DNA of 64,000 nt. Source: Fluviicola chungangensis. GTDB taxonomy: Bacteria; Bacteroidota; Bacteroidia; Flavobacteriales_D; Crocinitomicaceae. The translations under genes and the position numbers were made by a program. The first letter of the stretch is position 1; every line of letters begins with the position of its first letter. The stretch spans positions 62,001 through 126,000 of the forward strand of contig NZ_VLPL01000002.1 of the NCBI RefSeq assembly GCF_007558725.1, in the 5' to 3' direction. Below are positions 1 to 64,000 of this stretch, piece after piece. The notes under the pieces are model-generated. The model saw only the letters and a program-made list of their open reading frames with translations, searched no databases and was not told the origin of the DNA.

Positions 1-371
1 TAGTATTTTCCGCTTGTCTGCGTAGCACGTGTTGCAAATTTAACGACACGACCCGAGCCAACTTCAAAACGAACGATTACCTCGTTATTCGGTCCTATTT
101 TTTCAAAAACGCCTCTGGTATTTGTCGGGATAATTATCCGGTCCTGTGTTTTGGAAGAGCTCACAACCAACTCTCCCGAATTACCGGTTCCCTGATTCCC
201 TGAAGATTGACTTTTCTCCAAAATAATATTCGAAGACGTATAAAACTGAACCTTCGTCATGTTCTCCGGTGTCAAATCAAAATCCTGTTTTACTTGATCT
301 GTGTAAGGAATTTTTTGAGCACAACTTACAACAAGAAGAGATAAAACTGCAAAAGCAAAAATTCGTTTCAT
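1..371 (-). CDS. Putative lipoprotein, C-terminus outside window
   Basis: The reading frame opens with ATG at 371-369 on the minus strand and stays open to the window edge, so about 123 residues are visible and the C-terminus is missing. It begins MKRIFAFAVLSLLVVSCAQK, a short hydrophobic signal followed by a lipobox (V-V-S-C) that predicts a lipid-anchored envelope protein. The remainder is polar, serine-rich around residues 50-75, and matches no domain I recognise. A promoter-like element lies just upstream (401-433). No function can be assigned. Confidence 0.7.
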   Translation of the reverse strand, partial: MKRIFAFAVLSLLVVSCAQKIPYTDQVKQDFDLTPENMTKVQFYTSSNIILEKSQSSGNQGTGNSGELVVSSSKTQDRIIIPTNTRGVFEKIGPNNEVIVRFEVGSGRVVKFATRATQTSGKY

Positions 372-400
372 GTTTTAAAAATTTGTCCGTTTCAAGGCAC

Positions 401-433
401 CAAAAATAGCGCCAATTTTTAATTTATAGCAAA
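401..433 (-). promoter_or_regulatory. Bacteroidetes-type promoter for the 1-371 lipoprotein
   Basis: Read on the minus strand there is TTTG (433-430), a 21-base spacer and TATTTTTG (408-401). This fits the Bacteroidetes -33 TTTG / -7 TAnnTTTG pattern, about 30 bases ahead of the ATG. Assigned by motif only. Confidence 0.45.
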
Positions 434-443
434 TATAATCTTT

Positions 444-1211
444 TTAATCCTCCGCGTTTCGATGAAGCGGAAACAAAACCGGTCTGCTTGGTGTTGCATC
501 GTTTACAAAGGGTGCGGTTTGAAGATTCAGCATATATTCTCCATCCGGAATGCCGTCCGGAACATAAATCATTTCCGTAATTGTTCTATCAAACCGTTCT
601 TGCTTCGGAACACCCCAAAAACCATGGTGAAAAGCCAATTCTCCCCCATCTTTTTCCCGGTCGACCGAAGGCGTGTCGATCAATAAATGAAGCACCTCCA
701 ATTCATTCAGGATCGGCAAAATATCCACATCGCAATAAGCAGGATTCGTATCGGAATAATTCACGTGCATTTTCCCCTCCTCATTCGGAAGTGTGCGTAT
801 GAGAAGTGCTTCACTCTTCATTCCTGTTAATTGAGAAGAAATAGTTGCTGCCGTAATTACGCGGTCAACGGATCCGTCGGGCTGTAAGCGGATTTCCGGG
901 GAAACCGTAATAACAACCGCAGAATACAGCAATTTATCAATGATGCCGTTTACGGAATGTACCTCAGAAGTAATGTGTCCCAAACACTCCGTATGCGTTC
1001 CATGTCCGTGCGGATTGAACCGGATTGAACGGAAATTAACACTTCCGCCTTCTACCACTGCGCCTACCCAGCCATTTTCCCGCACAGGTTCAATAACCGG
1101 TGGTGAAACGTACCACGCACACACATTTTGTTCCGATCCTTCCAGAGGAATAGCACAATCTATTCCTTCATTTGTTAAAATATAGCTTCCGTCTCCAAGA
1201 AATAATTGCAT
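444..1211 (-). CDS. Cyclase family protein (kynurenine formamidase-like metal hydrolase)
   Basis: 255 residues, no signal peptide, so probably cytoplasmic. Residues 68-79 read HGHGTHTECLGH, which matches the HxGTHxD/ExxxH metal-binding signature of the cyclase/arylformamidase family; H70, H73 and H79 would bind metal. The family hydrolyses amide or cyclic substrates such as N-formylkynurenine, but many Bacteroidetes members are uncharacterised, so the substrate is unknown. The start is ATG 1211, eight bases downstream of the end of the M48 protease gene, so the two are probably co-transcribed. No other kynurenine-pathway gene is in the window. Confidence 0.8.
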   Translation of the reverse strand: MQLFLGDGSYILTNEGIDCAIPLEGSEQNVCAWYVSPPVIEPVRENGWVGAVVEGGSVNFRSIRFNPHGHGTHTECLGHITSEVHSVNGIIDKLLYSAVVITVSPEIRLQPDGSVDRVITAATISSQLTGMKSEALLIRTLPNEEGKMHVNYSDTNPAYCDVDILPILNELEVLHLLIDTPSVDREKDGGELAFHHGFWGVPKQERFDRTITEMIYVPDGIPDGEYMLNLQTAPFVNDATPSRPVLFPLHRNAED

Positions 1212-1219
1212 ACTGATGT

Positions 1220-2026
1220 TTAAGGTAATTTGGCCATGATCTTTTTATACTCAGAAGCAAAATCATTTACTCCCTGACAGGCCATTTCAATGCGGTAGTT
1301 CCTGAATGCTTCTATGCGATTTTCAGGATTCGGATGTGTACTTAAGAATTCCGGTACGCGGGAACCTCCTGCAGCGTTGATCTTTTCAAAAAATCCTGCT
1401 CCGCCATCTGCCTGGTAAACCGTCGGGCAAAGGTATGTTACCGAGCCTTTATCTGCTTCCGCTTCATGGTTGCGGGAGAATTTCAAACCGACCAGTCCGG
1501 AGGTAATCTGTGCCAACTGCTGATGATCCCCGGCAATAATTGAAAGCAATGTTTGAACCCCGTACATCTGTGTCATTTGACGTGTAGAATGGCGAAAATC
1601 CGCGTGTGCAATTTCATGTCCCAATACACCGGCCAATTGAGCTTCATTGTCCAAATATTTCAGAATCCCGGTATAAACGTAAATGTAGCCACCCGGAGTG
1701 CAAAATGCATTCAATGTGCTGTCATCGTGAATGATACGCAATCTCCACGCAAAATCCCCTTTGTGCTGCACTTGTCCTGAATTCAAAATGGTATTCCGGA
1801 TTTTATACAGGTACTGATATATTTCTTTGTGTGAAGCCGAATCCAGTAAGGGATATTCCTTCGGGTTTCCATCAATTTCAGCTGCTACCTGAGCACCCAA
1901 CTGACGATCTTGTTCTACCGGGAAAAGATTAAATCCCGATCCTAACTTTTTGGACCCGTTACAATTCATTAAGGACCCTGCGCCACCAATTAACAATAAA
2001 GAAAAAACAATAACTCTTTTCATCAT
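1220..2026 (-). CDS. M48 family metalloprotease, secreted or lipid-anchored
   Basis: 268 residues with a hydrophobic N-terminal signal ending near L-M-N-C22, a plausible though imperfect lipobox. The zinc protease motif HEIAH is at residues 137-141, and a downstream NHEAEAD stretch supplies the third ligand (Glu), as in the M48/Ste24 and BepA/LoiP families. The C-terminal STHPNPENRIEAF segment is also typical. By analogy with BepA/LoiP it would act on envelope proteins, though the target is unknown. A TATTTTTG -7 element lies just upstream and the cyclase-family gene follows eight bases after it. Confidence 0.88.
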   Translation of the reverse strand: MMKRVIVFSLLLIGGAGSLMNCNGSKKLGSGFNLFPVEQDRQLGAQVAAEIDGNPKEYPLLDSASHKEIYQYLYKIRNTILNSGQVQHKGDFAWRLRIIHDDSTLNAFCTPGGYIYVYTGILKYLDNEAQLAGVLGHEIAHADFRHSTRQMTQMYGVQTLLSIIAGDHQQLAQITSGLVGLKFSRNHEAEADKGSVTYLCPTVYQADGGAGFFEKINAAGGSRVPEFLSTHPNPENRIEAFRNYRIEMACQGVNDFASEYKKIMAKLP

Positions 2027-2039
2027 CTTGAGATTTATG

Positions 2040-2047
2040 CAAAAATA
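2040..2047 (-). promoter_or_regulatory. -7 element (TATTTTTG) for the M48 protease gene
   Basis: The plus strand reads caaaaata, which is TATTTTTG on the minus strand, 13 bases before the ATG at 2026. It matches TAnnTTTG. No clear -33 TTTG is seen at the right distance. Confidence 0.35.
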
Positions 2048-2149
2048 GATTAATTCCCAAAACTTTAGGCTTAAGCACTTATTTATCCCTGCAACTATTT
2101 CCCTATTTTAATACTTCTTGCTTAACTTTACATAGTGGAGGACAAAAAA

Positions 2150-3937
2150 ATGGACATCGGATTAAAATTGAAAACACTGCCTGATAAACCCGGAGTGTAT
2201 CAATATTTCGATAAGAACGGAACCATTCTGTATGTTGGGAAGGCCAAAAATCTCAAAAAAAGGGTTACTTCCTATTTCAAAAAGAATCATGAGCACGCGA
2301 AAACGTACATTCTTGTAAAGAAGATCGCCGATATTCAATACATCGTTGTGGATTCGGAAATGGATGCGCTCCTACTGGAAAACAACCTCATTAAGAAATA
2401 CCTTCCAAAATACAATATTCAGTTAAAGGACGATAAAACCTATCCCTGGATTTGTGTCAAAAAGGAACCGTTCCCCCGCGTTTTTTCTACACGGATCGTT
2501 GTCAAGGACGGGTCCCGGTATTATGGTCCGTATCCGAGCGGACGTGTGATGCATACCTTGCTGGACCTGATCCGGGATTTGTTTCCCCTGCGTACTTGTG
2601 CTCTGGACCTGTCGGCGAATAAAATTGAAAAAAACGCCTACAAAGTTTGTTTGGAATACCACATAGGCAAGTGCAAAGGACCTTGTGAAGGAAAGCAGAA
2701 AGCATCCGAATACAATGGAATGATCGAACAGATCGAAGGAATTCTAAAAGGGAATATTTACAGCGTAATTCAAAACCTGAAGCAGTTGATGCAGCAGGCT
2801 TCTGCGGATTTCCGATTTGAAGAAGCCCACGATATCAAAACCCGTATCGAGATCCTTGAAAAATACAAGGCGAAGTCAACGGTGGTTTCTCCGACCATTC
2901 ACCAGGTGGATGTGGTTTCCATGGTGGAAGATAACGACCTTGTTTTCGTGAATTACCTAGTTATTAACCACGGTGCGATCATTCATGGAATTACCGTTGA
3001 GGTGAAACGAAAACTGGACGAAACACAAGCAGACATCATCACGTTTGTTCTCCCCGAATTGCGGGAGCGTTTCCAAAGCGAGGCAAAGGAGATCCTGGTC
3101 GAAACGAACGTTGATTGGGAAATGGAAGGTGTTCGGTTTTTTGCCCCGCAGCGTGGCGACAAAAAAGCATTGATTGATCTTTCTCTGCGAAATGCAAAGT
3201 CTTACCGCATGGAAAAAATCAAACAGGAGAAGATCAAGGATCCTGAAAAACATACCAATCGCATCCTGGAAACCATGAAAAACGACCTGCGTTTGAAGGA
3301 GCTTCCCGTACATATTGAATGTTTCGATAACTCGAATATCCAGGGAACAAACCCGGTCTCGGCCTGTGTTGTGTTCAAAGATGCCAAGCCAAGCAAAAAG
3401 GATTACCGTCATTTCAATGTCCAAACCGTGGAAGGTCCGGATGATTTTGCTACCATGCGTGAAGCGGTTTATCGTCGCTACAGAAGACTCCTGGAAGAAG
3501 AACAGCCTTTGCCTCAGCTGATTATCATCGATGGTGGAAAAGGCCAGCTGGGCGCAGCACTGGAATCGCTGGAAAAACTGAACCTTCGGGGAAAAATTGC
3601 CATTATCGGAATTGCGAAACGTTTGGAAGAATTGTTTTATCCCGGTGACAGCTTACCGCTTTATTTGGATAAGCGTTCCGAAACCCTTAAGGTCATTCAG
3701 CACTTGCGGAATGAAGCACATCGTTTCGGGATCACGCATCACCGCAATCGCAGAAGCAAAAGTGCATTGAATAACGAATTGGAAACCATTCCCGGAATCG
3801 GTGAAAAAACCGTTCAGGACCTCATCAGGACGTTCAAATCCGTAAAACGTGTAAAGGAACAAAGCGAAGAAAGCTTAGCTTCCGTTGTCGGGAAAGCGAA
3901 AGCGAAGGTGATTATCACATTTTTCGGATCAAATTAA
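2150..3937 (+). CDS. uvrC: UvrABC excinuclease subunit C
   Basis: UvrC makes the 3' and 5' incisions around DNA lesions handed over by UvrAB in nucleotide excision repair. The roughly 595-residue protein has the full order: GIY-YIG nuclease domain (DKPGVYQYF...ILYVGKAKNL, about 10-90), a UVR motif (FRFEEAHDIKTRIEILEKYK, about 205-230), the RNase H-like C-terminal nuclease with HIECFDNSNIQG and LIIIDGGKGQL, and a helix-hairpin-helix end (ETIPGIGEKTVQDL). The frame is open from GTG 2135, but ATG 2150 is preceded by GGAGGA at 2137-2142 and is the better start. The stop overlaps that of the convergent gene by four bases (TTAA). Confidence 0.97.
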   Translation: MDIGLKLKTLPDKPGVYQYFDKNGTILYVGKAKNLKKRVTSYFKKNHEHAKTYILVKKIADIQYIVVDSEMDALLLENNLIKKYLPKYNIQLKDDKTYPWICVKKEPFPRVFSTRIVVKDGSRYYGPYPSGRVMHTLLDLIRDLFPLRTCALDLSANKIEKNAYKVCLEYHIGKCKGPCEGKQKASEYNGMIEQIEGILKGNIYSVIQNLKQLMQQASADFRFEEAHDIKTRIEILEKYKAKSTVVSPTIHQVDVVSMVEDNDLVFVNYLVINHGAIIHGITVEVKRKLDETQADIITFVLPELRERFQSEAKEILVETNVDWEMEGVRFFAPQRGDKKALIDLSLRNAKSYRMEKIKQEKIKDPEKHTNRILETMKNDLRLKELPVHIECFDNSNIQGTNPVSACVVFKDAKPSKKDYRHFNVQTVEGPDDFATMREAVYRRYRRLLEEEQPLPQLIIIDGGKGQLGAALESLEKLNLRGKIAIIGIAKRLEELFYPGDSLPLYLDKRSETLKVIQHLRNEAHRFGITHHRNRRSKSALNNELETIPGIGEKTVQDLIRTFKSVKRVKEQSEESLASVVGKAKAKVIITFFGSN

Positions 3938-4584
3938 GCTAGCATCATAATCAGGAAAAGCCCTAACCCTGCAAGTACAATTCCACCAAAAATAATCGCC
4001 GGTATTACGAAACCGTAACTCAACTTTTTCAATCGGTATTTCTCCGGATGCTTTCTAAGAGAATGGATAATGAAAAACGCGAAAATCATGGCCAGAAAAA
4101 AAAACACTGCAACACCAATCAGAGCTTCAGCATAGAATGTGACGAAGAAAATAAAAACAATCCCAATACTCCACGCGCCCCAAATTGCCCAGGTCAAGGG
4201 ATGCATTATTCGTTTCGGAACTTCTTCTGCCTCATCATCGGTTTCTTTCACCGGTGAAGATTCGCCGGACTTAATTTGCTGCTCTTTTTGAATTTCCACT
4301 TCGAATGGAAAGGGCGGTTCTTCCACCCGAAGATCTTCGATCACATTTTTGGTTTCAACAGCAACTTGTTCCATGCTTTCCGTTTGGCCTACACTTAAAG
4401 AGTCGTTACTTTTCAGTTCCACATGCACATCCGGCGATTCCATACTCAAAGTTTCGGAGGAATTCGGTATCGATTTAATTTTTCGGTTCCATTCTACGTG
4501 ATATCCGTTTCCGAAATGGCGTTTTGTAATGGTGCAGGAACAAACTATTCCTCCACATATTAAAAGTAGCATTAGGTGTTTCAT
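3934..4584 (-). CDS. Lineage-specific lipoprotein/membrane protein, paralogue of 23417-24091
   Basis: 216 residues of unknown function. The N-terminus carries a lipoprotein-type signal (LLLICGGIVCSC) followed by TITKRHFGNGYHVEWNRK. A charged Glu/Ser-rich linker (about 40-120) leads to a C-terminal block of about three hydrophobic segments (roughly 128-215). The order signal/lipobox, K-R-x-F-x-N-G-Y-x-x-x-W-N-[KR], acidic linker, membrane block recurs in the protein at 23417-24091, so these are paralogues. It sits tail to tail with uvrC (overlap 3934-3937). The C-terminal helices suggest that the inner membrane is the final location despite the lipobox. Confidence 0.7.
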   Translation of the reverse strand: MKHLMLLLICGGIVCSCTITKRHFGNGYHVEWNRKIKSIPNSSETLSMESPDVHVELKSNDSLSVGQTESMEQVAVETKNVIEDLRVEEPPFPFEVEIQKEQQIKSGESSPVKETDDEAEEVPKRIMHPLTWAIWGAWSIGIVFIFFVTFYAEALIGVAVFFFLAMIFAFFIIHSLRKHPEKYRLKKLSYGFVIPAIIFGGIVLAGLGLFLIMMLA

Positions 4585-4751
4585 TTCTCTAATTTTAGAA
4601 ACAAAGAAATAAATTGTTCAGCAAAAGAGAGTTGCGGTTTTCCGTACTTGAATTCAGACTGTACGCTTTAATCCAAAAGCAAATCATTTTTCAACCTTCG
4701 AGGTGAAAGAACGAAGAACATTTGAATATGTGAGCCTATTTGACCTTCTGG

Positions 4752-7094
4752 TTAAAGCTTGTAATTCAGCTGCAGCATAAAAGTCCGCGGCGCCTGAATA
4801 TCACCCGGCCTGGTCATGTATTCGGTATTTGCAATGTTGTTTATGATAAACGCGATTTTGTACTTCTCCTTGTAACAATAACCGATCCGTGCGTCAAATA
4901 CAACGGTAATTCCGTGGTGCTCTTCCCGGTAATTTTTCAATCCCGGCAGGATTTGCTGACCCAAAAACCCATTCTCAAAAATGTTATCGATGTTTTTCAT
5001 GTAACTATTCAAGCGCATCGACCCTCCGACACTGATTCCTCTATACTCCAATTGAAGATCTGCTTTTGCCAGATGGTTGAAACGGTATTTCAATAAATTG
5101 GAACTCGTATCGGAAAAAGTGGAACGGTAAGCGGAATCCTGGTTTTTCGAGATCGGGTTCATATAGGTATAGCCCAATAAAGCCAAAACCCGGAACGGTC
5201 CCATGTATCCTTCACCCGAGATGGAGATTTCAGCTCCCGTTATTTCTGCAGATTCTGCATTTTGCGCGCGAAACCCGAACCATTTTTTATAGTATCCCGG
5301 AGCATTCGGATTAAAACTGAACGGGATTGAATCCGGTTTATAGAAGCCGAAGGTGAATTCCATCATGTTGTCGTAGTGATTGATAAATCCTGCAACATCC
5401 ACAAATCCCTTCCATTTTCCAATCTTCACTCCCTGTTTCACCCCGATTTCCGCTGCCCAACCGGTTTCCGGTTTCAAATCCGGATTTGCAAAGATGAGCA
5501 GACCACCAACAGAAGTTGTTGTATATCTTTCTGCAACACTTGGATAACGAACCCCTTGTCCGAAAGAAGCACGTAAATGGGTATGTTTTGTCACAGCGTA
5601 ATGAATTCCGGCTCTGAGAATTGGTCTGACCGGAATTTTCGTTGTGGAATCCTTCCCAAAATAATAATCCGAATCCCCTTGTCTTCCGTCCTGTTGGAAA
5701 TATTCTCCGCGAATTCCCGCAACGATATTTACTTTTTTCCAGTTTTTCTCTCCCTGCAAATACAACGCACCGTTCAGGGAATTGTGATCACCGAACAGAT
5801 AGGATTTCACCTCATTCGCAATGGCAGTCACTCCGGTCGTCAGTACCCACGAATTATTGTTCCATCCACGCTGAAACTGGTAATCTCCATACCAAACCTC
5901 CGATTTGGAACTTTGGGACAGGTTCGTATAATTCTTATTGTCTATAAAGTAAAGTCTTCCTCTCAACTGGTGTTTGTTCCCGAATCGATCGACGTATTTG
6001 ATCGACGGATCAACAGATACGCGCACTCCGCGGTTGTAAGTCAGGCTAGAGCCCGCTACGCTGGTATCTGCGCCACCAAATGGTTGGTAAGCCAATGAAT
6101 CACTTTCCCAGATGATGAAATTCCCTGTTTTTTGCAACTGTGCGTTCCAACCCAATGAAGCTTTGAAATTTTTAATTTTACCCGGCCGGTAACTGATCGT
6201 TCCGTTAAATCGACCGCGATCTTCCGTTTCTCCCTGGCGATACCCATCATTTGTATAACCGTAAGCGCCCAGTGTCAATCCAAATCTGCCGAATTGCTTT
6301 GAAAAAGTCAAATCTCCCTGGTAAAAGGTCGGGTTCTTGCTCCACCATTTCAAACTTGCACGTTTCGGGTTGTCGTAGATTCCTCCCTGCACCTGGACAT
6401 TCAAACTTGCTTTTTCAGTCGGTTCCCGCTCGATCAGAGAAATCATCCCGTTCAACGCTCCCGAACCATACAATACGGAAGACGCGCCTTTGATCACTTC
6501 CACTTGCTGCACATTTTCAATGGGAATCGAATTCCATTTCGCATCACCCACATCAGCCGAAAGCAATGGAATTTCATTCCACAGGACCAACACCCTGCTT
6601 CCCGCTCCGTATGTAAATCCGCTTCCGCCCCGAATGCTGACTTGTCCGTCCATGGCATAAGCTCCGGGAACTTGATCAACAGCCTGTTCCAGATCCGTTA
6701 TTCCTTTATTTGCAATCAATTCCGGTTTAATGATATCGAGCGAAATGGTCAATTCCTGTACAGACTGCTTTCTACGCGATGCTGCTACAACAACCGGTCC
6801 GATGTCCTGCACGGATATCAGGGGTTTTAATCGGATCGCTTCAATCCGGTTGGAAGTAATAATAATGGTATCCGAATAATAATCCGTCGCCGAGATAACA
6901 CAGGTAGCAGGAAATGCCCCGATCTTAAATGAAAACTCCCCGTTTTCGTTTGCTTGCGTGCTGTTTCCACCGATGATTTTTAACTGTGCAAAAGGAATCG
7001 GTTGCTTTGTTTCCACGTCCGAAACAGCTCCAACAATCTCTTGAGAAAAAAGTGAAATCGGGGCCAAAAAAAGTAGGAGTAGCACTTGCTTCAT
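4752..7094 (-). CDS. TonB-dependent outer-membrane receptor with carboxypeptidase-like N-terminal domain
   Basis: About 780 residues. A signal peptide (MKQVLLLLFLAPISLFSQ) is followed by a carboxypeptidase-regulatory-like beta domain (IVGAVSDVETKQPIPFAQLKI, about 20-95), a plug domain (VQELTISLDII...DLEQAVDQVPGAY...GGSGFTYGAGSRVLVLW, about 105-220) and a long outer-membrane beta-barrel ending in ...RTFMLQLNYKL. The frame extends upstream only to a TTG at 7118, and ATG 7094 fits the signal peptide better. The class imports siderophores, cobalamin or other ligands using TonB energy. No SusD partner or substrate enzyme is adjacent, so the ligand is unknown; the barrel resembles siderophore/vitamin-type receptors more than SusC. 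It is divergent from dprA. Confidence 0.9.
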   Translation of the reverse strand: MKQVLLLLFLAPISLFSQEIVGAVSDVETKQPIPFAQLKIIGGNSTQANENGEFSFKIGAFPATCVISATDYYSDTIIITSNRIEAIRLKPLISVQDIGPVVVAASRRKQSVQELTISLDIIKPELIANKGITDLEQAVDQVPGAYAMDGQVSIRGGSGFTYGAGSRVLVLWNEIPLLSADVGDAKWNSIPIENVQQVEVIKGASSVLYGSGALNGMISLIEREPTEKASLNVQVQGGIYDNPKRASLKWWSKNPTFYQGDLTFSKQFGRFGLTLGAYGYTNDGYRQGETEDRGRFNGTISYRPGKIKNFKASLGWNAQLQKTGNFIIWESDSLAYQPFGGADTSVAGSSLTYNRGVRVSVDPSIKYVDRFGNKHQLRGRLYFIDNKNYTNLSQSSKSEVWYGDYQFQRGWNNNSWVLTTGVTAIANEVKSYLFGDHNSLNGALYLQGEKNWKKVNIVAGIRGEYFQQDGRQGDSDYYFGKDSTTKIPVRPILRAGIHYAVTKHTHLRASFGQGVRYPSVAERYTTTSVGGLLIFANPDLKPETGWAAEIGVKQGVKIGKWKGFVDVAGFINHYDNMMEFTFGFYKPDSIPFSFNPNAPGYYKKWFGFRAQNAESAEITGAEISISGEGYMGPFRVLALLGYTYMNPISKNQDSAYRSTFSDTSSNLLKYRFNHLAKADLQLEYRGISVGGSMRLNSYMKNIDNIFENGFLGQQILPGLKNYREEHHGITVVFDARIGYCYKEKYKIAFIINNIANTEYMTRPGDIQAPRTFMLQLNYKL

Positions 7095-7138
7095 ACCGGT
7101 GTTTTTTCTTATATTCAATAGACCAAAGTACCAAAAAA

Positions 7139-8242
7139 TTGAATTTTACAACCATTCATCATCAAATTGCACTTACCTTTTTAAGTGGTATCGGAAGTCG
7201 ACGAGCACGGGTAATTGTTTCTCACTTCAACGACCTGGAGGCATTTTTCACAGAAAAGCGTTTGAACCTTGCCCGAATTCCGGGAATTCCGGCCGATTTC
7301 GTTTCCCTGAAGTTGCGGTTGAACGCCCTAAAGGAAGCCGATAAAGTTTTGCAGGAACTGGACCGGATTGGCGGGAAGACCGTTTTTTTCACGGAGAAAA
7401 ACTACCCACGAAGATTGAAACAATGCGCCGATGCACCTTTACTGCTTTATACCAAGGGAAATATCGATTGGAATCCTCCTAAATTGGTTTCCATAGTTGG
7501 GACCCGCCATGCAACGGATTACGGAAAAGCCCTCACTCATGAGCTCATTGAAGGATTGGCGTCACAACACGTTACGATTGTCAGTGGCATGGCCTACGGA
7601 ATCGATGTGTATGCGCATCTCGAAGCCCTGAAACACCAGCTTCCGACTTGGGGAGTTTTGGGTCATGGCCTGGCAAAAATGTACCCGGGAGAACACCGGA
7701 AAATAGCAGAACGCATGTTGGAAACCGGCGGAATCATTAGTGAGTTTATTCCTTCCCAAAAACCCGAACCACAACACTTCCCCATGCGGAACAGGATTGT
7801 TGCGGGTTTGACCGATGCAACCATTGTTATTGAAAGCGGTGAAAAAGGCGGCTCCTTAATTACAGCCTCTCTTGCTGCAGATTATAACCGGGATGTTTTT
7901 GCCTATCCAGGCGATGTCTCCAGGCCGTTTTCCTCGGGCTGTTTGGGTTTGATCCAAAAAAACCAAGCCCAGTTGATCCGCAATTCGAAGGATTTGATCC
8001 AAAGTATGAATTGGCAGACTGCGGAAACACCTTCCGGGCAACAGCGGTCGTTATTTGTGGAACTTAATGTAAGAGAGGAAAAAATTATGGCTGTCCTAAA
8101 AACCAAACCGGAACTGACCTTAGATACCATCGGTTACCTCTCGGCCCTCACTGTCAGTGAAGTTTCCAGTGATTTATTGAGCTTGGAATTCAAAGGCTTA
8201 GTTCGCTCTCTTCCGGGAAGGCGCTTTCAACTTATACAGTAA
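7139..8242 (+). CDS. dprA: DNA-processing protein DprA
   Basis: DprA binds incoming single-stranded DNA and loads RecA during natural transformation. The Rossmann-type core is clear: VSIVGTRHATDYG, TIVSGMAYGIDVYAHLEAL, GVLGHGLAKMYPGEHRKIAE, RNRIVAGLTDATIVIESGEKGGSLITA and the YPGDVSRPFSSGCLGLI end. It is flanked by an N-terminal SAM-like helical region (TFLSGIGSRRARVIV) and a C-terminal winged-helix domain. The open frame reaches back to GTG 6986 inside the TonB receptor gene, but TTG 7139 gives a normal 367-residue protein starting NFTTIHHQIALTFL. The start codon is therefore inferred. Confidence 0.92.
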   Translation: MNFTTIHHQIALTFLSGIGSRRARVIVSHFNDLEAFFTEKRLNLARIPGIPADFVSLKLRLNALKEADKVLQELDRIGGKTVFFTEKNYPRRLKQCADAPLLLYTKGNIDWNPPKLVSIVGTRHATDYGKALTHELIEGLASQHVTIVSGMAYGIDVYAHLEALKHQLPTWGVLGHGLAKMYPGEHRKIAERMLETGGIISEFIPSQKPEPQHFPMRNRIVAGLTDATIVIESGEKGGSLITASLAADYNRDVFAYPGDVSRPFSSGCLGLIQKNQAQLIRNSKDLIQSMNWQTAETPSGQQRSLFVELNVREEKIMAVLKTKPELTLDTIGYLSALTVSEVSSDLLSLEFKGLVRSLPGRRFQLIQ

Positions 8243-8296
8243 AGAACAAGTGTGTTTGCGCTTAAATTTCTATTTTAGGGGCCATAAACTAGAAAA

Positions 8297-9493
8297 ATGA
8301 AAAAACATCTTTTATTTGGAGCCTTGGCTCTAAGTACCCAAATTGCCTTTGGACAAACAGTAACAAACGCTACAGACAGTAAGTACCAATTCACCAAAGT
8401 AGTTCAATTAGATGCAAATCCGGTTGAAAGCCAGGGAATGACAGGAACCTGCTGGAGTTTTTCTTCCTTGTCCTTTTTCGAAAGTGAATTGATCCGTTTG
8501 GGACACAAAAATCCGGCTGAATTATCTGAAATGTACATTGTACGTAAAGCATACGAATCCAAAGCAGAGCGTTTTATCCGTATGGACGGAAAAATCAACT
8601 TTGCCGAAGGAGGTGCATTTCACGATATTCCTTACGTGATCAAACGTTACGGGATTGTTCCTAAAAGTGTTTACACGGGATTAACGAATGGAAAAACCAC
8701 TTATAATCACGAAGAATTATTTGCCGTATTGAATAGTTTCATGCAAACCGTTCTTGCCGAAGTTCAGAAGGGTCACGGAATCGGTAAAGAATGGAAAAAA
8801 GCATTCTCCTCGATCCTGGATGCTTATTTGGGTCCCGACGTAACGGAATTTACACTCGATGGGAAGAAATACACGCCGATAACCTATGCAGCTTCTCTCG
8901 GACTGAATATGAACGAGTATGTTTCCATTACTTCATTCAGTAACGATCCGTTCTACGAAACTTGTGAAATCGCTATTCCGGACAACTGGGCTTGGGGAGA
9001 CAGTTACAATGTTCCGTTGGAAGATATGGTTGCCGTTGCAGAAAACGCATTGAAGAATGGATACACTTTGGCTTGGGGAGCGGATGTTTCCGAGAAAGGC
9101 TTCAATTTCCGTCAGGGTATTGCCATTTTGCCGGAAGACGAGTCTACTATCCAAACGCGTGGAAAAGACAACAAATCATTCAACGATGCGGGAGCTGCAA
9201 AAACTTCCAATGCATTTTTGGAACCGGTAAAAGAGAAAACCGTTACGCAGGAATTACGTCAGGAAGGGTACGACGGGAAATTAACAACAGATGACCACGG
9301 AATGCACATTGTAGGTTTGTTTAAGGATCAAAACGGAACACGCTACTTTTTGGTGAAAAATTCCTGGGGAACGGATAATTTACCACAAGGATATCTATAC
9401 GTTTCCGAGAATTATTTCCGTTTGAAAACAATCAATATTTACTTAAACAAAAACGGTTTAGCAAAGGATTTGAAAGTAAAACTAAAATTGTAA
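8297..9493 (+). CDS. Secreted C1 family cysteine peptidase (bleomycin hydrolase/PepC-like)
   Basis: 398 residues with a signal peptide (MKKHLLFGALALSTQIAFGQ). The papain-like triad is visible in the order seen in aminopeptidase C/bleomycin hydrolase: C52 in GTCWSFSSL, H337 in HGMHIVG and N355 in VKNSWG. A long insert between C52 and H337 is typical of the C1B subfamily, which usually forms cytoplasmic hexamers. Here the signal peptide points to the periplasm or outside. It stands alone between dprA and the BlaI-type regulator. A peptide-trimming role is inferred from the family. Confidence 0.88.
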   Translation: MKKHLLFGALALSTQIAFGQTVTNATDSKYQFTKVVQLDANPVESQGMTGTCWSFSSLSFFESELIRLGHKNPAELSEMYIVRKAYESKAERFIRMDGKINFAEGGAFHDIPYVIKRYGIVPKSVYTGLTNGKTTYNHEELFAVLNSFMQTVLAEVQKGHGIGKEWKKAFSSILDAYLGPDVTEFTLDGKKYTPITYAASLGLNMNEYVSITSFSNDPFYETCEIAIPDNWAWGDSYNVPLEDMVAVAENALKNGYTLAWGADVSEKGFNFRQGIAILPEDESTIQTRGKDNKSFNDAGAAKTSNAFLEPVKEKTVTQELRQEGYDGKLTTDDHGMHIVGLFKDQNGTRYFLVKNSWGTDNLPQGYLYVSENYFRLKTINIYLNKNGLAKDLKVKLKL

Positions 9494-9501
9494 GTAAATA
9501 G

Positions 9502-9532
9502 TTTGCAGGATACACTTTTTTTGTTAGATTTG
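9502..9532 (+). promoter_or_regulatory. Promoter of the BlaI-type regulator gene
   Basis: TTTG at 9502-9505, a 19-base spacer and TAGATTTG at 9525-9532. This is the best match in the window to the Bacteroidetes -33/-7 consensus. Transcription would start about 20 bases before the ATG at 9558. No obvious inverted-repeat operator for the product itself is seen. Confidence 0.6.
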
Positions 9533-9557
9533 TCACATTACCACAAACTATTATAAC

Positions 9558-9881
9558 ATGGAAAGACTAACACCCGCAGAAGAGAAAGTCATGTTACGGC
9601 TTTGGAAATTGGAAAAGGCGACAGTAAAGGAAATTGTTGACATGTACCCGAACCCAAAACCCGCTTACAACACTGTCTCAACTATTGTAAGGATCCTGGA
9701 ACGCAAAAAATTCATCAAGCACAAACCAATGGGAAGAGGTTACATTTACCTTCCGAAAATTGGCCGCGAGCAGTACCGCGATTATTTGGCGGACTACATT
9801 TTGAAGTTTTACTTTGACGGGAGCCGAAACGAAATTGTTTCTTTTTACAATAGTAATGTTACGCTCAACGAAATTTTATAA
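9558..9881 (+). CDS. BlaI/MecI/CopY family transcriptional repressor
   Basis: 107 residues, slightly shorter than the usual 115-130. The winged-helix domain is clear: LTPAEEKVMLRLWKLEKATVKEIVD followed by PAYNTVSTIVRILERKKFIKHKPMGRGYIYLP, in the style of penicillinase repressors. The C-terminal dimerisation part is brief. Such repressors normally pair with a BlaR1/MecR1-like M56 membrane protease that cleaves them; none is adjacent (a terminator follows at 9892), so this is an orphan. In Bacteroidetes similar orphans exist with unknown regulons. It has its own promoter (9502-9532). Confidence 0.85.
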   Translation: MERLTPAEEKVMLRLWKLEKATVKEIVDMYPNPKPAYNTVSTIVRILERKKFIKHKPMGRGYIYLPKIGREQYRDYLADYILKFYFDGSRNEIVSFYNSNVTLNEIL

Positions 9882-9891
9882 CACACACCAA

Positions 9892-9922
9892 AAAACCCCG
9901 ACTCATCATCGGGGTTTTCTTT
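9892..9922 (+). terminator. Rho-independent terminator after the BlaI-type gene
   Basis: Inverted repeat AACCCCGA / TCGGGGTT with a short loop, flanked by A and T runs, starting about 10 bases after the stop codon. The flanking A and T runs would let it work in both directions. The 220 bases from here to the M43 gene hold no recognisable gene. Confidence 0.8.
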
Positions 9923-10142
9923 TCATATTTGTAAACGAATACCATTCCCCTTATTAACTCAATTGATTTAAAATCAGTGATTTAAATAAAAATCTGTTCG
10001 TATCTTTGGGAACACCCGAATTTACAACTTTGCGATCTGAAAACCCGGACAACCTAAAAACCCTACCCGAAAAGTGATTAAAAACTCAGAGCAATCCGAG
10101 ACCACTTTTATCTTCCATAGTACAAATCCGGGAACCAACCGG

Positions 10143-12251
10143 TTAATCGATAATCAATCGAGTCAAAAACTTAGATCCTTTTTGCGTGACTTCTATCAAA
10201 TAACATCCCGATTTCAGATCCGTATTCAATTGCAGGTCACTTCCGGATAATTCTTTTTGGTAAACCAATTTTCCCTGGATATCTCTGATTGTTAAATCTG
10301 CTTTGGAGCCGCTCAATCCAGAGATTCCAATCGTTCCTCCTTTTTGCGAAGGGTTTGGGAAAATGCTGATTCCGGATAATTCGCTGTCAGATATACCAAG
10401 CACACCATCAATCACAAAATTATCGATGTAGAGGTTATTGGAAAAGTTCGAAGCAATGAACTCAAACTTGAAACGCGTCTTCGTATCTGTTGAAGTGGTA
10501 GTAAAAGGAAAAGATACCTGTTTCCACTGATTTTGAGCTGGCAAATACATCGAATTCTGTGCTGCAAAAGCAGTAATCAATGCCGTATCACTAATCATCT
10601 TTTTCTGTACCCAGGTTTCCCCGCAATCCCTGGAATAATATACCTTCAACACTTCGGTTGCAGAATCCGGAACGGCTGCCGAGCCATATGCATAATCAAA
10701 TGAAATTGTGATACCAGTTGACGTCGACAAATCAAAAGCAGGTGAAATCAGGTTGTCCTTACTTCCATTAATCTGCCGGGCATCTGCCAGATAACAAGGC
10801 TCAGTAGTGTCTGCTTCGTAATGGTTTCCCAGTAAAAAACAGCCGGTATTCTGCATTCCGCCGTTAGCGATATGTTGGAAATAGCCGCTGTCATCCTGCA
10901 TATTCTGACTCTGCCAGAAATTTCCTGAAGTGTTGAAATCCTGAACCGTAGGTCCGGTAAATTCCGGCCAGCTGCCGCTTACATAAATCATCGCATTTCT
11001 GGTTGTTGTTGTTGATCCATGCGGACCCGTAGCCGTCAATGTTACGTTGTAATATCCCGGATTCGCATAAGTCACAATCGGATCTTCCAGCGGAGAAGTC
11101 GCCGGGTTACCTCCCGGAAAAGACCAGGAATAAAAAGTTGTTCCGAAAGGAGTTAATCCGTTTTCCGTAGAAAATTGAACGTCATCGCCAGCACAAATCA
11201 TTCCGTAAGTAAAAGGGTTCGAGTTGTTGTTATTGCTCAAAATAGAAAAGTTTGAATTTGGGGCAACCTCAGCAACCGGAGGGGTAGCACCAGCAGTTCC
11301 TGTTGCGTTCAAATTAGCTGGAGTCCACAGCTGATCCCTGCTATAAAGCGGACTTTCCACCACAGAGCGCATCAAATCCACCTGTCCGTTGGTAAACATG
11401 CGCTGGCAGTATGACAATTCCATGAAATTCTCAATATTATCGCGCGGATCAAATCCCCAATAGGCAAAACTGGCAGCATCGTCAGTGTCATCACAGGAAT
11501 TAACACTTAAATTGCAGAAACTGTTTCCTTTCGAGATCGGCGTATCAATTATTCCGTCCGAGTAATTGCATGATTCCCCCAAATCCTGGTTTCCACACGT
11601 GTGAAACAATCCGAAATACTGACCCATTTCATGAGTCAGTATGTGCCGCAACGAAGTGTTTCCTGTTCCGATCGATCCCACAGATTCATTCAAAATTACA
11701 ATCCCCTGATTACATGAATTCAGACTTGTTAAAGGATTACTAGTAAACCCAAACACTCCGGGAATCGTTTGTCTCACAACCCAGATATTTACGTATTTGT
11801 GAGAATCCCAGGCATTGATCATGGCTGTTTCATCACCTACATTCGTCAGCGGACTAAAAATCCGGTCTATTCCATCAGTCGGGTTTCCATTAGGAGCGAT
11901 TGTCGCCAAACGGAATTCGAAATTTGCCTTGCCCTTAATCGTATCAAAAGGAGCTGTTACAAGCGTAGTGTCCGCATTCATTCTCTGGAAATCTTCATTC
12001 AGGTTCTGTAACTCGTCCCAAACCTGGGCCTGGCTGATATTCTCCGACCCATTCTGATGCAGCACGTGAAAAACCACCGGGATAATTTTCAGATCAGTAG
12101 ATTTCTGAGAATGGGCCAAAAGCGATTTGATATTCTTCAGCGCCTCCGTATCGGGATTGACATGCCGGCAGGTGTGTGTTTGCTGGGCATTTACCCCAAA
12201 GGATGTACTCAATAATAGCGCAAATAGAAATGAGGTGGTTTTTAGCTTCAT
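10143..12251 (-). CDS. Secreted M43 (pappalysin-like) metalloprotease homologue with PKD and T9SS domains; altered zinc motif
   Basis: 702 residues: signal peptide (1-22), M43-type domain (about 55-310), PKD-like domain (about 360-425, VTYANPGYYNVTLTATGPHG), a jelly-roll-like region (about 440-615) and a T9SS type A sorting domain (about 630-702, ISIFPNPSQKGGTIGISG). The zinc region reads HEMGQYFGLFH at residues 207-217; family members have HExxHxxGxxH. The second histidine ligand is therefore glutamine (Q211, codon 11619-11621). The surrounding sequence and the Met-turn (NFMELSYC) are intact and there is no frameshift. The protein is probably exported by T9SS, but may be inactive as a protease. 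It is a single gene in a quiet region. Confidence 0.88.
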   Translation of the reverse strand: MKLKTTSFLFALLLSTSFGVNAQQTHTCRHVNPDTEALKNIKSLLAHSQKSTDLKIIPVVFHVLHQNGSENISQAQVWDELQNLNEDFQRMNADTTLVTAPFDTIKGKANFEFRLATIAPNGNPTDGIDRIFSPLTNVGDETAMINAWDSHKYVNIWVVRQTIPGVFGFTSNPLTSLNSCNQGIVILNESVGSIGTGNTSLRHILTHEMGQYFGLFHTCGNQDLGESCNYSDGIIDTPISKGNSFCNLSVNSCDDTDDAASFAYWGFDPRDNIENFMELSYCQRMFTNGQVDLMRSVVESPLYSRDQLWTPANLNATGTAGATPPVAEVAPNSNFSILSNNNNSNPFTYGMICAGDDVQFSTENGLTPFGTTFYSWSFPGGNPATSPLEDPIVTYANPGYYNVTLTATGPHGSTTTTRNAMIYVSGSWPEFTGPTVQDFNTSGNFWQSQNMQDDSGYFQHIANGGMQNTGCFLLGNHYEADTTEPCYLADARQINGSKDNLISPAFDLSTSTGITISFDYAYGSAAVPDSATEVLKVYYSRDCGETWVQKKMISDTALITAFAAQNSMYLPAQNQWKQVSFPFTTTSTDTKTRFKFEFIASNFSNNLYIDNFVIDGVLGISDSELSGISIFPNPSQKGGTIGISGLSGSKADLTIRDIQGKLVYQKELSGSDLQLNTDLKSGCYLIEVTQKGSKFLTRLIID

Positions 12252-12348
12252 AGCGTACTAGTTTGGTGCAAGCTACGGGTTTTATCCGAGTTGAGAAAGA
12301 TGATTAGTAATCCATTGATTTAAGGGGAGCTTTGGTTGAGGGAAGGGG

Positions 12349-12933
12349 TTAATTAACCAGTTTTATTTCTGGCATTTCAACTTGAAATATCTTGCCGATT
12401 AATTCCAACCTCATTTCACCCAATGATTTTAAAAAAGGAGTGATTTTGTAACTATAGGCTCTCTTTGAAAAGGCAAGAACCAGAATTGCATTTTTATTCT
12501 TTCCAATCTTAACCTGCTTGTATCGATATAAATTGAATTCAACGATTGTACTATAATCACCTTCGGCTTCTCCTCGCAGAAAATCGATCAATATGGTTTT
12601 ATCATCCGAATTCCTTGTTATTGCATAGTTACAAACAGGATCTGTTTTCTTAGCCTCCTTTAATTCGTTTATTTTTACCGCAACAGCATCCTCAATCGAT
12701 ACGTTCTCATTCAAAACAAATAAGGAAATCATTTCATTGAAATCCGGAAGCGAGTCATTATCTGTTAAATATTCCTGGATATAATAATTGTCGTTTTTTG
12801 CGGACCATTTCAAGTCATACACTTTCTCATCGAATGTAATCGTCTTTACATTCAAATAATCGGTTGGCTTATTGTCGGATGTGAATGACAGCAAAGTCAT
12901 TGCAACTAGAAGGAAGAATTGAATTTTCATCAT
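12349..12933 (-). CDS. Hypothetical secreted protein
   Basis: 194 residues with a short signal peptide (MMKIQFFLLVAMTLLSFTSD). The mature part is a mixed alpha/beta sequence of normal composition containing KQVKIGKNKNAILVLAFSKR and many charged residues. I do not recognise a family. It lies between the M43 protease and mfd genes on the same strand as both, with about 100 bases before the protease gene, and may be a single-gene unit. Reality as a gene rests on length, signal peptide and coding character. Confidence 0.65.
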   Translation of the reverse strand: MMKIQFFLLVAMTLLSFTSDNKPTDYLNVKTITFDEKVYDLKWSAKNDNYYIQEYLTDNDSLPDFNEMISLFVLNENVSIEDAVAVKINELKEAKKTDPVCNYAITRNSDDKTILIDFLRGEAEGDYSTIVEFNLYRYKQVKIGKNKNAILVLAFSKRAYSYKITPFLKSLGEMRLELIGKIFQVEMPEIKLVN

Positions 12934-13055
12934 TTAATTTGTGGAAAATTAAACAATTCATTTGACTTGAAGAAAGTCCTGAAAAGTCATTGATTAAAGT
13001 TCACATAATGTACTTAGAATCCGAGATTTTTGTACGGACAATCCCCAGGTTCAAT

Positions 13056-13166
13056 TTATCCGTGCTCAGTTTGATTCATCAAATCAAGCAATGATGCATA
13101 GTCATGGTGGTACCTGATATTCCTGTCAAGCCGGATAAAGGAAAGCAGGTGGTTGATTGTTTTCAT
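13056..13166 (-). CDS. Possible 36-residue small ORF
   Basis: The 312-base gap 12934-13245 holds one plausible small frame: ATG at 13166, preceded by GAAGG, encoding a peptide starting MKTINHLLSFIRLDRNIRYH and ending in NQTEHG before TAA. It could equally be chance or the end of a decayed gene. Nothing else is seen in this gap. Confidence 0.2.
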   Translation of the reverse strand: MKTINHLLSFIRLDRNIRYHHDYASLLDLMNQTEHG

Positions 13167-13245
13167 CCTTCGAATTTATGAATTTCTTGTTTATTAAAAA
13201 CACCTATCATTCCCCTTTCCAAACAGAAAGCATGAAATACCTCTT

Positions 13246-16200
13246 TCATTCGGAATCAACCACCTCCCCCAAGCGCTCAAACGCCTGGTCCATGTTCATT
13301 ACGTTGCTGTAGATCAAACGGAGCTTGTCGTTCTTCTCGCTCATTTTGCAGTCTTTCGGGTTGCTTTGCACGTACTTCAGGACTTGTGTGAACATCGGCG
13401 ACTCGTAGTATTTGCTCTGCGGATTGGACACAAAATAACCGATCATGGAACCCTGTTTGATCACCAGTTTCTCGAAGCCGATTTCCTGTGCCAGCCAGCG
13501 CAGCTCGAAAGAACGTAATAGTTCTTTCACTACCCTCGGAAGCGGCCCGAAGCGGTCGATCAATTGCTGTTTGTAGTTCTCGATCTCTTCCTTGGTCTCC
13601 AGGTTGTCCAAATCCTGGTATATGCTCAAACGCTCCGAGACGTTGTTGATGTAATCTTCCGTGATGCGCAGCTCGAAATCCGTTTCCAGGACGCAGTCTT
13701 TCACGAAATGTGCACCCATCGTTTCGGTGTTGCGATCATCGTAGAGGTCCTTGAATTCTTCCTCTTTCAATTCGTCCATGGCTTCGTTGAGTATCTTTTG
13801 GTACATCTCGAAACCGATCTCGGAAATGAATCCGCTTTGTTCACCTCCTAATAAGTTTCCGGCCCCGCGGATGTCCAAATCTTTCATGGCAATGTTGAAA
13901 CCGGAACCCAGGTCGGAGAATTGTACCAGCGCTTCCAGGCGTTTGCGTGCTTCGGAAGTCAAAAGGCTGATCGGCTGTGAAATGAGGTAACAGAATCCTT
14001 TTTTGTTGGAACGGCCCACCCGGCCGCGCAGCTGGTGCAGATCGCTCAACCCGAACATGTGTGCATCGTTGATAATGATCGTGTTCGCATTCGAAATGTC
14101 AATTCCGGATTCAATGATGGTCGTTGCGATCAAGACATCGTATTCTCCCTGGATGAAATCCATCATGATTTTTTCAAGCTGTTTTCCTTCCATTTGTCCG
14201 TGACCAACAGCTACCCGGACTCCCGGACATAAGCGCGAAATCATTCCCGCGATTTCTTTGATATTTGCCAGTCGGTTATTGACAAAATAAACCTGTCCGC
14301 CGCGACTTACTTCATAAGAAATCGCATCGCGGATGGATTCTTCGTTGAAGGTAATGACTTCCGTTAGGACCGGCTGACGGTTTGGTGGCGGCGTATTGAT
14401 GATGCTCAGATCTCGTGCACCCATCAGGGAGAATTGCAGCGTTCTCGGGATCGGTGTTGCGGTAAGCGTGAGCGTATCAACTGTCGTTTTCAGGGTTTTC
14501 AGTTTGTCCTTCACCGCTACCCCGAACTTCTGTTCTTCATCAATAATAATCAGGCCCAGGTCCTTGAACTTCACTTTATCACTGACAATTTTGTGTGTTC
14601 CAACCAAAATATCGATTTCGCCGCTTGCTACTTTTTTCAGGGTAGCTGTTATTTCTTTCGCGGATTTGAAGCGATTGATGTAGTCCACGTTAGCTGGAAA
14701 ATTTTTTAACCTTTCTGCAAAAGAACGCGCATGCTGATGACTCAGAATGGTTGTGGGAACCAAGATTGCTACCTGCTTGCTGTCGGCCACTGCTTTGAAT
14801 GCTGCACGAATAGCCACTTCCGTTTTCCCAAAACCGACATCACCGCAAACCAGGCGATCCATCGGCATGGGTTTCTCCATGTCTTCTTTCACCGCTTGCG
14901 TTGCTTTCAACTGGTCTGGAGTGTCTTCATACATAAAGGATGCTTCCAGCTCATTCTGAAGATACGTATCGGGAGAAAACGCAAAACCGGGTTGAGATTT
15001 GCGTTTTGCATACAATTGGATCAAATCGAACGCCAGCTCCTTGATTCGTTTTTTCGTCTTTTGCTTCAGGGTTGCCCAAGCCTGCGTTCCCAGTTTGTTC
15101 ATTTTCGGAGCGGCACCGTCTTTCCCCGTAAACTTCGAAATGCGGTGCAACGAGTGAATGCTGACATACAACACATCGCCGTCTTTGTAAACCAGCCTGA
15201 TTGCCTCCTGTGGTTTCCCGTTCACATCAATGGTCTGCAGGCCGGAAAACTGTCCCACACCATGATCGATGTGCGTCACGTAATCTCCTTTTTGCAGGTT
15301 GTATATTTCTTTTAAGGTCAGTGCTTGTTTTGCCTGGCGGAAACCTTCCTTTAATTTGAACCGATGGTAGCGCTCAAAGATCTGGTGGTCGGTATAGCAA
15401 ACCAATTTTAGTGAAGGCAGGATAAATCCTTCGTGCAAAGCAATGTTCATAGGTTCGAATTCCACTTCGGCACCAATGTCTTCGAAAATCTGGTACAAAC
15501 GCTCAATTTGTTTCGGCTGATTGGAAAAGATCAGGTTTGAGGCGCCAGCTTTTTTCCGCGCGATCAGATCATCCTTTAACAGATCAAAGTCTTTATTGAA
15601 TGTGGGTTGATGAAGCGTTTCAAACGCAATTGTTTGCGAAGGTTTGAAAGCATATTCCGGACCGATCTCCACAATCGAATGCACCCCAATCTGTTCTTTC
15701 CAGTCGGAAGGATGCATGTACAATTCACTTGGCAAGCTGTGTTTGATCGTGTTTTTGGGAAGTGAATCGTACACCTTTACGGCCTTTTCATAATCTTTTT
15801 CCAACGCAGCTTTCACCAGGTCATTGGATGCGAGCCAAATCGTGGTTTGTTTCCCGATAAATTCCAAAAAAGTTCCGTTTCCGTTCAGGACCAGTTGGCG
15901 CTGCACATTCGGAACTACTGAAAAATGGGTATGTGTATTGATTGACAATTGCGAAACCGGGTCAAACGTTCGGATTGAATCTACCTCATCCCCGAAAAAC
16001 TCTACCCGGAAAGGCTGATCATTCGAAAAAGAGAAAATATCGACAATCCCGCCACGAATAGAGAATTGTCCGGGCTCATAAACGAAATCTACCCGTTCGA
16101 AGCCGTACTCCAATAAGAATTCGTTGAAGAAATCAATGGAATAGGTTTTTCCCCGTTCTACACGCATGGTGTTTTCGGAAAGTTTTTTCTGGGTCGGGAC

Positions 16201-16593
16201 ACGCTCGAATAGGGCTTGGGGATAAGTGACAATCCAGGTGTTTTTTCCGGTATTGACCTTTTCCAGTACTTCCGCGCGCGCCACGACATTTGCGTTATCG
16301 GTTTCTTCCAGTTGGTAAGGGGTACGGTAAGATGCCGGATAGAAATAAATGTGTTTGTTTTCCGGATATAATTGTTCCAGGTCATTGAGGAAATACGCTG
16401 CGCTTTCTTTGTCCTCCAAAATGAATAAGTGATTCCCCGGAACCTGTTCACACACAGAAGCCACCGCAATCGATTTGGAAGATCCGATCAGTCCTTTCCA
16501 ATGAATGCGGATTTCTGCCTGCTGCAATAGATTGGCTGTTTCGTCTAATCCTTTGAGCTTTTTGAAAAGTTGTAAAAAATGTGCCTGGTCCAT
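13246..16593 (-). CDS. mfd: Transcription-repair coupling factor Mfd
   Basis: Mfd removes RNA polymerase stalled at DNA lesions and recruits UvrA. About 1115 residues from ATG 16593. Order: UvrB-like N-terminal modules, the RNA polymerase-interacting CarD-like domain (KGDYVTHIDHGVGQFSGLQT), the DEAD/RecG-like motor with Walker A GDVGFGKTEVAIRAAF, DEEQ box (IIIDEEQKFGV), LTLTATPIPRTLQFSLMGAR and QLRGRVGRSNKKGFCYL, and the C-terminal TRCF domain. The frame extends to TTG 16653, but ATG 16593 (MDQAHFLQLFKKL) matches the usual N-terminus. It is unlinked from uvrC, which is 9 kb away. A 28-base palindrome lies about 90 bases upstream. Confidence 0.97.
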   Translation of the reverse strand: MDQAHFLQLFKKLKGLDETANLLQQAEIRIHWKGLIGSSKSIAVASVCEQVPGNHLFILEDKESAAYFLNDLEQLYPENKHIYFYPASYRTPYQLEETDNANVVARAEVLEKVNTGKNTWIVTYPQALFERVPTQKKLSENTMRVERGKTYSIDFFNEFLLEYGFERVDFVYEPGQFSIRGGIVDIFSFSNDQPFRVEFFGDEVDSIRTFDPVSQLSINTHTHFSVVPNVQRQLVLNGNGTFLEFIGKQTTIWLASNDLVKAALEKDYEKAVKVYDSLPKNTIKHSLPSELYMHPSDWKEQIGVHSIVEIGPEYAFKPSQTIAFETLHQPTFNKDFDLLKDDLIARKKAGASNLIFSNQPKQIERLYQIFEDIGAEVEFEPMNIALHEGFILPSLKLVCYTDHQIFERYHRFKLKEGFRQAKQALTLKEIYNLQKGDYVTHIDHGVGQFSGLQTIDVNGKPQEAIRLVYKDGDVLYVSIHSLHRISKFTGKDGAAPKMNKLGTQAWATLKQKTKKRIKELAFDLIQLYAKRKSQPGFAFSPDTYLQNELEASFMYEDTPDQLKATQAVKEDMEKPMPMDRLVCGDVGFGKTEVAIRAAFKAVADSKQVAILVPTTILSHQHARSFAERLKNFPANVDYINRFKSAKEITATLKKVASGEIDILVGTHKIVSDKVKFKDLGLIIIDEEQKFGVAVKDKLKTLKTTVDTLTLTATPIPRTLQFSLMGARDLSIINTPPPNRQPVLTEVITFNEESIRDAISYEVSRGGQVYFVNNRLANIKEIAGMISRLCPGVRVAVGHGQMEGKQLEKIMMDFIQGEYDVLIATTIIESGIDISNANTIIINDAHMFGLSDLHQLRGRVGRSNKKGFCYLISQPISLLTSEARKRLEALVQFSDLGSGFNIAMKDLDIRGAGNLLGGEQSGFISEIGFEMYQKILNEAMDELKEEEFKDLYDDRNTETMGAHFVKDCVLETDFELRITEDYINNVSERLSIYQDLDNLETKEEIENYKQQLIDRFGPLPRVVKELLRSFELRWLAQEIGFEKLVIKQGSMIGYFVSNPQSKYYESPMFTQVLKYVQSNPKDCKMSEKNDKLRLIYSNVMNMDQAFERLGEVVDSE

Positions 16594-16683
16594 ATTTTGA
16601 ATAAACAGTTTAGGGGACACAGCGCACTGTACCCCCTTGTAATATTGTTGCAAAGGTCGGGATTTTTCGTGGATTGGTCTGTG

Positions 16684-16711
16684 GTAGTGGCGGAAAATTT
16701 TCTGCCACTAC
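16684..16711. repeat. 28-base near-perfect palindrome upstream of mfd
   Basis: The arms GTAGTGGCGGAAAA and TTTTCTGCCACTAC are contiguous and pair with one mismatch. It lies in the divergent intergenic region between mfd (start 16593) and the DUF4382 lipoprotein (start 16850). There is no T-run after either arm, so it does not look like a terminator. It may be an operator or a cruciform-forming site. Confidence 0.5.
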
Positions 16712-16849
16712 TCAATCCTTGTTTTTGCTTTTTGAAACCATTTTTTTCAAAATGAAAAATTTTTAAGTTCCTTCCAAATCCAAACCCTTTAAAATCAAGC
16801 TTTTCTTTTTCTGGCATAGCTTTTACTAAGGAATAGAAAAACGAAAGTT

Positions 16850-17374
16850 ATGAAAGCAGTATATATTGTAGCGTTGGTTGCAGTGGGAATGTTGGGGATT
16901 TCAACTGGGTGCAAGAAGAAAGAGGGAAATAGTCAGATGACTGTGAAGATGGTGGATGCGCCCGGTGATTTCCAACAGGTCAATGTAGAAGTTCTGCAGG
17001 TGCAGGTACATCACAGCGGTCAGGGCTGGATCAATCTTCCTACAAATGCAGGAGTTTATGATTTGCTGACCTTACAAAACGATGTTTCTGCAACGCTTGT
17101 AAATGCAGGAACACTTCCTTCGGGTGATTTACAGCAATTACGCCTGATCCTGGGAGATGAGAACAATGTCATGGTAGACAGTTTGTACTATCCTTTAGCG
17201 ACTCCCTCAGCGCAGCAATCCGGACTAAAAATTAATTTGAACTCAAATTTTGCACCGAATACACAGTACGAATTGGTACTTGATTTTGATGCAGAGCAAA
17301 GCATTGTGATCCAGGGAAATGGGTCTTATTCCTTAAAACCTGTTATCCGTGTTTTATCGATCAATCCTATTTAA
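16850..17374 (+). CDS. DUF4382 domain-containing lipoprotein
   Basis: 174 residues. The signal peptide ends in the lipobox STGC (C21) and is followed by KKKEG. The mature part starts MTVKMVDAPGDFQQVNVEVLQVQVH and contains DLLTLQND and a GTLPSGDLQQLRLILG segment. This is the DUF4382 pattern, a beta-sandwich domain common in Bacteroidetes and archaeal envelope proteins. Function is unknown; it is probably anchored on the outer membrane. It is monocistronic, with a terminator at 17418-17450. Confidence 0.85.
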   Translation: MKAVYIVALVAVGMLGISTGCKKKEGNSQMTVKMVDAPGDFQQVNVEVLQVQVHHSGQGWINLPTNAGVYDLLTLQNDVSATLVNAGTLPSGDLQQLRLILGDENNVMVDSLYYPLATPSAQQSGLKINLNSNFAPNTQYELVLDFDAEQSIVIQGNGSYSLKPVIRVLSINPI

Positions 17375-17417
17375 ATTTCTTTAGGTGTGGTGTAATAAGT
17401 AGTAGTAGTATGTCCAC

Positions 17418-17450
17418 AAAAAGCCATTCGTCTCCACGAGTGGCTTTTTT
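17418..17450 (+). terminator. Rho-independent terminator after the DUF4382 gene
   Basis: AAAAAGCCATTCGT and ACGAGTGGCTTTTTT form a stem of about 14 pairs with one T-G wobble and a four-base loop (ctcc), ending in a T-run. It is the only recognisable feature between the lipoprotein and the T9SS cargo gene. Confidence 0.8.
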
Positions 17451-17589
17451 AGTTTGGCCCGAATCCTTTAATCAACCACTTGTGCCGCTAACTAGCCGCC
17501 TTGTTCCGTTCCGTCAATAGAACATTCATTCGTTCAACTCTTTTCCCCGACCCGGCGTTCAGTGTTATTATTCACTTAATAACTCAATT

Positions 17590-19116
17590 ATGAAAGCAAT
17601 CATTACTTCTATCATGTGTTTACTCGCATTTGAGCGGGCATTCAGCCAGGGATCCGTCTCTCAATCCACTTCAAACTCACAAGTTACATACTGGGTATCT
17701 AATAATGGCGTGATGTTCAACAACCCATTGCCTGGTGGTACCGGAGGATACTTTATTCCAAAAGACAGCTTAGTAAGCGCACTATTTGCAATGTCTCCGA
17801 TGATTATAGCAGCAGACGTGAATGGTCAGCTAAAAGGAGCAGTTGCCAAATACCAATCTTCCGATTTTTTTCCGGGACCGATTGCTACAGATTACAATGC
17901 TCCTGAGTTTACTTCCGGCGGATTTGCAATTGCTATCTGGGAAATGACAAAAGCAGTTGTTGATAACCACATCGCGCATTGGATGGATCCCGGATACGTT
18001 GTTCCTCCGGGTATTAATTCCTGGCCCGCAAATGGTAATACAGCTAATGGACAAGCTTTTCTACTGGCTCCTTTTCATGATAATAATTCGGATCAGTATT
18101 ACAATCCTTTAGACGGTGACTATCCATTGATCCTGGGAGATAAAGCAACTTACCTTATTTTAAACGATATGAAAGGGATTCATCCGTCCGGAATAGATCC
18201 TATGAACCTGGAAATGCATCTCATGTATTATCAGTATGAAAATGCGTCCGATCCGATACTGACTCAAACAACTTTTGTTCAAACAACACTGTATAATCGT
18301 GGTACAATCCATTGGAATAACCTTCGTTTCGGGCACATCATCGATTTCGATTTGGGAAATCCGATGGACGATTACATAGGAACGAGCGTAGCACAACAGA
18401 TGGCCTATGTATACAACGCTGACCTGAACGACGAGTCTTTTTCCGGTCATCCGGGATACGGAATTAATCCACCGGCAATCGGTGTTATCTCACTGGATGG
18501 CAACCTTACTTCAAATTTACCGGTTCAGGCTATGAATTTTCCAAGTACGGGCACTGAATACAACAACCTGATGAATGGATTCGACGTTGATGGCAGTCAA
18601 TTCTTTGATGGTTCGGGAGCGCCGACAACTTACATTTTTAATCAAGCCGGATCAAATGGCTGGAATGAGCTCACAGAAAATAATCTACCCGGAGACCGCA
18701 TTGCTGCCTCAGGTCATGCCGTTGCCAATTTCCCTCCCGGGGCTTCATTGGTTTACAATCATGCTGTTGTTTATGCACGGAGCGAATCAGGAACCATTTT
18801 TTCCAGTGTAGACAGTTTATTGGGCGTTGCCAACCATATCCAGGATTTTTACGACCACGCTATCAGTCTAAATGTCGGTGAACTACAGCAATCGGTCCTG
18901 AACGTTTCCATCTATCCGAATCCTGCCAAAGAGCTACTCATAGTGGAAGGTGCTACTCATGCGACTTACCGCATCCTTACTTTAGACGGAAAAGAAGTGC
19001 AAGCCGGCAACCTGGAAAATCCGATTATCCGATTGGACTTGTTAAAAGGAGGTTTCTATGTACTGGAAATTACTGCAGGTGGAAAATATGACCGCAAATC
19101 CTTTGTAAAAGAATAG
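17590..19116 (+). CDS. T9SS type A cargo protein of unknown function
   Basis: 508 residues with a signal peptide (first ~19 residues, ending AFSQ) and a clear C-terminal T9SS sorting domain (about 435-508): VSIYPNPAKELLIVEG...YRILTLDGKEVQAGNL...LLKGGFYVLEITAGGK. The middle (about 20-430) is rich in Asn, Gly and aromatic residues, with repeated N/D-rich turns. It has no catalytic motif I recognise, though similar proteins are frequent in Flavobacteriales. It is predicted to pass the outer membrane via T9SS and be attached or released. It has its own terminator (19133-19159). Confidence 0.85.
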   Translation: MKAIITSIMCLLAFERAFSQGSVSQSTSNSQVTYWVSNNGVMFNNPLPGGTGGYFIPKDSLVSALFAMSPMIIAADVNGQLKGAVAKYQSSDFFPGPIATDYNAPEFTSGGFAIAIWEMTKAVVDNHIAHWMDPGYVVPPGINSWPANGNTANGQAFLLAPFHDNNSDQYYNPLDGDYPLILGDKATYLILNDMKGIHPSGIDPMNLEMHLMYYQYENASDPILTQTTFVQTTLYNRGTIHWNNLRFGHIIDFDLGNPMDDYIGTSVAQQMAYVYNADLNDESFSGHPGYGINPPAIGVISLDGNLTSNLPVQAMNFPSTGTEYNNLMNGFDVDGSQFFDGSGAPTTYIFNQAGSNGWNELTENNLPGDRIAASGHAVANFPPGASLVYNHAVVYARSESGTIFSSVDSLLGVANHIQDFYDHAISLNVGELQQSVLNVSIYPNPAKELLIVEGATHATYRILTLDGKEVQAGNLENPIIRLDLLKGGFYVLEITAGGKYDRKSFVKE

Positions 19117-19132
19117 GTTGAAAATACCGGAC

Positions 19133-19159
19133 CCTGACATGGATTGTCAGGTTTTTTTT
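19133..19159 (+). terminator. Rho-independent terminator after the T9SS cargo gene
   Basis: CCTGACA and TGTCAGG form a 7-base-pair stem with a TGGAT loop, followed by eight T residues. Confidence 0.8.
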
Positions 19160-19214
19160 GACAATTTCATACCTGCGCAACACTTAGATTCTTAAATTTG
19201 AGAAAATTGAATGT

Positions 19215-20105
19215 ATGAAAAAAATCATCTTGTCATTAACCACCCTGTTTCTTGCAGGCATGTATCAGGCTCAGGTATTACAGTACACTCCCGATTCAAA
19301 ACAATTTCAATCTTTAATTACCCGTACAATCAATGTGGTTGAAACAGGAAACGAAGAGTTTGATAAAGCCCTTCACTCTGCTTTCGATACGTATTGGAAA
19401 TCAACCAAGTTTGAATACATCAGTTACGACGATTTTAAGAAGTCGGTAACAGACCAAAGCAAATCGTTCTTTATCCCAATGAACATCAATGTAACTTTTA
19501 CAAAAACAAAAAACGGGATGCAACAACAGGCGTTGTATGAAAAAACCAAATTTTGGTATGGTTTGATCAACGGCGGTAAAAAATCCATCGAGAATTATGG
19601 CGATAATGATGTGATTGTTTTGAGTCCGATCGGTTTATACAGCGGTGAAGATCAACTTTTCCCTTCCATGTACCGATTGGATTACGTGGTAAAATCCATG
19701 GATGATGCGATCAGCGGAGCAAAAAACGGTGAGGTTAAAGGAAAATTACTGGAAAGCTTAAAACCGATCAATGCCGGATTTGTAAAAATTGCCAAAGAAA
19801 AAACACTGATCATTAATAAAGACGCACATTCTGTTGCAATGGGGAAAGACCGTGGCCAAACCACACTTGAAAAAGCTCTGGCTGAATACCCTTACAAATA
19901 CAAATTTGTGAGCGACAGTGAGTTCAAAGAGATTATGGCCGGAAACGACGAAAACTATATTTGTCTGTTACCCGTAATTGAGGTGAACAAGCACATCCTG
20001 GTTTTTGAACCTGCTACCAAAAAAATCGTTTACTACGGATGGCAGATGCAGGGACTTGAAGTAAAAGCAGGCGACATTAAGTCTCTTTCAAAGGGCGAAA
20101 TTTAA
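19215..20105 (+). CDS. Hypothetical secreted protein
   Basis: 296 residues with a signal peptide (MKKIILSLTTLFLAGMYQAQ). The mature part is lysine-rich and mixed alpha/beta, with blocks such as FDTYWKSTKFEYISYDDFKKS and a late ICLLPVIEVNKHILVFEPATKKIVYYG. This suggests a globular periplasmic or outer-membrane-associated protein. I do not recognise the family. It is flanked by terminators on both sides, so it is a single-gene transcription unit. A TAAATTTG element at 19193-19200 may be its -7 box. Confidence 0.7.
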   Translation: MKKIILSLTTLFLAGMYQAQVLQYTPDSKQFQSLITRTINVVETGNEEFDKALHSAFDTYWKSTKFEYISYDDFKKSVTDQSKSFFIPMNINVTFTKTKNGMQQQALYEKTKFWYGLINGGKKSIENYGDNDVIVLSPIGLYSGEDQLFPSMYRLDYVVKSMDDAISGAKNGEVKGKLLESLKPINAGFVKIAKEKTLIINKDAHSVAMGKDRGQTTLEKALAEYPYKYKFVSDSEFKEIMAGNDENYICLLPVIEVNKHILVFEPATKKIVYYGWQMQGLEVKAGDIKSLSKGEI

Positions 20106-20126
20106 CTTTTTAAACTTTTGATTATT

Positions 20127-20158
20127 AAGCGGTTTTTACGGAAACCGCTTTTTTTTTG
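20127..20158 (+). terminator. Rho-independent terminator
   Basis: AAGCGGTTT / AAACCGCTT stem with a short loop, followed by a run of T residues, directly after the hypothetical secreted protein gene. Confidence 0.85.
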
Positions 20159-20286
20159 AAAATTTTTTTGATCTGATCTGAACCTTTTACCAGCGGCTGA
20201 GTAATCCTTTTAGAAACCAAGAGGTCAAGCCCGCTATGCTTACGTCATAGCTTTAGCATAGGCGCAGATTTTTTTAATTTAAGAAC

Positions 20287-22182
20287 ATGAAACACATATT
20301 TATCGGACTTACATTTTTGGCCTGTCTGAACGCATTTTCTCAGGAACAAAAACCGGAAACGGTTTACAGCATAGCAAAGGAAGTGAAGGAAGCTTCCTGG
20401 TACCAAACACAGATCAAGCTTTGGAAAGCGGAAATCGATAAAAACACGAAGAATGGAGACGCATGGTTGAATTACTATGCGGCAACACGTGCAATGCGGC
20501 TCCTTGCACCGCATGATTCAGATGAAAAGAAAAAATATGTCGAACTGTGTTCAAAAATCCCGGAAGAAGTTCAAAAAGCGATGCCCAACACTTTTGAAAG
20601 CCACTTTATTACCTTTGCAGAAACCCAAGGCGCCGGAGGAAGCCCGGAAGAGCTCCTAAAAGCCGCCGCCATCAATCCGTACCATCCTCAGATCCTGGAC
20701 GAGCTTTTAATCTATTATACTACTCAACGCGATCAAAAAAATGTTGACCTGTACGGAAGAAAAATGTTTGAATCCAATGATATGCCGGTTGGGATGTTAA
20801 ATTGGGGATACAACGTGCTTTCGGAGCTGGATGAAAACGCGATCTTATTTACTTGCGGGGATAACGATACCTATTCTACCTGGATTATACAGGCGGCCAA
20901 AAATGTTCGAAAGGATGTTACGGTAATCAATACCTCTCTCATCCTGTTAGATGATTATCGAAACAAGTTATTCCGGGAACTGGGATACGAATCTCTTGAG
21001 TTAAATCCAGCCCAAACTCAGGAAGAGATGGAAGCCAATTCAAAACGCATTTTCGAACACCTTTTCAGGGGAAAAAGATCCGTGTATGTTGCAACAACTG
21101 CCATCAGCCTGTTTGAAGAACAGTATGCAGATAAATTATACCTTACCGGGCTCGCTTACAAATACAGTGAATCCGGTTTTGACAACACGGCGATCATCCG
21201 CAGAAATTATGAAAAAAGGTACTTACTGGATTACCTGAAAGAAGTGTTTTCCTATAATATCGGTGATTTAAAAGCGGAGGAATTCAATGGTATGTACCTT
21301 CCTTCCATGATCAAATTATACCAGCATTATTCGGAAACGGAAGAATTACTGAAGAAGCAAAACCTCGAAATATTATTGCTGAAAGTAGCCGAACAAAGCG
21401 GTCAGCAAAGTGAAGTGTTCGAACTTCTTTCTGCCCAATATAAGCCCGTTTCCATTCTATCAACGGTGATGGACCTCAAAAAACTTGAAAGCAATCTGAT
21501 TCCAATTAGCGGAAATGTCTATATCGATAAATATGAAACGACCAACGGTGATTATACCCGGTTTTTGAATAACCTGAAGCTTTCCGGTCAAAAAGAACTG
21601 TATGAAGCCTTCTTGTATGATTCCACTCAATGGACAAAAGGGAAATATGCAGTCAGTTTCAATGATCCAATGATGAATTTATACCATTGGCATCCGGCTT
21701 ATGAAAACTATCCTGCTGTTTGTATTTCATACGAAGGAGCAAAAGCTTATTGCGAATGGTTAACCAAACAATACAATTTGCAGCGCAAAAGAACCTACAC
21801 CCAGGTTGTTTTCCGCCTGCCAACCGAATCGGAGTGGAGATCCGCGGCTGGTTCAGGAGATCCGAAAGCAACGACTCCTTTCCCGAATAACCAGATCCAA
21901 AACAGTAATAACTGTTATTTAGGGAACATTCGTACTTCGAAAGACCGGTTTTTTGATGACGGTGGTTTTCACCAGGTAAAAGTATACAGTTACCAGCCAA
22001 ACAAGCTCGGGCTTTACAATACATTGGGGAATGTTTCCGAAATGACCATCAAAAAAGGAACCGCACTTGGAGGATCGTGGTATGACTTATTTGAAGAATG
22101 TACCTTTGATAAAACACAGCAGTATTCAAACCCAGACCCAACAGTCGGCTTTCGCGTTGTGATGGAAATAATAGAAAAGTAA
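20287..22182 (+). CDS. Sulfatase-modifying factor (SUMF1/FGE)-like protein with N-terminal TPR-like region
   Basis: 631 residues. A signal peptide (to about residue 19, AFSQ) is followed by a helical repeat-like region (about 40-180). Next comes a segment around 195-240 reading NAILFTCGDNDTYSTWIIQAA then RKDVTVINTSLILLDDYR, which resembles the C-terminal soluble part of DUF2723 membrane proteins. The C-terminal half (about 410-631) is a formylglycine-generating-enzyme-type domain: YIDKYETTNGDYTRFLN, SYEGAKAYCEWL, FRLPTESEWRSAAG, GLYNTLGNVSEM, GGSWYD and VGFRVVME. In Bacteroidetes such domains often serve secretion or gliding (GldK-like) rather than sulfatase maturation. No sulfatase is nearby, so the role is unknown. 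Confidence 0.82.
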   Translation: MKHIFIGLTFLACLNAFSQEQKPETVYSIAKEVKEASWYQTQIKLWKAEIDKNTKNGDAWLNYYAATRAMRLLAPHDSDEKKKYVELCSKIPEEVQKAMPNTFESHFITFAETQGAGGSPEELLKAAAINPYHPQILDELLIYYTTQRDQKNVDLYGRKMFESNDMPVGMLNWGYNVLSELDENAILFTCGDNDTYSTWIIQAAKNVRKDVTVINTSLILLDDYRNKLFRELGYESLELNPAQTQEEMEANSKRIFEHLFRGKRSVYVATTAISLFEEQYADKLYLTGLAYKYSESGFDNTAIIRRNYEKRYLLDYLKEVFSYNIGDLKAEEFNGMYLPSMIKLYQHYSETEELLKKQNLEILLLKVAEQSGQQSEVFELLSAQYKPVSILSTVMDLKKLESNLIPISGNVYIDKYETTNGDYTRFLNNLKLSGQKELYEAFLYDSTQWTKGKYAVSFNDPMMNLYHWHPAYENYPAVCISYEGAKAYCEWLTKQYNLQRKRTYTQVVFRLPTESEWRSAAGSGDPKATTPFPNNQIQNSNNCYLGNIRTSKDRFFDDGGFHQVKVYSYQPNKLGLYNTLGNVSEMTIKKGTALGGSWYDLFEECTFDKTQQYSNPDPTVGFRVVMEIIEK

Positions 22183-22197
22183 TAAGCCTAAGTATAC

Positions 22198-22806
22198 TTG
22201 AAACGTTTACATCATAAACAACAAAGCGACGAAGAGCTGATGGTCCAGGTAATGGGCCATCACGCTTCTTTTTCTGCCAAACAGGCAGAAGCTGCATTGG
22301 TGGAATTGCATCGCCGGTACAGCAAGAAGTTGTTGGGTTATTTTATCAAGATGCTGAACAAGGATGTGGATTTGGCACAGGATTTTGTGCAGGAAATATT
22401 CTTAAAGCTCATGGAGAAAAAGCACCTGTTTGATCCGGACAAGAAATTCTATTCCTGGATTTTTGCCATCGCTTCCAACATGTGTAAAACGGCTTACCGC
22501 CATCATGGAAAAACGGTTTCACTTCACCCTGAAATCAATCATCCGCAGGGATTGGCTGAAAACCTGGTGGAAAAAAGGCTGTTTTTAATCGCATTGCAGG
22601 AGGGAATCGACAACCTGGAGCACCATCATAAAACGGTCTTTGTATTGCGGTACCTGGAACATTTTTCCCTAAATGAAATCGCTGAAATAACCGAAAGTTC
22701 CCTGGGAACGGTTAAGTCCAGGTTGTTCTACGCGACCAAAAAAATCACGGATCATCTCAAACACTTTGATCCGCGTTTTGAAACAACACTTTTTAAATTG
22801 AATTGA
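22198..22806 (+). CDS. RNA polymerase sigma-70 family (ECF) factor
   Basis: 202 residues. Region 2: LHRRYSKKLLGYFIKMLNKDVDLAQDFVQEIFLKLMEKKHLFDPDKKFYSWIFAIASNMCKTAYR. Region 4: LEHHHKTVFVLRYLEHFSLNEIAEITESSLGTVKSRLFYATKKI. The start is taken as TTG 22198 because the family motif SDEELMVQVM begins nearly at the N-terminus; the next in-frame ATG is within that motif. It begins 15 bases after the FGE-like gene and ends one base before the membrane protein at 22808, its probable anti-sigma factor. Target genes are unknown. Confidence 0.88.
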   Translation: MKRLHHKQQSDEELMVQVMGHHASFSAKQAEAALVELHRRYSKKLLGYFIKMLNKDVDLAQDFVQEIFLKLMEKKHLFDPDKKFYSWIFAIASNMCKTAYRHHGKTVSLHPEINHPQGLAENLVEKRLFLIALQEGIDNLEHHHKTVFVLRYLEHFSLNEIAEITESSLGTVKSRLFYATKKITDHLKHFDPRFETTLFKLN

Positions 22807-22807
22807 T

Positions 22808-23416
22808 ATGGAGGAACAACACGAACGCTTATTCGATTTGATAGCATCCAAACCTTTTGAGGACCTCAACAAAGAAGAACGGTCTTTTGTTTTAAATCAC
22901 CTCACGGAAGCCGAATACAGCCTTCAGCGAAAAGTGATCGCTACTGCTGAAATGCTCGAATACGATTCCGGGGAACCACTTGCGTTGCGGCTTCCCAAAA
23001 CGAAAACCCATTTGTTGAACAGAAGCATCCCGCTTTACCAGGTATTGATCGGCGCAGCCTGTTTGGTGCTTCTTTTTATGGCCGGAAAACAGAAAAACTA
23101 TTCGTTGAATTGGCACTTTTCCGAACACCCGTTGGAAATTTCCCTGGCAAACGGCGTTTCTTCCGGAAAGATCATCCACGACACGATCATTAAAGAGATT
23201 CCTGTTTTACGAACCGTTTCAGACGTCATTCATGATACGATAACGATCGTTCAAACAATTACCCGGCAGCCGGAAAGACGCATGCTGGAAGCCGGTAATA
23301 CCCTTATCTATCCGGAATTAAATGAAAAACTGTTTGAAACCAGGAGTGTTCCTTATAAAGAGGACCAAACGGCGCGCTTTTTGCCGGATGTATCGGTTAT
23401 GAATACGCTGAAATAA
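22808..23416 (+). CDS. Putative anti-sigma factor, single-pass membrane protein
   Basis: 202 residues. The N-terminal ~75 residues are charged and helical (EEQHERLFDLIASKPFEDLNKEERSFVLNHLTEAEY), as in cytoplasmic sigma-binding domains. One transmembrane segment follows (about 77-97, YQVLIGAACLVLLFMAG), then a periplasmic domain of about 105 residues containing HDTIIKEIPVLRTVSDVIHDTI. No zinc-binding HxxxCxxC motif is seen. It starts one base after the sigma gene ends, so translational coupling is likely. Its role is inferred from context. Its stop codon directly abuts that of the convergent gene. Confidence 0.65.
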   Translation: MEEQHERLFDLIASKPFEDLNKEERSFVLNHLTEAEYSLQRKVIATAEMLEYDSGEPLALRLPKTKTHLLNRSIPLYQVLIGAACLVLLFMAGKQKNYSLNWHFSEHPLEISLANGVSSGKIIHDTIIKEIPVLRTVSDVIHDTITIVQTITRQPERRMLEAGNTLIYPELNEKLFETRSVPYKEDQTARFLPDVSVMNTLK

Positions 23417-24091
23417 CTATCCGAAACTTGAATTGCTTATCGCATAGATTAAAAAAACAAACGTTCCGGCAACAAGTAATATCAGTGCCATCAATGCAAA
23501 AAAGGTCCCCCAAAATCCGGTTCGGTTACGCCGCCATTTCAATAACCCGACAATGGCAAAAATAACAGCCGTAATAAGGCAAATTACCGCCAGAACAATC
23601 GGCCAATTCAAACTGCTCTGATCAAAGGCATAGAAAATCAATATTAAATAACCCATTGCAAACACAAATGCATTCAGAGCGAAAAGGTTTACTTCTTTTT
23701 TAGGAGTTTCTTCTTCCTCTACAGGCAATCTTTTTTCCCTTACACTTTTCACTGCCATGGCTAATTTGTCCGCAAGTGCCGTTTCAGAATACGGAATTTC
23801 CGGTTTTTTCAGTTCCTGGTTACTTAGCAGATCTTGCTTGGTTTGTAAGGTATCCGGTGCATTCATTCCCGTGCGCTTTTCAGCCAATTCCATTTCTTCT
23901 TCCCAAATGCTATCCGCAGAAGTTATCGGATCTGTTTTTGGTTCGGGTTCTTCCGCTTTCACACTATTTTTTCCTGTTGAAACGGATTTATTCCAGGAAA
24001 TATAATAACCGTTTCGAAACGTCCGCTTTTGAATTGTACAAGATGGCATAAGAGTAATGCAAGTGGTAATCAATAAGACAAGTAGTCGCAT
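23417..24091 (-). CDS. Lineage-specific lipoprotein/membrane protein, paralogue of 3934-4584
   Basis: 224 residues from ATG 24091; the frame continues to a TTG at 24097. The N-terminus is a lipoprotein-type signal (LITTCITLMPSC) followed by TIQKRTFRNGYYISWNKS, matching TITKRHFGNGYHVEWNRK of the protein at 3934-4584. A Glu/Lys-rich linker (about 35-145) leads to a C-terminal block of about three hydrophobic segments. Function is unknown. It is convergent with the sigma/anti-sigma pair with adjacent stop codons. The shared N-terminal motif suggests a conserved interaction just after the lipid anchor. Confidence 0.7.
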   Translation of the reverse strand: MRLLVLLITTCITLMPSCTIQKRTFRNGYYISWNKSVSTGKNSVKAEEPEPKTDPITSADSIWEEEMELAEKRTGMNAPDTLQTKQDLLSNQELKKPEIPYSETALADKLAMAVKSVREKRLPVEEEETPKKEVNLFALNAFVFAMGYLILIFYAFDQSSLNWPIVLAVICLITAVIFAIVGLLKWRRNRTGFWGTFFALMALILLVAGTFVFLIYAISNSSFG

Positions 24092-24196
24092 AATCAATCG
24101 TTTTGTTATGCAAACTAAGTGAAAATCGATTTTTTGATTGTTGCGGAAATCCGTACTTGAAAAAAGTATTCCGTACAGTTTATTGATCTAGCCAGT

Positions 24197-24538
24197 CTAG
24201 TTCGAACGGAACTTCAAAACCAGCTGTTGACCGTAAAAAATGAAAAGTATGATCAACCCGCTTCCGAAGAAAATTAATGCGAGCGGCCGCGTTCCATCTT
24301 CAAAGAAAAACTCCCCGATCATCCAGGTCGAATTGGCGAGGATCCAGAGAATGACTGCCAGGTTGTGCATCAGCTCGGAATATGATTTGCGCATTTTCCA
24401 TGTCAGCCAGATTGCCACAGAAATGGTTGGCAGGATCATAAACGTTCCCAGCCATTTCAAATCTGCCGCCCAACAAATATCTTTGAGAAGCCACAGTAAG
24501 ATATGAAGGTTTTCTATTTTCCGGAAGTCGAAGAACAT
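24197..24538 (-). CDS. Small membrane protein of unknown function
   Basis: 113 residues with three to four hydrophobic helices (around 14-25, 31-48, 60-75 and 85-103) and a basic C-terminus. It is an integral inner-membrane protein without known catalytic residues. It follows fbp with only one base between the fbp stop and this ATG (TGA-A-ATG), so the two are translationally coupled. Whether it is functionally tied to gluconeogenesis is unknown. Confidence 0.7.
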   Translation of the reverse strand: MFFDFRKIENLHILLWLLKDICWAADLKWLGTFMILPTISVAIWLTWKMRKSYSELMHNLAVILWILANSTWMIGEFFFEDGTRPLALIFFGSGLIILFIFYGQQLVLKFRSN

Positions 24539-24539
24539 T

Positions 24540-25556
24540 TCAGGCTTTCGCGCGGGCAGTTTCCAAACAGTTCATTGCTTTTTCCATCATGTTTTTGGAG
24601 CCTGTAAAGAATCCGCAGCGCTGATGCAACTGGTGCGGTTCCAAGTCCAAAATGCGTTCTGTACCATTTGTTGCCATTCCACCGGCCTGTTCTGCAATAA
24701 AGGCCAATGGATTGCATTCATACAACAAACGCAATTTTCCTTTCGGGCTCTGGTTTGTAACAGGGTAAATATAAATTCCCCCTTTGATCAGGTTTCGGTG
24801 GAAATCTGCTACCAGCGACCCGATGTATCTTCCGGAATAAGGTCTTCCGTCCGCCTGCACTTCCTGGCAAAACGAAATGTAATCTTTTACTCCTTGTTCA
24901 CATTCGTGAATATTTCCCTCGTTCATCGCGTAAATACGTCCCATTTCCGGCATCCGCATATTCGGGTGAGATAAACAAAACTCACCGATAGAAGGATCCA
25001 ATGTAAATCCGTTCACCCCATGTCCGGTGGTATAAACCAACATGGTTGATGAACCGTACAACACGTATCCTGCAGCAACCTGCCGGGTTCCTTTTTGCAG
25101 CATGTCTTCCAGGGTTGCCGGAGAACCTTTTTGGGAAACGCGTTTGTAAATGGAGAAAATGGTACCGATCGAAACATTACAGTCGATGTTGGACGAACCG
25201 TCCAGCGGATCAAATAACACGATGTATTTCCCGCTTTGAGCGCGTTCCGAAGTAAATGCCAAAAAGTCGTCATTCTCTTCCGATGCAATCCCACAAATTT
25301 CACCACTGGATTCAAATACCCGGATAAACTGATTATCCGCCACCACATCCAGCTTTTGCTGTTCTTCACCCTGCACGTTCATATCTCCGTGAGAACCAAG
25401 AATGTGATCTACCAAACCGGCTCTGCGAACATCTCTGGCCACAATTTTTGATGCAATTGAAATATCGTTCAGAATGCGGGATAATTCTCCCGAAGAACCG
25501 GGAAACTCCGCCTGGCGTTCCATAATAAAATCGCTCAATGTGATGATGTGTGACAT
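24540..25556 (-). CDS. fbp: Class 1 fructose-1,6-bisphosphatase
   Basis: 338 residues, a normal length. It hydrolyses fructose 1,6-bisphosphate to fructose 6-phosphate, the committed gluconeogenic step. Metal-site and substrate motifs are clear: [36 protein letters not shown], and later [26 protein letters not shown] and [22 protein letters not shown]. It is cytoplasmic. It is divergent from the EamA transporter, with a TATCTTTG -7 element about 16 bases upstream, and is coupled to the small membrane protein at 24197-24538. Confidence 0.97.
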
Positions 25557-25571
25557 AACTGCTGTTTTTTA

Positions 25572-25579
25572 CAAAGATA
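25572..25579 (-). promoter_or_regulatory. -7 element (TATCTTTG) for fbp
   Basis: The minus-strand TATCTTTG fits TAnnTTTG and lies 16 bases before the fbp ATG. No TTTG box is evident 19-21 bases upstream. Confidence 0.4.
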
Positions 25580-25644
25580 GGAAATAGACATTAGGATTTT
25601 AAGACTTTCCTATATTAAGACCGTATCTTTAAAATCCGAATACC

Positions 25645-25652
25645 TAACTTTG
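25645..25652 (+). promoter_or_regulatory. -7 element (TAACTTTG) for the EamA transporter gene
   Basis: TAACTTTG exactly fits TAnnTTTG but ends only four bases before ATG 25657. The transcript would be nearly leaderless, or translation starts at the internal ATG 25687. Confidence 0.4.
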
Positions 25653-25656
25653 GCGC

Positions 25657-26562
25657 ATGTTTGAAAAATTCCGGTATCATATTTTGATGCACCTCATTAT
25701 TTTCATGTGGGGCTTTACGGGAATTTTAGGAAAACTCATTCATATTGAAGCCCAGTACCTGGTTTGGCACCGCATCCTGATTGCCTTTATTTCTTTAATG
25801 ATCGGGTTGTACTTTCTGAAAATGCCGATGCGGATTCGCAACCGAAAAGCCCTGCTGAAAGTTTTGGGGACCGGGATTATTGTGGCATTGCACTGGATCA
25901 CATTTTACAGTGCGATTAAGCTTTCTACGGCTTCACTGGGAATTTTGTGTTTGTCAACAGCAACATTGCACGTCACATGGATTGAACCCATCGTTTTCAA
26001 AAAGAAGTTTTCATGGGTCGAATTCGCTTTCGGGCTGTTGGTCATTTTCGGGATCTATTTTGTCTCTTCCGACTTTGATGAAAAACAATATTTAGCTCTT
26101 GCCTTAGGGTTGACTTCAGCACTTTGTGCGGGTTTCTTTTCGGTATTCAATGCAAAACTGGTAGAAGAAGTTCCGTCATCCGCTATTACCCTGCATGAAA
26201 TGGGAATTGGTTTGGTTTTCCTTTCCGGAATGCTTTTATTCAATGGAAAACTGGACAGTAATCTATTCAAAATGACCGGCGGCGATTTTGCATGGTTGTT
26301 GTTCCTGGGAATTTGTTGTACTTCCTTTGCATTCATTGCAACCATTGAAGTCATGAAAAAGCTGGGTGCTTTCACCGTCTCTTTAAGCATTAACCTGGAA
26401 CCGGTTTATACCATTCTATTGGCAATTCCGATCCTGCACGAAGATGAGTTGCTGAATGGGAACTTCTACGCGGGTTCAGCGATGATCATTCTCGTAGTAA
26501 TTGCCAATGCTCTTTACAAATCCAGGCAACGCGACCGTGTTCTTAAAAGAAGAATGGGCTAA
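25657..26562 (+). CDS. EamA/DMT-superfamily transporter
   Basis: 301 residues with about ten hydrophobic helices in two EamA repeats (about 10-140 and 150-288). The first repeat has HLIIFMWGFTGILGKLIHIEAQ, and the second ends EPVYTILLAIPILHEDELLNGNFYAGSAMIILVVIANAL, the typical EP-x-x-x pattern before a helix. It is an inner-membrane exporter or importer of small metabolites; the substrate cannot be read from sequence. ATG 25687 (MHLIIFMWGF) is an alternative start given the promoter position. It is divergent from fbp. Confidence 0.9.
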   Translation: MFEKFRYHILMHLIIFMWGFTGILGKLIHIEAQYLVWHRILIAFISLMIGLYFLKMPMRIRNRKALLKVLGTGIIVALHWITFYSAIKLSTASLGILCLSTATLHVTWIEPIVFKKKFSWVEFAFGLLVIFGIYFVSSDFDEKQYLALALGLTSALCAGFFSVFNAKLVEEVPSSAITLHEMGIGLVFLSGMLLFNGKLDSNLFKMTGGDFAWLLFLGICCTSFAFIATIEVMKKLGAFTVSLSINLEPVYTILLAIPILHEDELLNGNFYAGSAMIILVVIANALYKSRQRDRVLKRRMG

Positions 26563-26628
26563 TGAATGTTGTGTCATTCGTTTGAAAGACGTGACAGAAT
26601 GTAAAAAACACGAATCATTTTCCTGCTT

Positions 26629-28146
26629 TTAAATTCCCAAAAACAACCTCCATTCCTGTGCTTGGTGTTCATTCATCACCCGCGGGAATTTATTCTGCGA
26701 TCCCAGCTTCCCTTTTTCTTCCATGAATTGATAGAAGTTGTTTACATCCGTCTGATAGGAAGCCGGTGTTTTCAAGGTATCGTATTTTCTGACAGAAGCA
26801 TAATCGTCGTTTAACTCACACAGGAAAGTATCCACTGTTCTCATCACCAATTCATTGTCCATAGGCTTGTCCGTTCCGAAACACCAGTAATGTCTTTGTT
26901 CGTCTGAATTGGCATACAGGCAGAATTCGGGAATGGCTACATTGAGTTTTTCGCCGGCTTTCATGATTGCCGTGTTGATATTGTCCAGGGATAAATGCTC
27001 ACCGACTAAGCTCAAATATTGCTTGATCCGTCCACTGATGCGAATTTCACGTCGCTCCAAATCTACGAACTGGACCAGGTCACCAACCAAATAGCGCCAC
27101 AAACCGGCATTGGTTGAAATCACCAATGCGTAATCTTCTCCGGTAATTACCTCATTTACCGTCAACGCTTTGGCTTCCGGTTTCAGGTTTCCGTATTCAT
27201 CAAAATTACCGCGGTTAAACGGAACGAATTCGAAGAAAATACCCGATTTCAAAAGCAACTGCATTCCGTTACTTTCCGCTCTTTTCTGGTAGGCGAAATA
27301 TCCTTCCGAAGCCAGGTAAGTGTTCAGAATGTGTACTTTCTTCCCACATACTTTTTCAAAACGTTTCAGGTATGGTTCCACGTACACTCCTCCCGTTAAG
27401 TATAATTCCAGGTTCGGCCAGATATCATGGATCGAATTCACCTGGTATCTTTCGATGATGCGTTCCATGAGCATGATGCACCAACTGGGAATTCCGGCAA
27501 TGGTACTGATGTCCCATTCGGGAGCTTTTTCCACCATGCGATCCAGTTTTTTATTCCAATCTTTGATTGCAGCCGTTTCACTATCCGGTTTGGTCAGCGG
27601 GAGCAGCACAACGGATGTATGTTTCTTCAGGATTCCGGATAAATCTCCCTCATAATGTTTTCCTTTTTTTTCCGGTTTGGAAGATCCTCCAACGGCAATC
27701 AATGATTTTTGGTAAAATCCATCCGACAAATTCAGGTCTGCTGTGGCTGTAAATTGTTTGATCGTATTTCGCTGAAACGAACGGATCATTTGTTTTGTTA
27801 CGGGAATTCGCTTACTTGGCGAACCGGTTGTTCCGGAAGAAAGTGCAAAATATTTAATTTTCCCCGGCCAGATCACATCTTCTTCGTCATCCAGGCAACG
27901 GTGCAGCCAGGTTTGATAAAACTGATCGTAATCGCGGATTGGAATTGCTTTCTGGAACTCTTCAACCATGTTTTCCGAATCCAAAATAGACTGAAAATCA
28001 TAATGATAGCCAAATTTGGTTTCCTGAGCAAACTTCAAAATTTTTGAGAGAACTTTTATTTGATCCTTAAAATCAAGTCCTTTCAACGCATTTCTCCGCG
28101 CCGAAAATTCGGTAGTCTTTTTAAGTAATTTCCCGATTATTGGCAT
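26629..28146 (-). CDS. GH3 auxin-responsive promoter family protein (acyl-adenylating ANL-like enzyme)
   Basis: 505 residues, no signal peptide. The ATP-binding motif is YFALSSGTTGSPSKRIPVTKQM (about 100-122), followed by a conserved ILNTYLASEGYFAYQ segment and a C-terminal VISTNAGLWRYLVGDLVQF...RISGRIKQYLSLVGEHLS. These are hallmarks of the GH3 family, whose plant members conjugate amino acids to jasmonate or auxin. Bacterial members are widespread in Bacteroidetes and their substrates are largely unknown. It is transcribed toward the EamA gene and monocistronic. Confidence 0.9.
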   Translation of the reverse strand: MPIIGKLLKKTTEFSARRNALKGLDFKDQIKVLSKILKFAQETKFGYHYDFQSILDSENMVEEFQKAIPIRDYDQFYQTWLHRCLDDEEDVIWPGKIKYFALSSGTTGSPSKRIPVTKQMIRSFQRNTIKQFTATADLNLSDGFYQKSLIAVGGSSKPEKKGKHYEGDLSGILKKHTSVVLLPLTKPDSETAAIKDWNKKLDRMVEKAPEWDISTIAGIPSWCIMLMERIIERYQVNSIHDIWPNLELYLTGGVYVEPYLKRFEKVCGKKVHILNTYLASEGYFAYQKRAESNGMQLLLKSGIFFEFVPFNRGNFDEYGNLKPEAKALTVNEVITGEDYALVISTNAGLWRYLVGDLVQFVDLERREIRISGRIKQYLSLVGEHLSLDNINTAIMKAGEKLNVAIPEFCLYANSDEQRHYWCFGTDKPMDNELVMRTVDTFLCELNDDYASVRKYDTLKTPASYQTDVNNFYQFMEEKGKLGSQNKFPRVMNEHQAQEWRLFLGI

Positions 28147-28263
28147 CTTTTCTTCATTTTGTAATCCTTACAAAAGTGAGAAAAAACAACGACTTATTGT
28201 TTTATTAACGTCTTATTTTTAATATTGATTTAAGAAATAGAATCTAGCTTCTAATGCTTTGAT

Positions 28264-28271
28264 TACATTTG
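28264..28271 (+). promoter_or_regulatory. -7 element (TACATTTG) for the universal stress protein gene
   Basis: TACATTTG fits TAnnTTTG and lies 31 bases before ATG 28303. A -33 TTTG is not obvious. Confidence 0.35.
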
Positions 28272-28302
28272 CACTACTATATAAAACCCACAAATGCTCC
28301 TT

Positions 28303-29121
28303 ATGGAAAAAAAGACCATTATTGTTCCCCATGATTTTACCCCGGTTGCGGAAAACGCTCTGAATCATGCTATTAATACGGCAAAGAGAACCGGTGCAGA
28401 AATTTTGCTTTTACATGTCGTGGCAAAAGAAAAAGCTGTTGGTGAAGCTGAAGAAAAACTAAAAGCCGTTGTTGAACAACACAAACAAGAAATAAAAATT
28501 ACTTCGTTTATCCGGGTTGGAAATATTTTTGATGATATCGGCGACTTTGCCTCTGAGAATCATGCCGAATTAATTTTCATGGGTACGCACGGTCAAACCG
28601 GGTGGCAGCACATCACAGGAAGTCACGCGTTAAAAGTGATCACGCATTCTACCGTTCCTTTTATTGTTGTCCAGGAAAAACCGATTAAAGAAACCGGGTA
28701 TGACGATATCGTTGTTCCCCTGGACTTAAACAAGGAAACGAAGCAAAAACTGGCATACGTTGCCAACATTGCTACTTACTTCAAATCACGTGTACACGTA
28801 ATCACCCCGGACGAATCCGACGAGTTTTTGCGTCACCAGGTAAAGGCAAATATCCAGTTTGCGGTCCGTTTCTTTCATGAAAGAGGAATCGACGTGACGA
28901 CAAAAGTGGTTCCGACCAGTGGATTTGACAAAGAAGTAGTAAAGCACGCTGTTTCCCTGGACGCGGATTTGATCGCAATTATGAATTTGAACCGCAATAA
29001 CATGTTGGGGGTCATTACAGCAAATCACGAGCAGTATATTCTTACCAATGATGCGCAAATTCCAACATTGATCGTTAATCCGGTTGCAGGAAAATACGGA
29101 AGCAGTGTTTTATTCAGCTAA
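28303..29121 (+). CDS. Universal stress protein with two Usp domains
   Basis: 272 residues from ATG 28303 (the frame starts at ATG 28294). The first Usp domain is complete: TIIVPHDFTPVAENALNHAI, then ELIFMGTHGQTGWQHITGSHALKVITHSTVPFIVVQ, carrying a G-2x-G-9x-G-[ST]-like nucleotide loop. The second domain (about 135-265) begins DDIVVPLDLNKETKQKLAYVAN and has a degenerate nucleotide-binding loop. Tandem Usp proteins are common in Bacteroidetes and are linked to stress or growth arrest. It is cytoplasmic and monocistronic with a strong terminator. Confidence 0.9.
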   Translation: MEKKTIIVPHDFTPVAENALNHAINTAKRTGAEILLLHVVAKEKAVGEAEEKLKAVVEQHKQEIKITSFIRVGNIFDDIGDFASENHAELIFMGTHGQTGWQHITGSHALKVITHSTVPFIVVQEKPIKETGYDDIVVPLDLNKETKQKLAYVANIATYFKSRVHVITPDESDEFLRHQVKANIQFAVRFFHERGIDVTTKVVPTSGFDKEVVKHAVSLDADLIAIMNLNRNNMLGVITANHEQYILTNDAQIPTLIVNPVAGKYGSSVLFS

Positions 29122-29141
29122 GATTTATTGAATACTTATAG

Positions 29142-29169
29142 AAAAGGGGCTTTTAAGAAGCCCCTTTTT
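29142..29169. terminator. Bidirectional terminator between two convergent genes
   Basis: AAAAGGGGCTT and AAGCCCCTTTT form an 11-base-pair stem with a five-base loop (ttaag). The A- and T-runs on both sides can serve the Usp gene (+) and the lipoprotein gene (-). Confidence 0.85.
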
Positions 29170-29171
29170 AG

Positions 29172-29576
29172 TTAATTTGTTTTTAGGTATCTGTATGTCT
29201 TGCTTCCGCTTGCAATGTCTTCCCGGAGCCAGAGCGTGTCGACTAAACGATCAATAATATAACCATCAGGAATTCCGGTCAGGTCCATGATCAATTCATG
29301 TGTTCCGGTCAGGACGGATACTTTTGAATGGTATACGAATAATCCCGTGTAAAAAACACTGTCATTTCGTTTCCATTCCAGGTTCTTGTAATCAATAAAA
29401 GTTAATACCTGACTGTTTGAAGAAGAAGCGGTATCTTCATAGAATGTGCTGTCCTGAGTGGTTGAAACCCAGCTCCAGGTTGTGTTTTGTAAACTGCTGT
29501 AAGGTGTGGATTCCTTTGTTTTACAGCTACAGGTGATTAGGACAAGCAGCGCTAAAAAACCAAACTTCATTTTCAT
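29172..29576 (-). CDS. Hypothetical small lipoprotein
   Basis: 134 residues. The signal peptide ends in the lipobox ITCSC, followed by KTKES. The mature part is Ser/Thr-rich with several aromatic residues (SLQNTTWSWVSTTQDSTFYED) and a middle segment suggesting a small beta-barrel of the lipocalin-like type. That fold is a guess from the motif near TTWSW. It is the last gene before a shared terminator and lies 56 bases downstream of the cyclase receptor gene, so it could be part of that transcript. Confidence 0.65.
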   Translation of the reverse strand: MKMKFGFLALLVLITCSCKTKESTPYSSLQNTTWSWVSTTQDSTFYEDTASSSNSQVLTFIDYKNLEWKRNDSVFYTGLFVYHSKVSVLTGTHELIMDLTGIPDGYIIDRLVDTLWLREDIASGSKTYRYLKTN

Positions 29577-29632
29577 TTTTTTTTCAAAAATAGACTTGTT
29601 TTTTTATTCTACCTAATCAAATCCTACTTTGA

Positions 29633-32600
29633 TCAATCCTTATACTCATTTCTGGCCAGACGCTCTTCCACCTCTTTCAGGTTTTGCATTTTTTTGGTTT
29701 GTCTGCTGGCAATGGCTGTTGGCGTAAAGTACTTATGCATATTCAGGAAAGCAACCTGCATAAGGTCCCATTGCCGGTCACCTTGAATCTTTCCGTGTTC
29801 GCGCAATTCTCTTCTTAAACGGTCCGAGATCTCATGAAAATCGTCTCTTCCAAGGTAATCCAAATCGGCATCACAAATAATTTGCTCCAATTTATTCTTC
29901 GGTTGATGCGGAATTTGCGTCACGAAAATCAACTCTTTGATCTGGGCGATGTGCTGGTCCGAATATCCGTATTTCGGAAGAATTTCTTCCGCCATCCGGG
30001 CCCCGATGGGCTCATTTTTTTCATAGCTTTCTACAAACCCGGCGTCGTGATAGGTAGCTGCGGATTTGAGCAGGAACAACCCTTCATCCGTTACACCTTC
30101 CAGGAGTGCGTAACGTTCCACTGCACGCACAACATCTTTGGTATGTTCAATACTATGATAATGTAACATCGGAGACAATCCCTTTTCCAGCACTTTAATG
30201 ATATGCCGTTCTGCTTTGTAGTAATTGATGCTGCTGTATAAATGCAGATTGACAATTTGCTGGAAACGATCATTCGGATAGAGTCCTTCTCCGTTTCTGG
30301 AAAGTTCCGGTTTGATGCGCTCTACCGTAAACATTTCGATCAATCCCTTACTTTTTGTTTTTACCTTTCCGCGGTAAGTACATTCAAAGTAAGGTTCTAT
30401 CAGTTTAAAGGTAGACCCTGAAATGGTTACCCTTCCAGGTTCTCCCATCATTTCCATTCGCTGTGCCTGGTTGACTGTTGCTCCCCAGATATCATACGCC
30501 AATCTTTCCGAACCGATTACCCCGGCCGTTACTTCCCCGGTATTGATCCCGAGACGCAACTCCCAGTATTCTTCTCCTGTTTTCAACGCATTTTCTTTCA
30601 GCGTATTCATGTAGTCCTGGATCTGAAGAGCTGCCAGAACTGCATCAATCGGGTTGGTATTGTTTCTAACAGGAACACCTCCGGCACACATGTATGCATC
30701 ACCGATCGTTTTAATTTTTTCCAGGTTGTTTTTTACAATGATCTCATCGAATTTCCGGAAATACACATCCAGTTTGTTTACCAGGTCTGTTGGTTTTAAT
30801 CCTTCCGCAATCTTGGTGAACCCGACAAAATCCGTAAACAATACAGAAACCGTTTTATATGCCCGCGCCGAAGCTCTTCCTTTCGTTTTTAATTCTTCTG
30901 CCGTTGATTCCGGTATAATGTTTCGAAGCAGGGTTTCTGTTTTGTCTTTCTCAATTTGAAGCAGGCGTTTTTGTTCTTCAACCTTTGTTTTCTCTTCTTC
31001 AATGACCTTTTTCTGAGATTCGATTTTCATGTTTTGAGCGCGAATCTCCTTTGTTCTTTCCACAATTTTCATCTCCAGCCGGACCTGGTCTCTTCTGGCC
31101 AAATTAATTCGGGAACGGATGAAAATGATAATTACCAGGGTCAAAACGATCAAAACCAGTACCCAAAACCACCACTTCCACCAAAAAGGAGCAGCTATCT
31201 CGATATTCATGCTGGATGTTGCCTGAACCCAATTTCCGTCAATGCGTTTAACATATACTTTGAGAACGTAAGATCCGGGAGTCAGGGACGTAAAGTGAAT
31301 TTCACTTGAAGAACCCAGATATACCGAACCTTCATCCAATCCTTCCAATTCGTATTTGAACTGGAGCAAATCGCGGTTGATCAGGTCTGTGGGTACAAAG
31401 CGGATCGTAAAACTTCGTTCATCGTATCCCAATTTGATCTCCGACTGATAAAAAAACGATTCTTTAAAGGGTGCATTTTTATCTCCCGGTTTCAGCCACT
31501 GATCATCGAAGCGGAATTTCAGGAAGTTGACATATACTTTTTCCTTCAATTCCTGCAAATTTTCTGGGTTGAAAAAATTGTATCCTTCAATACCCCCAAA
31601 ATACATTTCTCCGGTTCCGGAAAGCAAATAAGCACCGGTATTAAACTCGTTGCTCATCAGTCCGTTTACTTCGGAGTAATTCGTGCAGTGTTCCTGGGCC
31701 GTATTAAATCTGCACAACCCTTTATTGGTACTCAACCACAGGTTTCCTTTTTTATCCGGAAGGATTCCGTAAACGAAATTATTTGGCAACCCTTGTTTAC
31801 GTGTGTAGGCAACAACATCTCCTGTTTTCAAATTCAATTTAAGCAATCCGGATCCGGAAGATCCCAGCCACAACGTAGTTTCATCTTCCTGGTAGATACT
31901 CGAGATCACGTCCCTGCTCGCCTTCAGAATGGATTTGTTCATCGGATAGGGAACGATTTGCTCTTTTCCTTTTTTATCGTGCGTGAGAATATTGATTCCC
32001 CCTACTCCGGTGGCAAAATAATAGGTGTCATTCAATCCCTTGTATGCAACCCGGCAAACACCCGCACCAATGGTCGTTTTTGGTTTTTTGGGATCGTAGA
32101 CAAACGGTTTAAACTCTCCGGTCTTCAGATCATACAACAGCACTCCGCCTTTTGTAGCGATAAAAAATTGGGATTGTTTGTATGGTGTGATCCTATACAC
32201 CCGTTGGAAACCGGATGGGTTGGAAATTCCTTTGTAATTGATCTTTTTAAATATTCCCTGGCCGTCCCGGATCTTTAATTCATACAACCCGTCGTTGGCC
32301 CCGATCAAAAAGTGCCGATCACTTATGAGGTGAATGGAAACAATGCTGTTTTCGTTGAAATCCTCGGATTTTGAAATATAATAGTGTTTGAACGTCCCTG
32401 TTTTCCTGTCCAATTCGGAAATAGCAAAATCCGTGGCGATGTAAACCTTCGAGTAATCATCTGATTCTTCGAAGCCCCAAACACTTTCCGAAGGTAATCC
32501 CTGGGAGAGATTGGAAGCGGGACCGACGCCGAAAAACGAATCGTTTTTGGGGTTGAAGCCACTTAATCCTCTCAGTGTTCCGATCCAGATCGTTCCGTTC

Positions 32601-33541
32601 TCATCGCAAAACAATTCGTTGAGTTCGTTGAACAAAATCGCATTCTTCTGGAAAATATCTTTTTTACTGAATGTGATCCGGTAACCATCTTTGGAGTTAT
32701 TTACACTGATCAGCCCATTGTTTACCGTTGCAATGTAAAATTCGTTCATTGATTTTACATATACGTCTGAGAATTCTTCAATTCCGTATTCTTTGCCAAT
32801 AAATTTTAAGAACGGAAACAGTTTCCCCGATTGAGTATCGAACAGCCACAGGCCTTCATTACTTGATAAAATAAAACTGCTTTCGGTAAAGGCTTCCACA
32901 TCTGAGACCAGCCAGGTTTTTTGACTGTTGGGCGGAGTCAGTTGTTTCCATGCTTTCGATTTCAGGTTGTAAACATATACCCCCACATCTTCAAACGAAA
33001 CGACCAATTGTTCCTTCGAAACGAACCGAATGTAATGGATGCGTTTGGAAGGAATTGCTCCCGTTAAAAAGGAGATTTTTTTTGTGGTCCGATCGTATTT
33101 GGCCAATCCATGCGTGGAGGATCCCAGCCAAATATTCCCGTTCTCCTCTTCCGAAATACTTTCAATGGAAAGGTTGTTTTCGTCTGAAGCCAAAAGGGAG
33201 CGGAATGTTTCCTTCCGTGGGTTGTAAACAGAAATTCCATCTGCCGTCCCGAACCACAATTGTCCCGATTGGTCTTTTAATCCGCAATGAATGTAGGAAC
33301 TTGCCAACCCCGGCGTGTCATCGGAAGTAAATACTTCAAATTGCTGTCCGTCAAAACGGTTCAAGCCGTCTTGCGTTCCGAGCCATAGGGTGCCGGCTTC
33401 ATCCTGCACAATAGTCGTCACCGAACTCTGCGAGAGTCCATCGTTAATAGAAAAATTTCTAAAACGATACGAGACTTGACTTACCGCGCTAGTAGTAGCA
33501 AACGCAACAACAGCTCCAATTCCTAGTAATCGAACGAGCAT
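29633..33541 (-). CDS. Propeller-type receptor with class III adenylate cyclase and HD domain
   Basis: 1302 residues. Signal peptide (1-22); two-component-regulator-type beta-propeller repeats (about 25-660, e.g. TLWLGTQDGLNRFD, GNIWLGSSTHGLAKYD); Y_Y_Y-like domain (about 715-785); one transmembrane helix (about 790-810); coiled coil (815-875); class III nucleotidyl cyclase (about 895-1075); HD domain (about 1125-1240). Cyclase residues are complete: metal-binding D904 and D948, adenine-specifying K944 and D1017 (YDIWG), and N1024 and R1028. The HD domain keeps H1133, HD at 1165-1166 and a later D1226. It probably binds a ligand in the periplasm and makes cAMP. The propeller/Y_Y_Y front end usually precedes histidine kinases, so the cyclase-HD output is unusual. 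Confidence 0.92.
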   Translation of the reverse strand: MLVRLLGIGAVVAFATTSAVSQVSYRFRNFSINDGLSQSSVTTIVQDEAGTLWLGTQDGLNRFDGQQFEVFTSDDTPGLASSYIHCGLKDQSGQLWFGTADGISVYNPRKETFRSLLASDENNLSIESISEEENGNIWLGSSTHGLAKYDRTTKKISFLTGAIPSKRIHYIRFVSKEQLVVSFEDVGVYVYNLKSKAWKQLTPPNSQKTWLVSDVEAFTESSFILSSNEGLWLFDTQSGKLFPFLKFIGKEYGIEEFSDVYVKSMNEFYIATVNNGLISVNNSKDGYRITFSKKDIFQKNAILFNELNELFCDENGTIWIGTLRGLSGFNPKNDSFFGVGPASNLSQGLPSESVWGFEESDDYSKVYIATDFAISELDRKTGTFKHYYISKSEDFNENSIVSIHLISDRHFLIGANDGLYELKIRDGQGIFKKINYKGISNPSGFQRVYRITPYKQSQFFIATKGGVLLYDLKTGEFKPFVYDPKKPKTTIGAGVCRVAYKGLNDTYYFATGVGGINILTHDKKGKEQIVPYPMNKSILKASRDVISSIYQEDETTLWLGSSGSGLLKLNLKTGDVVAYTRKQGLPNNFVYGILPDKKGNLWLSTNKGLCRFNTAQEHCTNYSEVNGLMSNEFNTGAYLLSGTGEMYFGGIEGYNFFNPENLQELKEKVYVNFLKFRFDDQWLKPGDKNAPFKESFFYQSEIKLGYDERSFTIRFVPTDLINRDLLQFKYELEGLDEGSVYLGSSSEIHFTSLTPGSYVLKVYVKRIDGNWVQATSSMNIEIAAPFWWKWWFWVLVLIVLTLVIIIFIRSRINLARRDQVRLEMKIVERTKEIRAQNMKIESQKKVIEEEKTKVEEQKRLLQIEKDKTETLLRNIIPESTAEELKTKGRASARAYKTVSVLFTDFVGFTKIAEGLKPTDLVNKLDVYFRKFDEIIVKNNLEKIKTIGDAYMCAGGVPVRNNTNPIDAVLAALQIQDYMNTLKENALKTGEEYWELRLGINTGEVTAGVIGSERLAYDIWGATVNQAQRMEMMGEPGRVTISGSTFKLIEPYFECTYRGKVKTKSKGLIEMFTVERIKPELSRNGEGLYPNDRFQQIVNLHLYSSINYYKAERHIIKVLEKGLSPMLHYHSIEHTKDVVRAVERYALLEGVTDEGLFLLKSAATYHDAGFVESYEKNEPIGARMAEEILPKYGYSDQHIAQIKELIFVTQIPHQPKNKLEQIICDADLDYLGRDDFHEISDRLRRELREHGKIQGDRQWDLMQVAFLNMHKYFTPTAIASRQTKKMQNLKEVEERLARNEYKD

Positions 33542-33602
33542 ACGTATTTTATTTCGTTTATTTCAACGAATAATTCACTGAAAAAGTTTCACTCTCAGGG
33601 CC

Positions 33603-34115
33603 TTATGCTTTCTGACCGACACCTCCTGCTTTGGCAGCAGTTTCCATATCACGGTCAAACAAATAAAGACCTCCTTTATCTCCGCCAATCAAACGCAATT
33701 TATCCAGAATACTGCGCCCCAACGCTTCTTCTTCCAATTGCTCGGAAACATACCATTGCATGAAATTGTGTGTGGAATAATCCTTTTCCTGCAGGCAAAC
33801 GTCAACAACGTTGTTGATGCTTTCAGAAACTCCCACTTCATGCTCAAGTAACAATTCAAAAACACGCTCCAGGGAATCGTATTCTCTTGGAGGTTCCGGA
33901 ATTGAAGGAACAACAGCTACACCTCCGCGCTCATTCACAAATTTGATCAGCTTCAACATGTGGAACCGCTCTTCATCTGAATGGGAGTACATAAATTTGG
34001 CTGTACCGTTCAACCCTTTTGTTTCAGCCCAGGAAGCCATCGCAAGGTAATATTGAGAGGAAGAAGATTCTTTTTGAATTTGATCATTTAATGCCGCTTC
34101 AATTCGCTTATTCAT
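33603..34115 (-). CDS. ftnA: Ferritin
   Basis: 170 residues of a four-helix non-haem ferritin that oxidises Fe(II) and stores iron. The ferroxidase ligands are present: E16-region (QIQKESSSSQYYLAMASW), the pair in SHSDEERFHML (E50-R-F-H53) and the later LLLEHEVGVSE and EQLEEEALGRSIL segments. Length and order match bacterial FtnA rather than bacterioferritin (no haem Met) or Dps. A TAACTTTG -7 element lies upstream, divergent from rnr. Confidence 0.95.
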   Translation of the reverse strand: MNKRIEAALNDQIQKESSSSQYYLAMASWAETKGLNGTAKFMYSHSDEERFHMLKLIKFVNERGGVAVVPSIPEPPREYDSLERVFELLLEHEVGVSESINNVVDVCLQEKDYSTHNFMQWYVSEQLEEEALGRSILDKLRLIGGDKGGLYLFDRDMETAAKAGGVGQKA

Positions 34116-34142
34116 TGTTGTAAATTTTTATTCTGTTTCTAT

Positions 34143-34150
34143 CAAAGTTA
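34143..34150 (-). promoter_or_regulatory. -7 element (TAACTTTG) for the ferritin gene
   Basis: The minus-strand TAACTTTG matches TAnnTTTG 28 bases before the ferritin ATG. A clear -33 TTTG is lacking. Confidence 0.4.
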
Positions 34151-34217
34151 CCATTTTAAGCTTAAAATTGAACATCTTACCTGCAATTAATCGTATTTTT
34201 ACACTACAACGCGAATT

Positions 34218-36374
34218 ATGGGGAAAAAAGGACCAAAAAAAATCAAAGACAAATCGACCAAGAAATTAAAAACCGGTCTGTATCACATCATTCGAAAATT
34301 ATTTGAACAACATCCCGACGCTCTTTTGAACTACAAACAGGTCTGCAGTTTGCTGCATGTTCACGACAGTGAATCCCGTAAATTGGTTGTGGCCCTGCTC
34401 CGTGAATTGGAAACAGAAGGTTTTCTGCGCAAAAGCGGTCATGAAACCTATGCTTATTCCAATATTACCGAAACGATTGAGGGAGAATTGGAGCTGACGC
34501 AGCGTGGTTCCGGATTTGTTACGGTTGGGAAAAACGAGCCGGATATTTTCATTGCCCCGCATAATATCGGTCACGCCATCCACGGAGATATTGTGAAAGT
34601 CACACTCATCAAAAAAAGCGGTACCCGTCCGGAAGGCAAGATCATGGAAGTGGTTTCTCGCGAGCGGACCCAGTTCGTTGGAACGATCCACATGTATGAT
34701 AAACATGCATTTTTAATTCCCGACAATACCAAAACCGGAGTCAAGATCTACATTCCCCTTGAAAAACTCAATAAAGCAAAAAACAAAGATAAAGCACTGG
34801 TAAAAATTACCGTTTGGCCCAAATCTGCGGAGTTTCCTTTCGGGGAAGTGATCCAGACTTTGGGAGGAAATTCGATTCACGATACGGAAATGATCTCGAT
34901 TTTGATCGGGCAGGGAATTCCGATTGAATTTGAAGCGGATGTCATGAACGAAGCGGAGCAAGTGAGTTTGGAACTGGATCCGGTGGAAGTCGCGAAGCGA
35001 CGGGATTTCCGCGATATTCTGACCTTTACCATCGATCCGGTAGATGCAAAAGATTTCGATGATGCGCTATCTATCCGCAAATTGGAAAACGGACATTACG
35101 AGATCGGTGTACACATTGCGGATGTGAGTCAGTATGTGAAATCGGATTCAGCGATGGACAAAGAAGCTTACCGGCGCGGGAATTCCGTTTACCTGGTTGA
35201 CCGCGTCATTCCCATGTTGCCGGAACAGCTTTCCAACATGGTCTGCTCCCTGAGACCGAAAGAAGATAAATTTACCTTTTCGGCCGTTTTTGAATTGGAT
35301 GAAACTGGAAAATTGTACAACGAATGGTTCGGCAAAACCGTGATTCATTCAGACCACCGTTTTGCATACGAAGATGCGCAAGAAATTTTGGAAGGAGCAG
35401 AAGGTCCATACAAGGAAGAATTGCATTTGTTAGATAAAATCGCAAAAATCTATCGAAAAGAACGGTTTAAACAGGGCGCTTTGATGATCAACTCGGAAGA
35501 AATCCGCTTTAAACTGGATGAAAACAAAGAGCCGGTTGATGTCGTTGTGAAGGTTTCAAAAGATGCGCATCAGCTGATCGAAGAGTTCATGCTTTTGGCA
35601 AATAAACGCGTAGCGATGTTTGTTGGAATGCCGCAAAAGGGCAAAGATCCTGTTCCATTTGTTTACCGCGTCCATGACAAGCCCGATCCGGAAAAAATCG
35701 CATTATTCAGTTTATTTTTAGATAAGTTCGGACATGCTTTGGAATTTACAAGTCCGGAAAAGGCAGCACAGAGTATCAACAAATTATTGAACGATATCCG
35801 TTTGAAGAACGAGTACAGTATCATTCAGCAAATGGCAATCCGGAGCATGGCGAAGGCAACGTATGATACGGACAACATCGGCCACTACGGTTTGGCTTTC
35901 CAGTACTACACCCACTTTACTTCACCTATTCGCCGGTATGCCGATTTGATGGTTCACCGCATTTTATTGGAGTGCCTGGAGCACAGGCCGCATAAATACA
36001 ACTCGGCACTGGAAGATATCTGCAAACGCATTTCACGCACGGAGCGCAAAGCAACGGAAGCGGAGCGCGAATCCAATAAGTACTTCCAGGTGGTGTTTGT
36101 TCACGACAAGATCGGAGAAGAATTTGACGGAATTGTTTCCGGTTTGGCTGAATTCGGGTTGTTTGTGCGCATGACCGAAAATGCATGTGAAGGAATGGTT
36201 GCACTACAAGAACTTCCCGGCGACCGTTATACCTTCGATGAAAAGACGATGACGATTGTGGGCCAGAAAACCGGGAAAACGTTCCATTTCGGAGATAATG
36301 TCCGGGTGAAGATCTCGGAAGTTCACCCAAAGAAGAGACAAATTGACCTGGAGCTGGTTTCGGTGGCGGAGTGA
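34218..36374 (+). CDS. rnr: Ribonuclease R
   Basis: 718-residue 3'-5' exoribonuclease that degrades structured RNA. Domains: N-terminal winged-helix (about 25-75), two cold-shock OB folds (about 80-220, TQRGSGFVTVGKNEPDIFI), RNB catalytic domain (about 250-590, with DILTFTIDPVDAKDFDDALSI carrying the metal-binding aspartates, and HYGLAFQYYTHFTSPIRRYADL) and C-terminal S1 domain (about 630-712, GEEFDGIVSGLAEFGLFV). It lacks the very long Lys-rich tail of the E. coli enzyme. It is divergent from ferritin. Confidence 0.96.
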   Translation: MGKKGPKKIKDKSTKKLKTGLYHIIRKLFEQHPDALLNYKQVCSLLHVHDSESRKLVVALLRELETEGFLRKSGHETYAYSNITETIEGELELTQRGSGFVTVGKNEPDIFIAPHNIGHAIHGDIVKVTLIKKSGTRPEGKIMEVVSRERTQFVGTIHMYDKHAFLIPDNTKTGVKIYIPLEKLNKAKNKDKALVKITVWPKSAEFPFGEVIQTLGGNSIHDTEMISILIGQGIPIEFEADVMNEAEQVSLELDPVEVAKRRDFRDILTFTIDPVDAKDFDDALSIRKLENGHYEIGVHIADVSQYVKSDSAMDKEAYRRGNSVYLVDRVIPMLPEQLSNMVCSLRPKEDKFTFSAVFELDETGKLYNEWFGKTVIHSDHRFAYEDAQEILEGAEGPYKEELHLLDKIAKIYRKERFKQGALMINSEEIRFKLDENKEPVDVVVKVSKDAHQLIEEFMLLANKRVAMFVGMPQKGKDPVPFVYRVHDKPDPEKIALFSLFLDKFGHALEFTSPEKAAQSINKLLNDIRLKNEYSIIQQMAIRSMAKATYDTDNIGHYGLAFQYYTHFTSPIRRYADLMVHRILLECLEHRPHKYNSALEDICKRISRTERKATEAERESNKYFQVVFVHDKIGEEFDGIVSGLAEFGLFVRMTENACEGMVALQELPGDRYTFDEKTMTIVGQKTGKTFHFGDNVRVKISEVHPKKRQIDLELVSVAE

Positions 36375-36433
36375 TTAACCACGAAGCTCACAAAAACCAC
36401 GAGGCTTTCGTATTTTCTCTTGATTTAGTTCAT

Positions 36434-36940
36434 TTACCTGATCTCCCGGTAAAACAGGACTTTTTGGTCCAGGAACCACAACTTTCCTCCTTCGCTTTCG
36501 AAGAACAAGTCCGGGTGACCGTGATAATCCGCATCGGAATTTTCCAATTCAGTCGAAAGCTCCTTGCTCAACCAGGGAAAATCAAATGTTTTTTTCCGGT
36601 AATTTGGTAATGCATAATCCGTTTTTTTACACAGATCAAGCATTTTTTTAAAGGTCCGCGAATCAAAATAAAGAACCGCCTGCAAATAATCGTCTTTTGG
36701 TTCATCAGAACCACCTCCATTTATTGTCTCAATAAAGGTGTGATGAAACTCCACTTTTTCGGGCCGGAATTTTTCCAGGTTGATCAGCTTTCCCAACTTG
36801 TTTACACTGGTGGATTCGTCTGCTTTGACAACATAAGAGGTCGGAGTGCCTTCTTCCGATGATCCCTCCAAATCACAAGAACCCAAACTGAATAAAATGA
36901 GTAGACTGTAAATGACGATTATTTTTCGGTTGACTTTCAT
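36434..36940 (-). CDS. Hypothetical lipoprotein
   Basis: 168 residues. The signal peptide ends in the lipobox SLGSC (about residue 22), followed by DLEGSSEEG. The mature domain is charged (SYVVKADESTSVNKLGKLIN, FHHTFIETINGGGSDEPKDDYL) and ends in a beta-rich FESEGGKLWFLDQKVLFYRE segment. I do not recognise a family. It is the downstream member of a minus-strand lipoprotein pair with 37003-37671, 62 bases apart. It converges on rnr. Confidence 0.65.
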   Translation of the reverse strand: MKVNRKIIVIYSLLILFSLGSCDLEGSSEEGTPTSYVVKADESTSVNKLGKLINLEKFRPEKVEFHHTFIETINGGGSDEPKDDYLQAVLYFDSRTFKKMLDLCKKTDYALPNYRKKTFDFPWLSKELSTELENSDADYHGHPDLFFESEGGKLWFLDQKVLFYREIR

Positions 36941-37002
36941 ATTTGTTCTTTATTGTAAATTAATTTCATCCAAATTAGTTCAATGTGTTGATTTTTCAAA
37001 CA

Positions 37003-37671
37003 CTATTTTTTCCAGGATTTTTGTTTTTTCAGCCGGAAAGAACCTGTTTGGAATACCGCATCTTCTTTAATCGTGTAAAGAGAATCACCGGAAATAACGA
37101 TGTCAAAATCCACCTCATCACCCTGCACAAAGTCATAAGCACTTCCAAAGCTGGCTTTGATGGTGAGTAATTCTCCGGTAAGCGGATGTGTGTGGTCCGT
37201 TAGTATGGTTGCCGGTGTGTATTCATTGAATAATTGATCGTCAAAAGCAAAGGTAAGCTTCGATTTATCGATTCGCTTCAGTTTCATCAGATCATCATTC
37301 CCGTATTGCACCAGGATCGATTTTTTATCAAGTGCTGCCGACGGATCAACAAAGATCGTCAGTGAATCAAGTGTGGGTGCTTTGCAGATATATTGTCCGA
37401 ATGTTAGCTTGCAATTCACGTGATAAGTGGAATCATTGATTGCTTTAATCGTTCCGGAATGTTCGCCGTAAATGGAATTTCCTGCCGTTTCATAGGTAAA
37501 AAGCACCATGTTATCAGGGGTAATTTTCAGGCAGCACAAATAGCCGCCACTGTTGGAGTAGCCTTTGTAGAGTTGTTCGGTTTTGAACGGGTTCTTTTCC
37601 GATTTCACTGACTTCGAGTCTGAACAGGCTGCAATCGAAAGCAGCAGCACTGGAATAATTAAACGTACCAT
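37003..37671 (-). CDS. Hypothetical lipoprotein
   Basis: 222 residues. The signal peptide ends in lipobox SIAAC (about residue 16) followed by SDSKSVKSEKN. The mature part is beta-rich (YLCCLKITPDNMVLFTYETAGNS, TYHVNCKLTFGQYICKAPTLDS), with a double Cys at SGGYLCCLK that may form disulfides. No family is recognised. It lies upstream of the lipoprotein at 36434 and downstream of the GNAT gene at 37712 (40 bases), on the same strand. Envelope location is inferred. Confidence 0.65.
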   Translation of the reverse strand: MVRLIIPVLLLSIAACSDSKSVKSEKNPFKTEQLYKGYSNSGGYLCCLKITPDNMVLFTYETAGNSIYGEHSGTIKAINDSTYHVNCKLTFGQYICKAPTLDSLTIFVDPSAALDKKSILVQYGNDDLMKLKRIDKSKLTFAFDDQLFNEYTPATILTDHTHPLTGELLTIKASFGSAYDFVQGDEVDFDIVISGDSLYTIKEDAVFQTGSFRLKKQKSWKK

Positions 37672-37711
37672 ATGTATTTTGTTTTTCCGGCGAAGCCGAA
37701 AAATTTGATTT

Positions 37712-38119
37712 TTAAGGTCTAAATAACTCCATCAACTTCTCCGGGCTCTTCAATTCCGTAAATCCAAATTGTCGATACAATCCGTGTGCATCAGAAGTAG
37801 CCAAACGCCACACTTTGACGTTTTTCAATGGTTCACATTCCAGGATGTATTCCATGAGTAATTTGGAATAACCCAAGCCCCGGTATTTTTCGTCAATGAA
37901 TACATCCATGAGATAAGCAAATTGTGCGTAATCCGTTACCACCCGCGCATAACCGATTTGCTGATTATCAAAGAACAGACCAAAATTCAGGGAATTATCA
38001 ATGCATGTCCGCATCATTTCTTTTGTGCGGTCTTTTGCCCAATACGATTGAGAAATAAAGCCGGTAATGTATTCCAAATCCAGTTTTTCTTTGTCAGAAG
38101 TAATGATTAGATTCTCCAT
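37712..38119 (-). CDS. GNAT family N-acetyltransferase
   Basis: 135 residues. Motif A for acetyl-CoA binding is MDVFIDEKYRGLGYSKLLMEYIL, a variant of the Q/RxxGxG/A signature. The end, WRLATSDAHGLYRQFGFTEL, is the usual motif B (AxxLYxxxGF). It is a small cytoplasmic acetyltransferase of the type often annotated as GNAT close to rnr in Flavobacteriia. The substrate is unknown. Confidence 0.9.
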   Translation of the reverse strand: MENLIITSDKEKLDLEYITGFISQSYWAKDRTKEMMRTCIDNSLNFGLFFDNQQIGYARVVTDYAQFAYLMDVFIDEKYRGLGYSKLLMEYILECEPLKNVKVWRLATSDAHGLYRQFGFTELKSPEKLMELFRP

Positions 38120-38173
38120 AGCTTAAAAATAAGGAATCTATAAAAACCCTACATTTTAATGGTATACTAAAAA

Positions 38174-39808
38174 TCAATCTAAAACCTGAACCGGCTTGGT
38201 AACCACCGTTCCATCTTTGTAAATCACCGATAAATAATAAACTCCTGCTTGCAGATGGATATTTTCAACTTCAAATCCCGTATCTGTTTTTACCTCGTTG
38301 ATTTCGATCTCCTTTCCCGAAAGATCTCTCAGGTTAAATTCCTTCACCATTTCATTTGGTACATATATGGAGAAAGAACCGTTCGTTGGATTGGGGAAAA
38401 CCGAAAACGCATTTTTGTTGTAGGCATCTATTCCCAAATGGTCTGTTAAATAATTCCCTGCGGCAAAAATATTCGGTAACGGGCCTATTTTTTCAGTAAC
38501 CGGAAACAATACTCCGGCAACCTGTGGTTTTCCGGTACTTACCAACAAATCCCTGATTTCATCTCTTGTTAGCGTATTTCCCGTAAAATTCCGGTATAGT
38601 GACTGCAAAAGGGTGACTGCACCTACAACAATCGGGGAAGCTCCGGAAGTTCCTCCGAAATCATCCGAGTAGAATTTGTTTGGTCCGTCAGCCCCATACG
38701 CAGAACCGTAACCTGTTGTTACAACGCCTTCTCCATTCCCTTGTAAATCAATCCGGCTACCGTAATTGGAAAACCATAAGCGCGAACGCGGGGCATCGTT
38801 AATCCCAACAGCTCCTGCCCCGACCATAATGGCTTCCGACCAATTTTCTTGCAAAAAGGGATAATGTCCGTTATTGTCCATGCTAAAAATCGGGTCATCC
38901 AAATTTTGATTTCCGTTTCCAGCTGCTTCCACTACGATTAGTCCGTTCCCGGAGATCAGCTGGATGGCATCATAAAATGGTTCATACCATTCTACCGGTA
39001 CATAGTCCTGATTCTGATTCGGACCTCCAATTTGCTGTTCGATCAAAACCACATCTCCCGGATCCAATTCACTTAAGGTATTGATCAATGCCTCTTCCAG
39101 GTAGTAAGTCTGATTAATATAAGCACCCGAAAAATACAATTGACTTTGATAGGCAATACCGGTTGTCCCTATTCCATCGTTCAGGGAAGCAATTTCACCC
39201 AGTACTGCGGTTCCGTGATTCGGTCCATAACCCGGATCCTCCGGTTGTGGTCCCACAATAATCACTGGAGGTAAATCTGCATGATCCGAATTAAATATAT
39301 ATTCCACATCACACACTTTCACACCGGCACCATAAATGGAATAGGCATTCCAAAATTCCTGAACATGCATTCCCGGATCCTGGTCAAACAGGTAAAGTTG
39401 TGCCGGCTCAAGATTCGGCACGGCAGGTGTGCTTAATTTCGGAGGTATACTGACATAGTTGAGTGCGTATGTATTTTCCTGGATTGCTTTCCTCGCAGAT
39501 TCAAGTGTGACACCCGGTTTTACGTGAAATTCAAAGATCGTATTCGGGTCCGAAAGGTTTTTTTTCAGGTTCTGTTTTGCCTGGAGGTAATACCTTTGAA
39601 GCTGTTCCGAAGGAATATTGTAAAATGGTTCCCAATAGCCAAATTGGCTCAGATCCGGTAATTTTCCAAATTCAGAAACCAATTTTCCGTCCCGGACATA
39701 TACTGCGGTTCCGTCCTGCAATTTCACGTGCAGAATTCTGTCAGCATTATTTTGAGCTACTGTCAGGCCAATTGAAAAAGATAAAACGGTGAGTAGACAA
39801 AACTTCAT
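38174..39808 (-). CDS. Secreted subtilisin-like (S8) serine protease with T9SS sorting domain
   Basis: 544 residues from ATG 39808; the frame reaches a GTG at 39814. A signal peptide (about 1-19) is followed by an N-terminal propeptide-like region (about 25-125) and an S8 domain. Catalytic residues, numbered from the ATG: D167 in VKVCDVEY (in place of the usual D-T/S-G), H198 in GPNHGTAVLGEIAS, N298 in VVEAAGNGNQN, and S388 in FGGTSGASPIVVGA. The triad is thus complete. A T9SS type A domain ends the protein (about 470-544, VFPNPTNGSFSIYVP...GVYYLSVIYKDG). It is probably an exported protease. It has no linked regulators other than the LytTR gene upstream. Confidence 0.9.
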   Translation of the reverse strand: MKFCLLTVLSFSIGLTVAQNNADRILHVKLQDGTAVYVRDGKLVSEFGKLPDLSQFGYWEPFYNIPSEQLQRYYLQAKQNLKKNLSDPNTIFEFHVKPGVTLESARKAIQENTYALNYVSIPPKLSTPAVPNLEPAQLYLFDQDPGMHVQEFWNAYSIYGAGVKVCDVEYIFNSDHADLPPVIIVGPQPEDPGYGPNHGTAVLGEIASLNDGIGTTGIAYQSQLYFSGAYINQTYYLEEALINTLSELDPGDVVLIEQQIGGPNQNQDYVPVEWYEPFYDAIQLISGNGLIVVEAAGNGNQNLDDPIFSMDNNGHYPFLQENWSEAIMVGAGAVGINDAPRSRLWFSNYGSRIDLQGNGEGVVTTGYGSAYGADGPNKFYSDDFGGTSGASPIVVGAVTLLQSLYRNFTGNTLTRDEIRDLLVSTGKPQVAGVLFPVTEKIGPLPNIFAAGNYLTDHLGIDAYNKNAFSVFPNPTNGSFSIYVPNEMVKEFNLRDLSGKEIEINEVKTDTGFEVENIHLQAGVYYLSVIYKDGTVVTKPVQVLD

Positions 39809-39923
39809 AAGCACGTAATTTTTACCAATGCTAATGAATTAATTCGATACCATTCCAAACAAAAATGTATAGACAGCAATCTGGTGAGGGAAAGGTACTT
39901 AAGAAATAGTCTATTGCTTGTTC

Positions 39924-40685
39924 TTAAAGCAATTTTATCCGGTTTGTCAATTCATCCCTGTATGAACCGCCGATAGGAATGAGTTTACGGTCATTTTCCA
40001 ATTGCAGATTGGGAAAATCAATGGATGCTATTTTATCCAAACGGACAATAAACGAACGGTGAACACGGATAAACTGGTCTGTACCCAATTTTGTTTCGAT
40101 ATCCTTCATCGTGGAATGGATGGTGTATCGCGTTTCATTGGTGTTGATAACTACGTAATCTTTCAGCGCTTCAATGAAATAAATATCGTTCATATTCAAT
40201 TTCACCAATTTGCTGTTGGACTTTACAAAAATGAATTCATTGAGAGAATCTTTTTCCTTGTTTTCCACCAGGGAGTATAGCATGTCGCGTTCGCGTTCCA
40301 CTTCCTGCTCCTTCTTGTGTTTATAAAGTGCCATTTCAATCGATGTGTGTAAATCGATTTCTTTGAAAGGTTTTAAAATATAACCGTAAGGTTCGGTAAC
40401 TTTTGCTTTTGATAACGTTGCTTCATCCGCATAAGCGGTTAAATAAATCACCGGAATGGAATACTGATTACGTACAATTTCTGCTGTTTCAATTCCATTC
40501 ATTTCCCCCTTCAACATGATGTCCATCAGGACGATGTCCGGCTGATTTGCTTCCAATAATTCAAGTGCTTTTTCACCCGATGGAGCTGCGCCAACAACAT
40601 GATAACCAAGCTTTTTCAAACTGGATTGGATATCCTTCGAAACAATGAATTCATCTTCTACAACTAATACATTAGCCTTCGTCAT
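39924..40685 (-). CDS. LytTR-family response regulator
   Basis: 253 residues. The N-terminal receiver domain (about 5-120) has VLVVEDEFIVSKDI, phosphoacceptor D55 in IVLMDIML, T/A switch at YLTAYADEATLSK and K in YGYILKPF. A helical linker follows (about 125-155), then a C-terminal LytTR DNA-binding domain (about 155-250, DIYFIEALKDYVVINTNETRYTIHSTMKDIETKL...FIRVHRSFIVRLDKI). No histidine kinase is adjacent, so the partner is encoded elsewhere. A TACTTTTG -7 element lies upstream. It flanks the candidate origin region. Confidence 0.93.
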   Translation of the reverse strand: MTKANVLVVEDEFIVSKDIQSSLKKLGYHVVGAAPSGEKALELLEANQPDIVLMDIMLKGEMNGIETAEIVRNQYSIPVIYLTAYADEATLSKAKVTEPYGYILKPFKEIDLHTSIEMALYKHKKEQEVERERDMLYSLVENKEKDSLNEFIFVKSNSKLVKLNMNDIYFIEALKDYVVINTNETRYTIHSTMKDIETKLGTDQFIRVHRSFIVRLDKIASIDFPNLQLENDRKLIPIGGSYRDELTNRIKLL

Positions 40686-40704
40686 TCTTTACAGCTTTGG
40701 GTTC

Positions 40705-40712
40705 AAAAGTAA
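40705..40712 (-). promoter_or_regulatory. -7 element (TACTTTTG) for the LytTR gene
   Basis: The minus-strand TACTTTTG fits TAnnTTTG, about 20 bases before the ATG at 40685. No clear -33 TTTG is seen. Confidence 0.35.
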
Positions 40713-41301
40713 TTAATTTTGAACGTTAATTACCATCTGTTTTAATTATTTAGCAGACGCTTCATTTTCATTCGTCTATTCGAATATAAACTTTAACTAT
40801 GAATTGTGCAAATTAGTCTTCAAAATGAGCGAAAACAAAATAATATAGAATAAAAAGATTTTAAATAAAGAAATCTATTATATCTATTAGGGGTGTTAAT
40901 TCGTGTAAAACTTTCAATGGAAAGATTCGTTTTTTTAACTTATCAGTTGTTTCGATGGATTTATTGACAATGCGATTGGTTATTTTGAGGTTCTGTCACA
41001 AGGTTTTACGCAGATATGAACAAATCGGGTCAAATTGTTCATGTGGATAAAATAGTTTCTTTTCACGGTGTTAATATGTGTTTAACATGGTGATAAAAGA
41101 GCGATAATTTGATCAAACTTTTAGATGCTCAATTCAAAAACTTGTACATATGATCAAATAGTTTGAATTTCCTAGAAATAGTTATTGAATCTTTCCAACA
41201 GATATTGACAATTTGAATGTGAATCCTGTGTAAAACTCCTTTTTGTACTACCAACAAAATCAGTACTTCCGGAGCTGGTATTTTTTCTTATTGTTAATTG
41301 A

Positions 41302-41332
41302 TTGTTCCATTTGTTGATAAGCCTTAACTTTG
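41302..41332 (+). promoter_or_regulatory. Promoter of rpiB
   Basis: TTG at 41302-41304, a 20-base spacer and TAACTTTG at 41325-41332, close to the Bacteroidetes -33/-7 consensus. The ATG at 41350 is 17 bases after the -7 box. Confidence 0.55.
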
Positions 41333-41349
41333 ACGAAACTTTCAGTATT

Positions 41350-41790
41350 ATGTCACAAATCATTCCAATCGGAGCAGATCATGCAGGATTTCAATTGAAG
41401 TCAGAAGTTATTAAACATTTAGAATCACTTGGTTACCAGGTGAAGGATTACGGATGTTACAGTGAAGAAAGCATTGATTATGCAGATTTTGGTCACCCGG
41501 TAGCGGATCATGTGGAAGCAAATGAAGGTTCGAAAGGAATTGTGATCTGTGGAAGCGGGAACGGTATTAATATGACTGTTAATAAACACCAGGGAATCCG
41601 TGGAGCTCTTTGCTGGAAAAAAGAAATAGCACAATTGGCTCGTGAACACAACGACGCAAATATTTTGACTTTACCTGCGCGATTTGTTTCCGTAGAAGAA
41701 GCACTTGAAATGGTGGATATTTTCTGGAATACTGCATTTGAAGGTGGAAGACACCAGAAGCGTATTGATAAAATTCCCATGTGCAAGTAA
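41350..41790 (+). CDS. rpiB: Ribose-5-phosphate isomerase B
   Basis: 146 residues. It interconverts ribose 5-phosphate and ribulose 5-phosphate in the pentose phosphate pathway. RpiB motifs: IPIGADHAGFQLKSEVIKHLESLGYQVKDYGCYS, GIVICGSGNGINMTVNKHQGIRGALCW (with the catalytic Cys in the ICGSGxG loop), and EHNDANILTLPARFVS. The frame runs back to 41302, but ATG 41350 (MSQIIPIGADHAG) is the standard N-terminus and matches the promoter. It is next to the candidate origin. Confidence 0.96.
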   Translation: MSQIIPIGADHAGFQLKSEVIKHLESLGYQVKDYGCYSEESIDYADFGHPVADHVEANEGSKGIVICGSGNGINMTVNKHQGIRGALCWKKEIAQLAREHNDANILTLPARFVSVEEALEMVDIFWNTAFEGGRHQKRIDKIPMCK

Positions 41791-41803
41791 GGTAAAATTG
41801 AAA

Positions 41804-41865
41804 ATTGAGAATTGAAAAGTCATTGACTCTCTTTTTCAATTCTCAATGATACATTCTCAATGATA
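41804..41865. repeat. 15-bp perfect inverted repeat and 13-base direct repeat between rpiB and the M28 gene
   Basis: The arms ATTGAGAATTGAAAA (41804-41818) and TTTTCAATTCTCAAT (41833-41847) are exact reverse complements around a 14-base loop. ATTCTCAATGATA occurs at 41839-41851 and again at 41853-41865. There is no U-tail after it, so it is an unusual terminator at best. Confidence 0.55.
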
Positions 41866-41868
41866 ATT

Positions 41869-43329
41869 ATGAAAGGAATCACCAGTCTATTATTCTTCAG
41901 TGCCGTATGTGTTTGTTTTTCCCAGCAAATCGATGCAGCCAAAAAGTACAGTACCTATATTAATGAATCGGACCTGAAAAAGAACCTGACCATTTTATCT
42001 TCGGATAGTTATCTGGGACGCGAAACGGGGAAAGAAGGTCAGAAGATGACAGCTGAATTTCTGAGTGCTTATTTTCAAAAACTGGGTTGTTCTTTTGCTC
42101 CGGGAATGTCGGGTTATGAACAAAGCTTTGATGTGATTGAAAGTACACCGGGAGGAACTATGTCTTTGAATGATCAATCGTTTCGTTTCAAAACGGACTT
42201 TATTTATTATGGATGTAAGTCAAAAACGACCTTGGATAAGGTGCCGGTTTACAGCGTCGAACAATTACCGAAGATTGAAGAAAAGCCATGTTATGTTATT
42301 TATGTCATGAAGGGCATGGAAGTTCGAAAAGAAGTTTCTGTTTTGAAGAAGCAGTTACCAAAGAACGTCAAGGGGATCATCCTGGTTTCAGAAAAATACG
42401 GAACACTTTACGAATACATGGAGCATTACGTTACTACAAAAACCATGTACCTGGCAGATGAAAAGAAGAAAGATGAATTTCCGATCCTGTTTGTGAAGGA
42501 CTCGGCCATGCTTTCTTTGAAGAATAAGTCAACCAATTATATCTTTGGAAAAGGGAAATTCAAAGAAACAGAACACCCGAAGCCCTTGTTTGTATTGAGT
42601 GGGCAATTGAACACGCAGGAGGAAAGACTGACAAGCTCCAATGTATTGGCATATATTGAAGGAAGCGATCCGGTATTGTCAAAAGAAGTCGTGGTGATTA
42701 CGGCACATTATGATCACATTGGTGTAGATCACGGAGTTGTATACAATGGAGCGGATGATGACGGAACCGGAACAGTTGCGTTGCTGGAACTGGCAGAAGC
42801 GTTTATGGAAGCAAAGAAGCAAGGTGAAGGACCGAAGCGTTCTATTTTGATCATGCCCGTTTCCGGTGAGGAAAAAGGACTGCTTGGTTCGGATTACTAC
42901 TCTTCGCATCCGGTTATTCCTTTGGAAAATACGGTTGCTGATTTGAATATCGATATGATCGGCCGAAACGATATCGGCCACGAAAAAGATACCAACTACA
43001 TCTATATCATCGGTTCAAATATGTTGAGTGACGATTTGCATAATGCCAATGAACGTGCGAATACAAAGTATACCCAATTGAAACTGGATTATAAATTCAA
43101 TAGCTTGTCTGACCCGAACCAATTTTATTACCGTTCTGACCATTACAACTTTGCAAAGCACGATATTCCGGTTATTTTTTACTTCAGCGGAGTACACGAA
43201 GATTACCATCAGCCGACAGATGATGTGGAAAAGATCATCTTCCCGAAAGTAGAAAAAGTAGCACGACTGGTTTTCTTCGTTGCCTGGGAAATAGCGGATG
43301 CTTCGAAACGGCTTACTTTGAACCGGTAA
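41869..43329 (+). CDS. Secreted M28 family zinc peptidase
   Basis: About 486 residues from ATG 41869 (the frame starts at ATG 41860). A signal peptide (MKGITSLLFFSAVCVCFSQ) is followed by a PA-like region and the M28 catalytic domain: VITAHYDHIG (metal H and D), NGADDDGTGTVALLELAEAF (metal D), MPVSGEEKGLLGSDYY (catalytic EE), IDMIGRND and a final H in FSGVHEDYHQPTDDVEKI. Family members are aminopeptidases or carboxypeptidases and need two metal ions; the exact specificity is unclear. The 3' end overlaps the convergent TlpA-like gene by 17 bases. Confidence 0.93.
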   Translation: MKGITSLLFFSAVCVCFSQQIDAAKKYSTYINESDLKKNLTILSSDSYLGRETGKEGQKMTAEFLSAYFQKLGCSFAPGMSGYEQSFDVIESTPGGTMSLNDQSFRFKTDFIYYGCKSKTTLDKVPVYSVEQLPKIEEKPCYVIYVMKGMEVRKEVSVLKKQLPKNVKGIILVSEKYGTLYEYMEHYVTTKTMYLADEKKKDEFPILFVKDSAMLSLKNKSTNYIFGKGKFKETEHPKPLFVLSGQLNTQEERLTSSNVLAYIEGSDPVLSKEVVVITAHYDHIGVDHGVVYNGADDDGTGTVALLELAEAFMEAKKQGEGPKRSILIMPVSGEEKGLLGSDYYSSHPVIPLENTVADLNIDMIGRNDIGHEKDTNYIYIIGSNMLSDDLHNANERANTKYTQLKLDYKFNSLSDPNQFYYRSDHYNFAKHDIPVIFYFSGVHEDYHQPTDDVEKIIFPKVEKVARLVFFVAWEIADASKRLTLNR

Positions 43330-44542
43330 TTCCCAGAAGGGATTCTATCAACGCATTGGTTTTATTAACATATTCCGCGTATACTTCTCCGGTTCCCGGG
43401 CCGTTGAACCCGGTGTGAATGCGTTTTACTTCTCCGTCACGTCCGATGTAAATGGATGTTGGAAAGGAAATTACTTCATTCAACATTTTAAACTGTTCGG
43501 AAGCAATTTCTTTGGAAGCCTTTCCACCTACCAGGAAAGTGAATTCCAGGTTTTTACGTTGTTTCAATGTGAGTATTTTCTTCGCCTGTTCTTCAAATGA
43601 ATCTGCTGCTTCATACCCAATGGAGATGATTTCCAATCCTTTTGAGTGGTACTTATCATACAATTCTTTATAGTAGTTTGTTTCGTCCATACAGTTCGGA
43701 CACCAGGTTCCCATAATTTGTATGATAACAACCTTCCCCCTGGTTTCCGGGTTTGGAAATGAATAATCTGTGCCGCTAAGCGTTTTAAGGTTGAAATTGA
43801 ATGCAGTGTTATCCTTTTTAAGAGTAGTAATGGAATCCGGATCCCGCAATTCATAATTCGGATTGTAAGTAGCAACAAAATCCGTCGCATAATGTTTTCC
43901 ACTGTAAAAATAGCCCTGGATGTAATGTTCCTTCAAGGTACCACTTAGTAAAAAGGCGTGTGAACCATCAAAAGCAGAAAGGTAAAACTTGGATCCTTCA
44001 ATGGTTCCTTCCAAGAAGCGATAATCGCCGGTTTCTGTTCTGAAAGTTCCGGTAAGGTGATTTTGGTTTTGAGCAATGATCCCCAACGCGCTTTCCTCAT
44101 CGGTGGTTTCGGGAGAAAAGTGTGTTTCCCATTTTCCATTGAGATCTCCCGCTGGAAACTCCTTTTTCCGTGTTTTCTGATTGAAATTAGCGAAAAAAGG
44201 AATTTTGTAATTGGTACCTTTATTATAGTTGAACCAATAACCCCTGATTTCTTTCTTCTTATCGGTAATAAACCGCAACTCGGAATCAAAGCTTGGAAAG
44301 GGTAAAATAATGGTATCACCTTTTTTAATACCGTTTGTTAATTCGATCCGTTCTTCTGCATTGTGAACTACAAGGAGTATTCTTTTCTGTTTTTTTTCGA
44401 CAGTCAAATGAACAGGTAATTGCGTGGTTTCGTTCAATTGAAGATAAGCAGAATAAGCTCCTGGCAGAAGCGGGATCTTTTGAGAATAGAGAGTTGTTGC
44501 TGAAATAAGCATCAGTAACAAGGAAGCAATACTTCTTTTCAT
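43313..44542 (-). CDS. Secreted TlpA-like disulfide oxidoreductase with N-terminal beta-rich domain
   Basis: 409 residues. Signal peptide (1-20), a beta-rich N-terminal region of unknown function (about 21-240) and a thioredoxin-like domain (about 245-400) with the redox motif W280-C281-P-N-C284 (IIQIMGTWCPNCMDETNYYKELYDKY) and a cis-proline region near VISFPTSIYIGRDG. This two-part architecture is common in Bacteroidetes periplasmic thioredoxin-like proteins. It could reduce or isomerise disulfides in envelope proteins. The start is ATG 44542. The gene overlaps the M28 gene tail by 17 bases. Confidence 0.9.
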   Translation of the reverse strand: MKRSIASLLLMLISATTLYSQKIPLLPGAYSAYLQLNETTQLPVHLTVEKKQKRILLVVHNAEERIELTNGIKKGDTIILPFPSFDSELRFITDKKKEIRGYWFNYNKGTNYKIPFFANFNQKTRKKEFPAGDLNGKWETHFSPETTDEESALGIIAQNQNHLTGTFRTETGDYRFLEGTIEGSKFYLSAFDGSHAFLLSGTLKEHYIQGYFYSGKHYATDFVATYNPNYELRDPDSITTLKKDNTAFNFNLKTLSGTDYSFPNPETRGKVVIIQIMGTWCPNCMDETNYYKELYDKYHSKGLEIISIGYEAADSFEEQAKKILTLKQRKNLEFTFLVGGKASKEIASEQFKMLNEVISFPTSIYIGRDGEVKRIHTGFNGPGTGEVYAEYVNKTNALIESLLGITGSK

Positions 44543-44641
44543 GGGGTGTTAAAGTCTTGCTAAATTAATTTTTTATTTTGAAGAATTCAGAGAGGTGCAA
44601 CCTTTTTTGGTAGTTTAGAGTCTATTGATACAGCAAGTGCT

Positions 44642-45175
44642 ATGGATGATTTAACATTGGTAAATGAATGCGCCAAAGGAAATTCAAAAGCACAGCGAGC
44701 GTTGTTTGATAAGTTTGCTCCCAAGATGTTGGCAGTTTGCCAGCGTTATCTAAGAAATACCCAGGAAGCTGAGGACGTATTACAGGATGGTTTTGTAAAA
44801 GTTTTTCAGAAGATTGTGGATTTCAAAATGGAAGGATCTCTGGAAGGATGGATACGAAGAATTGTTGTAAATACTGCTTTGGACACCATTCGAAAGAACA
44901 AAAAATTATTGGATGACGTACAAGTTGAAGAGGTTCAATACAAAGTATCCTTTACAGACCATCAGTTTGATGGAATGGACCTGGCACAGTTAATGAAGTT
45001 AATTGATGAGATGCCGGACGGATACCGCATTGTATTTAACATGTTTGCAATAGAAGGTTATTCACACAAAGAAATAGCAGATACATTGGGAGTGACGGAG
45101 AATACCTCCAAATCACAATACTCGCGTGCACGAGCTTTTCTACGCACTCAATTAGAATTATTAGGACGTGATTGA
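44642..45175 (+). CDS. ECF-type RNA polymerase sigma factor
   Basis: 177 residues. Region 2 is LFDKFAPKMLAVCQRYLRNTQEAEDVLQDGFVKVFQKI followed by GSLEGWIRRIVVNTALDTIRKNKK. Region 4 is LIDEMPDGYRIVFNMFAIEGYSHKEIADTLGVTENTSKSQYSRARAFLRTQL, with a clear helix-turn-helix. Its stop overlaps the next gene's GTG start by eight bases, so the partner is translated in step. A sigma factor of this type usually answers to an envelope signal through its anti-sigma partner. Confidence 0.93.
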   Translation: MDDLTLVNECAKGNSKAQRALFDKFAPKMLAVCQRYLRNTQEAEDVLQDGFVKVFQKIVDFKMEGSLEGWIRRIVVNTALDTIRKNKKLLDDVQVEEVQYKVSFTDHQFDGMDLAQLMKLIDEMPDGYRIVFNMFAIEGYSHKEIADTLGVTENTSKSQYSRARAFLRTQLELLGRD

Positions 45176-46106
45176 AAAAGATAATATACAAGAACTGTTT
45201 TCGAAAGCATTTGAAAACCAAACCGCTACGGTAAAGCCGGAGCTATGGGCTGGTGTTCAGGCTAAGATGGCTGCTGCTGGCGTTGCTTCTACAGCAACGG
45301 TGGCAACAAAGGGTCTTTCTGCTTTGACGAAATGGATTATTGGCTCAGCTGCAGTGGGAACTGTAGGTGTAGTCACTACTGTTGTTGCTTTGAATTCAGG
45401 TGAGGAAAAAGCAAATAAGAAAACGGATTCTCCGAAAGAGGTTGCTCAGCATATTACTGTATCGAATCCTGAAGAGAGTAAGCTTGAGAATACGAAACTG
45501 GCACCGCATACTATTTATACAAAACCTATGGAGGTTGCTGATAAGCCGGTTGAAGATATTTCGCAGCTTACAAAATCGAATGACAAAGAATACAAACAGG
45601 ATGATCACAGTATGATCGATGATAACGACCCTGTTGAAGCAACAAAACCGGATAAGGGAAGACCAGCCGATAAGGCTCCGAATGACAACAGTAAGAAAGA
45701 ATCGGATGAAAAGACAACAGATTCGAAGAAGTCTTCCGTTGACAAGAAACAGGAACAAGGAGAAACACCGCCTGTAAAACACCCTGAAGACATCAAAGAA
45801 CCTGTTTTCGTTAAATTGGAAGCGAAAGTTACCAAATTCCCGAATGTCTTTACTCCGAATGGTGACAGAAGCAATGATATCTATTTTGTAGAAGCTGAAA
45901 ACATCAATGAGTTCCAACTGGTAATCATAGATCAGAATAACCGTGAAATGTTCCGATCAAATACGCCTGGTGAACAAGATGGATGGAACGGAAGAGATAG
46001 ATCCGGCGAAGAAGCGCCGAACGGAAGTTATGCAGCCATTGTTACAGGAAAAGATCAGAACGGGAAAAGTTTCAGGGATATTCAACTGTTCGAATTAAGA
46101 CGCTAA
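45168..46106 (+). CDS. Putative anti-sigma factor with CHU_C/gliding-motility-type C-terminal domain
   Basis: 312 residues from GTG 45168 (MIEKDNIQELFSKAFENQTA), eight bases inside the sigma gene's end. Short N-terminal cytoplasmic segment (about 1-60), one transmembrane helix (about 62-82, WIIGSAAVGTVGVVTTVVAL), a long linker rich in Lys, Asp, Glu and Ser (about 85-220), and a C-terminal beta domain (about 220-312): VTKFPNVFTPNGDRSNDIYFVEAEN, then FQLVIIDQNNREMFRSNTPG and NGSYAAIVTGKDQNGKSF. This is the gliding motility-associated C-terminal (T9SS type B-like) domain normally found on exported proteins. Its use on a membrane-anchored anti-sigma-like protein is unusual. No T9SS signal function is proven here. 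Confidence 0.75.
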   Translation: MIEKDNIQELFSKAFENQTATVKPELWAGVQAKMAAAGVASTATVATKGLSALTKWIIGSAAVGTVGVVTTVVALNSGEEKANKKTDSPKEVAQHITVSNPEESKLENTKLAPHTIYTKPMEVADKPVEDISQLTKSNDKEYKQDDHSMIDDNDPVEATKPDKGRPADKAPNDNSKKESDEKTTDSKKSSVDKKQEQGETPPVKHPEDIKEPVFVKLEAKVTKFPNVFTPNGDRSNDIYFVEAENINEFQLVIIDQNNREMFRSNTPGEQDGWNGRDRSGEEAPNGSYAAIVTGKDQNGKSFRDIQLFELRR

Positions 46107-46136
46107 TAATTACACGTATACTGAAACATAAGAAAG

Positions 46137-46170
46137 AGCATTCGTCGTTTGACGGGTGCTTTTTTGTTTT
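46137..46170 (+). terminator. Rho-independent terminator after the sigma/anti-sigma pair
   Basis: AGCATTCGTC and GACGGGTGCT pair over ten bases (two G-T wobbles) around a four-base loop (gttt), followed by a T-run. Confidence 0.75.
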
Positions 46171-46265
46171 TAATCAACATGGTTAGGATCGTAAAACTTT
46201 ATGAGCTTACAGACATGCAGTAATGAATAAAACAAAAAATCCCGACGTTAATCGTCCAGTTTTTT

Positions 46266-46279
46266 GAGGTCTCGTCCGG
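46266..46279. repeat. 14-base copy of the tRNA-Cys 3' end
   Basis: GAGGTCTCGTCCGG at 46266-46279 is identical to 46367-46380, which is the 3' end of the tRNA-Cys gene plus one flanking base. The two copies are 101 bases apart. It resembles the tRNA 3'-end duplication left by integrating elements, but no element is present. Confidence 0.5.
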
Positions 46280-46283
46280 TCCA

Positions 46284-46298
46284 CGATAGCTATCGGAA
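46284..46298. repeat. Palindromic repeat CGATAGCTATCGGAA, copy 1
   Basis: The 15-mer CGATAGCTATCGGAA contains the perfect palindrome CGATAGCTATCG. An identical 15-mer lies at 60102-60116. Both are in intergenic sequence. Confidence 0.5.
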
Positions 46299-46333
46299 CA
46301 ACCGGAATAAACGTTTTATAATCAATAGAAAAT

Positions 46334-46364
46334 AAAAAGCTTCCACCGATGATGAAAGCTTTTT
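46334..46364. terminator. Terminator-like hairpin downstream of tRNA-Cys
   Basis: AAAAAGCTT and AAGCTTTTT (9 bp) around a 13-base loop, in the position expected for the tRNA-Cys transcript end on the minus strand. A-rich and T-rich ends could serve either direction. Confidence 0.5.
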
Positions 46365-46367
46365 AAG

Positions 46368-46438
46368 AGGTCTCGTCCGGATTCGAACCGGAGTAGACGG
46401 TTTTGCAGACCGTTGCCTAGCCGCTCGGCCACGAGACC
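46368..46438 (-). tRNA. tRNA-Cys (anticodon GCA)
   Basis: 71 bases on the minus strand. The acceptor stem GGTCTCG/CGAGACC pairs fully; the anticodon arm has ACGGT-CTGCAAA-ACCGT (anticodon GCA, cysteine); the T arm CTCCGG-TTCGAAT-CCGGA has the TTCGAAT loop. The discriminator base is T, as expected for tRNA-Cys. CCA is not encoded. It lies between the sigma/anti-sigma pair and folB and is transcribed with the same polarity as folB-gltX. Confidence 0.95.
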
Positions 46439-46476
46439 GTTTTGTGAGCGCAAAAATAGTAATTATTCTTTAAAAA

Positions 46477-46839
46477 CTACCAAGTTCCGGTTTCAATAAT
46501 AATTGCAACGTTATCTACGTCTCCGTTGATAGGAGGACAAATTTTAGTGACTTTCACCTGCAGACCGATTAATCCGTTGATCTCTCGTTCGATACGGGAA
46601 ACAATTCGTTGTCCCGCATGTTCGATCAGTTTGGAGCGAATGGCCATTTCCTGGGTTACAATCGCATTGATATGAACATAATCAATGGTTTGACTCAATT
46701 CGTCACTCAAAGCTGCCTGTTGGAAGTCAGTCTTCATGCGGACATCTACGATGTAATTTCCGCCGATTCTGCCTTCTTCCTCTAAACAGCCATGATAGGC
46801 ATAGAGTTTTATTCCGTTGACTTCAATGATGTGCTTCAT
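46477..46839 (-). CDS. folB: Dihydroneopterin aldolase
   Basis: 120 residues. It cleaves 7,8-dihydroneopterin to 6-hydroxymethyl-dihydropterin in folate synthesis. Family motifs: EVNGIKLYAYHGCLEEEGRIGGNYIVDVRM (with the conserved Y-x-Y-H-G-x-x-x-E-E), DYVHINAIVTQEMA and the end LQVKVTKICPPINGDVDNVAIIIE (Lys-x-x-P-P). The start ATG overlaps the gltX stop by four bases (46836-46839), indicating a gltX-folB operon. Confidence 0.94.
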   Translation of the reverse strand: MKHIIEVNGIKLYAYHGCLEEEGRIGGNYIVDVRMKTDFQQAALSDELSQTIDYVHINAIVTQEMAIRSKLIEHAGQRIVSRIEREINGLIGLQVKVTKICPPINGDVDNVAIIIETGTW

Positions 46840-48347
46840 CCCAGTTTGGCTAATCCGTCGTTCATCCTGTTCAATGTTTCTTCCTTGCCCAAATAGGATG
46901 CTATTTCAAACATAGAAGGTCCCGTTCCGGCTCCTGTAAGCAGCAATCTGAATAAAGGCAATACGGCACCAATCCCCAAGGATTTCTCTTCCAAAAATGA
47001 TTTAAATGCCGTTTCGATAGTTGGAGCATCAAACGTTGAAAGGGCATCTAATTTGCCTTTCCATTCATTCATCAGTTCAGCGGAACCTTCTTTCCATTTC
47101 TTCGAAACAGTTTGTTCGTCGTATGAAGTTGGCTTATGGATCAGGTAAGATCCTTCTGCCATCATATCTTTCACAAAGGTTGCGCGCTCTTTCATCAACT
47201 TGCAAAATGCTTCCAGGCGCTCTTCGGAATCCGTTAAGCTGAATTGTTCCTTTAATAAACGGGCCAATTCTTTCTCGGAAGTATGCTTCAAATATTGTTG
47301 CTGGAACCATTTGGTTTTCTCGGGATCAAACTTGGCTCCTGCTTTCCCTACCCGATCTAATGTGAATGCCTGGATAAGCTCATCCATGGAGAAAATTTCC
47401 TGTGTTGTTCCCGGATTCCATCCCAGGAATGCGAGCATGTTGATAAAAGCTCCTGCAAAATACCCGTTTTCGCGGTAACCTGAATACAGTTCACCTTCTG
47501 CGGTTGTCCAATTTGCCGGGAATACCGGGAAGCCTAAACGATCACCGTCTCTTTTGGATAGTTTTCCGTTTCCATCAGGTCTTAATAATAATGGCAAATG
47601 TGCAAATTGAGGTGCTTCCCAACCGAAGGCTTGGTATAACATCACGTGCATCGGAGCAGACGGTAACCATTCTTCTCCGCGAATTACATGCGAAATTTTC
47701 ATCAGGTGATCATCCACGATATTCGCCAGGTGATAGGTTGGCATGCCGTCACTTTTGAATAACACCTTGTCGTCCAGGTTGTTCGTGTTTACAACAACCC
47801 ATCCACGGATAATATCTTCAAAGCGAATATCCTCATTTCGAGGCATTTTGAAACGGATGACGTAGGGATCACCTGCTTCCAATCGACGTTTAACTTCATC
47901 AGCTGGAAGTGTCAAAGAGTTTTTCAGGTTCGTACGTGTAACACTGTTGTATTGCCAGTTGGGCATTCCCATTTGTTTTGCCTGTTCGCGAACAGCATCG
48001 AGTTCTTCCGGAGTATCAAAAGCATAGTATGCCCTGTCATTTTCCACCAGACTTTCTGCATACGGACGATACATTTCCTTGCGTTCACTTTGAATATACG
48101 GACCATATTCTCCACCGATTCCGGGTCCTTCATCCGGAATAATCCCGCACCAGTTCAAAGAATCCATGATGTATTCCTGTGCACCGGGAACAAAACGGGT
48201 TTGATCGGTATCTTCAATCCGAATAATGAAGGTTCCGTTATTGTGCTTGGCAAAAAGATAATTGTAAAGTGCTGTCCGTACACCACCCATGTGCAGGGGT
48301 CCGGTTGGAGAAGGTGCGAAACGAACGCGAACGTTTGAGGAACTCAT
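46836..48347 (-). CDS. gltX: Glutamyl-tRNA synthetase
   Basis: 503 residues of a class I aminoacyl-tRNA synthetase charging tRNA-Glu. The HIGH-like motif reads APSPTGPLHMGGVRTALYNYLFAK near the N-terminus, and the KMSKS-like motif is GNGKLSKRDGDRLGFPVFP. The FRFKMPRN and ADDHLMKISHVIRGEEWLPSAPMH segments fit the catalytic domain, and the helical anticodon-binding C-terminal half is intact. Length is normal. folB overlaps its end. A TACTTTTG -7 element precedes it. Confidence 0.96.
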   Translation of the reverse strand: MSSSNVRVRFAPSPTGPLHMGGVRTALYNYLFAKHNNGTFIIRIEDTDQTRFVPGAQEYIMDSLNWCGIIPDEGPGIGGEYGPYIQSERKEMYRPYAESLVENDRAYYAFDTPEELDAVREQAKQMGMPNWQYNSVTRTNLKNSLTLPADEVKRRLEAGDPYVIRFKMPRNEDIRFEDIIRGWVVVNTNNLDDKVLFKSDGMPTYHLANIVDDHLMKISHVIRGEEWLPSAPMHVMLYQAFGWEAPQFAHLPLLLRPDGNGKLSKRDGDRLGFPVFPANWTTAEGELYSGYRENGYFAGAFINMLAFLGWNPGTTQEIFSMDELIQAFTLDRVGKAGAKFDPEKTKWFQQQYLKHTSEKELARLLKEQFSLTDSEERLEAFCKLMKERATFVKDMMAEGSYLIHKPTSYDEQTVSKKWKEGSAELMNEWKGKLDALSTFDAPTIETAFKSFLEEKSLGIGAVLPLFRLLLTGAGTGPSMFEIASYLGKEETLNRMNDGLAKLG

Positions 48348-48363
48348 GCTTGTAATTTTTATG

Positions 48364-48371
48364 CAAAAGTA
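48364..48371 (-). promoter_or_regulatory. -7 element (TACTTTTG) for gltX
   Basis: The minus-strand TACTTTTG fits TAnnTTTG, 17 bases before the gltX ATG. The nearest TTG is 22 bases further upstream, slightly far. Confidence 0.4.
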
Positions 48372-48528
48372 ATTAAATAATGAGCTGATCCTGCAAAATC
48401 AATGCGCATGGAAAGGAGGAAAGATTAACCTTTTTTATGAATTAAGTGTACAGCCGGTTAGAATTTAAATAAGAGGTTCTGTGTGAACTTTTCTACTTTA
48501 GTAAGTTATTCGAATAAGAATTGTTTTT

Positions 48529-51500
48529 ATGTCAGCTTTTGATCGCTTAATTGAGCAAATAGACGCCTTCATCCGGAAGTATTACAAGAGTGAAATCTTA
48601 AAGGGTGTGTTGATCGTCGTTGGCTTTTTATTGGCCTCCTGGTTAACGGTGAGTGTCCTGGAATACTTTGGCCGTTTTCCCAGCTCGGTGCGCTTTATTT
48701 TATTGATTTTATTCCTTGGAATGAACGGCTATTTACTGGTACGTTATTTTGCACTTCCAATTATGCGGCTGTATTCATTTGGAAAACGGATCAACCGGAC
48801 ACAAGCAGCGCGCATTATCGGGTCTTTTTTCCCAAACGTTTCTGACCGTTTGCTCAATACCCTTCAATTGAATGAAATCGTAAATGAAGATGACCGCAGT
48901 TTTGAATTGATTCGCGCAAGTGTATCTCAAAAGTCTAATGAATTGTTGGCCGTTAAGTTTGAAGAGGCTGTTCGTTATGAAGAGTCAAAGCGGTATTTAA
49001 AGTATGTTATTCCGATTATCCTTGTATTTGGAACAATTGCGGTTTTCGCACCTGGATGGATTACCAAAGGTTCTTCCAATGTGGTCCACTTTTCCCAGGC
49101 ACAGGAAGCCCCGTTTGATTTTAACCTGGTAAATAAAAAGGACAAACTGCGTGAAGGAAGTTCGTACAACGTTGAGGTTGATATCACGGGTTTGTATGTT
49201 CCGGAGCATGTATTCCTGGTTTCTAATCGCGGCCGATACAAGATGAATAAGGTCCGTAAGAACCGCCTCGCCTTCCCGATCGATAATTTAAAATCTGACC
49301 TGGTATTCCATTTCGAAAGCGAAGGGTATGAATCGAAGGTGTTTCAGGTTCAAGTGCTGGGAAACGCTTCGCTTGGAAAGGTGGTTGCTACGCTTCATTA
49401 TCCCAAGTATTTGAAGAAGAGAGACGAACGTTTATTAAATATTGCTGACCTGGACCTTCCGGAAGGAACCCGGGTGGACTGGCATGTGGAAGCACGGAAT
49501 GTGAGTTGGTTTAAGGTTTTCGGCAAGGGACTTTCTAAACAGTTTGAAGGATCTGCCGGAAATTTTGAGTCTGTTTATAAAGACGATTCATATGTGAATT
49601 TTGTACTGAAAAATAAATACTTGAATTTGCTGGACACATCCAATATTCAGATTCATGTAATTAAAGATGCCTACCCCGCTATTTTGGTCTCGGAAAGTGT
49701 GGATTCCGTTAAGGCATCTATCCGTTTATTTGAAGGATTAATTTCGGATGATTATGGTCTGAGTTCTTTGTATTTCATGTACACGATAAAGAAAAAGAAC
49801 GGGTCTGAACTGAAACGGAAAATGTTGGTGGACACCTATACCTCTACCAGTGACAAATTCTCTTTTGCCGTTGATTTTAGCCGGGATAACATTGATGTTG
49901 AGGACAAGATTTCTTATCACTTCCAAGTCTTTGACAACGATGGAGTGAATGGGTCGAAAAGCACTTCTTCGCAAAACTTTGTTTATGAGTTACCGACACT
50001 TACGAACCTGAACGAGAAACGGGATGAAGTTCAAAAAGAGTTAAAAAATGCATTGAAAGATGTTTTTAAGAAAACTGAGCAATTTCAAAAAGATGTCAAT
50101 AAGCTGCAAAAATCCCTGATGAATAAATCAAAGAGTGATTTTAAGAATATGGAGCAAGTGCAATCCTTGAAGCAACAACAGCAGTCGTTGCAGGAAGAAT
50201 TGCAATCGATAAAGGATAAGTTGGACGCAAGTAACGAAGAGAAGAATCAATTAAGTGAACAGGATGAAGAGTTGCTGAAACAGCAGGAGCTAATCGAAGA
50301 ATTGCTGAAGGAAGTAATGGACGACGAGTTGAAGAAGTTGTTGGATGAGTTGGAGAAGCTGATGGAAAAAAATGATCAGCAACAGATGAAGAATGAAACC
50401 GATAAACTGGATGCTTCGAGTGATGAGATGAAAAAGCAATTAGATCGGACCATGGAAATGTTGAAACGTTTGCAGGTAAATGAAAAGATTGACGATCTCG
50501 AGAAAGAATTGGATCAATTGGCCGAGGAACAGGAAAAGTTGGAAAAAGAGCTTAAAGAAGAGAAGATTTCGGAAAAGGATGGTTCAAAGAAGCAAGATGA
50601 ACTCAACAAGAAGTTTGATGATTTGAAGAAAGACATGCAGGAACTTCAAAAGCTGAATGAGGAATTGGAGCGTCCAATGCCGATGGATTCCTTTGACCAG
50701 GAGCAGCAGGAAATTTCAGATGAAATGAGTGGTGCAAAGAGTAAGTTGGATCAAGGTAAAAAGGGAAAGGCCGGAGAGAACCAAAAGAAAGCTGCCGAGA
50801 AAATGAAGGAACTTTCGGACCAACTGAATAATCAGCAGGAAGCAGCGAACAAAAAACAAAACGAAGAAGATATGAGCTTAATTCGTTTGTTGTTGGAGAA
50901 TCTGATGTCCTTGAGTTTCGACCAGGAGTATGTCATGAACCGGTTTGGAAAGGTGAAGGACATAGATCCGTACTACAACAAATTGGGAAGAAAGCAGCGA
51001 AGTATTATTGATGACAACAAGCTGATTGAGGATAGTTTGATGGCTCTTGCAAAACGTCAGACAAAAATTGCTCCTTTTATTGATAAGGAACTGAAAGATA
51101 TTCGTTCAAACTTCGGGTTGATTACAAATGAGATCGGTGAGCATAACCGTAGGGGAATGCAGCAACATCAGCAATATGTGATGACCAGCTACAACAACCT
51201 GGCGCTGATGTTGAATGAGAGTTTGCAATCGATGCAACAGCAAGCTCAACAGCAGAAGCCGGGTAATGGATCGTGTGATAATCCGGGAGGTGCCGGACAA
51301 AAACCAAGTGGAGGTCAAATGTCTTCCGATGATATGAAGGAAATGCTGAAGAAGCAATTGGAGCAAATGAAGAAAGGGCCCAACCCTGGAGGGAAGCAAC
51401 CCGGAGATAAACCCGGACAAGGGAACCAGGGAATGCCTGGTTTGGGAAATAAAGAAGTTGCTAAAATGGCTGCGCAGCAAACGGCTATTCGCCAACGTTT

Positions 51501-51864
51501 GGAGCAAATGCGCAACGAAATGAATAAAGAGGGAAAAGGGAAAGGAAACCAACTGAACCCTTTGATTAAGGAACTGGAGGAGCAGGAGAAACAATTGATC
51601 AATAAACAATTCTCTCCGGAGATGATCCGCCGTCAGCAAGATATCTTAACGCGCTTACTGGAAAGTGAGAAAGCCTTGAAAGAAAGAGGTTTTGAAGAAA
51701 AAAGAGAATCTACTTCCGGAAAAAACACGGATTATGGTAACCTTATTCGATTTGATGAGTATAAGCGTAACAAGCTTGGACAAGTTGAGTTGTTGCGTGC
51801 AGTTGATCCTTTGTTGACAAAGTATTATAAAGACAAAGCAGGTAAATACTTCAATCGGTTCTAG
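48529..51864 (+). CDS. DUF4175 family membrane protein with large coiled-coil region
   Basis: 1111 residues. Three transmembrane helices (about 25-46, 53-72 and 155-176) are followed by a long periplasmic domain. A beta-rich part spans roughly 180-490, and a very long Glu/Lys/Gln/Leu heptad-like coiled coil covers about 500-780. The C-terminal region is Gln/Gly/Pro-rich (about 900-1000, PGNGSCDNPGGAGQKPSGGQM), then a final coiled coil (EQMRNEMNKEGKGKGNQ). DUF4175 proteins of this kind are typical of Bacteroidetes and often lie next to ybeY and mnmG. The function is not established. The gene is followed by an RsbW-like ATPase (26 bases) and ybeY, so an operon is likely. Confidence 0.88.
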   Translation: MSAFDRLIEQIDAFIRKYYKSEILKGVLIVVGFLLASWLTVSVLEYFGRFPSSVRFILLILFLGMNGYLLVRYFALPIMRLYSFGKRINRTQAARIIGSFFPNVSDRLLNTLQLNEIVNEDDRSFELIRASVSQKSNELLAVKFEEAVRYEESKRYLKYVIPIILVFGTIAVFAPGWITKGSSNVVHFSQAQEAPFDFNLVNKKDKLREGSSYNVEVDITGLYVPEHVFLVSNRGRYKMNKVRKNRLAFPIDNLKSDLVFHFESEGYESKVFQVQVLGNASLGKVVATLHYPKYLKKRDERLLNIADLDLPEGTRVDWHVEARNVSWFKVFGKGLSKQFEGSAGNFESVYKDDSYVNFVLKNKYLNLLDTSNIQIHVIKDAYPAILVSESVDSVKASIRLFEGLISDDYGLSSLYFMYTIKKKNGSELKRKMLVDTYTSTSDKFSFAVDFSRDNIDVEDKISYHFQVFDNDGVNGSKSTSSQNFVYELPTLTNLNEKRDEVQKELKNALKDVFKKTEQFQKDVNKLQKSLMNKSKSDFKNMEQVQSLKQQQQSLQEELQSIKDKLDASNEEKNQLSEQDEELLKQQELIEELLKEVMDDELKKLLDELEKLMEKNDQQQMKNETDKLDASSDEMKKQLDRTMEMLKRLQVNEKIDDLEKELDQLAEEQEKLEKELKEEKISEKDGSKKQDELNKKFDDLKKDMQELQKLNEELERPMPMDSFDQEQQEISDEMSGAKSKLDQGKKGKAGENQKKAAEKMKELSDQLNNQQEAANKKQNEEDMSLIRLLLENLMSLSFDQEYVMNRFGKVKDIDPYYNKLGRKQRSIIDDNKLIEDSLMALAKRQTKIAPFIDKELKDIRSNFGLITNEIGEHNRRGMQQHQQYVMTSYNNLALMLNESLQSMQQQAQQQKPGNGSCDNPGGAGQKPSGGQMSSDDMKEMLKKQLEQMKKGPNPGGKQPGDKPGQGNQGMPGLGNKEVAKMAAQQTAIRQRLEQMRNEMNKEGKGKGNQLNPLIKELEEQEKQLINKQFSPEMIRRQQDILTRLLESEKALKERGFEEKRESTSGKNTDYGNLIRFDEYKRNKLGQVELLRAVDPLLTKYYKDKAGKYFNRF

Positions 51865-51890
51865 CATTCGTAGAACATTAAATTAGAAGA

Positions 51891-52304
51891 ATGAAAGAAG
51901 GGTTTACTTTAATTGATTCGTTAAGCATTCCTTCAGAATTGAATAATTTGCCGGTAGTTGAGTCAATGATCGACAAGGCTTGTCAAACAGTAGGTATAGA
52001 TGAAGACATGTATGGAAATGTATTGATCGCGGTTACTGAGGCAGTGAACAATGCAATTATTCATGGGAACTCAATGCATGTAAGTAAAGAGGTGAAGTTG
52101 GAGTTTTATGAAACAAGCGACGGTTTCGGTTTTAGAATTTGTGATGAAGGAAAGGGGTTCGACCACCAACACCTCCCCGACCCTACTGCTCCCGAAAACT
52201 TGGAAAAAGAAAATGGAAGAGGAATTTTCTTAATGAGAAATTTAGCTGACGAAGTGATGTTCAATGATACAGGGAATGAGGTCAGCGTTTTTTTTAATAG
52301 ATAA
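51891..52304 (+). CDS. ATP-binding protein of the RsbW/HATPase_c_2 family
   Basis: 137 residues. GHKL-type ATPase: N-box GNVLIAVTEAVNNAIIHGNSMH, then GFGFRICDEGKGFDHQHLP and a GRGIFLMRNLADEVMF lid. This is the serine/threonine-kinase (RsbW, SpoIIAB) class that regulates sigma factors or anti-sigma factor antagonists. No anti-anti-sigma (STAS) or PP2C partner is in the window. The stop codon overlaps the ybeY start in TAATG. It is a stable part of the DUF4175-ybeY-mnmG gene order in this phylum. Confidence 0.9.
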   Translation: MKEGFTLIDSLSIPSELNNLPVVESMIDKACQTVGIDEDMYGNVLIAVTEAVNNAIIHGNSMHVSKEVKLEFYETSDGFGFRICDEGKGFDHQHLPDPTAPENLEKENGRGIFLMRNLADEVMFNDTGNEVSVFFNR

Positions 52305-52741
52305 TGGTAGATGTTTTTTTTGAAGATATAGAAGAAGTTCCGGGTGTAAATCCGGAATTTTTGTTTGCATGGTATTCGCAGGTGTGTGAGAACGAATCGA
52401 AGAATTTGGGGGAAATCTCAGTTGTTTTTTGTTCGGATGAACATTTGCTTGAGATGAACAAGGAATACTTGCAACACGATTATTATACGGATATCATTAC
52501 GTTCGACTATACACAGGGCGATTTGGTGTCGGGCGATTTGTTTATTAGTGTGGATCGGGTTGAAGACAATGCTGATGAGTTTGATGTGCCTTTTCAGGAT
52601 GAATTACATCGAGTGTGTGTGCACGGTTTGTTGCATTTGTGTGGGTATAAGGATAAATCATCCGACGATGAAAGGTTAATGAGGTTGAAGGAAAACGAAA
52701 TGTTGGAACTCCGAAGGTTTCACGTGAAACATTTAAGGTGA
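52304..52741 (+). CDS. ybeY: Endoribonuclease YbeY
   Basis: 145 residues. YbeY is a metal-dependent single-strand endoribonuclease in 16S rRNA maturation and ribosome quality control. The motif DELHRVCVHGLLHLCGYKDKSSDDE matches the H-G-x-L-H-L-x-G-Y core with two histidines. The usual third His (YDH) is replaced by K-D-K, a form I believe is common in this phylum. The C-terminus ends RRFHVKHLR: F-H-V-K-H is the translation of an embedded parS-like site (52716-52731). Overlaps the RsbW-like gene by one base. Confidence 0.9.
   Translation: MVDVFFEDIEEVPGVNPEFLFAWYSQVCENESKNLGEISVVFCSDEHLLEMNKEYLQHDYYTDIITFDYTQGDLVSGDLFISVDRVEDNADEFDVPFQDELHRVCVHGLLHLCGYKDKSSDDERLMRLKENEMLELRRFHVKHLR
52716..52731. 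other. parS-like ParB-binding site 1
   Basis: GGTTTCACGTGAAACA, one mismatch (first base) to TGTTNCACGTGAAACA. It lies inside the end of ybeY and encodes part of FHVKH. Confidence 0.7.
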
Positions 52742-52793
52742 ACGAGGAGCTTGGTGCCCTCTGTTTGTAAGGATGAAATGTTAATGTTACGTA

Positions 52794-52809
52794 AGTTTCA
52801 CGTGGAACA
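52794..52809. other. parS-like ParB-binding site 2
   Basis: AGTTTCACGTGGAACA (reverse complement TGTTCCACGTGAAACT), one mismatch to the consensus. It is between ybeY and mnmG. Confidence 0.7.
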
Positions 52810-52839
52810 TTTGAAGGCTTACCGGGATGATAGTAATTT

Positions 52840-52855
52840 TGTTCCACGTGAAACA
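52840..52855. other. parS-like ParB-binding site 3, perfect match
   Basis: TGTTCCACGTGAAACA, an exact match to the parS consensus TGTTNCACGTGAAACA. It ends nine bases before the mnmG ATG (52865). Confidence 0.85.
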
Positions 52856-52864
52856 TGAAATAAT

Positions 52865-54736
52865 ATGTTGAAAAATTATGATGTCATTGTAGTGGGTGGC
52901 GGACATGCTGGTTGCGAGGCTGCGAATGCAGCTGCAAAACTGGGTAGCTCGGTGTTGTTGATTACAATGAATATGAATACCATTGCCCAAATGAGTTGCA
53001 ATCCTGCGATGGGCGGTGTGGCAAAAGGACAAATTGTACGTGAGATTGATGCGCTTGGTGGTGGGTCCGGAATTGTTTCCGATTTGTCGGCCATTCAATT
53101 TCGCATGCTGAATCGATCAAAAGGTCCTGCAATGTGGTCGCCACGAACTCAAAATGACCGGATGAAATTTGCTGAAGAGTGGCGTTTGCTTTTGGAACGA
53201 AACCCGAATGTTGATTTTTGGCAAGACATGTGCAATGGGTTGATTGTTGAAAATGGGTCCATTATCGGTGTTCGAACATCGATGGGAATTCCTGTATACG
53301 GAAAGGCGGTTGTTTTAACAAATGGTACGTTCCTGAATGGTTTGATCCACTTGGGTGAAAAGCAATTTGGCGGGGGCAGAATCGGTGAGAAGGGCGCAAC
53401 TGGAATTACTGAGGATTTGGTTGCACTCGGCTTTGAGTCCGGAAGGATGAAGACCGGAACGCCTCCACGGGTGGATGGAAGGTCATTGGATTATTCTAAG
53501 ATGGAATTGCAAGATGGAGATGAAAACCCAAGCAAGTTTTCTTATGGTAATACGGAAGCGTTAAAAGTTCAGCGTGCATGTCACATTACTTATACCTCTA
53601 CCCTCACCCATGAATTGTTACGGGAAGGTTTTGATCGTTCACCGATGTTCAATGGGGCTATCAAAAGTAGTGGGCCGAGATATTGTCCGAGTATCGAGGA
53701 TAAGATTAATCGATTTGCAGATCGTGATAGACACCAGATTTTCGTTGAACCGGAAGGATGGAATACTGTTGAGATCTATGTCAACGGTTTTTCTACCAGT
53801 TTACCTGAGGATGTCCAGTTAAAGGCTTTGCGTTCTATTCCCGGATTTGAACAAGCAAAGATGTTTCGTCCGGGTTATGCAATTGAGTATGATTACTTTC
53901 CTCCCACACAACTAAAACATACGTTGGAAACAAAATTGATTGATGGGCTCTATTTTGCAGGGCAAATCAACGGGACAACCGGATACGAGGAGGCGGCTTG
54001 CCAGGGATTAATGGCTGGAATAAATGCTGCCTTAAAGGTGCAAGAGAAAGACCCGTTTATTTTGTCAAGAAGTGAAGCTTATATCGGGGTGTTGATTGAT
54101 GATTTGATTACGAAAGGAACTCAGGAGCCATACCGGATGTTTACTTCACGTGCTGAGTATCGTATTTTGTTGCGCCAGGACAATGCAGATGTTCGTTTGA
54201 CACCTGTTGCATTTGAACTCGGTTTGCAGGATCAGGATGCAATGGACAGGGTAAACAGAAAAGTGAATGCCGCGAAAGAACTGATAGGTGCTTTGCGTAA
54301 AGAGGGTGTTAGCCCGGAAGTGGCAAATCCGGTTTTGGATTTGGTTGGAAGCTCTCCGCTTTCTCAGCAGGTCAAATTGGCTTCTGTACTTACCCGACCG
54401 CATGTCACGATGGAACATGTGTTGGAAATGAGTCAGAGTGTGCGTGAGTTGGCTGATAGGTTACACGTGGAACATGAGGATGCGGTGGAACAAGCTGAAA
54501 TCCTTCTCAAGTATGAGGGCTATATTGCGCGTGAGGAAGAAGTAGCGCTAAAGCTATCCAGGTTAGAGGAGGTCTCTATTCCTGCCGGAACAAATTATTC
54601 GCTGTTAAAATCCTTATCTACGGAAGCAAAGGAAAAATTAAGTAAGATTAAGCCTGTAACGATTGGTCAGGCATCAAGAGTTAGTGGGGTTTCCCCTAGC
54701 GATATTTCAGTTTTATTAATTCATTTAGGAAGGTAG
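52865..54736 (+). CDS. mnmG: tRNA uridine-5-carboxymethylaminomethyl modification enzyme MnmG (GidA)
   Basis: 623 residues. With MnmE it installs the 5-carboxymethylaminomethyl group on wobble uridine of several tRNAs, using FAD and NADH. The N-terminal Rossmann motif is [22 protein letters not shown]. Other family blocks: [66 protein letters not shown] and [18 protein letters not shown]. Length is normal. gidA is often found close to replication origins. Two parS-like sites overlap it or precede it, one within the C-terminal coding part (54459-54474). Confidence 0.97.
54459..54474. other. parS-like ParB-binding site 4
   Basis: GGTTACACGTGGAACA (reverse complement TGTTCCACGTGTAACC), inside mnmG (encoding part of DRLHVEHED). 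It has two mismatches to TGTTNCACGTGAAACA and keeps the core CACGTG. Confidence 0.6.
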
Positions 54737-54750
54737 TTTCACGTGGAACA
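54735..54750. other. parS-like ParB-binding site 5
   Basis: AGTTTCACGTGGAACA (reverse complement TGTTCCACGTGAAACT) spans the mnmG stop and the GTG start of the methyltransferase. One mismatch to the consensus. Confidence 0.7.
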
Positions 54751-55618
54751 TTTAAATCAAACCGCTTGCCCTTCATGTGGAGCGCACTCGTTTAGTACAT
54801 ATTTAGCCGTGAAAGATCATTTTCTTTCGAAGGAAGAATTCAAGTTGGAATTGTGCGATTCCTGCAGTTTGTTGTTTACAAATCCCAGACCAAGTCTGGA
54901 TAGAATCGGTGATTACTATAAGTCGGAAGCGTATGTTTCGCACAGCTCTACCAAGAAAGGATTCGTTAATAAGGTTTACGGTTGGGTGCGGACATATACC
55001 TTAAAGAAGAAAATTGCTCTTTTGAAGGGACTTTCTAATGGAAAGAATTTGTTGGACATTGGTGCCGGGACCGGTCACTTCCTGGCCGCAGCGAAAGAAT
55101 CCGGGTATACTGTTTTGGGATTGGAGCCAGATGAGGATGCTCGGAGGGTTGCACTATCGGAAAATGGAATTGAGCTGAAAGATCTTAGCTTGCTTCATGA
55201 TTTGAGTGAATCATTCGATATCATTTCTATGTGGCATGTGTTGGAGCATGTTTATAACCTTCAACCGGATCTGGAGAAGATCACTTCATTGGTAAACCAA
55301 AATGGAGTTTTGATTATAGCCGTTCCGAATTATACCTCTTTTGATGCACAATACTACAAAGAGTATTGGGCGGCCTATGATGTTCCACGACACTTGTATC
55401 ATTTTTCTCCAAAATCAATTATTCCTTTAGTTGAATCCAAAGGGTTGAAATTTGAGAAAATGCTTCCGATGAAATTCGATAGTTACTATGTTTCTATGCT
55501 CAGCGAAAAATACCGGGGCGGTTCCTTGCTGAAAGCCATGAGAATTGGTTTTTTATCCAACCTAAAGGCTAAGGAAGGTTTGTCGAGCTCTCAGATCTAT
55601 ATTTTCCGCAAGAAATAG
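54743..55618 (+). CDS. Class I SAM-dependent methyltransferase with N-terminal zinc-ribbon-like motif
   Basis: 291 residues. An N-terminal CPSCG...CDSC pair (about 9-12 and 37-40) suggests a zinc ribbon, followed by FTNPRPSLDRIGDYY. The methyltransferase motifs are NLLDIGAGTGHFLAAAKESGYTVLGLEPD (motif I), DIISMWHVLEHVYNL (motif IV) and VLIIAVPNYTSF. It acts on an unknown substrate, perhaps a glycan or quinone-like acceptor as for related proteins. GTG 54743 is the only start that keeps the zinc ribbon, and it is inside parS site 5. It starts six bases after the mnmG stop, and a terminator follows. Confidence 0.88.
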   Translation: MEHLNQTACPSCGAHSFSTYLAVKDHFLSKEEFKLELCDSCSLLFTNPRPSLDRIGDYYKSEAYVSHSSTKKGFVNKVYGWVRTYTLKKKIALLKGLSNGKNLLDIGAGTGHFLAAAKESGYTVLGLEPDEDARRVALSENGIELKDLSLLHDLSESFDIISMWHVLEHVYNLQPDLEKITSLVNQNGVLIIAVPNYTSFDAQYYKEYWAAYDVPRHLYHFSPKSIIPLVESKGLKFEKMLPMKFDSYYVSMLSEKYRGGSLLKAMRIGFLSNLKAKEGLSSSQIYIFRKK

Positions 55619-55628
55619 TGTTTTTAAG

Positions 55629-55648
55629 CCCTTTGAAGGGTTTTTTTT
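55629..55648 (+). terminator. Rho-independent terminator after the methyltransferase
   Basis: CCCTT and AAGGG form a short stem around a two-base loop, followed by eight T residues. It ends the mnmG-methyltransferase transcript. Confidence 0.65.
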
Positions 55649-55750
55649 GTGTTTGGAAGGGAAACACCTTGTTACAACAGAGAAGTGGCAGGAAATCAGG
55701 TGAAATTTTTAACGTTTTGAGCGGTTTTGTAGTTTGATCCAGATTGAACA

Positions 55751-56038
55751 CTATTTGCCAGATGACTTTTCCGGTTGGGGATTTATTTGTTGAAGATATC
55801 GTTTCATGAGTTGTTCTAACAAAATATTTTCGTGTTTCAATTGGTCTATTAGAATTTGGATGTTTTCTGATTCTGATTTTAGTGATTCCAATTCTTTTTC
55901 AAGGGATCGAATCCTTAGTTGGGTCCTTATCAGCTCAACTGAATCCAATTTGATCTGTTTTTTGTAAGTGTCGATGGAATTTGTCTGGCTGTATGTGTCG
56001 ATTGAAATGAACAGAATAAAGTATAGAAATGCTTTCAT
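55751..56038 (-). CDS. Small secreted coiled-coil protein
   Basis: 95 residues with a signal peptide (MKAFLYFILFISIDTYSQ) and a single heptad-rich coiled coil (about 30-85, including ELIRTQLRIRSLEKELESLKSE). The tail is short and polar (INPQPEKSSGK). Function unknown. It follows ispG by 21 bases on the same strand and may be co-transcribed. Similar small periplasmic coiled-coil proteins are frequent in Flavobacteriales. Confidence 0.6.
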   Translation of the reverse strand: MKAFLYFILFISIDTYSQTNSIDTYKKQIKLDSVELIRTQLRIRSLEKELESLKSESENIQILIDQLKHENILLEQLMKRYLQQINPQPEKSSGK

Positions 56039-56059
56039 AACCGTTAGAATTTTTCAGTT

Positions 56060-57970
56060 TTATTTGTTCGGTTCAATCCAATCTCCGTGTTCCCGGATCA
56101 GTTGGATCAAAGCATCGACAGCTTCTTTCTCGGACACATTTTTTTTCACGACGGTTTTTTCTTTATACAAGTTGATTTTTCCGGGACCGGTTCCCACGTA
56201 TCCGTAATCTGCGTCGGCCATTTCTCCCGGGCCGTTCACAATACATCCCATGATACCAATTTTAATTCCTTTCAGATGAGATGTCCGTTCCCTGATCTTA
56301 GCAGTGGTTTCCTGTAGATCAAACAAGGTTCTTCCGCAAGAAGGACATGAAATGTATTCTGTCTTGGAAATGCGTGTGCGTGTAGCCTGAAGAATTCCGA
56401 AAGAAAGGCTGTTGAGATCAATTAATGACTGAGGAGCCGTGATCCAAAGACCGTCGGCAAACCCATCAATAAAGTGAATGCCGGCATCGGAACTGGCATA
56501 TAGTTGTAACATCTCCAGCTCTTCAAGTTCATAACTCAATTTGAGAATAATAGGCACTTGATTTTTTGATTCCGCTAATTCATGTTGAAATTTGCGGATA
56601 ATCTGTGTTTTTTGATGCTTTTTTGTTTCGATGATGTAGACGGTCTGCTCCTTGGGAAGTTCGGAAACGTTGATTTCTACATCAAGGTCAAGAAGTAAAA
56701 AGATCAATCCGACCGGTTTGTTTTGACGGTACTCTTCCAGTGTGCAAAGCGGATAGGCGTCCGGCCTACGGTATTTTTTCCAGGTATTGTAGTTTTGAAT
56801 GAGGCGCAGTGTTCCGGGAATTTCAAAGTCGATCGATCGATCTCCAAGGTAAACAAAGTCGGCTGCCTGGTCAGAAATGTTCCACTTGTCTAGTTGTCTG
56901 GAATAAGTGTAACCAAATCCGAAAAAATTAGTTGAAACGATGTTTTCTTTCTTTGACAGGTCGGAAAAAACAATTGAAGTATTACTTCCACCGATATTTA
57001 ATAATGGATTGGTTAAGCGTTTGTTATGCTGAAAATAATCCAGTTTTATTTTGGATGAATAATTTAGTTTGTAATCCGGTTTTGACTGAAATTTTTGAAC
57101 AAGCTTCCGGGCAACCGGAATTTCGAATTCAGGATCTTCGGTTAAAGAAACCCGAATCGTATCTCCCAAGCCATCTTCCAGTAATGCACCGATTCCAACC
57201 GCTGATTTAATTCTTCCGTCTTCCCCGTCGCCTGCTTCGGTTACTCCCAAATGTAAAGGATAATTCATTCCCTGCTCTTTCATTGTTTTTACCAGCAACC
57301 TGTAAGCTTGGACCATCACCAGGGTATTGCTTGCTTTCATGGAAATAACCAGGTCATGATAATCATTTTTTCTACAGATGTCAATGAATTCCATGGCCGA
57401 CTGAACCATCCCTTCCGGGGTATCGCCGAATCTGCTGAGAATCCGATCAGAGAGAGAACCGTGATTGGTACCTATCCGCATTGCGGTTCCATGTTCTTTA
57501 CAAAGCAAAACAAGCGGGGTGAATTTTTCTTCAATTCGTTTTAACTCCGCCTGGTAACTTGCTTCGGTGTAATCAATTTCTTCAAATTTCTTTTTGTCTG
57601 CATAATTGCCCGGGTTGACACGCACTTTTTCAATCAGTTTTGCGGCGATTTCGGCAGCGTTTGGGGTAAAGTGAATGTCTGCCACCAATGGGGTGTCGTA
57701 ACCGCGTCTAACAAGCTCGTTTTTGATTGCACGTAAATTTTCAGCCTCTTTTTTGGAAGGTGCTGTCAAACGAACCAATTCGCAACCTGCATCAATCATC
57801 CGGATGGATTCTTCGACAGAACCCATGGTATCCAACGTATCGGTGGTTGTCATTGATTGGATCCGGATAGGATTTTTCCCACCGATAGCCGTTTTCCCGA
57901 TGATTACTTCCCGTGTCTCGAAGCGCTCGCGATTAAATAGATCGTTACAGAAAGTGACTTGTTCTGACAT
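56060..57970 (-). CDS. ispG: 4-hydroxy-3-methylbut-2-enyl diphosphate synthase, long form
   Basis: About 636 residues from ATG 57970 (the frame extends to TTG 57994). IspG converts MEcPP to HMBPP in the non-mevalonate isoprenoid pathway with a [4Fe-4S] cluster. N-terminal TIM-barrel: IRIQSMTTTDTLDT, TPLVADIHFTPNAAEIAAKLIEKVRVNPGNY and MRIGTNHGSLSDRILSRFGD. The cluster-binding end is CPSCGRTLFDLQ...GIKIGIMGCIVNGPGEMADADYGYVG. A central insert (about 290-500) separates the two parts, the long form seen in Bacteroidetes, chlamydiae and plants. A TACCTTTG -7 element lies upstream. Confidence 0.96.
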   Translation of the reverse strand: MSEQVTFCNDLFNRERFETREVIIGKTAIGGKNPIRIQSMTTTDTLDTMGSVEESIRMIDAGCELVRLTAPSKKEAENLRAIKNELVRRGYDTPLVADIHFTPNAAEIAAKLIEKVRVNPGNYADKKKFEEIDYTEASYQAELKRIEEKFTPLVLLCKEHGTAMRIGTNHGSLSDRILSRFGDTPEGMVQSAMEFIDICRKNDYHDLVISMKASNTLVMVQAYRLLVKTMKEQGMNYPLHLGVTEAGDGEDGRIKSAVGIGALLEDGLGDTIRVSLTEDPEFEIPVARKLVQKFQSKPDYKLNYSSKIKLDYFQHNKRLTNPLLNIGGSNTSIVFSDLSKKENIVSTNFFGFGYTYSRQLDKWNISDQAADFVYLGDRSIDFEIPGTLRLIQNYNTWKKYRRPDAYPLCTLEEYRQNKPVGLIFLLLDLDVEINVSELPKEQTVYIIETKKHQKTQIIRKFQHELAESKNQVPIILKLSYELEELEMLQLYASSDAGIHFIDGFADGLWITAPQSLIDLNSLSFGILQATRTRISKTEYISCPSCGRTLFDLQETTAKIRERTSHLKGIKIGIMGCIVNGPGEMADADYGYVGTGPGKINLYKEKTVVKKNVSEKEAVDALIQLIREHGDWIEPNK

Positions 57971-57991
57971 TCTTAAAGAAATTGTACCATG

Positions 57992-57999
57992 CAAAGGTA
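57992..57999 (-). promoter_or_regulatory. -7 element (TACCTTTG) for ispG
   Basis: The minus-strand TACCTTTG matches TAnnTTTG, 21 bases before ATG 57970; no -33 TTTG is clear. Confidence 0.4.
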
Positions 58000-58044
58000 C
58001 GGAATGAATTTTACTGATAAATCCATTGTACTGTTTGAACGAGT

Positions 58045-58626
58045 TTATTGTTCAAAAAGAAAAGAAGGTTTATCCGTTACAAGTACTATTTTTTTTCTGT
58101 TTCTATACAGTTTGAATTTGTAATAGCAGACAATGTCCTCTTTTCCGTCTATACTTCCCCAACCATAAACGAATATTTCGTATTTCTTTTCGGAGCGGAA
58201 AGTGGAATAAGGATAGATCAGATAATGAACCGGGTCATTTTTTTTTGTAAATGTCGAATCCAGCCTGGAAATATACTCCAGGGCTCTTATGTGTGAGATG
58301 AATTTTTCTATTAGTTCTTGTTCTTTTTGGGTTTCTTTGTCAAATAGTTGCTGCCAGTTTTTTCCATACTTCAGAGCGATTAAAAGATCTGAATGATGGT
58401 TGAAGACTTCTACGCTATCTTTCAGTTCTTTCGATATCAAGCATTGTGCAATACGCTTGAAATGAATACCCCACCTGTCTGCGACAATGTATTTGGCATT
58501 TTCATAGATTTCGCCCTTGTTCCTGCCATACTCGAGAATTTCAAAACAGGGAGCCGGTTTCTTTTGTCCATTTGCTGAACAGGTAAAGAGCGCGCCTATC
58601 AGAAGAAAAATGCGGTAGAACTTCAC
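58045..58626 (-). CDS. Hypothetical secreted protein
   Basis: About 193 residues from GTG 58626 (VKFYRIFLLIGALFTCSANGQ, a signal peptide). The frame is open to GTG 58668, which would add 14 residues lacking signal character. The body contains CFEILEYGRNKGEIYENAKYIV, a Lys/Glu-rich helix and a beta-rich end (KYEIFVYGWGSIDGKEDIVCYYKF). No family is recognised. It lies downstream of a lipoprotein gene on the same strand (44 bases). Confidence 0.6.
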   Translation of the reverse strand: MKFYRIFLLIGALFTCSANGQKKPAPCFEILEYGRNKGEIYENAKYIVADRWGIHFKRIAQCLISKELKDSVEVFNHHSDLLIALKYGKNWQQLFDKETQKEQELIEKFISHIRALEYISRLDSTFTKKNDPVHYLIYPYSTFRSEKKYEIFVYGWGSIDGKEDIVCYYKFKLYRNRKKIVLVTDKPSFLFEQ

Positions 58627-58670
58627 AGACGATTTGAGGTTAAAGTACTTCAAATAGGACAAAAACACCC

Positions 58671-59093
58671 TTACCTGTCTCCGATCAAATGGTAACTGTA
58701 GCTTTCACCCAAGGGACCTGGCTGACAAGTATCGTCATTGTATTCGAACTCGAAATGATTAGTAGTGAAACTGCCAATTTCAACAGAATCGCAGAAAAGT
58801 ATTTTTCCGGATTCGGTCACTTTAAATTCGTGATAGGTGTTATCATTCCACAGAAATTTCAGCGTATTTGACGCGTCTCCAAGCATTACCTGACTGGTAT
58901 ACGTATACGTCGTGTCGAAAGTAAAGCCTGACATTTGCCAGTAAGTGGAATGCCAAAGAGTCGTGTAATTTCCTGTGTATTGTTCGCGGTAATCTACCGG
59001 TGGGGAGGGTTGCTCGGGTTCTACCTTTTTTTTGGAACAATTGGCTGCAAAAAGAGCCATGAATGAAAGCATGATGATGGATAACCGGTGCAT
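58671..59093 (-). CDS. Hypothetical lipoprotein
   Basis: 140 residues. The signal peptide ends in lipobox FAANC (about residue 19), followed by SKKKVEPEQPSPPVDYR. The mature domain is beta-rich with several aromatic residues (YTGNYTTLWHSTYWQMSGF, TYTSQVMLGDASNTLKFLW), perhaps a small lipocalin-like or beta-sandwich fold. Function unknown. Same-strand neighbour of the secreted protein at 58045 and of the MtfA-like gene (52 bases). Confidence 0.65.
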   Translation of the reverse strand: MHRLSIIMLSFMALFAANCSKKKVEPEQPSPPVDYREQYTGNYTTLWHSTYWQMSGFTFDTTYTYTSQVMLGDASNTLKFLWNDNTYHEFKVTESGKILFCDSVEIGSFTTNHFEFEYNDDTCQPGPLGESYSYHLIGDR

Positions 59094-59145
59094 AAGATTG
59101 AATTTATATCCGAAAGTTAACCAATTTCCCGGCTAAGAAAAAGGA

Positions 59146-60054
59146 TTAAGCACCGATTTTTTTTGTATAATGCACGCTTCCACAGCAATGCTTAAATTTT
59201 TTGCCACTGTTACAAACACAGGGATCATTTCTTCCGATGGTTTTTGCTCTTCGCGTGATACTTTGGTCGGCTGGTTGCTGATTGAAGATTTTTTCCAATA
59301 ATGCATACAGTTCCGGGTGCTTTTCCTCCAATAATTTCGGACGTTCGAAAAAGTATTCGCTGATTACGGACAAGAACTCAGCGCGATTGGTAGCTCCGTA
59401 TGGATTAATGTCCGATTTCCCTTCGTAAATCCGCTCAATTTCTTTGTTCATCAAATCAATCCAGGGAAGAGCATATTTCCTGTCCATCAGCACTTTCGGC
59501 AGTCCGTCAATTTCACCGTCCGACTTATCAATTAAGTGCACAAATTCATGAATGGCCGTGTTGTGTTTGTCTGATTCGTTTTTAAAGCCCAATCGCAATG
59601 CTTCTTTCGACAGGATCATGATTCCTTCCATGCTTTGGTTTCCTACCATTCCCAAAATTCTGCGGTCCGATTCTCCCTCGAACTGATAGTTTTCATCAAA
59701 CATTGCCGGGTAAAGCAATACTTCCCGGATATTGGTGTATTTCCAGGAGTCAAAACCAAAGATCGGAATGATTGCGCTGGAAGCCACGAGCAGTTTGTCT
59801 GTTAAACTCACCTCGGTTTTTATCCCGGTGATTCTGCAATTGAGTAAAAATTCCTGTACTTTGTATTCAAAACGCGTTTTTTCGCTTTCCTCTAACGAAG
59901 CATAAAACAATACTTCCGAGTTCAAAATCCCACGCCATTCTAACGGAAAGGGTTCTTGCGGAACCAGCCATTTCGGGTGAGCGGCCTTGCGATAGGATTT
60001 CCATCCCAGAAACAAGAACAAACAAACTATGGAGATAATACCGATTGGGACCAT
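59146..60054 (-). CDS. MtfA-like (M90) peptidase with C-terminal SEC-C zinc motif
   Basis: 302 residues. One N-terminal membrane helix (about 3-20, GIISIVCLFLFLGW) and a zinc-protease-like core with HEFVHLID at 169-176 (H169, E170, H173), preceded by KHNTAIHE. The family matches the MtfA (DgsA anti-repressor, M90) fold, with the conserved TDKLLVASSAIIPIFGFDSW segment. A C-terminal SEC-C motif (about 277-297) reads IGRNDPCVCNSGKKFKHCC, the zinc ribbon also found on SecA. The combination is unusual; the target is unknown. It is divergent from the YjbR gene. Confidence 0.85.
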   Translation of the reverse strand: MVPIGIISIVCLFLFLGWKSYRKAAHPKWLVPQEPFPLEWRGILNSEVLFYASLEESEKTRFEYKVQEFLLNCRITGIKTEVSLTDKLLVASSAIIPIFGFDSWKYTNIREVLLYPAMFDENYQFEGESDRRILGMVGNQSMEGIMILSKEALRLGFKNESDKHNTAIHEFVHLIDKSDGEIDGLPKVLMDRKYALPWIDLMNKEIERIYEGKSDINPYGATNRAEFLSVISEYFFERPKLLEEKHPELYALLEKIFNQQPADQSITRRAKTIGRNDPCVCNSGKKFKHCCGSVHYTKKIGA

Positions 60055-60101
60055 ATGAAGAAGACTGGAATTAAAAGTCCTGAATTTAGTATTTTAATCT
60101 G

Positions 60102-60116
60102 CGATAGCTATCGGAA
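60102..60116. repeat. Palindromic repeat CGATAGCTATCGGAA, copy 2
   Basis: Identical to 46284-46298, with the perfect palindrome CGATAGCTATCG. It lies upstream of the YjbR start codon at 60142. Confidence 0.5.
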
Positions 60117-60141
60117 TTGGAATTCTATTTACCTTTCCGAC

Positions 60142-60495
60142 ATGCATTTTGATGAATTAATCCATTTCTGTTTTCAGCTTCCCGGGGCTACGGAAACTTT
60201 TCCGTTTGATAAACGCACGCTTGTAATCAAGGTGCAAAACAAAATGTTTGCGTTGGTGGATGTGGAAGATCCTACGGGAATCAATTTAAAATGTGATCCG
60301 GAAAAGGCCATTGAACTGCGTGAGCGTTACGACGGGATTCAGCCGGGTTACCATATGAGCAAAAAACATTGGAACACCGTTTCACTTGAAGGATTGGTCG
60401 ATGACTCACTCATAAAAGAGTTGATCGTACATTCTTACGATTTGGTGGTTTCGTCGTTGCCGAAAAAATTACAGGATGAGCTTAAGAATAGATAA
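60142..60495 (+). CDS. MmcQ/YjbR family DNA-binding-like protein
   Basis: 117 residues from ATG 60142 (MHFDELIHFCFQL); the frame begins at 59956 inside the divergent MtfA-like gene, so the internal ATG is preferred. Family signature: LPGATETFPFDKRTLVIKVQNKMFALVD and GIQPGYHMSKKHWNTV, plus the C-terminal DLVVSSLPKKLQ. The fold is CyaY-like, and the cellular role of YjbR is unknown. It overlaps the S4-domain gene by 20 bases, so they are co-expressed. Confidence 0.88.
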   Translation: MHFDELIHFCFQLPGATETFPFDKRTLVIKVQNKMFALVDVEDPTGINLKCDPEKAIELRERYDGIQPGYHMSKKHWNTVSLEGLVDDSLIKELIVHSYDLVVSSLPKKLQDELKNR

Positions 60496-60871
60496 ATACG
60501 TGTGGTTTGTGCGCCTGGCGAAAACCCGGACACTGGCCACAGAACTCGTTCAGCGAAATAAGATCAAGTTGAACGATATGCCCGTAAAACCTTCCAAAGA
60601 AGTGAAGATCGGTGATACGGTTTCAATTATCAAAAACAACGCAACATTCAGCTACAAGATCAAAGATCTGCTGGATCGGAGAGTTGGGGCGAAATTGGTT
60701 GCAGATTACTTGATTGATATTACGGATCCGTTGGAACTGGAAAAATTCAAAACATACCAGGCGGCGCAAAGTGTTTACCGTGAATATGGAACAGGGCGTC
60801 CTTCACGTAAAGACCGGGATAACCTGGATTCGTTCTTCGAATGGCTGGAAGAGGATGAAGACGAAGATTGA
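60476..60871 (+). CDS. S4 domain RNA-binding protein (Hsp15/HslR-like)
   Basis: 131 residues. The N-terminal S4 motif is RIDKYVWFVRLAKTRTLATELVQRNKIKLNDMPVKPSKEVKIGDTVSI, as in the ribosome-associated heat-shock protein Hsp15 that helps recover stalled large subunits. The C-terminal part is acidic (ENLDSFFEWLEEDEDED). The ATG at 60476 is inside the YjbR gene end. Expected to bind rRNA or tRNA; not proven for this protein. Confidence 0.88.
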   Translation: MSLRIDKYVWFVRLAKTRTLATELVQRNKIKLNDMPVKPSKEVKIGDTVSIIKNNATFSYKIKDLLDRRVGAKLVADYLIDITDPLELEKFKTYQAAQSVYREYGTGRPSRKDRDNLDSFFEWLEEDEDED

Positions 60872-60901
60872 GATTCATTAACTGCCGATAAACCGCTATT
60901 C

Positions 60902-62596
60902 ATGTCAAAACCCATTTACGTCCTGGGAACAGGACTTTCACACAACGGATCTGCTGTTCTGCTAAAGGACGGAGTTGTTTGTGTTGCGATCGAAAAGGAA
61001 CGCATTACCCGCATCAAGCACGATGGCGGAAACGATACGGATGCCATTCAATACTGCCTGGATACGGAAGGAATTTCCCTGGAAGAGGTAGACTTGGTTG
61101 TTCAAACGGCGAATTTTGAAATTCCGGACCGGGATAGGTTTCACGGGAAACGGTTGTTTGCCGGAACAACTCATCCGAAACTAATCAGTATTTCACACCA
61201 CTTAGCACATGCTTATAGTGCAGTCGGAACGTGTGATTTCGACGAATGTGTGGTGATGGTTATCGATGGTTGCGGAAGTCCTTATCAGCAATGCATGGAT
61301 GTTTCACACGGAACAGTTTACCCGGAAAACCTGGAAGATTTGGCGCAAAAAAACCTGTGGTGCGAGAAGGATAGCTTTTATCATTTCGACGGACAAAACC
61401 TGGTCCCGCTTTTCAAGGATTTCAGCCCGGTTGAGTCCGGTTCTTCCGATGTTCTGAAACTTCCCGTTACCAGCCATTCGATCGGTGGATTTTATGCTGC
61501 AGTCAGTCAGTATGTTTTCGGAAACATGGACGATGTGGGGAAGTTGATGGGCCTGGCCCCGTATGGAAAAGAAGGGTTGATTGAAAAAGAAGCCTTCGAA
61601 TTCAGTGAGGGCTCGTTACTGGTCCGCACCGACTGGCAGGATGCGTTGAAAATGCCTTCAACAGGATATTCCTTTTTCAAAGCGCATTTCCAATATTATG
61701 CAGATGTAGCATATTGGGCCCAGAAACAGGTTGAAAAAGCAGTCACAGCCTGTTTTAAAGACCGCCTAAAGCGTTTTCCGCATGAAAAGGTGTGTTATAG
61801 TGGCGGTGTTGCCTTAAACGCAGTAGCGAACGCTTTTTTGCTGAATGACGGAATCGTACATAATTTTTACCTGGAACCGGCTGCGGGAGACAATGGTTTA
61901 GCTCTGGGTTGTGCATATTATGGCTGGCTGGAAGTTTTGAAAAAAAGGAAAGTAAAGCATCACGGAAATACGTGTTTCGGTAAAACCTATTCGAAAGAAG
62001 AAATCCGGAATGCGTTGAAGCTGGTGCCTGAAAACTGGACAATCCGGCAGCTGGAAACAAAAGCAATGCTTGCGGTAACCGCAAAAAGTTTGGCGGCAGG
62101 AAAAACGGTCGGTTGGTTCCAGGACTGTTGTGAGTTTGGGCCGCGTGCCCTGGGACATCGCTGTATCCTGGCACATCCGGGAATCGAAGGATTGGGGGAT
62201 CACATCAACGCAAACATTAAATTCAGGGAAGATTTCCGCCCGTTTGCCCCGGCTGTTCTCCCTGAATTGGCTTCAAAGTATTTTCGTTCGGGAAGGAAAA
62301 GTCCGTACATGATTTTGATTGATCACACCAAACCCGAGTACCTGGAAGAGTTGAAAAATGTGACTCACGTAAATGGAACAGCACGTGTACAAACGGTAGA
62401 TAAAAATTGGAATCCCCTGTTCTACCGGTTGATCCGGGCTTTCCAGGAAGAAAGCGGCACAGGAGTTTTACTCAATACCAGCTTTAACAAAAAAGGCATG
62501 CCGATCGTGGAAACTCCGGAAGAAGCAGTGGCCTTATTCCGGGAATCCGCCTTGGATGTATTGGTTCTGAATGATACGCTGGTCAGTAAGAAGTAG
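60902..62596 (+). CDS. Carbamoyltransferase (NodU/CmcH/TobZ family)
   Basis: 564 residues. The N-terminal Kae1-like nucleotide-binding half has GLSHNGSAVLLKDGVVCVAIEKERITRIKHDG and ISHHLAHAYSAVG then VVMVIDGCG; FYAAVSQYVFG and KVCYSGGVALNAVANA follow. The C-terminal half contains GWFQDCCEFGPRALGHRCILAHP, the conserved substrate-binding region, and NTSFNKKGMPIVETPEEA. The family transfers a carbamoyl group from carbamoyl phosphate (via carbamoyl-AMP) to hydroxyls of natural products. No biosynthetic cluster surrounds this gene, which starts 30 bases after the S4 gene. The acceptor is unknown. Confidence 0.93.
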   Translation: MSKPIYVLGTGLSHNGSAVLLKDGVVCVAIEKERITRIKHDGGNDTDAIQYCLDTEGISLEEVDLVVQTANFEIPDRDRFHGKRLFAGTTHPKLISISHHLAHAYSAVGTCDFDECVVMVIDGCGSPYQQCMDVSHGTVYPENLEDLAQKNLWCEKDSFYHFDGQNLVPLFKDFSPVESGSSDVLKLPVTSHSIGGFYAAVSQYVFGNMDDVGKLMGLAPYGKEGLIEKEAFEFSEGSLLVRTDWQDALKMPSTGYSFFKAHFQYYADVAYWAQKQVEKAVTACFKDRLKRFPHEKVCYSGGVALNAVANAFLLNDGIVHNFYLEPAAGDNGLALGCAYYGWLEVLKKRKVKHHGNTCFGKTYSKEEIRNALKLVPENWTIRQLETKAMLAVTAKSLAAGKTVGWFQDCCEFGPRALGHRCILAHPGIEGLGDHINANIKFREDFRPFAPAVLPELASKYFRSGRKSPYMILIDHTKPEYLEELKNVTHVNGTARVQTVDKNWNPLFYRLIRAFQEESGTGVLLNTSFNKKGMPIVETPEEAVALFRESALDVLVLNDTLVSKK

Positions 62597-62598
62597 TT

Positions 62599-64000
62599 TT
62601 ACCAACCGCCACCTCCGCCACCTCCGCCGCCACCTCCGGAAAATCCACCACCGCCCGAGAAAGATCCTCCGGAAGAAGAGCTCGGTGGTGTAGCAGATGA
62701 AGAGATTGCAGAAGAAAAACTGTTCGAATTAAAATGAGAGAATCCGTACATTCCCATTCCGGCATACCAGTAACCGGTCATTCCGTAACCCCTTTGCAAT
62801 TCCACCGGATTAAACTGACCTTCCCATTCTTTGGCTAAACCTAAAACAATGGCATAGGGAAGAAGCCGCTCGAATGTTTCGAAATTGAGGTCCGGAGGAT
62901 TGTTGAATTGAATGCGTTTTTTATCAGCGTATTGAATGAAGAGTTTCAACCCCAATATGTGATCCATGACTTTCCGGCCCTGCGGTGTCGGTTGCTCCAG
63001 CAAATACCCGAAAAGCAAGTTGATCCCGATGCCAAGTACCGCCATAACTCCAATAAGCACATAAGATCCTCCAAACAGGAATTTCAGACCAAAGGCCAAA
63101 AGAATGAATCCGAATAAATACAGGTATTGGGTTCCGTTAATGTGTGCATTTAGTTTCCGGTATTTCTCCTTATGACTTTCGGCAATGTTTCTTTGCAGGT
63201 CATCCATACCCTTTTTCAAGTGGGCATTGTATGTGTTCTCGTAAAACGTAAAGGAGTCTTTATTTGAGAAAAATGCCTGATACACCTGGTTTTCTGCTGA
63301 GGTTAAATTCTGTTTCGGGTCCTCGGATTTGGTAAACGTATATTGGGGTGAACCTTGCTTGTTTTCTTGTTTGATTTTCATCCAGCCTTTTGTTCCCAAA
63401 GAAGCGATTTGCCCGGTGAATGCAGTAGAAGTAACTACTCCCCGGTTCATAACCGCGTATACATCTGCCGGTGAAAATCCTTCGGGAGCGTCGTATTGCG
63501 GCATAATGGTTCCCGGTTTCGGATCGCGGCCATAACGATGCCATAAAAGCAGGCTGCGCAGTACCATAAAAAACACCATGAATAAGAGTAATACCCACAG
63601 TGCATGGGATTTGACCCAATACAGGAAATTATCCATGGGAGTAGGATATGTCAATTTGTTTTTGTCCCAGGAAGCCGCAAAAGTTAATCCTTCGTTCCAT
63701 AATAGCCCCTTGGTTCTGTAGACCAATTCATTGTCTTTAGTCTGAACCACGGAAAAATTCTTTCCGGCAGCTCCCGCTGTTCCCGTATATGCGGTGAATT
63801 TGTTGAATGCGATTCCGGCAGGCAACTGCACGGTTGCGCGCAAAGAATCGATAGTAAATAACCAGCCGTTCCCGTTGGTGTTCCAGTACAATTCGTCGAC
63901 ATCTTTTAAAAGGCGCAACACGTGATTTACTTCGTAAGTAAATTCATAAGTGTGCTTTCCTATGGATAAGGTGGTTTCTTTGCTTCCGAAATAGGTTCGA
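62599..64000 (-). CDS. DUF2207 domain-containing membrane protein, N-terminus outside window
   Basis: The frame is open to the window edge, so about 467 residues are visible and the N-terminus is missing. Visible parts: extracellular-type beta domain ending in TYEVNHVLRLLKDVDELYWNTNGNGW, DUF2207-like region (FNKFTAYTGTAG...LLWNEGLTFAASW), one transmembrane helix (SHALWVLLLFMVFFMVLRSLLLW), a cytoplasmic domain with EGFSPADVYAVMNRGVVTSTAFTGQIASLG, further hydrophobic segments and a C-terminal glycine-rich tail ending in a Gly run and W. Function is unknown, with possible roles in envelope stress. The stop lies two bases from the carbamoyltransferase stop. Confidence 0.88.
   Translation of the reverse strand, partial: RTYFGSKETTLSIGKHTYEFTYEVNHVLRLLKDVDELYWNTNGNGWLFTIDSLRATVQLPAGIAFNKFTAYTGTAGAAGKNFSVVQTKDNELVYRTKGLLWNEGLTFAASWDKNKLTYPTPMDNFLYWVKSHALWVLLLFMVFFMVLRSLLLWHRYGRDPKPGTIMPQYDAPEGFSPADVYAVMNRGVVTSTAFTGQIASLGTKGWMKIKQENKQGSPQYTFTKSEDPKQNLTSAENQVYQAFFSNKDSFTFYENTYNAHLKKGMDDLQRNIAESHKEKYRKLNAHINGTQYLYLFGFILLAFGLKFLFGGSYVLIGVMAVLGIGINLLFGYLLEQPTPQGRKVMDHILGLKLFIQYADKKRIQFNNPPDLNFETFERLLPYAIVLGLAKEWEGQFNPVELQRGYGMTGYWYAGMGMYGFSHFNSNSFSSAISSSATPPSSSSGGSFSGGGGFSGGGGGGGGGGGW

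Follow-up and report, generated by a model that had tools for sequence, protein, structure and literature searches.

A candidate chromosomal replication origin upstream of rpiB in Fluviicola chungangensis

Where does replication of the Fluviicola chungangensis chromosome begin, and how might its origin be opened? We analysed a stretch of 64,000 bases, here called the window (G000:C12:62001-126000), of a 4.27-Mb draft assembly in 19 contigs. In this window an AT-rich gap of 664 bases, without a gene and flanked by rpiB, had been proposed as the origin. These properties hold: the gap has exact bounds at 40686 and 41349, is 71% AT, contains no gene and is directly followed by the rpiB start codon. 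We consider it, with a probability of about 0.93, to be the single chromosomal replication origin, a candidate oriC; the switch in GC skew, a conserved core, the weak DNA and the distance to parS support the original prediction. Features are collected in Table 1, and positions are those of the window unless a genome or contig is named.

Table 1. Features of the candidate origin and its surroundings, in window coordinates
Feature	Position	Strand	Basis or conservation
Response regulator gene, receiver and LytTR domains, left neighbour of the gap	39924..40685	-	ORF; PF00072, PF04397
Candidate oriC, intergenic	40686..41349		skew minimum of C12:1-266000; local minima of G003 and G013 fall in the homologous gap
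Probable promoter of the response-regulator gene	40770..40812	-	conserved block, presumed promoter
Candidate DNA unwinding element, AT-rich	40810..40889		least stable DNA of the 64-kb window
TA-rich trinucleotide tract CTA-TTA-TAT-CTA-TTA, DnaA-trio-like	40875..40889	+	sequence; genus members have comparable tracts built of other NTA units
Conserved origin core, 27-base pattern	40885..40911	-	single match per genome in 14/14 genus genomes, upstream of rpiB
GC cluster, separating the trinucleotide tract from the DnaA box	40890..40893		sequence
DnaA box TTTTACACG, 1 mismatch, in core, spacer of 11 to tract	40902..40910	-	at most 1 mismatch in 9/14 genus genomes
DnaA box TTATTGACA, 1 mismatch; TTATTCACA in two genus members	40961..40969	+	at most 1 mismatch in 13/14 genus genomes
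DnaA box TTATCCACA, exact	41042..41050	-	at most 1 mismatch in 12/14 genus genomes
DnaA box-like TTAAACACA, 1 mismatch	41077..41085	-	10/14 genus genomes
DnaA box TTTTACACA, exact to TTWTNCACA	41227..41235	-	at most 1 mismatch in 14/14 genus genomes
Probable rpiB promoter, contains box-like 41312-41320	41288..41332	+	conserved block ending TAACTTTG, presumed promoter
rpiB, ribose-5-phosphate isomerase B, right neighbour of the gap	41350..41790 (ATG 41350)	+	TIGR01120 above its cut-off
parS site, 1 mismatch	52716..52731	+	
parS site, 1 mismatch	52794..52809	+	
parS site, exact	52840..52855	+	
mnmG (gidA), between parS sites	52865..54736	+	TIGR00136 above its cut-off
parS site, 1 mismatch, inside mnmG	54459..54474	+	
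parS site, 1 mismatch, end of mnmG	54735..54750	+	

GC skew around the gap

The skew profile of the genome itself covers contig C12 alone, one of the 19. Over the contiguous stretch C12:1-266000, the cumulative G-C curve reaches its minimum at window position 40797, inside the gap, and a two-segment change-point analysis in 500-base blocks placed the switch at 41001, with a 95% interval of 33501-42001 (33001-42001 with 1000-base blocks and 30001-44001 with 2000-base blocks). Nine additional 20-kb samples, reaching up to C12:626000, had skews between -0.015 and +0.097, and seven of the nine were positive. The strongest positive skew within the window (+0.20 to +0.28, against at most +0.145 elsewhere) occupies 50001-56000, which covers mnmG and the gene for a coiled-coil-like protein of 1111 amino acids.

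Two complete congeners show the switch at the same place. In G003, which has 4,606,342 bases, the profile of 3.94-4.30 Mb reaches its minimum at 4108324, within the gap that precedes rpiB (4108850). Between 0 and 1.745 Mb, 8 of 9 skew samples are positive; between 1.84 and 4.10 Mb, 19 of 20 are negative; and between 4.12 and 4.39 Mb, 8 of 10 are again positive, with -0.0006 in each of the remaining two. The opposite switch falls at 1.75-1.84 Mb in the coarse pattern of 23 samples of 20 kb, and the antipode of rpiB is at 1.806 Mb; the arms being split in this way, the terminus lies opposite the rpiB gap. In G013 (4,633,577 bases), the local minimum at 1757843 is within the gap starting at 1757298, one arm being negative in 11 of 11 samples and the other positive in 8 of 9, with the far switch at 3.92-4.07 Mb (antipode 4.074 Mb).

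Other genomes give a less exact placement. G017, a complete genome of the same family, has its local minimum at 2741365, past rpiB and 1.5 kb outside the gap; excluding the rpiB sample, its arms are negative in 10 of 10 and positive in 9 of 9 samples, and its far switch is at 0.56-0.80 Mb (antipode 0.560 Mb). The switch of G012, another complete relative, is weak, with a local minimum at 4351690, 3 kb to the left of the gap, and a wide change-point interval of 4313001-4403501. G026 belongs to another family; rpiB lies at base 886 of its complete record, with 885 bases ahead of it. Skew is -0.12 just before the record start and +0.04 just after it. Samples of G026 are positive in 9 of 9 cases from 0 to 1.62 Mb, and the arm from 1.8 Mb on is noisy (7 of 11 negative, 4 of 11 positive). 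A skew minimum at another locus had been named as the observation that would speak against an origin here; the minima fall in the gap, or in G017 and G012 at the distances given, and no rival minimum was found in the stretches profiled, which comprise C12 and the sampled relatives.

A conserved core, DnaA boxes and weak DNA in the gap

Conserved blocks were derived from an alignment of the gap in 14 genus genomes, own included, in which the best conserved inner 20 bases start at 40894. The 27-base core pattern occurs, with at most two mismatches, once per genome in all 14, its start preceding the rpiB match by 463-469 bases, and its reversed-pattern control had no match in 25 genomes. As the pattern was derived from the same genus genomes, the news lies in its uniqueness and in one match outside the genus: G014 has a single, exact match at C28:9371-9397, and its rpiB is on C2. 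The core is thus not directly upstream of rpiB in G014, although the two contigs could adjoin and leave them kilobases apart, and this separation argues against a regulatory element of rpiB. It seems that either the origin or rpiB has moved in the genus of G014. The other 10 genomes of the 25-genome search had no match to the 27-base core.

Looser patterns were searched more widely, rpiB being present in 37 of 40 genomes, own included. With a 28-letter form of the core and up to four mismatches, 6 of 11 loci from other genera of the family (L016, L017, which is the locus of G020, L020, L021, L024 and L025) had a match 470-546 bases ahead of rpiB, whereas the remaining five and all five loci of other families had none. 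The test is loose at four mismatches because three genus loci have a second such match. Given the absence at the other-family loci, the case beyond the family consists of the skew of one genome and the literature. A 16-letter family-wide core gave 18 matches in 16 of 40 genomes and its reversed control 12 matches in 11 genomes; presence alone thus says little, and the pattern was dropped as a family-wide marker. Eight of these 18 matches lie within 500 bases upstream of rpiB, six of the eight outside the genus; seven others are on contigs without rpiB and three are in G065, a genome outside the rpiB search.

The gap contains eight boxes with at most one mismatch to TTWTNCACA. The two exact boxes of the original prediction were both found, on the minus strand, and its statement that all boxes share one orientation is limited to these two, since two of the eight are on the plus strand and six on the minus strand. 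The minus boxes at 40805 and 41312 fall within the probable promoters, and the plus box at 41004 is conserved in just 1 of 14 genus genomes. Over the whole window exact boxes are at chance level (9 observed, 9.4 expected). A box-density scan, proposed earlier as a check, places the gap above background to a modest degree and is no proof by itself. Shuffles of the gap averaged 3.4 boxes and 0.18 exact boxes, the observed two exact boxes being reached in 4 of 500 shuffles. Of 10,561 overlapping 664-base background windows taken from the contig outside the gap, 3 reach eight boxes, and none of the 468 with an AT content of at least 0.64 does so (maximum 7). The enrichment is real, though modest; as 13 of 500 shuffles also reach eight boxes and exact TTATCCACA is not above its reversed control genome-wide (38 and 46, respectively), box density was dropped, as weak, from the proofs of an origin. 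Elsewhere, G020 has 14 boxes with at most one mismatch within 522 bases before rpiB, and the gaps of G026, G033 and G034, which are without the core, have 2, 5 and 5.

A stability scan with nearest-neighbour energies placed the starts of the weakest stretches of the whole window, at lengths of 30, 50 and 80 bases, at 40837, 40839 and 40810, so that an unstable AT-rich element stands beside the boxes. Two further blocks are conserved among the 14 genus genomes, 41125-41153 (TGCTCAATTCAAAA..TTGTACATATG) and 41192-41215 (AGATATTGACAAT), and DnaA boxes alone do not explain them. A search for an RNA gene in the gap gave no Rfam match up to E = 1 in 40000-42000.

Could the gap be nothing more than two promoters and the regulatory DNA of the divergent response-regulator and rpiB genes, with the origin elsewhere in 33.5-42 kb? 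The conserved blocks at both its ends do resemble promoters, as judged by the Bacteroidota consensus, the change-point interval is 8.5 kb wide and box density is just modestly above chance. Against this, the mid-gap conserved blocks at 40894, 41132 and 41192 lie away from both promoters, the weakest DNA of the window sits in the gap, the same gap holds the minima of G003 and G013, and G014 carries its exact core and its rpiB on separate contigs (though, across contig ends, the two may still lie only some kilobases apart). We regard a purely regulatory role as improbable and retain the gap as the candidate origin.

Placement of parS, dnaA and parB

The original prediction had placed the candidate origin near a cluster of parS sites, and five sites indeed start 11.4 kb from the gap. 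Among the matches listed, the genome has six parS-like sites with at most one mismatch (reversed control, 1), five of which lie at window 52716-54750, 11.4-13.4 kb from the gap. The arrangement recurs in G003, where, among the matches listed, seven sites were found (control, 0) and six lie at 4120294-4122391, at the near-identical distance of 11.4-13.5 kb. In G012 the side is reversed, with four of five listed sites 7.4-9.4 kb from the gap. A cluster of parS near the origin and a parB gene in the genome (G000:C1:316073-316612) are both as a ParABS system would have them.

An origin at the mnmG/parS cluster itself (52.7-54.8 kb), to which the gap would be incidental, could draw on the clustering of parS around mnmG, on the fact that gidA adjoins oriC in some bacteria, on the positive skew, which is strongest within the window at 50-56 kb, and on the local minimum of G012, which is intermediate between the gap (3.0 kb away) and parS (4.4 kb away). 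The change-point interval of the genome itself, however, stops at 42.0 kb, or at 44.0 kb in blocks of 2000 bases, and that of G003 stops at 4110001 (4116001), before the parS cluster at 4120294, which leaves such an origin highly improbable. That the skew switch marks the boundary of a recent inversion has a negligible probability: inversions are generally known to cause local switches, but the genome itself, G003 and G013 have this one at the same gene boundary, G017 and G012 have it nearby, and G003 has the opposite switch at the antipode.

The gap thus remains our preferred origin, and it is not of the classical kind that adjoins dnaA. As had been expected for this phylum, dnaA is distant: the genome carries it at G000:C1:704479-705873, on a contig other than that of the gap, and in G003, G012, G013 and G017 (positions 1352929, 2465321, 64 and 150) it lies 0.74-0.83 of the way from origin to antipode, so that in these four family genomes it should be copied late. 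The fraction is 0.23 in G026. The complete records of G013 and G017 begin at dnaA, far from the origin; the origin as placed here would be the correct zero point for maps of the genus, coverage-based growth-rate estimates and skew checks of assemblies.

In the four complete family genomes parB lies nearly opposite rpiB, though parS adjoins the origin. Its fraction of the way to the antipode is 0.98 in G003 (1763554), 0.93 in G012 (1922029), 1.00 in G013 (4081200) and 0.89 in G017 (809796), and 0.55 in G026. In G068 it lies at about 0.81 of the half chromosome, from a rounded length, and its placement in G086, G141 and G037, assemblies of 2 to 5 contigs, is alike as judged by eye.

A possible opening mechanism and its counterparts among known origins

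From the arrangement of these elements we propose that DnaA, encoded far off, would bind the boxes of the gap, most of which, on the minus strand, point to its left end. A DnaA oligomer starting from the box within the core may then extend across the GC cluster, reach the TA-rich trinucleotide tract and open the weak AT-rich stretch at 40810-40889, where helicase would be loaded and two forks would start. For the side and the way of unwinding we put the chances at about even.

On the minus strand, the core runs from box TTTTACACG (40910-40902) through AATTAACA, CCCC and TAATAGATATAATAG into AT-rich DNA. The B. subtilis-type BUS offers a comparison. Its search rule, as given in the available text, takes at least three consecutive trios with a middle A, no more than 16 bases from a box with at most two mismatches to TTATCCACA; the spacer peaks at 10-13, and 3'-GAT-5' stands nearest the box (PMC8287927). 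The core resembles what the available parts of two papers describe in its one-mismatch box, its spacer of 11 (within the published peak), the GC cluster, the trinucleotide tract and the AT-rich DNA, and its first tract unit reads 3'-GAT-5' (PMC8287927, PMC6669920). Unlike the BUS, for which the published rule is three, the tract of the window has only two consecutive middle-A units before a break, and no run of at least three 3'-NAN-5' trios was found beside the core box; the box itself, with one mismatch to TTWTNCACA, has three to TTATCCACA, the standard of the published program. The trio rule holds at the core of 1 of 14 genus loci (G004) and of 3 of 11 loci from other genera of the family (G021, G017 and G023). 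It is plausible that the core of the window works like a BUS; membership is not claimed. Four DnaA proteins of the order read KDHATVLHA where DHTT was sought. In the main texts of the two BUS papers (PMC8287927, PMC6669920) no word starting with 'bacteroid' occurs, and that of Ori-Finder 2022 has neither 'Bacteroidetes' nor 'Flavobacteri'; this concerns main texts, with supplements and figures outside its scope, and is no claim that the phylum was omitted.

Applied without an anchor to the 900 bases upstream of rpiB (two regions being shorter), the published rule found hits in 22 of 30 regions on the plus strand and 29 of 30 on the minus strand; satisfied in nearly every region, it is a poor discriminator by itself and was dropped as a stand-alone test. 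A narrower scan, with CTA or TTA as first unit, at least four of five NTA units and two G/C before them, gave seven matches in 946 kb of five genomes, four of which are the homologous site. Its two matches on the own contig (266 kb) include one at 40910; the site was also found in G003, G013 and G017, the last with two extra matches, and G012 had none. With five of five NTA units demanded, the same 946 kb yielded no match. Across 80 Bacteroidota rpiB loci the narrower scan matched upstream in six and downstream in one. Five of the six upstream matches are on the minus strand and precede rpiB by 417-440 bases; three of these five come from already-used assemblies of the own genus.

A wider reading, which we offer tentatively and think unlikely as a whole, is that the Fluviicola family has a variant unwinding module at a movable origin, usually beside rpiB, with dnaA and parB in the opposite half of the chromosome and copied late. 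The module would comprise a DnaA box with a degenerate second box, a GC cluster and a TA-step tract. From its second unit on, this tract would mostly consist of 3'-[T/C]AT-5' units, and it could equally be read as an inverted array of canonical 3'-GAT-5' trios. The conserved core offers a short, testable target for learning how Bacteroidota open their origins.

As for location, the E. coli-type oriC lies beside gidA/mnmG according to the available text of PMC10225481; here mnmG is about 11.5 kb off and not adjacent, and the parS sites are at mnmG while the skew switch is elsewhere. For gut bacteria, the origin was earlier assigned to the skew shift nearest a parS cluster, as stated in the available part of PMC10197239. 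The paper on 'Ca. Fluviicola riflensis' (4.551 Mb) gives a cumulative skew from origin to terminus, the place of the origin being unnamed (PMC5701471). As in Prevotella intermedia, a member of the Bacteroidetes with oriC far from dnaA, and Ornithobacterium hominis, where dnaA is near the terminus and read depth supports the origin, the candidate oriC is at a skew switch with dnaA far away or near the terminus, as far as the available texts describe it (PMC4755523, PMC10353427); these two belong to other families than Fluviicola, and the likeness covers the skew switch and the place of dnaA, not the neighbouring genes.

The closest counterpart is Tenacibaculum, also of the Flavobacteriales, for which the available text reports an Ori-Finder origin adjoining rpiB in 6 of 7 chromosomes and near rpiB in the seventh (PMC9864904). 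The predicted origin beside rpiB is shared. The family differs, however, and that text describes no core motif for Tenacibaculum (PMC9864904); our own core is upstream of rpiB in 0 of 5 other-family loci, with no Tenacibaculum among the named ones. Since rpiB-adjacent origins have been predicted in Tenacibaculum and a distant dnaA is known in the phylum, the gap would be an ordinary origin at a place already predicted for the order; new within the open-licence literature searched, as far as our searches go, are its placement in the genus, the conserved core and the unwinding model.
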